This document shows positions 1 to 24,564 of a stretch of DNA of 24,564 bases, piece by piece. Both the position numbers and the translations under genes were made by a program. This DNA comes from a virus. The stretch is from IMG/VR virus record IMGVR_UViG_3300013126_000233, positions 1 through 24,564 of that record, one strand, 5' to 3'. Positions within the stretch are counted from its first letter, which is position 1; each line of letters begins with the position of its first letter. Below the pieces are notes generated by a model. The model did no database searches. It worked only from the letters and a program-made list of their open reading frames with translations, and had not been told where the DNA came from.

Positions 1-413
1 TGTCCTTTTTCCGTGATCCTGTAGTGCTGGAACGGCGGGAAGTTGACCTTGGTGTGATGGTCCGCCCGTGTTTTGGGATTCTTCTTCCTCTCGCTGTCCG
101 TGGTGATGTGGTCAAACGTCATCACCCTGAACACCAGATCAGTTTTTTTAACTTTCCTGGGTGATACTTCATAGTCACTCATTTTAATTCTCTTATTGCC
201 CAGTTTCTTTGCGGCCTCCCAGGCCTGTGCCGTGAGACGCTTGGCCTGTATCTTCCTGGCTCGGGCTATGTTGGCGCCGTTGATCTTCTTGATATCAGTG
301 ACGATCATGTCGTACTGCCCGTCCTCGGAGTTGACGTAAGAGGAATAGCTGTTCTTGCTCTTGTGTATCTCCGCCAGCAGATCGCGGTTATTTAGATAAT
401 TCACCCTTTTCAT
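1..413 (-). CDS. Unrecognised phage protein, 3' end outside window
   Basis: An open frame reads leftward from an ATG at 413-411 for 137 codons and leaves the window, so the C-terminus is missing. An AAGGA ribosome site lies about seven bases upstream of the ATG, which supports this start. The product begins MKRVNYLNNRDLLAEIHKSK and is basic and hydrophilic, with no signal peptide or membrane segment. Residues 94-130 carry a block with FRVMTFDHI, KKNPKTRADHH and VNFPPFQHY that looks strongly constrained and rich in His and aromatic residues. I have a vague memory of similar hypothetical proteins in marine T4-like phages, but I cannot name a function. It is transcribed away from the virion genes and has a sigma70-like rather than a late promoter, so it may be expressed earlier in infection than the rest of the window (inference). 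It is somewhat more GC-rich than the genes to its right. Confidence 0.8.
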   Translation of the reverse strand, partial: MKRVNYLNNRDLLAEIHKSKNSYSSYVNSEDGQYDMIVTDIKKINGANIARARKIQAKRLTAQAWEAAKKLGNKRIKMSDYEVSPRKVKKTDLVFRVMTFDHITTDSERKKNPKTRADHHTKVNFPPFQHYRITEKG

Positions 414-453
414 AAAAATTCCTTATTTTAGTTGATTGCCGTGCTGCCCGGAG

Positions 454-482
454 ATTATAAAGTGCGCCTATTATGATGCCTA
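454..482 (-). promoter_or_regulatory. Sigma70-like promoter for the leftward gene
   Basis: Read on the minus strand, TATAAT (plus 454-459) is a perfect -10 box. TAGGCA (plus 477-482, four of six matches to TTGACA) lies upstream with a 17-base spacer. Transcription would start near 447 and give a leader of roughly 35 bases before the ATG at 413. The -35 hexamer shares two bases with the rightward late promoter box at 481-488. This is prediction from sequence only. Confidence 0.5.
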
Positions 483-488
483 TAAATA
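481..488 (+). promoter_or_regulatory. T4-type late promoter box TATAAATA
   Basis: The octamer TATAAATA is the exact T4 late promoter consensus, which in T4 is recognised by the phage sigma factor gp55 with the sliding clamp and gp33. It lies 59 bases before the ATG at 548, in the only sizeable spacer left of the structural genes, and faces them. It would start a late transcript near 494-496 covering the genes from 548 to 6766. No -35 element is expected for this promoter class. Confidence 0.8.
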
Positions 489-547
489 TTGTTCAAGTAT
501 ACTGAATTTTATATGGAAAAACAACCTATTAATAAGCAGGAATCAAG

Positions 548-1429
548 ATGGGAATATTAGACACAGCGGGTAAGGTACTGGGCACAGTGGGTGCGATAGG
601 AAATGTGATTTCCACAAACCCCACACTGGGACGGCTATTTGGCGCGGGCTTGAGCAAGGGCGCAGAAGCCAATGACAAATTGCGTGCCTCCGCTAGATTT
701 TCCACACGGAACGGACAGACAGATTATAGGGTCAGGGTAGTTTTGCCTCCAAAGAGTGATCTCTGGAGCGATTTTTTTGGAGTTTATAAGGCCACAGTTG
801 ATTCAGGCGAAGGTCGCGCAACCAACAGCGTGCTGGAACCACTAGGCAATGCGGGGGGAGTGATATTTCCTTTGACGCCATCCATAATCATTCAACATTC
901 GGCCAGCTACACACCACTTAACATGCCACACAGCAATTATCCTCACTATGCATACGGACACAGCGAGGCCCCATCTTTCACAGTCAGCGCAGAATTTCCT
1001 GTGCAAAATGAGGAAGATGCCAGATACTGGGTGGCAATGTTGCATTTCTTTAGATCGGTAACCAAGATGTTCTTTGGTGGAGATCAAAATGATGGGCTCA
1101 AAGGCAACCCGCCGCCGATATTGCATCTGTCAGGATATGGCGATTATGTTTTCAACAACGTGCCAGTGGTAGTCACAAACTTCAACATAGATCTTAGGGC
1201 AGACGTGGACTACATTTGTACTTCGCAGAATACAGCAGGCAGGAACAATATCAATCCAAGGGTGGTTGTGAACACCGATGAGAATAAAACATGGGCTCCA
1301 ACTTTGAGTTTGGTGACCGTGCAATTGCAACCAATATATTCAAGAGATTCTGTGAAAAAATTCTCAATGAAGGATTTTGTCAACGGCAGGCTCAACGGCA
1401 AAGGCGAAAGGGGAATAGGTTACATCTAA
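548..1429 (+). CDS. Baseplate/tail-tube cap-like structural protein (gp48/gp54-type candidate)
   Basis: This 293-residue protein has no signal peptide. Its first 40 residues are Gly/Ala-rich and possibly helical. The core has a pattern I associate with a conserved marine T4-like virion protein: HSNYPHYAYGHSE (128-140), HFFRSVTKMFFGG (166-178), PPPILHLSGYGDYVFNNVPVVV (188-209), DVDYI (219-223) and a C-terminal PIYSR motif. Position immediately before gp53 and the hub genes suggests a baseplate or tube-initiation role, probably the gp48 tube cap or the related gp54. That assignment rests on context and memory, not on a diagnostic motif. The ATG at 548 follows AGGA at 538-541. It is the first gene after the late promoter at 481, and its stop overlaps the next start as TAATG. 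It could instead be another virion protein of the hub/tube junction. Confidence 0.7.
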   Translation: MGILDTAGKVLGTVGAIGNVISTNPTLGRLFGAGLSKGAEANDKLRASARFSTRNGQTDYRVRVVLPPKSDLWSDFFGVYKATVDSGEGRATNSVLEPLGNAGGVIFPLTPSIIIQHSASYTPLNMPHSNYPHYAYGHSEAPSFTVSAEFPVQNEEDARYWVAMLHFFRSVTKMFFGGDQNDGLKGNPPPILHLSGYGDYVFNNVPVVVTNFNIDLRADVDYICTSQNTAGRNNINPRVVVNTDENKTWAPTLSLVTVQLQPIYSRDSVKKFSMKDFVNGRLNGKGERGIGYI

Positions 1430-1728
1430 TGGCCACTTACAGCAACACAAGTCCCTATTTCAATACCACGCAGAACAACATCAGCCTTGATCTCTTACAG
1501 CCCAGGACCATTACCGCAGAGCTGGATGATGTCTCCTACACTATTGACCGGATATATGCTTATAGACCAGACCTTTTGGCCTATGACTTGTATGGCACCC
1601 CTCGCTTGTGGTGGGTCTTCGCGCAGAGGAATCCCAACTCCATTGAAGACCCAATTTATGATTTCTCGCCGGGAAAAATAATTCAATTGCCAAAATTGAG
1701 CAATCTAAAAAACGATCTAGGTTTTTAA
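1429..1728 (+). CDS. 53: Baseplate wedge subunit gp53
   Basis: The 99-residue product matches the gp53 family pattern: YTIDRIYAYRPDLLAYDLYG (37-56), LWWVFAQRNPN (60-70), IEDPIYDF (72-79) and a closing GKIIQLP (82-88). In T4, gp53 joins wedges around the hub during baseplate assembly. The frame is open upstream to 1291, but the ATG at 1429 is preferred because it overlaps the preceding stop as TAATG, an AGG lies nine bases upstream, and the family pattern begins just after it. The extra upstream codons would overlap the previous gene by 139 bases. At 99 residues it is about half the length of T4 gp53 (196 aa) and appears reduced to the core domain. It is followed after two bases by the hub candidate. 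Confidence 0.88.
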   Translation: MATYSNTSPYFNTTQNNISLDLLQPRTITAELDDVSYTIDRIYAYRPDLLAYDLYGTPRLWWVFAQRNPNSIEDPIYDFSPGKIIQLPKLSNLKNDLGF

Positions 1729-1730
1729 AA

Positions 1731-3860
1731 ATGGCCAACTACGGATTTGATATCAACATCGCCAAGGAGCTGGCAGGTGAATATGAAAAGGCCACAAACA
1801 CCACCAGGAAGATAGTCCTTGATTCACTTGAAAAAAATCAGCTTCATCAGTTTGCCTCGTACAACTACATCTTTACTTTGAGTGGGTTGAAAGAGTCAGA
1901 AATTAGGAATCCTGTATCCTTCATGACTTCAGCGCCACATGACGTCATAGCCAAGTCGGGAGGAATAGGTAATCCCGCACAAGGGAGCTCTCCGGTTCAA
2001 GAGGAGATAAGAACACTGCTCAACGACAGAGAGCAAGCCAGCATTGATAGGGCCAAGACTATTTTGAGTCAAGGCAGGGATATATATTTTGAAAGCGTCA
2101 ACATAGATTCAATACATGGATTTAATTCTGAGAGACGCACAGGATCAGTGACAAAGATAACCATGAGGTTGAATGAACCATCAGGGGTGACCATTCTTGA
2201 AAAACTTAAGGCCGCGGCCAACAATAGCGGATACAAGGACCATATAAGCGCTCCCTACCTGCTTACCTTGCAATTTAGGGGCTTTGATGAGCAGGGCAGG
2301 ATAATGACCGCAGATGCGCAAGCGACCAAAAGACATATCCCAATAAAGATAGTCAAAATGGGGATAAAAGTCAACACCGCGGGCGCCACTTATGATCTTG
2401 ATTGCATAGCATACAATGAGGCTCCTTATCTAAACAGGTACAATTACATCAGGACTAACATGCAGCTTACTGGAGCTGCCAACGGACTTAGGAGTTTCTT
2501 GCAAGATTTCACTAATAAATTAAATAAAATGACAGAGGACGAGGCCGATAGGAAAGTATTCACCAAAGGGATGCAGGACACCTATCAAATAACAGTACAC
2601 CCTTCATTTGCTGACGTGCCATTGAAAGTAGGAGCGGACCAAGTGAAAAATAGCAAGGCGGTAGCTTTAAATGACTATGAGGTTGATCCAGACACCACCT
2701 TCCTACGTCAACGTGAACAGGAATCCACAGCATACAAGTTCAATGTGGCCGGGGAGATCAACACCAACACCGCTATCATAAAAGTACTTGAAGAGGCAAT
2801 GACCAGCCTGCAGCCAGTACAAGAAGTATGGAAGGATTGGTTCCAAAAGACCACGGGAAATCTTAGGGGAAAAAATGGCAAGGATATATTGACCAATGTT
2901 GACATAGCAGGACTAAGCAATGATGATTTTACAGTTAAATGGTTCAAGATAAAAGCTAGCCTAGAAACCGATGTTAAAAGGTTTGACAAAGTGACTAAAG
3001 CACACCCAAAAACAATAAAATATCACATAGAACCTTATGACCTACATATTTTTAGGCTGGTGAGACCAGGACTGTCTTTGGGCGGCCAAAGTCAGGTGAA
3101 AGTCAAAAAGCTGTATGATTACATATTCACTGGGAACAACACAGACATAATCGATCTGGACATCAATTATAAGGTTGCCTGGTATGTGACCAAGCTGTCA
3201 CCAGTAAATCCACACAACAAAGACAGGATAGGATTTGAGGAGGATGTGGCGTTGTTATCACAGATTGGAGCAGAAGATCAAATCGAAGATCTATTGCCAA
3301 CACAGTCAGCTCCTGGATCTGTCCGCAGCACACGCTCTGGGTTGTTTGCCACGGAATTAAAACAAGACGTTGACCAGTTCATGGATGTGCTGACCAATCC
3401 CACTGCAGACATGGTTAAGGTTCAATTGAAGATCATTGGTGATCCATCATGGATAGGAGTGAGCCAATTCCTGCCTGTGAATATCGATCAGACCAACACA
3501 GGTGTGGGCACAGACAAAAATATTAAAGATTTAGGATTCGTTGGACAATGGAGTGACAAGCACAAAGCCTACAACACAGACATAGCCGACCCTATAATAA
3601 GATTGAATTTTAAAATGCCAGCCGATCTAGATGATACCAAAGGTGTGTATGAACTTGGCAGAACTCAAAGTGCCATCTTTTCCGGACTGTATCAGGTTTA
3701 TAAGGTCGAGAGCAATTTCCATAATGGCGCTTTCACACAGACGCTGCACATGACCAGGTTTAACAATCAATCGGACACTGCTAAGACGCAATCACTCACG
3801 GAGACATATTATATTTTTCCAGATGGCAGAACTGTACCGATTGCAACTGCGGAGATGTAA
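1731..3860 (+). CDS. Virion structural protein, baseplate hub candidate (gp27-position)
   Basis: This is a 709-residue soluble protein with no signal peptide, membrane helix or catalytic motif that I recognise. Notable segments are SYNYIFTLSGLKESEI (43-58), YDYIFTGNNTDIIDLDINYK (about 462-481) and VYKVESNFHNGAFTQTL near residues 656-672. The last resembles the closing strand of hub/tube-type domains in contractile tails (FxxGxFxQTL). I recall similar proteins annotated only as structural in marine T4-like phages. The location between gp53 and the gp5 spike gene, and the close coupling to gp5 through a TAATG overlap at 3858-3862, suggest the hub partner that carries gp5 (the job of gp27 in T4). 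That role is inference. The ATG at 1731 follows the gp53 stop by two bases, with AGG nine bases upstream. Arg codons here are mostly AGG. Confidence 0.72.
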   Translation: MANYGFDINIAKELAGEYEKATNTTRKIVLDSLEKNQLHQFASYNYIFTLSGLKESEIRNPVSFMTSAPHDVIAKSGGIGNPAQGSSPVQEEIRTLLNDREQASIDRAKTILSQGRDIYFESVNIDSIHGFNSERRTGSVTKITMRLNEPSGVTILEKLKAAANNSGYKDHISAPYLLTLQFRGFDEQGRIMTADAQATKRHIPIKIVKMGIKVNTAGATYDLDCIAYNEAPYLNRYNYIRTNMQLTGAANGLRSFLQDFTNKLNKMTEDEADRKVFTKGMQDTYQITVHPSFADVPLKVGADQVKNSKAVALNDYEVDPDTTFLRQREQESTAYKFNVAGEINTNTAIIKVLEEAMTSLQPVQEVWKDWFQKTTGNLRGKNGKDILTNVDIAGLSNDDFTVKWFKIKASLETDVKRFDKVTKAHPKTIKYHIEPYDLHIFRLVRPGLSLGGQSQVKVKKLYDYIFTGNNTDIIDLDINYKVAWYVTKLSPVNPHNKDRIGFEEDVALLSQIGAEDQIEDLLPTQSAPGSVRSTRSGLFATELKQDVDQFMDVLTNPTADMVKVQLKIIGDPSWIGVSQFLPVNIDQTNTGVGTDKNIKDLGFVGQWSDKHKAYNTDIADPIIRLNFKMPADLDDTKGVYELGRTQSAIFSGLYQVYKVESNFHNGAFTQTLHMTRFNNQSDTAKTQSLTETYYIFPDGRTVPIATAEM

Positions 3861-6346
3861 TGAGTTTAAAGACACACCTTGGGGGAGATGCAGCCACACC
3901 AGGACTTCCTATAGAAGACGCAAGTTTTGGCGTGGTCGATCCAGGTCCTTACGTGGGAGTGGTCAAATCAAACCAAGATCCATTGCGTATGGGCAGGCTA
4001 GGAGTCTACATAGAATCACTGGCGGGGTACGGGGGATCATCCACAGGAAAATTAGTCACTTGCGAATACCTGGCGCCTTTCTATGGCGCAAAGACAGCCA
4101 GATACTTAGGCGAGAGCGATCCCTACAACTACAAAGCATCACAACATTCATACGGCATGTGGATGGTACCCCCAGATATAGATACCAAGGTCTTGGTGAT
4201 ATTTGCAAAGGGAAAAGCAGATCAGGCATTTTGGATAGGATGCATACAGGAACCACTGACCAACCACATGGTGCCAGGATTAGCGGCCACTGACAGGACG
4301 GGATTACAAGACACAGGGTCAGACGTGGACAGCAAGCAAACCATGTATGGCACAGAAATCCTACCGGCCGGGGAAATTAACAGGGCAACACTGGACGCCA
4401 TAGGCGGCAATGCAGTGGATCCTGTGTTGAAGAAGCCCATACATCCGTTCGCAGAAACGCTGAGGCAGCAGGGATTGATACAAGATGACGTTAGAGGCAC
4501 CACCACTTCCTCTGCCAGGAGAGAAAGCCCAAGCAATGTGTTTGGTATCAGCACCCCAGGACGCAGGGATACCAGTTCTACGCCCAGGAACGTGGGAGTG
4601 GCCAATTCTAAGCATGAAGAAATTATTGACAGGCTGTCTGGCCACACCTTTGTCATGGACGATGGTGACAACATTGGTGACAATCAACTCATAAGGTTAA
4701 GATCCGCCTCAGGGCACCAACTATTGTTGCATGACACCAAGGGAGTTGTATACCTAGCCAATGGGTCAGGAAACGTTTGGATGGAGTTCAGCGCCAACGG
4801 ATCTATTGACATATACTCCGGTGGAGGCGTAAACATCAGATCCAGAGGTGACATGAACTTTCACAGTGACACCAACATCAACATGTTCGCCAGGAAACAG
4901 ATCAAGTTGAGCAGCGTGGGAAAATTAGTCATTGATGGTGGTGCGGTGCAAACATATGCCGACTATGATGTTCAAACACAGGCCAGGTTCGGCAGCATCA
5001 CCACCAAGGCGCCGGAAGGTTCGATAGTTTCATATGCGGCAGAAACCCAATTACACATGGCCACCGGGCAGACACACATAACTGGCAAGCAGGTGCACTT
5101 CAACAGCATAGCCACCAGTCCCAACATCATAGCCACGTACGAAAGGACCATCGCGCAAGATCCCTCAGGCACAGGAACCAAGAGAGAAGCAATACCAGAC
5201 GTCAATCCATCCAACAAGTACACCTATGGTCCTATCAAGGTTGACCAAAATGCCAACATCACCATGTCTGGCATGCGGATCTGTACACACGAGCCATTCC
5301 CGTTCCATTTTGACAAAGTTGTGAGCTTCAAGGGCACTAGCCCCGGTCCTTTGAGCAACGTGCCCGGCACGGCCGAGTTCATAGCTCAGAGAAACAGATT
5401 GAGCGACAATCCAAGTAGGAGATTCATGCAGCTTGCGGCCGACATGCAGCATGAATGTGAAAAAAGAGGATTGGGGCAATTACAATCAGCAGTGAACAAA
5501 GTGTCAAACGTGATCAAGCAGCCCATAGGAGACATACAAACAATACAAAAAGTTTGCAATGAGATTGCCAATGATTATAACAAACTTTATGGTTTGCCCG
5601 ATGGTGGTCCGTTCAATATCTCTGCCATAGCGGAGGGAGTCAGCAGCACCATTCAACAGACAGTGAATGCCTTGACCGGAGGCGTGCAGGATGTCTTGGG
5701 CAAAACACTTTTCATAGATCAAGGAGGACTTCTGTACACAACGGGCAATTTGGCCAAGGCCATATCATCACCACTGAATTTTACTACCGGCGCACTGAGC
5801 ACAGTGAGAGACATTGTGTCCACTTCCGGCAGTGTGTTGGGCGCATTTGGTCAGGTCAAGGATAGATTGTTCGGAGTGGAAGGCATAGATGATCTAGGCC
5901 AGGTTGGTATTGCCAACTCATTCATCGCCGGACCTGGTCCTTTTACAGGAGAAAATATTTTTGGAAATATATTCAAAGCCGGATCGCCAAACGTGGAAGG
6001 TATTTTTTCGGGCTTTGGACAGATACCAGGAATAGGCCAGATACCAGGAATAGGCCAGATACCAGGACTGGGTCAGCTGGCATCACAGATACCCGGATTT
6101 GGAGCAGTCAATCAGGCCCTAGGCACTGTCAACATGGTCAACAGCATCTACAAGTCAGTGATGGGATCTGACATCACTGCAGTGACGGAGATAAGTAGTC
6201 TGGTGACGGGGTTTGGCAGTGCTATAACTTCAGAGATCGCAAGCATAGCCACCAACCTAGGTAGTGTTTTTGGATTTGGAGGTTTTAATCCCGACATAGG
6301 AGGAATTGTTGATGTTGGTTTTGGAGGATTTTCATCACCGTTCTAG
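3860..6346 (+). CDS. 5: Baseplate central spike gp5-like, lacking the lysozyme domain
   Basis: This 828-residue protein has a gp5/VgrG layout. An OB-fold region spans about 31-135, with YVGVVKSNQDPLRMGRLGVY (31-50) and WIGCIQEP (125-132). A linker around 180-240 reads HPFAETLRQQGLIQDDVRGT followed by SARRESPSNVFGISTPGRRD. A beta-helix needle follows at about 253-417, with GHTFVMDD, GHQLLLHD, GNVWMEFSANGSIDIYSGG and short repeating strands. In T4 gp5 a lysozyme of about 170 residues sits between the OB fold and the helix; here the linker is only about 110 residues with no glycosidase pattern, so wall-degrading activity appears absent. After the needle comes a His/Glu motif (CTHEPFPFHFD, 475-485), a helical region (about 510-575) and a hydrophobic Gly-rich tail with tandem QIPGIG units. 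The start overlaps the previous stop as TAATG, with GGAG five bases upstream. Confidence 0.9.
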   Translation: MSLKTHLGGDAATPGLPIEDASFGVVDPGPYVGVVKSNQDPLRMGRLGVYIESLAGYGGSSTGKLVTCEYLAPFYGAKTARYLGESDPYNYKASQHSYGMWMVPPDIDTKVLVIFAKGKADQAFWIGCIQEPLTNHMVPGLAATDRTGLQDTGSDVDSKQTMYGTEILPAGEINRATLDAIGGNAVDPVLKKPIHPFAETLRQQGLIQDDVRGTTTSSARRESPSNVFGISTPGRRDTSSTPRNVGVANSKHEEIIDRLSGHTFVMDDGDNIGDNQLIRLRSASGHQLLLHDTKGVVYLANGSGNVWMEFSANGSIDIYSGGGVNIRSRGDMNFHSDTNINMFARKQIKLSSVGKLVIDGGAVQTYADYDVQTQARFGSITTKAPEGSIVSYAAETQLHMATGQTHITGKQVHFNSIATSPNIIATYERTIAQDPSGTGTKREAIPDVNPSNKYTYGPIKVDQNANITMSGMRICTHEPFPFHFDKVVSFKGTSPGPLSNVPGTAEFIAQRNRLSDNPSRRFMQLAADMQHECEKRGLGQLQSAVNKVSNVIKQPIGDIQTIQKVCNEIANDYNKLYGLPDGGPFNISAIAEGVSSTIQQTVNALTGGVQDVLGKTLFIDQGGLLYTTGNLAKAISSPLNFTTGALSTVRDIVSTSGSVLGAFGQVKDRLFGVEGIDDLGQVGIANSFIAGPGPFTGENIFGNIFKAGSPNVEGIFSGFGQIPGIGQIPGIGQIPGLGQLASQIPGFGAVNQALGTVNMVNSIYKSVMGSDITAVTEISSLVTGFGSAITSEIASIATNLGSVFGFGGFNPDIGGIVDVGFGGFSSPF
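6020..6073 (+). repeat. Three tandem 18-base units in gp5 tail
   Basis: CAGATACCAGGAATAGGC occurs twice without change (6020-6037 and 6038-6055). A third copy (6056-6073) diverges in its last bases. The units are in frame and encode QIPGIG, QIPGIG and QIPGLG. A degenerate SQIPGFG follows 15 bases later. Identical DNA in the first two copies suggests recent slippage or duplication. Confidence 0.95.
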
Positions 6347-6358
6347 GAATTTAAAAAT

Positions 6359-6766
6359 ATGGCATACGTAAATAAAAATTTAAGTGCAAATAAAACACAG
6401 GTGTTCAAGGGATTCAGCTCCAGATCCAGCAACACGAATTTTAAGCTGTATGATTTTGAATTAATTAAACAAGATTTGATCAATAGATTAAGTGTGCGCA
6501 AGGGAGAAAGGGTGGAAAATCCCGAATTCGGAACCATAATTTACGGGCTTATATTTGAGCCCATGACCGATGCAGTGAAACAAGCGGTTGCCGACGACAT
6601 TTCTGAAAATCTCAACGCAGATCCCAGGCTCAGCACCAAGGAAATCATAGTAAGCGAGACAGAGCATGGCATATCCGTGCAGGCCACCATAGAATACGTG
6701 CCTTACAACATCACAGAGAAATTGATATTCAGTTTTGACGAAAACGCTGCTTTGCGCCTTTCTTAA
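6359..6766 (+). CDS. 25: Baseplate wedge subunit gp25
   Basis: The 135-residue product belongs to the gp25 family of contractile injection systems (phage tails, type VI secretion TssE). The signature RVENPEFGTIIYGLIFEP (51-68), followed by Met-Thr-Asp, is the conserved stretch of this family, and YDFELIKQDLINRL (31-44) is the usual lead-in helix. Length is close to T4 gp25 (132 aa). gp25 anchors the first sheath layer to the gp6/gp7/gp53 wedge core. The ATG at 6359 has AGGA at 6345-6348, partly overlapping the gp5 stop, so translation of the two may be linked. It is probably the last gene of the unit started at the 481 promoter, though no terminator is visible and read-through into gp6 is likely. 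Confidence 0.93.
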   Translation: MAYVNKNLSANKTQVFKGFSSRSSNTNFKLYDFELIKQDLINRLSVRKGERVENPEFGTIIYGLIFEPMTDAVKQAVADDISENLNADPRLSTKEIIVSETEHGISVQATIEYVPYNITEKLIFSFDENAALRLS

Positions 6767-6786
6767 TCTACGCACATAATAATATC

Positions 6787-6794
6787 TATAAATA
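6787..6794 (+). promoter_or_regulatory. T4-type late promoter box TATAAATA
   Basis: A second exact TATAAATA box lies in the 53-base gap between gp25 and gp6, 25 bases before the gp6 ATG. In T4 a late transcript starts about five to seven bases after the box, so the leader here would be only about 20 bases. It would drive gp6 and the giant gene after it. Confidence 0.78.
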
Positions 6795-6814
6795 TCCGTG
6801 TATTAAACACAGAT
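6794..6814 (+). promoter_or_regulatory. Possible leader hairpin before gp6
   Basis: ATCCGTGT (6794-6801) can pair with ACACAGAT (6807-6814) with one C/A mismatch, leaving the loop ATTAA. It is AT-rich and weak. The 5' arm lies across the expected late start site, so only read-through transcripts from upstream would contain the full stem. The 3' arm lies where the ribosome would bind before the ATG at 6820, and there is no clear Shine-Dalgarno sequence there. Confidence 0.35.
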
Positions 6815-6819
6815 AAAAA

Positions 6820-9800
6820 ATGGCCTCTACAGATAGACAAAATCGCTTGCTTGTAGCCGAGGATTGGCGTAAGATATACACTGCTTTCCAACAGGCAGAT
6901 TTCAAATCCTACGATTTTGAGACGCTACGGCGTACCATGGTGTCATATCTCAGGGAGAATTATCCAGATGACTTTAATGATTTTGTTGAGTCTTCGGAGT
7001 ATGTTGCTCTAATAGATCTAATCGCCTACGTCGCTCAGTCACTCAGCTTCAGGGTGGACTTAAATGCACGAGAAAACTTTATCGAAACCGCCAGTAGAAG
7101 AGATTCAATATTACGACTGGCCAGACTGATCAACTACAATGCCAAGAGAAACAAGTCTGCCACCGGACTGCTGAAATTGGTGTCGGTTCGAACAACGCAG
7201 AATGTTAATGACAGCTCAGGTACCAATTTAAGCAATTCAACTATAATATGGAATGACAGTACCAATGGAAATTACAGGGAGCAGATAATCAACATACTGA
7301 ATGCAACCAATCCCGATACACAGAGATTCGGTAAGCCTCTCGAAGCAGACAGGATAGGTGGAATCAAGACAGAGGTGTACACAATCAATACCACCAATGT
7401 TGACATACCGATGTTCCAATTTTCGAAAAACATTAGTGGCATCACTAGAAATTTTGAGGTGTGCCCATGCACTATATCTAATTCTGAATCTATATATGAG
7501 CAAGCTCCAATCACTGGAGGAGGTATGACATATACCTATAGGACAGATGGAGCTGGCGATTCTAGCCCCAACACAGGATTTTTCTTCTTATTCAAGCAAG
7601 GATCTTTGGCCAGCAACATATTTTCTATAGACCAGCCCACCACCAACTATGTGAAAAGTTTAGCAATAAACAACATCAACAACGACGACGTGTGGCTTTA
7701 CGAGCTTGATGACTTTGGACAGATAGAGAAACTCTGGACCAGAGTTCCGGATCTTGTAGGCAACAACACAATTTACAACTCACTGTCTGCTGGAGTGAGA
7801 GACATATACAATGTTGTCACCAAAAACAACGACGCCATTGATCTTGTGTTCGGAGATGGAAACTTCGCAAATATACCATCGGGAACATTCAGGGCCTATT
7901 ACAGGATCAGCGACAACGCAAAATATTCTATACAGCCCGCGGATATGCAAAACATACAATTCAACATGCAGTATCAGGATGCCAATGGATCTCTTCAAAC
8001 TCTCACAGTAGTGGCATCATTGCAACAGAGTGTGTACAACTCGGCGGCCACCGAAAGCGATGAAAGTATTAGGACAAAAGCTCCCCAGGTTTACTATTCG
8101 CAAAATAGAATGATAACAGCAGAGGACTACAACGTGGTGCCATTGTCAGCATCTCAGGAAATCATCAAAGTCAAAGCAGTCAACAGGAGCGCCAGCGGCA
8201 TCAGTAGGGCAAAGGAGATTATAGATCCAACAGGTTCTTACAGCAACGTGTCTGTATTTGCCGATGACGGTATACTGTATAGGGAGGAAAGCGCCCCCCA
8301 GTTCACTTTCACTTTCACAAACAGAAATGAGATATTGGACACAATTAACAGACAAGTGGAGCTTAAATTAACGGAGGCGTATGCACGTCAATTTTTCTAT
8401 GTAAAATATGGCACAAAAAATTTATCCACATTGGCCGCCAGCTGGTTCAGCACATCTGTGGGCACCAACACCAATACCGGTTACTTCCAGGCAGCAGGTC
8501 CTTTGGTCGTAGGAGATTTTGCCACCAGCAATTTGAAATATGCTGTGCCTGGAGCATTGATTAAATTTACGTCACCCGACACTAGGAAGTTCTTAAATGG
8601 AAAACTCGTTACGCTAGGCACGGATCTTGCAGAGGACAGGCAATGGGCCAAGATCTCGGGTGTGGTCGGCGATGGAGCAAATGGGGGAGCAGGCAACTTA
8701 GAGTCAGGAGCGGGACCTATAACGATCAATGACATTATTCCAGCCGGAGCGCTGCTGAATGCAGTGTTTCCAAAATTTTCTACGGTATTTGATTCGTCAT
8801 TGAAAACAGATCTGCAGGACAGGATAGAAACTTTTGAGGAATTTGCACTGAGATACGACGAAGAAGACGCAAGCTGGAAAATAATCACAGCAGCAAACCT
8901 AAGCACGTCGTCAACATTTGAATTGGATTACGCTGGCGACACCACATCAGCCAACCTTGACGCAAGCTGGTGGTTCAAATTCACCAATGATGGAAACACA
9001 TACACAGTCACTTACCGCAAAATAGATTACATTTATGAATCGGCAGGCGAAAATAAATTTCATTTTGATAAAACTGAAAGAATTTACGATTACATTACCG
9101 GCAGATCAGTCAAAGACACTGTAAAAATTTTAAAAAGCAACACGGTGCCCAGCACTGGATCGCCTGTGGGGTATCCGATAGAGTGGCAAGTGGTGGATAT
9201 CGTTCAGGAGACGGATGGGTATCAAGATAATAGAAAGGTAAAGGTAGGTTTTTTTGACGATGACGACGATGGCGTAGTGGACAATCCAGATATCTTTGAT
9301 ATAATTGTTGAACCAAACTTGAACGTAAGCACCAAATACGTATTTTTCCAAAAATATGTCAGTTATGACAATATAGAAAGATACAGGCCCTGTTCCGCAA
9401 GCAATTTCATAGTGACACAAAATGAAAGCACCATAGCGCTTCCCGGCAGCTATGCCAACGGACAACTATTTTATTTTTATGATGCGTCAGAGGATGTCAT
9501 AAAAATTTACAACAAAGACTTGGGAGTTTTGCAAACATCTACAGATTATTATGCGAGGGTAGGCAGAGGCTCGCTGGAATTCCAATACAAGCACTTTGCA
9601 GGGCAAGAAGTCAGGATAGATCCTTCGCAAACTAACATAATGGATATCTACATGCTTGAAAGATCATATGATCAGTTGTACAGAACATGGTTGAGCCAGG
9701 GCGGGGACGAGCCAACACCTTCCACTGCTGATCAGCTGAGGATATCATATTCTGGCGTGTTGAATCCTTTGAAAGGGTTGTCGGATCAGATCATATACCA

Positions 9801-10365
9801 TCCTGTGAAATATAAAATACTTTTTGGCAATCGAGCAGATGAGGAGTTTCAGGCCACTTTCAAGGTAGTAAAAAATTCGTCTACCAATGTGACCAATGCA
9901 CTAATAAAGACGAGAGTGATTCGTGCTATAAATGAATTTTTTGCCCTGAACAATTTTGATTTTGGTGACACTTTTTATTTTACGGAATTAGCTGCTTACA
10001 TACATTCACAACTGGCCCCGGACCTTCTTACTGTGGTCATTGTGCCAAACCAAACCGAACAAGTTTTTGGATCTTTATTTCAGATAAGCAGCGCCGCTGA
10101 TGAGATTTTCGTTAGTGGGGCCACAGTCGATAATGTAGTGATAATTGATGCCATTGGTGCCAATCAACTTGCCGCCAGTGGACAAGTTGTGACCAGCACC
10201 ACAGGCACAACGACCAGCAATAGGTCAACGTCTGCAGTATCATCTACGATTGGTTCAAATTCTACAACTAGTTACACATCAAGTGCTAGTGGTAGCAGCG
10301 GAAGTTCTAGCAGTGGCTCAAGCGGAAGTTCAGGCAGCAGTGGTAGCAGTGGCACAGGATATTAG
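6820..10365 (+). CDS. 6: Baseplate wedge subunit gp6
   Basis: The 1181-residue protein begins with the gp6 N-terminal pattern: LLVAEDWRKIYTAFQQADFK, YDFETLRRTMVSYLRENYPDDF, SSEYVALIDLIAYVAQSLSFRVDLNARENF and ASRRDSILRLARLINY within the first 120 residues. In T4, gp6 (660 aa) forms the inner ring that joins neighbouring wedges. This protein is nearly twice that length. The added middle part (about 600-900) includes FEEFALRYDEEDASWKII and an Asp-rich DDDDDGVVDNPDIFDI stretch near 813-828. The C-terminal part (about 970-1090) resumes a wedge-like fold. The last 55 residues are Ser/Thr/Gly-rich and end in SSG repeats. The ATG at 6820 has no good ribosome site but fits the start of the family pattern. 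The stop is two bases before the next ATG. Confidence 0.93.
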   Translation: MASTDRQNRLLVAEDWRKIYTAFQQADFKSYDFETLRRTMVSYLRENYPDDFNDFVESSEYVALIDLIAYVAQSLSFRVDLNARENFIETASRRDSILRLARLINYNAKRNKSATGLLKLVSVRTTQNVNDSSGTNLSNSTIIWNDSTNGNYREQIINILNATNPDTQRFGKPLEADRIGGIKTEVYTINTTNVDIPMFQFSKNISGITRNFEVCPCTISNSESIYEQAPITGGGMTYTYRTDGAGDSSPNTGFFFLFKQGSLASNIFSIDQPTTNYVKSLAINNINNDDVWLYELDDFGQIEKLWTRVPDLVGNNTIYNSLSAGVRDIYNVVTKNNDAIDLVFGDGNFANIPSGTFRAYYRISDNAKYSIQPADMQNIQFNMQYQDANGSLQTLTVVASLQQSVYNSAATESDESIRTKAPQVYYSQNRMITAEDYNVVPLSASQEIIKVKAVNRSASGISRAKEIIDPTGSYSNVSVFADDGILYREESAPQFTFTFTNRNEILDTINRQVELKLTEAYARQFFYVKYGTKNLSTLAASWFSTSVGTNTNTGYFQAAGPLVVGDFATSNLKYAVPGALIKFTSPDTRKFLNGKLVTLGTDLAEDRQWAKISGVVGDGANGGAGNLESGAGPITINDIIPAGALLNAVFPKFSTVFDSSLKTDLQDRIETFEEFALRYDEEDASWKIITAANLSTSSTFELDYAGDTTSANLDASWWFKFTNDGNTYTVTYRKIDYIYESAGENKFHFDKTERIYDYITGRSVKDTVKILKSNTVPSTGSPVGYPIEWQVVDIVQETDGYQDNRKVKVGFFDDDDDGVVDNPDIFDIIVEPNLNVSTKYVFFQKYVSYDNIERYRPCSASNFIVTQNESTIALPGSYANGQLFYFYDASEDVIKIYNKDLGVLQTSTDYYARVGRGSLEFQYKHFAGQEVRIDPSQTNIMDIYMLERSYDQLYRTWLSQGGDEPTPSTADQLRISYSGVLNPLKGLSDQIIYHPVKYKILFGNRADEEFQATFKVVKNSSTNVTNALIKTRVIRAINEFFALNNFDFGDTFYFTELAAYIHSQLAPDLLTVVIVPNQTEQVFGSLFQISSAADEIFVSGATVDNVVIIDAIGANQLAASGQVVTSTTGTTTSNRSTSAVSSTIGSNSTTSYTSSASGSSGSSSSGSSGSSGSSGSSGTGY
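10196..10362 (+). repeat. Ser/Thr/Gly low-complexity tail of gp6
   Basis: About 55 codons at the end of gp6 encode almost only Ser, Thr and Gly. The final 30 or so are SSG-type units using mixed AGC, AGT, TCA and TCT codons. It is probably a flexible, unstructured tail. Mixed codon choice suggests the protein sequence rather than a DNA microsatellite is maintained. Confidence 0.85.
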
Positions 10366-10367
10366 CC

Positions 10368-13300
10368 ATGGTAGATTCACCAATCAATAGCAAGACTAAT
10401 TACGAAGAGATCGTGAATGAGGATGGCACGATATTAAGGAGATCGATAGCCCATCTCCCATCTTTCTATCGTACTGATACAAATCATAGATTTTTGACCA
10501 GCACACTAGATCAATTGATACAGCCAGGCAGTCTTACCAGGCTAGACGGTTACATCGGTAGCACATATGCCTACACCAGGAAATCTACTGACCAGTACAT
10601 CACAAGTGCGAGCAAAGATAGAGATGACTATCAACTCGAGCCAGCGGTAACTTACACCGACAAAGACACTTCTTCAATCAATCCAGAGGATCAAGTAAAG
10701 TTTACTGCGACGTATGATGACTACATAAATCAGATTAAATTTTTTGGAGGCAATGTAGATAACCACGACAGGTTGAACAAGGAAGAGGTTTACAACTGGA
10801 ACCCCGCGGTAGATTTTGATAAACTTATAAATTATAGAGAATATTATTGGCTACCCGAAGGGCCGAATCCTATACTGATATCAAACAATGGACCAAATTC
10901 ATCGCAGGAAATCAAAGTGTTGGCCCAGGGACAAGCGGCATATCAATTCAGCACGCATGCCGGAAATAATCCATCTATAACTCTATACAGAGGCAACACA
11001 TATAAATTTATTATTGATGCTGCCGGCCATCCGTTTTACATCATGACTGAGCCATTCAAGACAGGATTTGCGGAGGATGGAAGCACATCAGTGATTTACA
11101 GCAGCGGAGTAACCAACAATGGGGCCAGTTTAGGCACGTTAACTTTTACAGTGCCGTCAGCAGCTCCAGATGTGTTGTACTACCAATGCGGCAATCACCA
11201 AGCAATGCAGGGAATTTTCATCGTAAAAACAATCTCATCCACTACTAAAATAAATCCCGCGCAGGAAATATTGGGATCAAAAAACTACGTCACAGGATCT
11301 GGCGTGCATCTAAGCAATGGCATGAAATTAAGATTTGGAGACAATGTAATAAGCGAAACATACAGGAACAAAGAATTTTATGTGGAAGGTGTAGGACAAT
11401 CGATCACACTCACGGATTCATCAACTCTGATCACGCCCGAATCGTATGCAACTGAGAGCACCGAACTTTATGACACTGTACAGTATGATACAAGGCCCTA
11501 CGCCATTAGTTTTTACAGGCCAGAGACACCAGACTACATCACCATCAAGAGAGACAGCATTGATGGCAATGCTTGGAGCAGATACAACAGATGGTTCCAC
11601 AGGGCAGTAATAGATGCAACTGCCGAGGCAAATGGGTACACTCCAAATCTGCTGGAGTCTGACAGGGCGAAAAGACCCATTATAGAATTCGATTCTGGAT
11701 TAAGATTGTATTATCACGGAATCACCGTAAAGAGATCCATTACATTGATAGACACAGTAACCACAGACGCATTCTCTTCAATGGTAAGACAAACTGGATA
11801 TATTGTTGATGGGGTTGAACTCCAGGATGGCATGAGGATATTGCTGACCAATGACCTAGACCCACGAGCAAACAACAAGATCTACACAGTGAATTTTGTT
11901 TCAATTGGTAATCAATCCGTTATATCACTGACTCTTGCCTCTGATAACCTTGCAGGGCCACAGGATGGAGAATCTGTTTTCGTTGAATTAGGCACACTCA
12001 ACCAAGGAAAAACTTTTTTCTATGACTCTGCACAATCATCTTGGGTGACCGGACAGCAAAAAACAAAATTAAATCAACAACCATTATTCAACTTGTATGA
12101 TGACAATTCAGTGCCTCTCAACGATTCAATCGTATATCCAAATTCTACTTTCGAAGGAGCCAATGTCTTTGCATATCAGGTGTCTGACTCTGCTACCACC
12201 GACACGGTGCTGGGACTAAAAGTCAAATATAGTTCCATAAACAACGTTGGAAACATGATATTCACAACCGATATATCTTCCGGATCTTTTAGCTATAAAA
12301 GTGGAGAACAGTTTGTAAAGAAAAATTTTTCCACGGCACATGTCGCATATAGCAATAGTAATGGCGCAGTGCAATTCAAGACATCATGGGTGAAAAGGAA
12401 CGAGCTCAGCAAACAAAGGGTGATAAGGACTTTTGTTGTGGACAACAGTGAATTAAAAAGATTCCCCATTGACGTTTATAATAACAGTGCCAGTATTCAG
12501 GATCTACAGGTACACGTGGACGTCAACGACCAGGCTCAAAGCCTTGGCACTGATTATAACTTGATAAACGGTACTACAAATAAATTTGTAATCTTCTCAA
12601 AAAACTTATCCATAAATGACCTAGTCAAGATACAATGTTTTTCAAGTGACAAGAAGTTACAGAATAAAGGATTGTATGAAATCCCAGAGAATCTTTCAAC
12701 AAATCCTCTCAATGAACAGATATCGGAATTTACATTTGGACAGGTGTTAAATCATGTGCATGATATAAACGAAAAGAACGAGACACTAGTTGGAAGCATA
12801 CCAGGAAATAGCAACCTGCGAGACATACCCGAAGTAAGATTACAGGGTGGCACTATTTTACAACATTCAGCAGCATTGCCAGCGGCTATGTTCTTGTTGA
12901 TTGATCAAAATGCAAATGCCATATCTGCAATTGATTACTGTTCACTTGAATACCAAAAATTTAAAGAAAATTTTTTATCCCAGGCCAGTGATTTGGCAAG
13001 AGAAGGTACAGTGGCAAGCAAGGTTGACACCATCATCAAAAATATGATAGGCGATAGAACATCATCTTTCCCATTCTTTTATGAGGACATGATAGGATAC
13101 GGAGAGAGGACTACCACTCGAAACTATACAGTTCAAGATGCCACTCAAACTCAATTCGCAATAGATTCACAATTTGATACCACGGTAGTAAGCAATAGGG
13201 CAGTGTATATCTATCTTAATGATGTTTTATTAATATTAGGATTAGATTATAACTTTAGCTCAGTTGATGACAGCGTTGAGATTACTTGTGGCCTTGCCGA

Positions 13301-16300
13301 GGGAGATATCATTACTATCAAGGACTATGACAATACCACAGGAAGTCTTGTTCCGCCCACGCCCACCAAGTTAGGACTTTATCCAAAATACAAGCCCGAG
13401 ATAGTGACTGACAAAACATATTTAACACCCACTCAACTCATTATAGGACACGACGGAAGTCGCACTGTGGCTTATGGCGATTATAGGGACGATTTACTCA
13501 TGGAGCTGGAAAAGAGAATTTACAATAATTGCAAGACTCAATATAATACTGACTTATTGACATTGAACGAGGTTATACCATCAGTTTTTAACCAAGGCGA
13601 ATATAAATTATCTGAGGTCGACAATATATTGAGCTATGATTTTTATACCTGGACGGGCAGAAATAGTTTAGATTATCAATATAATGATATCTATGCTGCG
13701 GGCAACGAATTCACATACAACTATGCAAAGAACAAAGATGCAATTAAACAAGAATATCTTCCTGGACACTGGAGAGGCATTTACAACTATTTCTATGACA
13801 CTGACCGACCGCACACCCACCCATGGGAAATGCTTGGATACAGTCAAAGACCTATTTGGTGGGCAGAGCATTATGGCCCTGCGCCATACAGTTCGGGAAA
13901 CGAATTGTTGTGGAATGATCTAGCAGCAGGTTTCGACCATGGACTGCATAAAAGTATCAAGAGATACATCAGGCCAAACCTCTTAAATTATTTGCCCGTG
14001 GATGTTAATGGGAATTTAAAATCACCATTGGCCATTGGACTTGTGACTCAATATGAACAGAGAGGCGTGGATGCAGCGTGGAAATTCGGAGACCAATCAC
14101 CAGTTGAAACCGCATGGCGCAAAAGTTCACAATATCCATATTCGATTATGAAGTTGTTGGCACTGACCAAGCCGGCAAGGTTTTTTGGAACTTTTCTTGA
14201 CAACAGCAGGTTGTCTACCAATCTAGGCGGGAACATAATAGATGGCCAAACTCGTGTTGCACAGACTCTGCGCAGTGCAAAATATCATTTGGAGACACTC
14301 ACGGATTCCACCACTGGAGTGACTACTAGATACATGACCGCAGGATACCAACCATTTGTGGCCAATTATCTTATTAAAAATAATCTAGATCCGGCAACTA
14401 ATTTTTATGACAAAATGAAAAATCTCAATGTGCAGCTTGCCTACAAACTGGGAGGATTTACAGACAAGCAAAATCTTAAGGTATTGACAGATAGTGTGAG
14501 CCCTGGATCAACAGCCGGATCGCAGTTCATACCTGACGAGAATTATAAAATATTATTTAGATCAAGTAATCCTGTGGACACGTTTGATTATTCGGGTGTG
14601 CTTGTTGAACTAAACAGCGCAGTAGCGAATGATGGCAGCACTCTCGAAGGTGGATACAAGATCATTGGATACAACACAATCAAACCTTATTTTCAGATAT
14701 TTGAACCTTTACAAAATAATAATAGTTACAAACTTGAAGTCGGCAGCGCTACGGCTGTAGTTTACAAAGATTGGTCAAATAGAGTGAAAATTGTACCCTA
14801 TGGTACTGTATTCAGAGACACGCAATCATTAGTAAACTTTTTAATAGGATACGGTAAATTTTTAGAATCACGAGGATTTGTATTTGAAAGATTCAGCAAT
14901 GAATTGGGAGAGACCATGGATTGGGTGATGTCGGCAAAGGAGTTCTTGTATTGGACTCGTCAAGGATGGGCTCACGGATCCGCAATCACCCTAAGTCCAG
15001 GCGCAGAAGGATTCAGTCTTAACACCGTGGACAGCGTGATTGGTAAATTACAAAATCTGCAAGGTGAATACACTGTGCTAGATTCCTCAGGCAAGATTAT
15101 TAACACCCAATCAATTAGCACCAAGAGGATTGGCAGCACATTTGAGATAGTAAGCAAAAATACAGAGGTTGGGATTTACCACGTCACCATGAATGCGGTG
15201 CAAAAAGAACATGTACTTCTCTTCGACAATGTGACTGTGTTTTCGGATATTATATTACAATTGGTCACCGGGTTCCGACAAGAGAGACTCAAGCTGATTG
15301 GATGGAAGACTGGAGATTGGAACGGAGATTACTACTCTCCTGGATTTATGTTTGATGAAGCAAAGATCAATGCATGGACAGCCAATACAGATTATCAGAT
15401 TGGCAGCACAATAGAATACAACGCAAAATTTTATGTGGCAAAAACAAATCATAATTCAGGTAATGTTTTCAATAGCGAGTATTGGCAAAGCAAAAATGAA
15501 AAGCCAGCTTCTCAATTAATACCTAATTTTGATTACAAGATTTCACAATTTAATGATTTTTATGACCTAGAGAGTGATAATTTTGATGAGGGGCAACAAA
15601 AATTAGCTCAGCATATTACAGGATACCAGAGTAGAGATTATTTAGAAAATTTATTCTTGAACGATGTAAGCCAGTACAAGTTCTATCAGGGATTTATAAG
15701 AGAGAAAGGTACGCAAAACGCGATTGACAAGCTGCTCAAGGCAAAGTTTCTGGATGAGAACATCTCTCTAAGCATTTATCCCGAATGGATGATCAAAGTT
15801 GGGGAGTTCGGCAACATACAAGGCAAGAATTCTATACAGATACGTATGCCAGACGACGTGTTTGTCAACAATATACAAAGCATTGAACTGCTGGACAATG
15901 ACGCGGACGATGTTGATTGGATCAAGTCAGTAGCTGTTCGGAAAAGTGAAATGTATCAAACCCCACTTGAATATACGGCCGCCCAAACTTTTAAAAAATA
16001 TGATTACTCTCTTGAGGGAGTGGATAGAGATGTTATTCAAAAATTTCGTACGGCGGGTTATCCTAGACTGTCAGACGTACAGCATACTGTGTTTAATGAG
16101 CAGGATCTTTTAAATCTCGACATGAACCAGATACAAAAGGATGAGTTGGCATGGATTGCCAAAAAATCCAACAATGACTGGGATGTCAAAAGATTAACTT
16201 TCACAGGATGTAAAATCAATGCCATATCAGCAATTAATAATTTCACAGGTATAATAATAAGTCTCACATCAGTACACTCTCTTGTGGTTGGAGATTACAT

Positions 16301-19300
16301 TGGCATATCTAACAGCCAATTCAGAAACTTAAATGGCGTGTACAGGGTATTGTCGATTCCCACCAATAAAAGCATCGTGATAGCTTTTGATCAAGCCAAC
16401 ACGATAACACGTAATGGCATAGGCGTTGACGGATCAACGCAAGACAGCTACGGAAATCTTTATAATTTCGTATCTGTGAGGTTGTCGTCAATGGACAACG
16501 TCAATGATGCTATATCCTATAAGGGATACAGGGAAAGAAACATCGATGTGCCAGGCGACAAGGTGTTTGTGGACAACGTTGGAAACAAATGGAAGATTTA
16601 TGAGAAAGTAGACCCATATGTCACTGTGTCACTGCCGGCACCAGACACGCCCAACAATCAGGAGTTTGGCTACAGGATAGTGAGTCGCAACGATGGCAAG
16701 TTTTTGATAGTGTCTGCCCCAGGCATGGAGCAAGGAACCATACATTTCTTTCGTCGCTCAACAAACAGTGCCGGCACCACTTACGACATAGTGGCCAGCG
16801 TGTCCATGACCGACAACGATGATTATACTTCTAGGCTGGGAGAAAGTTTATCAATAAGCACGGATGAAAATATAATAGTAGCTGGGGCTCCCTACAATAA
16901 CACAATCGTGCCAGGCAGCGACAGTTCCAGGCATCAGAATGCTGGACTGATAAAGACCTACATCTGGAACAACTTCAGCAAGAATTATGATTCCTTAAAC
17001 ACTATAGTGCCACCGTCTGACAGCAGCACTGTATTAAGCAACCTTAACTTTGGTTGGTCAACCGCGGTGGCAGAGCCAACAGTGGGCAGCCTGAGAAGTA
17101 CATTGCCAAAATATCTTTTTGTTGGTGCTCCGGGATACAGCAGCGAGAATGGAATAGTTTACGTGTACACCTGGGGGCTGGCGAACGATAGCACCTATTC
17201 TCAATGGACACAGACATCTTCGATTCAAAGTAGTGAGCCCGGTACTGGCAAGAGATTTGGTCACAGGATAGCAGTGAATGACAATGGAGATATATTAGCA
17301 ATAAGCTCGGTGAGTCCGGGAAATGCAGGCAAGGTTGAAATATTCACAAGTAATCATCAATATAATGATGGAAGCACAACACTAATATTCACACATAGAC
17401 AGACTCTAGTTGGCGTGAGCACAGACGGTAGTTCTAATGAATTAAATTTTGGAGACAGCATAGCAATGAGCAAGGATGGCACTACCCTTATTGTGTCAGC
17501 TTCTGGATTTGACAATAACTCACAGGACGATGCGGGAGCAGTGTATTATTACAAATGGAACGCAGATGCCTCCACAAACACTTACACATTGCAACAGACT
17601 ATACCGGCTCCAGAAAATAAAACCAACATGAGATTTGGATCATCGTTGAGTATTAATCATACCGCTAATAGATTAGTGATAGGAGCAGAAAGTTTTAGCA
17701 ACGAGAGAGTGATGAAATTTGACAACGGATCTACGACCTTGGATCTGCAAGACACTCGGATAGTGGATCTAAATATAGGATCGGGTGGAGCTTTCACAGC
17801 CACCAAATACAACAACAAGTTTGTGATAGATCAGAAATTGATTACTGATCGTGTCAGCACCAACGACGATTTCGGAAAAGGAGTATGTGTCACTGATACT
17901 GGTGTCTATGTCGGGGCACCCGGCGATTCTCTTTTACAAGATGATGGATCAACACTTGGTACCAATAATGGATCTGTGGCCATATATGACCTAAAGACAC
18001 CCGGTCAATATGCATGGCAGTCCCAAGTTACGGAACAAGAACTTGTAGACAGCAGCAAGATCGAATCTGCTTTTATATTTGACACTGCTAAAAATGAAAT
18101 TATAGATTATCTGGATTATTATGATCCGATAAAAGGCAGGATATTAGGGTTGGCCGATAGAGAAATTAATTATAAAACAGAATGGGATCCAGCTATCTAT
18201 ACTGTTGGCACCGCAGGAAAAACTGTCAGCACCAACACTGCCTGGGGTGAGGAGCATGTTGGGGAGGTTTGGTGGGATATGAGCCAGGCTAGATGGGTAT
18301 GGTATGAGCAAGGAGGACAAGAACATAAAACTAAAAATTGGGGTAATTTGTTTCCAGGCTCGAATATAAATGTGTACGAATGGGTTGAATCTACTTTATT
18401 GCCGTCAGAATGGGCCATAAGAGCCGACACCACAGAAGGCTTGTCAAGGAGAATATCGGGCAATCCTCTGCATCCGGACAACACTGTTCTCACGGTGAAA
18501 CAAAAATATGACGCCAACTCGGACAGTTTCCTCAACCATTATTATTTCTGGGTAAGGAATTCAGTATTCTTGCCTGCAAGAAACGTATCAGCGACTGCAA
18601 GGAAAAATACAACTGCATACATTGCCAACATTATAACAAATCCTCTAGGCAGTGGAGTGAAATATTTCACAATATCAGATAGAAATTCTATCATCACTTT
18701 CAATGTGAGAGATAGCTTGGTCAATCGGAACACAGTTCTTAACATAAATTATAGAGAAAACGAGAACGAATCAGATGTCCACACAGTTTGGAAAATCTTC
18801 AAAGAGGGCGACAAGGACGATAGGCCCAATGAGCAAGTTGAAAAGAAATGGTGGGACAGCCTTATAGGAGAGGATGATATAGGCAACGAGGTACCTGATC
18901 TAGCCTTGCCTCTAAATCAACGCTACGGCAACAATATCAGACCAAGGCAGAGTTGGTACAAGGACAGGTTCGCCGCACTAAAACAGATCATAAACTACAG
19001 CAACACAGTTCTACGTAAGTATCAACTGGCATACAGTATAAATTTTGTAAACCTTAATTCTGCAGATCCAGAGCCGCTGCCGACCTCTGGAGAATGGGAC
19101 ATTGCAGTTGATAATTATGCGGATCTAACTTTTGTCAACACAAATGATATCAGTGGATCAATCAATGCATTGGTCAGAGCAGATGAGCAAAACAGCAAAG
19201 GCTACTGGGCCATATACAACTGGAATGGTACCGAATGGAACAGATTTAAAGTGCAAACCTACAAAACAAACAATTACTACAGTTTTGTGGATTGGTATGA

Positions 19301-22300
19301 CACAGGAATAGACAGTGATGTGATTATTGATCGCCAGCTGAGCTTCCAATATCAACTGGACACGCTGAGAGATCTAGATGCAGGAAAATATGTAAAAATC
19401 TTAAATTCAGACACAGGCGGGTGGAAGATATTCTTAAAAACAGCAGATGGATTTAAAAATTGCGCCACACAGAACGGCACCATTCAACTGAGCAATGCAC
19501 TTTACAACTACGATATCAACAATGTGGGTTTCGAAGATGGAGACCCGTTTGATAATAACTTTTTTGATCAACAACCATCGATTGAAACGAAAAAGATACT
19601 GACTGCTTTGAGAGACGATATATTTGTTGGTGATTTGAAAGTAGAATACAATAATTTATTTTTTATTGGTTTGCGAAGAGTTCTGGAAGAGCAGCTTTAT
19701 GTAGACTGGTTATTTAAAACTTCATTCATCAATGTGACAAACAGTTTGAGACCCCTGGATCAAAGAAAAACATACAAGATAGGTACAGATGATTATGTGG
19801 AGAGTTATATAAACGAAGTCAAACCCTTCCACACAAAGATAAGAGAGTACAAATTAGGTTTCACAGGCACCGAGTTGCAGGATGGAATCTATACAGATTT
19901 TGATTTGCCAGCTTTCTATGATGGAACACGAATTAGAAACATCAACACCAGCACTGACACCTCAACATTGTCGCAATATCCTTATCGCTTCTGGAGAGAC
20001 AATCATAAGAAATATGTGTCAACTATCACAGTAACAAATGGTGGCAGTGGTTACGACACTGCTCCAACGGTCATACTAGTTGGAGGTACCACAACCAGCG
20101 TTGGTCCATTCGCTTTGCTTGGAACAAGCAATAGTGGAGACACGTCTGGAGAATATGGATATTTCTATCCTCTATACACTTCCGAGACAGATGCGGAATC
20201 AGCGGATATCTTGGCAGGTGGTTCTGGAGTAAGCCAAATTTTCACATTTGCCGAGCATGCAGGCACTGAATTCTATATGCCATTATTGGATCAAAACATA
20301 GCTATAGCCGATAGGCCGGCAGGATATATCTTATACTCTGCAGCGGGAAACACACAGGCAACGGCCATAGCTTCTATCAGAAACGGGTCAGTGAGCAGAA
20401 TAACAGTGCTGACCCCTGGATCCAATTACACTGCCACTCCAACAGTGGTGCTGATAGGAGGAGCCGCGGACGGCTCAACGCCCGCAGACACTGCCAAGGC
20501 CTATGCAAATTTACAGAATGATCTGGTTAGAGATGTATCTACAATCATCAAATTTGACAGAGTGAAAAGCACAGCAACGATTTTAGAGTGGGCCGAGTCA
20601 ACTGCGTATGCTTACAATGACCTGTTGCGTCGTGGAAACAATTTTTATAAGGTGATCACAGGTTTCACCAGCACTGCAGATTTCAATGACGGATTGGATA
20701 ATCTATTAAAATTAAGGGGAGATGAACCATATATTACTGCAGCAGAGAGAACCCTTGGACTTTATAGTCCTTCCACAGGCATGCCGGGCAATGAGCTTTC
20801 ACAGTTGATGACCGGAGTGGATTATGGTGGGGTCATGGTAACCGGATTGGCCTTCAACAGCAGCCAAGGATGGGACAGGTCACTTTGGTATGAGGCACCG
20901 TGGGACAACTACGGGCTCAGCAGGGTGCAGACTTTTTATGGTGATGGAAGCAGCACTGCATTCACCTTTGCCACCGCCCCGTTGGCAACGGATGTGTACA
21001 CCGTGTACGTGAATGGCATCAGGCAAACCTCGCTGGTGTTCAGGGGAGATGGATCGACCAAGACATTCACAGTGATCCCAGATGACAGCTCGGTGGTTGG
21101 CAATGGTGATAAAGTAGAATTCATACCATTTGATGATGACGGAGTGTTGACGCCCACAGATGACCGAACGCTAGACACCCTGATAAGCGGAGGATTATTT
21201 GGTTCCGCAGTTGGTATAGCGCCAAGTGACGTGATACTGGAGGGCGATGGTTTTGTCACGCCAGACACAAGTTATGCTCCAGAAGAGAATGTACCTGGAT
21301 CAATGTTTGACACAGTGGATATCAAGGTCTACACAGCACCAGAATCGGGAGTGCCTTTTATAGTTACAAAAAATTACATAGCCGATGGATCAACTAGAGT
21401 GTTTGATATCGGCCAAGCTCCGGGCACACAGGCGTCAGTCATTGTCACATTGGATGGCCTTACACTGGAATCGGAAGACGCCGGGGATAGCACAGCGTCG
21501 ACACACATTGTAGACATAACAAACCAAACAGTTACATTCACTGCTGAGCCATCGGCAGGTCAAAAAATATCTATAAAAAGTTTTGCCATATCAGGCAAAA
21601 ATTATATGGTGTTGAATACATTTTTAGGCGATGGATCAACAGTATCATTCACAACGTCAGCGAGAGAAACGTTCCAGTTGGACAGTGCTATGAGTCAGCT
21701 TTATGTCACGGTGGACGGGGTCCCCACCAGCAATTACACTTACACAGTGACAGGTAAATTGATTACAATTACTTTGCACACCGGTGATGGATCAACGGCC
21801 AATCCTCCAGCGTCAGGCAAGTCTATCCAGATAGCTGCGTTCAATCAACCAGCAGGCAGCGGCGTTGCACAGGCAGAGATAAGATCTGAACAATTTACAT
21901 ATGATGGCAGCACCAATAGAATAACTTTAACATATCCTCCAGGCGCCATCGGCCCTTACTCAGGACTGACCATGATACAACTTGGAGGCAAGATATTGAG
22001 AGGCCCGGACAACACATATTATGCTGGCGATGGAAGCACCACCACATATAGCCTTGGCACAGATCCGGCAAACACGGTGACCGATGCCAGCCAGGTGGAG
22101 GTTTATTTAAATGGCACCAAGAAAGATCTTTTCACAGATTACACAGTGGACATTGGCGCTCAGCAGGTCATATTCGTGGCGTCTCCGGGCAGCTCGGACG
22201 TGATAGCAGTTTCCGTTTTATTGAATAATCATTACTATAACACAGGTAATGACATCATATTAAAGCCGTCACAGCTGTCAGCGGATGGCATAGCACTGAC

Positions 22301-23261
22301 CGCGGGCGCCACATTTGACGCCACCACTTTCAACAACGCAGTGGGCATGAACCAACGCAGAGAAATATTCCAAGGCAACGGGTTGGGAGAATTTACTTTG
22401 CAGGCCACACCACTCAACAGCAATTATGTATTTGTTTGGTTGAATGGGATAGCACTGACACATGGATACAACTTCTTGACAGGCGCGAATTACTTCCCCA
22501 ATCCAAAAACTTTAAAAATAAACGGAGTGACACTAACATCTGCCGACAGGATAGATGTTATGTACTTTGCAGTGGAAGGCGCGATGAACGCCATTGGATT
22601 TAGAATATTCAAGGACATGCTGAATAGAAATTTCTTCAAAAGAATCAGCGCACATGGCACAACGAAATTAGCCGAGGCCGTGAGTTTGACTTCAGCATCG
22701 ATAACTGTTGCTGAAGGAAGCAGGTTAGCATCACCTCCGGCTGGAACAGTGCCGGGAGTAATATTCATTGGAGAAGAAAGAATAGAATATTTTATAAAAT
22801 CTGGCAACACTCTATCCCAGCTTAGGAGAGCAACGCTGGGCACGGCCTTGCAAAATCATGCCTCTGGCGCCCATGTTGTTGATGCATCAGCATCACAGAC
22901 AGTGCCATATGCAGAGACAGTCTATGCCAAAACAACAACAAGTGATGGAAGCACCAGCACCTTCCCAACTTCATTGGCCCCGGCCACCCCATATGAGTTA
23001 GATGTTTTCGTAGGGGGCAGGAGATTACCATACGTGAGCGATGATGGCAGCACACTGAACTTTACGATCGACGGCAGCACTGCGAACATAACGCTTGCCC
23101 AGATACCCGTGGCAGAGATTGAGGTAAAAGTGGTACAGAAACGAGGCAGGGTTTGGTACACGGCGGGCACAGGCACTGCAGCCAACGGCAAAGGCTTGCA
23201 AAAATCAACAACTAACCAAGCACAATTCCTATCAGGAGAACCAACAAATGCACCTGAATAA
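10368..23261 (+). CDS. Giant baseplate wedge/adhesin protein in gp7 position (4297 aa)
   Basis: One uninterrupted frame of 12.9 kb follows gp6 directly, where T4 has gene 7 (1032 aa). AGGAT at 10356-10360 precedes the ATG. N-terminal and central parts match, from memory, very large baseplate proteins of marine myoviruses: [23 protein letters not shown] (about 140-162), [19 protein letters not shown] (808-826), [22 protein letters not shown] (1027-1048), [26 protein letters not shown] (1130-1155), [16 protein letters not shown] (2860-2875) and [21 protein letters not shown] (3145-3165). Between and after these lie a cupredoxin-like domain (200-288), W/Y carbohydrate-binding-like motifs (1667-1712, 3405-3444), a seven-bladed FG-GAP propeller (about 2095-2545), a split GGSGY module (3215-3370) and a string of GDGST modules (3523-4297). 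No signal peptide, protease or enzyme site was seen. A role as gp7-equivalent wedge plus receptor-binding apparatus is inference. Confidence 0.85.
   Translation: [4297 protein letters not shown]
10965..11231 (+). other. Cupredoxin-like domain in giant protein
   Basis: Residues about 200-288 read as a small Greek-key beta domain: [20 protein letters not shown], a loop, then [26 protein letters not shown] and a closing strand. The arrangement His221 ... Cys274-x2-His277-x2-Met280 is a full type-1 copper ligand set. The Cys/His/Met spacing equals that of amicyanin. Similar HPF...YYxCxxHxxM modules are, to my memory, scattered in marine phage virion proteins without a known role. Fold is inferred; copper binding is unproven. 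Confidence 0.7.
15366..15503 (+). other. Carbohydrate-binding-like W/Y module 1
   Basis: Residues 1667-1712 read [18 protein letters not shown], then [14 protein letters not shown] and SEYWQSKNE. The W-x4-Y-x2-G-x3-Y-x4-YxA...W spacing resembles type 5/12 carbohydrate-binding modules of chitinases and many tail fibres. Ligand is unknown. Confidence 0.5.
16650..18002 (+). other. Seven-bladed FG-GAP (integrin-alpha-like) propeller
   Basis: Seven consecutive units of about 60 residues each follow the pattern FGxS/RxAhxxDGxxLhVGAPxxxxxGxVxhYxW. Blade starts are near 16662 (EFGYRI), 16832 (RLGESL), 17045 (NFGWST), 17252 (RFGHRI), 17444 (NFGDSI), 17630 (RFGSSL) and 17868 (DFGKGV). Clear GAP-type turns are VSAPG, VAGAPY, VGAPGY and VGAPGD. 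Blade count is by eye. FG-GAP propellers usually bind proteins or glycans at their upper face. Confidence 0.75.
20010..20477 (+). other. GGSGY module pair split by an inserted domain
   Basis: Two copies of a beta motif, [20 protein letters not shown] (about 3217-3236) and [20 protein letters not shown] (about 3341-3360), flank a distinct domain at about 3251-3320. The insert contains [40 protein letters not shown] and RPAGYILY. Both types recur, from memory, in marine phage fibres. The insert looks as if it was set into the loop of a GGSGY repeat. Confidence 0.55.
20580..20699 (+). other. Carbohydrate-binding-like W/Y module 2
   Basis: Residues 3405-3444 read [20 protein letters not shown] followed by [11 protein letters not shown]. 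This is the same W-x5-Y...hxxxGxxFYxV spacing as the module at 15366-15503, without the closing Trp, so it is weaker. Confidence 0.4.
22770..22890 (+). other. GEERIEYF...LRRATLGT fibre motif
   Basis: Residues about 4135-4175 contain [25 protein letters not shown] and then [9 protein letters not shown]. I recall this block as recurrent near the ends of marine phage fibre and baseplate proteins. Its role is unknown. Confidence 0.5.
23234..23240 (+). promoter_or_regulatory. Ribosome binding site setting the start at 23248
   Basis: AGGAGAA lies seven bases before the ATG at 23248, inside the end of the giant gene. In-frame ATGs at 23272 and 23302 have no comparable site, so 23248 is chosen although it overlaps the previous gene by 14 bases. 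Confidence 0.75.
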
Positions 23262-23931
23262 ATACAACGCAATGACAGAACAAGAAATCAAAGAAAATAA
23301 CATGAAAAACGATACAAAAAAGCCACAGGACCAGTCCGGAGTGAAAGTCGAAGGGCATATAAAAATATGGGATCCTAAAACAGGTGAAGTTATAGTGGAC
23401 AAGAGAAACGCCATACACTATGAGAACATGAGCATAGGACTAGCCAGCAGCCTGGCAAACAAGACATCGGGTTTCATTCATGAGATGGCATTTGGAAACG
23501 GTGGCACCACAGTGGATGCCACAGGAATAATAACCTACTTGACACCCAACACCACTGGCACCAACGCCACACTGTACAATAAGACATATTATAAAGTGAT
23601 CGATAACAACTCCGCCACCAACAAGGATACCACGAGGAATAAAATAGAGATCAGGCACACAGCGGGCAACAAGTACACTGACATAGTGGCCACGTGTACT
23701 TTGGACTACGGTGAACCGACCAACCAAGAGGCCTTTGACAACACAACCAACTTCAATGGCGACTATGTTTTCGACGAATTAGGATTGGTATCATGGGAAG
23801 GTGCAGAAAACAGCACATCCAACAAATTGTTGACACATGTGATATTCCATCCCATACAAAAAAGTTTGAACAGATTGATACAAATTGATTACACGTTGAG
23901 GATTCAGTCGTTAACAACATTCACGGAATAA
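23248..23931 (+). CDS. Conserved virion structural protein of marine myoviruses
   Basis: This 227-residue protein has a charged, Lys/Asn/Gln-rich N-terminus (1-32), then a core beginning VKVEGHIKIWDPKTGEVIVD (32-51), with RNAIHYENMSIGLASSLA (53-70), a GNGGTTVDATG turn, YGEPTNQEAFDNTTNFNGDYVFDELGL (about 151-177) and THVIFHPIQKSLNRLIQIDYTLR near the end. From memory this is a strongly conserved marine phage protein usually annotated only as structural. No enzyme motif, signal peptide or coiled coil is obvious. It overlaps the giant gene by 14 bases and has its own strong ribosome site, implying coupled expression. Position suggests a small wedge- or fibre-associated subunit, in the region where T4 has gene 8, but I see no basis for calling it gp8. 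Confidence 0.82.
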   Translation: MHLNKYNAMTEQEIKENNMKNDTKKPQDQSGVKVEGHIKIWDPKTGEVIVDKRNAIHYENMSIGLASSLANKTSGFIHEMAFGNGGTTVDATGIITYLTPNTTGTNATLYNKTYYKVIDNNSATNKDTTRNKIEIRHTAGNKYTDIVATCTLDYGEPTNQEAFDNTTNFNGDYVFDELGLVSWEGAENSTSNKLLTHVIFHPIQKSLNRLIQIDYTLRIQSLTTFTE

Positions 23932-23936
23932 AATAG

Positions 23937-24564
23937 ATGCCATACACAGTCAATAAGGTCAACACTGCAGCGTCGCCAAATCAGTATGTGGTGCAGGATT
24001 CTATTCTTAACACGCAGACAGATCTGTCATTCGTGGGCAAAGGATATGCGGGTTATGGAGAGGTCATAGCGGAAAATTTCCTACACTTGTTGGAGAATTT
24101 CAGCAACACCACCGCGCCTGCCAAACCAATAAAAGGCCAGCTCTGGTATGACGAGTCAAGCGGAAGGTTAAAAGTTTACACAGGCACCAGTTTTCAACCA
24201 TCCAGCGGGGTAAGCTACACCAGTGTCACTCCGACAGGACTGATAGCAGGAGACCTATGGATTGACTCCAACACACAACAATTGTATTTCAACAATGGCG
24301 CAAGTAATATCTTGGTTGGACCACCGGCCACAGTGGTTGAAGGTGCGCAGAACGGTTTCATATTTGAGACAATATCTAGCTCAACCGATGTCGCACAAAA
24401 CATCACGTCGTGGTATAATGATGGAACTAGGATAGCAATCATAAGTCACGAGGCCTTTACTCCAAAAATTGCTATTGCAGGATTCCCTCAAATTTATGTA
24501 GGCATCACCTTGTCCGCCACAGTGGCGGGCAATAAACTTACAGGCACGTCAACCGACTCAGAAA
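23937..24564 (+). CDS. Fibre-like virion protein, 3' end outside window
   Basis: The frame opens with ATG at 23937, five bases after the previous stop and eight bases after GGAA. It stays open for 209 codons to the window edge, so it is partial. The product starts MPYTVNKVNTAASPNQYVV. It contains GKGYAGYGEVIAENFLHLLENFSNTTAPAKPIKGQLWYD (about 35-72) and then two similar units, GQLWYDESSGRLKVYTG (67-83) and GDLWIDSNTQQLYFNNG (105-121). This GQLWxDxxxxxLxVYxG unit is typical of tail-fibre or neck-fibre-like proteins in marine T4-like phages (remembered pattern). A host-contact or fibre role is likely but unproven. It probably belongs to the same transcript as gp6 and the giant gene. Confidence 0.82.
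   Translation, partial: MPYTVNKVNTAASPNQYVVQDSILNTQTDLSFVGKGYAGYGEVIAENFLHLLENFSNTTAPAKPIKGQLWYDESSGRLKVYTGTSFQPSSGVSYTSVTPTGLIAGDLWIDSNTQQLYFNNGASNILVGPPATVVEGAQNGFIFETISSSTDVAQNITSWYNDGTRIAIISHEAFTPKIAIAGFPQIYVGITLSATVAGNKLTGTSTDSE

Follow-up and report, generated by a model that had tools for sequence, protein, structure and literature searches.

Does a giant tail protein of a marine phage carry a blue-copper site, and what would such a site do there? The question is raised by the 24,564 nucleotides of viral DNA analyzed here (IMG/VR record IMGVR_UViG_3300013126_000233; hereafter the 24.6-kb window), in which an earlier note had read the complete ligand set of a type-1 copper centre within a protein that it assigned to the baseplate. 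The window holds baseplate genes in a T4-like order (gp53, gp5-like hub, gp25, gp6), followed by the gene of the giant protein in question:

1291..1728, plus strand: gp53-like baseplate wedge protein (Phage_gp53 just above cut-off; phrog_7145, 4.8e-28)
3860..6346, plus strand: gp5-like baseplate hub with OB domain (Phage_base_V 1.1e-05, above cut-off; phrog_13211)
6359..6766, plus strand: gp25-like baseplate wedge protein (Pfam GPW_gp25 1.2e-08, above cut-off)
6820..10365, plus strand: gp6-like baseplate wedge subunit, the upstream neighbour (phrog_10646, E=6.8e-290)
10368..23261, plus strand: virion protein of 4297 amino acids, host of the module, directly after gp6 (PHROG 10938 'virion structural protein'; phrog_10938, E=0)

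The gp6-like protein shares 43-45% identity with PA5oct and Phosso proteins that carry a baseplate wedge annotation, and homologues of the giant protein are encoded directly after a baseplate wedge gene in the jumbo phages Phosso, Atu_ph07, RaK2, PA5oct and Vibrio phage 2.275.O. The PA5oct homologue is annotated as a virion protein with mass-spectrometric detection. From this annotation and the gene order, we infer that the 4297-residue protein is a baseplate-associated virion protein. An AF2 model of its residues 301-760, for which a gp7-like identity had been considered, reached a pLDDT of 61, and no solved relatives of residues 301-1710 (profile A2) were found. Elsewhere in the giant protein, residues 2352-2393 match the FG-GAP repeat above cut-off, residues 1669-1699 resemble a chitin-binding-type module (CBM5/12) below threshold, and the C-terminal part (window positions ~20900-23200) contains repeated 'GDGST..F' beta modules. 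Upstream, the gp6-like protein has a low-complexity, Ser/Gly-rich C-terminal tail (SSGSSGSSG; 10260-10365), and the gp5-like protein carries, near its end, GIGQIP repeats encoded by a perfect 18-bp tandem repeat of 2.7 copies (6020-6067).

The putative copper site lies near the N terminus of the giant protein, in a module to which the profile of the module family gives its only match in the window:

10860..11267, plus strand: variable insertion site, residues about 165-300 (alignment with the jumbo-phage homologues L182-L186)
10917..11240, plus strand: cupredoxin-like module, residues about 184-292 (AF2, Foldseek, profile match of 140.8 bits)
11028..11030, plus strand: His221, the first ligand, within GHPFYI and directly ahead of a strand (His in 119/120 distinct modules)
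11187..11189, plus strand: Cys274, thiolate ligand, at the end of the seventh strand (Cys in 118/120)
11196..11198, plus strand: His277, second His ligand (His in 119/120)
11205..11207, plus strand: Met280, axial ligand (Met in 120/120)

The four residues are exactly where the earlier note had placed them in the reading frame 10368-23261. Its range of 10965-11231 (residues 200-288) does enclose the site but is slightly too short for the module, which covers residues about 184-292 (10917-11240). In blue-copper proteins, these four side chains meet at one copper ion, and the proposed amicyanin spacing of the last three, C-x2-H-x2-M, is present in the module.

A short motif of this kind could arise by chance in an unrelated beta domain, a reading with which the weak matches of the module family to PF00127 and TIGR02657 would agree. 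However, C-x2-H-x2-M occurs once in the 4297 residues, against 0.0009 occurrences expected from composition, and the whole protein contains 8 Cys. A six-frame search of the window returned four further matches, all in other frames and several with stop codons. Of 120 distinct modules collected from contigs, phage isolates and cellular sequences, 117 have all four ligands, and the four rank within the top eight positions for conservation. Free replacement of the ligands in homologues, which would have spoken against a metal site, is thus not what the family shows. Moreover, the codons at the ligand sites vary synonymously (TGT/TGC for Cys, CAT/CAC for His), which indicates selection on the Cys and His residues themselves. 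This codon variation and the rank of the four ligands among the most conserved positions put the motif beyond chance; the predicted fold and ligand topology, described below, also argue against coincidence, to which we assign a negligible probability. Chance occurrence of C-x2-H-x2-M is ruled out by the ligand conservation data.

The first scan, which used the module domain as the query, gave 58 distinct viral modules, with the ligands conserved in 57 (first His), 57 (Cys), 58 (second His) and 58 (Met). Because this query contained the module sequence, the scan was repeated with the N-terminal flank alone (residues 20-166). The orthologues chosen in this manner carry the module in 79 of 79 complete loci, one further locus being cut by a contig end, and retain His221, Cys274, His277 and Met280 in 55/55, 53/55, 54/55 and 55/55 distinct sequences, respectively. 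Cys274 is the only conserved Cys within residues 1-2300: it is kept at 98%, versus 3-82% for the other five Cys of that region. The exceptions among these orthologues are L127 (with L037), in which Cys is replaced by Gly although its near relative L128 has the Cys, and L119, which has Ser for Cys and Asn for His. A third natural variant, L050, has Met in place of His. In each of these variants, the module is otherwise intact. A diverged copy of the module in S-CAM3, outside the 120-module count, lacks the Met. These natural variants and the S-CAM3 copy indicate that the fold is viable without the full site.

The fold was modelled with AF2 from a 33-sequence alignment of the module (A1). The resulting model of 108 amino acids has a pLDDT of 91.3 and eight strands. 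His221 (model residue 38) stands just before the fifth strand (40-43), while Cys274, His277 and Met280 (model residues 91, 94 and 97) lie between the last two strands (86-91 and 98-104). Judged by the topology of the model, this is the cupredoxin layout, in which the first His precedes an inner strand and the last loop bears Cys, His and Met. In a Foldseek search of the PDB, the top matches were AcoP, a pseudoazurin with an amicyanin loop, rusticyanin, plastocyanin, a small laccase and amicyanin, with probabilities mostly of 0.94-1.00 and with modest E values (about 1e-3 to 2e-2) and TM-scores (0.37-0.55); some immunoglobulin-type folds were also among the matches. The predicted fold is cupredoxin-like, as the earlier note expected: an eight-strand Greek-key beta-sandwich, with mostly blue-copper proteins as structural matches. 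Among viral entries, Foldseek matched the module fold to short 'beta-sandwich proteins' from pithovirus- and marseillevirus-like records (E 3e-7 to 2e-5).

Sequence comparisons place the module at some distance from the curated families. An hhalign comparison of the module family with eight cellular PF00127 domains gave a probability of 45 (P=2e-4), aligning both His ligands and the Cys, with a Met loop of different length. A PDB sequence search with the single module domain returned noise alone; with the A1 profile, two protein-G-type constructs ranked first, azurin and pseudoazurin following weakly. PF00127 was matched weakly by 2 of 33 module members (best E=0.0024) and the amicyanin model TIGR02657 by 5 of 33 (best 0.002), the window domain matching neither. 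Pfam PF25489, the At5g54830-like domain family named after a plant protein, was matched by 28 of 33 members (best 2.6e-07); the window domain scored 22.1 and 25.1 bits, below the 27-bit cut-off, which the relatives from Halobellus reach (27.1 bits). The fold and the ligand set are already known, and the phage module family is caught at threshold by no curated model that we tried.

Amicyanin, pseudoazurin and plastocyanin share with the module the predicted eight-strand beta fold, the His/Cys/His/Met ligands and a ligand loop between the last two strands, and amicyanin also shares the C-x2-H-x2-M loop. These small blue-copper proteins are soluble electron carriers, whereas the module is a domain of a giant virion protein. 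Furthermore, the classic small proteins have Asn after the first His, as do most of the cellular PF00127 members that we fetched, but the module has Pro at this position (116/120 distinct modules). By its score below PF00127 and by this Pro, the module sequence departs from textbook plastocyanin. The Pro is reminiscent of multicopper oxidases, in which the first type-1 ligand is followed by Pro in an 'HPF/HPIHLHG' motif; the 'hPfyi' of the module profile aligned, weakly (E=0.63), with the 'HPIHLHG' of the copper oxidase 6vox. Unlike these enzymes, the module has neither the HxH type-2/3 ligands nor the catalytic cluster, and its C-x2-H-x2-M loop differs from their long loop. In sequence, its first His-Pro pair thus resembles multicopper oxidases and its Cys-His-Met loop amicyanin.

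A tblastn search with the module found relatives in 340 of 50,697 phage records, nearly all of them marine cyanophages, bearing out the suggestion in the earlier note that other marine phages have related modules. In Kyanoviridae, the module forms the C terminus of gp9, the connector between baseplate wedge and tail fibre; other relatives occur in tail fibres of phages and in two members of the Autographiviridae, P-SCSP2 and P-GSP1. The good domains from isolate phages have the H-C-H-M set in 18 of 18 cases. The gp9 domain is the same module, with the four ligands and a tail/baseplate context; it ends a protein of ~400 amino acids, whereas the window module is inserted near the N terminus of an unrelated protein of 4297. 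In cyanophages, the gene after gp9 encodes a wedge subunit (L202-L213) with weaker matches to the module profile and an H...C-x2-H-x2-M of its own (e.g., YYYCKNHRYMSG), which suggests, at the sequence level, that the baseplate of cyanophages contains a further cupredoxin-like domain.

The cellular relatives, from bacteria and archaea, are mostly secreted or surface-type proteins, and they have the tetrad in 17 of 17 cases, a count that is biased for Cys because the search pattern included it. Among them are L086, a small Jejuia protein that looks like a lipoprotein, the giant surface-type proteins L087 and L089 of Halobellus, and L092, which is of the calcium-repeat type. Four loci filed under Pelagibacter, Porticoccaceae and Betaproteobacteria MAGs (L082-L085) code for the giant phage protein itself, module included, and they are probably viral contigs binned with bacteria.

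The module is not a fixed part of the giant protein. It is absent from the homologous protein in all five sampled jumbo phages (5/5), RaK2 and PA5oct among them. In the alignment, similarity extends up to residue ~160 and returns on the far side of the module. The entire stretch of about residues 165-388 is missing from RaK2 and Vibrio phage 2.275.O; Phosso and Atu_ph07 have, where the module would be, a different short sequence, with a 'GDG' motif like that of the C-terminal modules of the giant protein; and PA5oct has a shorter sequence there. The variable site therefore holds the module here and other short sequence or nothing in the jumbo-phage homologues. Since these homologues lack it, we regard the module as inserted in this marine clade, and since the same protein occurs in other phages without it, the module is not core to the baseplate machine in general.

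This behaviour would also fit a metal-free, cupredoxin-like beta-sandwich that serves adhesion or docking and keeps the four residues for packing or by shared descent. Such a module could be exchanged for other short sequence or lost, as at the insertion site of the jumbo phages, and would tolerate the three ligand-loss variants with their otherwise intact modules; it would also accord with virion assembly in the cytoplasm, where free copper is scarce. On the other hand, a lone Cys, which is easily lost, is kept in 118 of 120 modules while neighbouring positions vary freely, and it is retained in proteins of viruses, bacteria and archaea whose architectures differ widely. The synonymous codon changes at Cys and His point in the same direction, and we judge the metal-free reading to be rather unlikely, though it is the strongest of the alternatives.

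At the other extreme, the full ligand set with its axial Met and amicyanin spacing could constitute a redox-active type-1 copper centre exchanging an electron at the cell surface, for instance as a sensor that triggers contraction. We find this improbable. No redox partner or electron-transfer gene was found in the 24.6-kb window, and the module is present in short-tailed phages and in fibres as well. The Pro after the first His removes the backbone amide that, in classic sites, hydrogen-bonds the Cys sulphur. In addition, other contractile phages have the same protein without the module, so contraction can be triggered in its absence.

A role in metal acquisition can be imagined by analogy. 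In the tail fibres of phages (T4 gp37; alterophage R22Y), HxH iron sites place transition-metal ligands in host-contact proteins, and a 'Trojan Horse' hypothesis of iron in phage tails has been put forward for marine phages (PMC11705849); copper or another metal in the tail might likewise act as a lure, or be scavenged, and be recognized by host metal receptors. The recurrence of the module in host-contact proteins (gp9, tail fibres) would suit such a function. Nevertheless, we know of no copper-receptor link for these hosts, a buried type-1 site would hold its copper tightly and expose little of it, and the HxH iron sites are octahedral His sites in fibre trimers, whereas the site in the module is of the Cys-containing cupredoxin type. 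We therefore consider this the least probable of the functional readings, and a very improbable one.

The simplest reading is a metal-binding module, because selection has kept the four blue-copper ligands and a lone Cys in a Cys-poor protein. We propose that residues about 184-292 probably form an accessory, surface-type cupredoxin module with a predicted copper-binding, structural or adhesive role in a giant baseplate-associated virion protein. What the analysis shows is the identity and conservation of the ligands, the predicted fold, the insertion behaviour and the spread in tail proteins. A metal-stabilized cupredoxin module on the virion exterior is, from sequence and model, the most likely arrangement. 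The virion protein would be made metal-free in the host cytoplasm, and, near the time of lysis or later, each module would take up one ion, which we infer to be copper. This ion would link the last loop to the loop that precedes the fifth strand, and the beta-sandwich held by copper would serve attachment within the tail or to the cell surface rather than electron transfer.

The literature agrees with the expectation that the module is functionally undescribed: the open-access literature searched, which most subscription journals lie outside, yielded no paper that deals with cupredoxins in the tails of cyanophages. The sole co-mention of both terms there was in unrelated passages of a paper on Borgs, and the literature searched did not confirm that Knickkopf/Skeletor sets a precedent for plastocyanin-like domains outside the cell.

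Hundreds of cultured marine cyanophages have relatives of the module in their tail proteins, and the particles of these phages may therefore carry copper in their tails. A wider proposal, that marine myoviruses are copper proteins, is possible but doubtful: gp9, the wedge protein that follows it and the giant protein would each have type-1 centres, so that one virion would hold tens of copper ions, required for its stability or for host contact. Since many carrier phages are in culture, the copper question is directly testable, with the natural ligand-loss variants as ready-made controls. The module family spans extracellular proteins of viruses, bacteria and archaea. If the sites are occupied, a Cys-containing metal site would stand beside the HxH iron sites that have been discussed in phage tails, abundant viruses of the ocean would have blue-copper-type centres in their infection apparatus, and the stability or adsorption of these phages would be tied to the copper chemistry of seawater.
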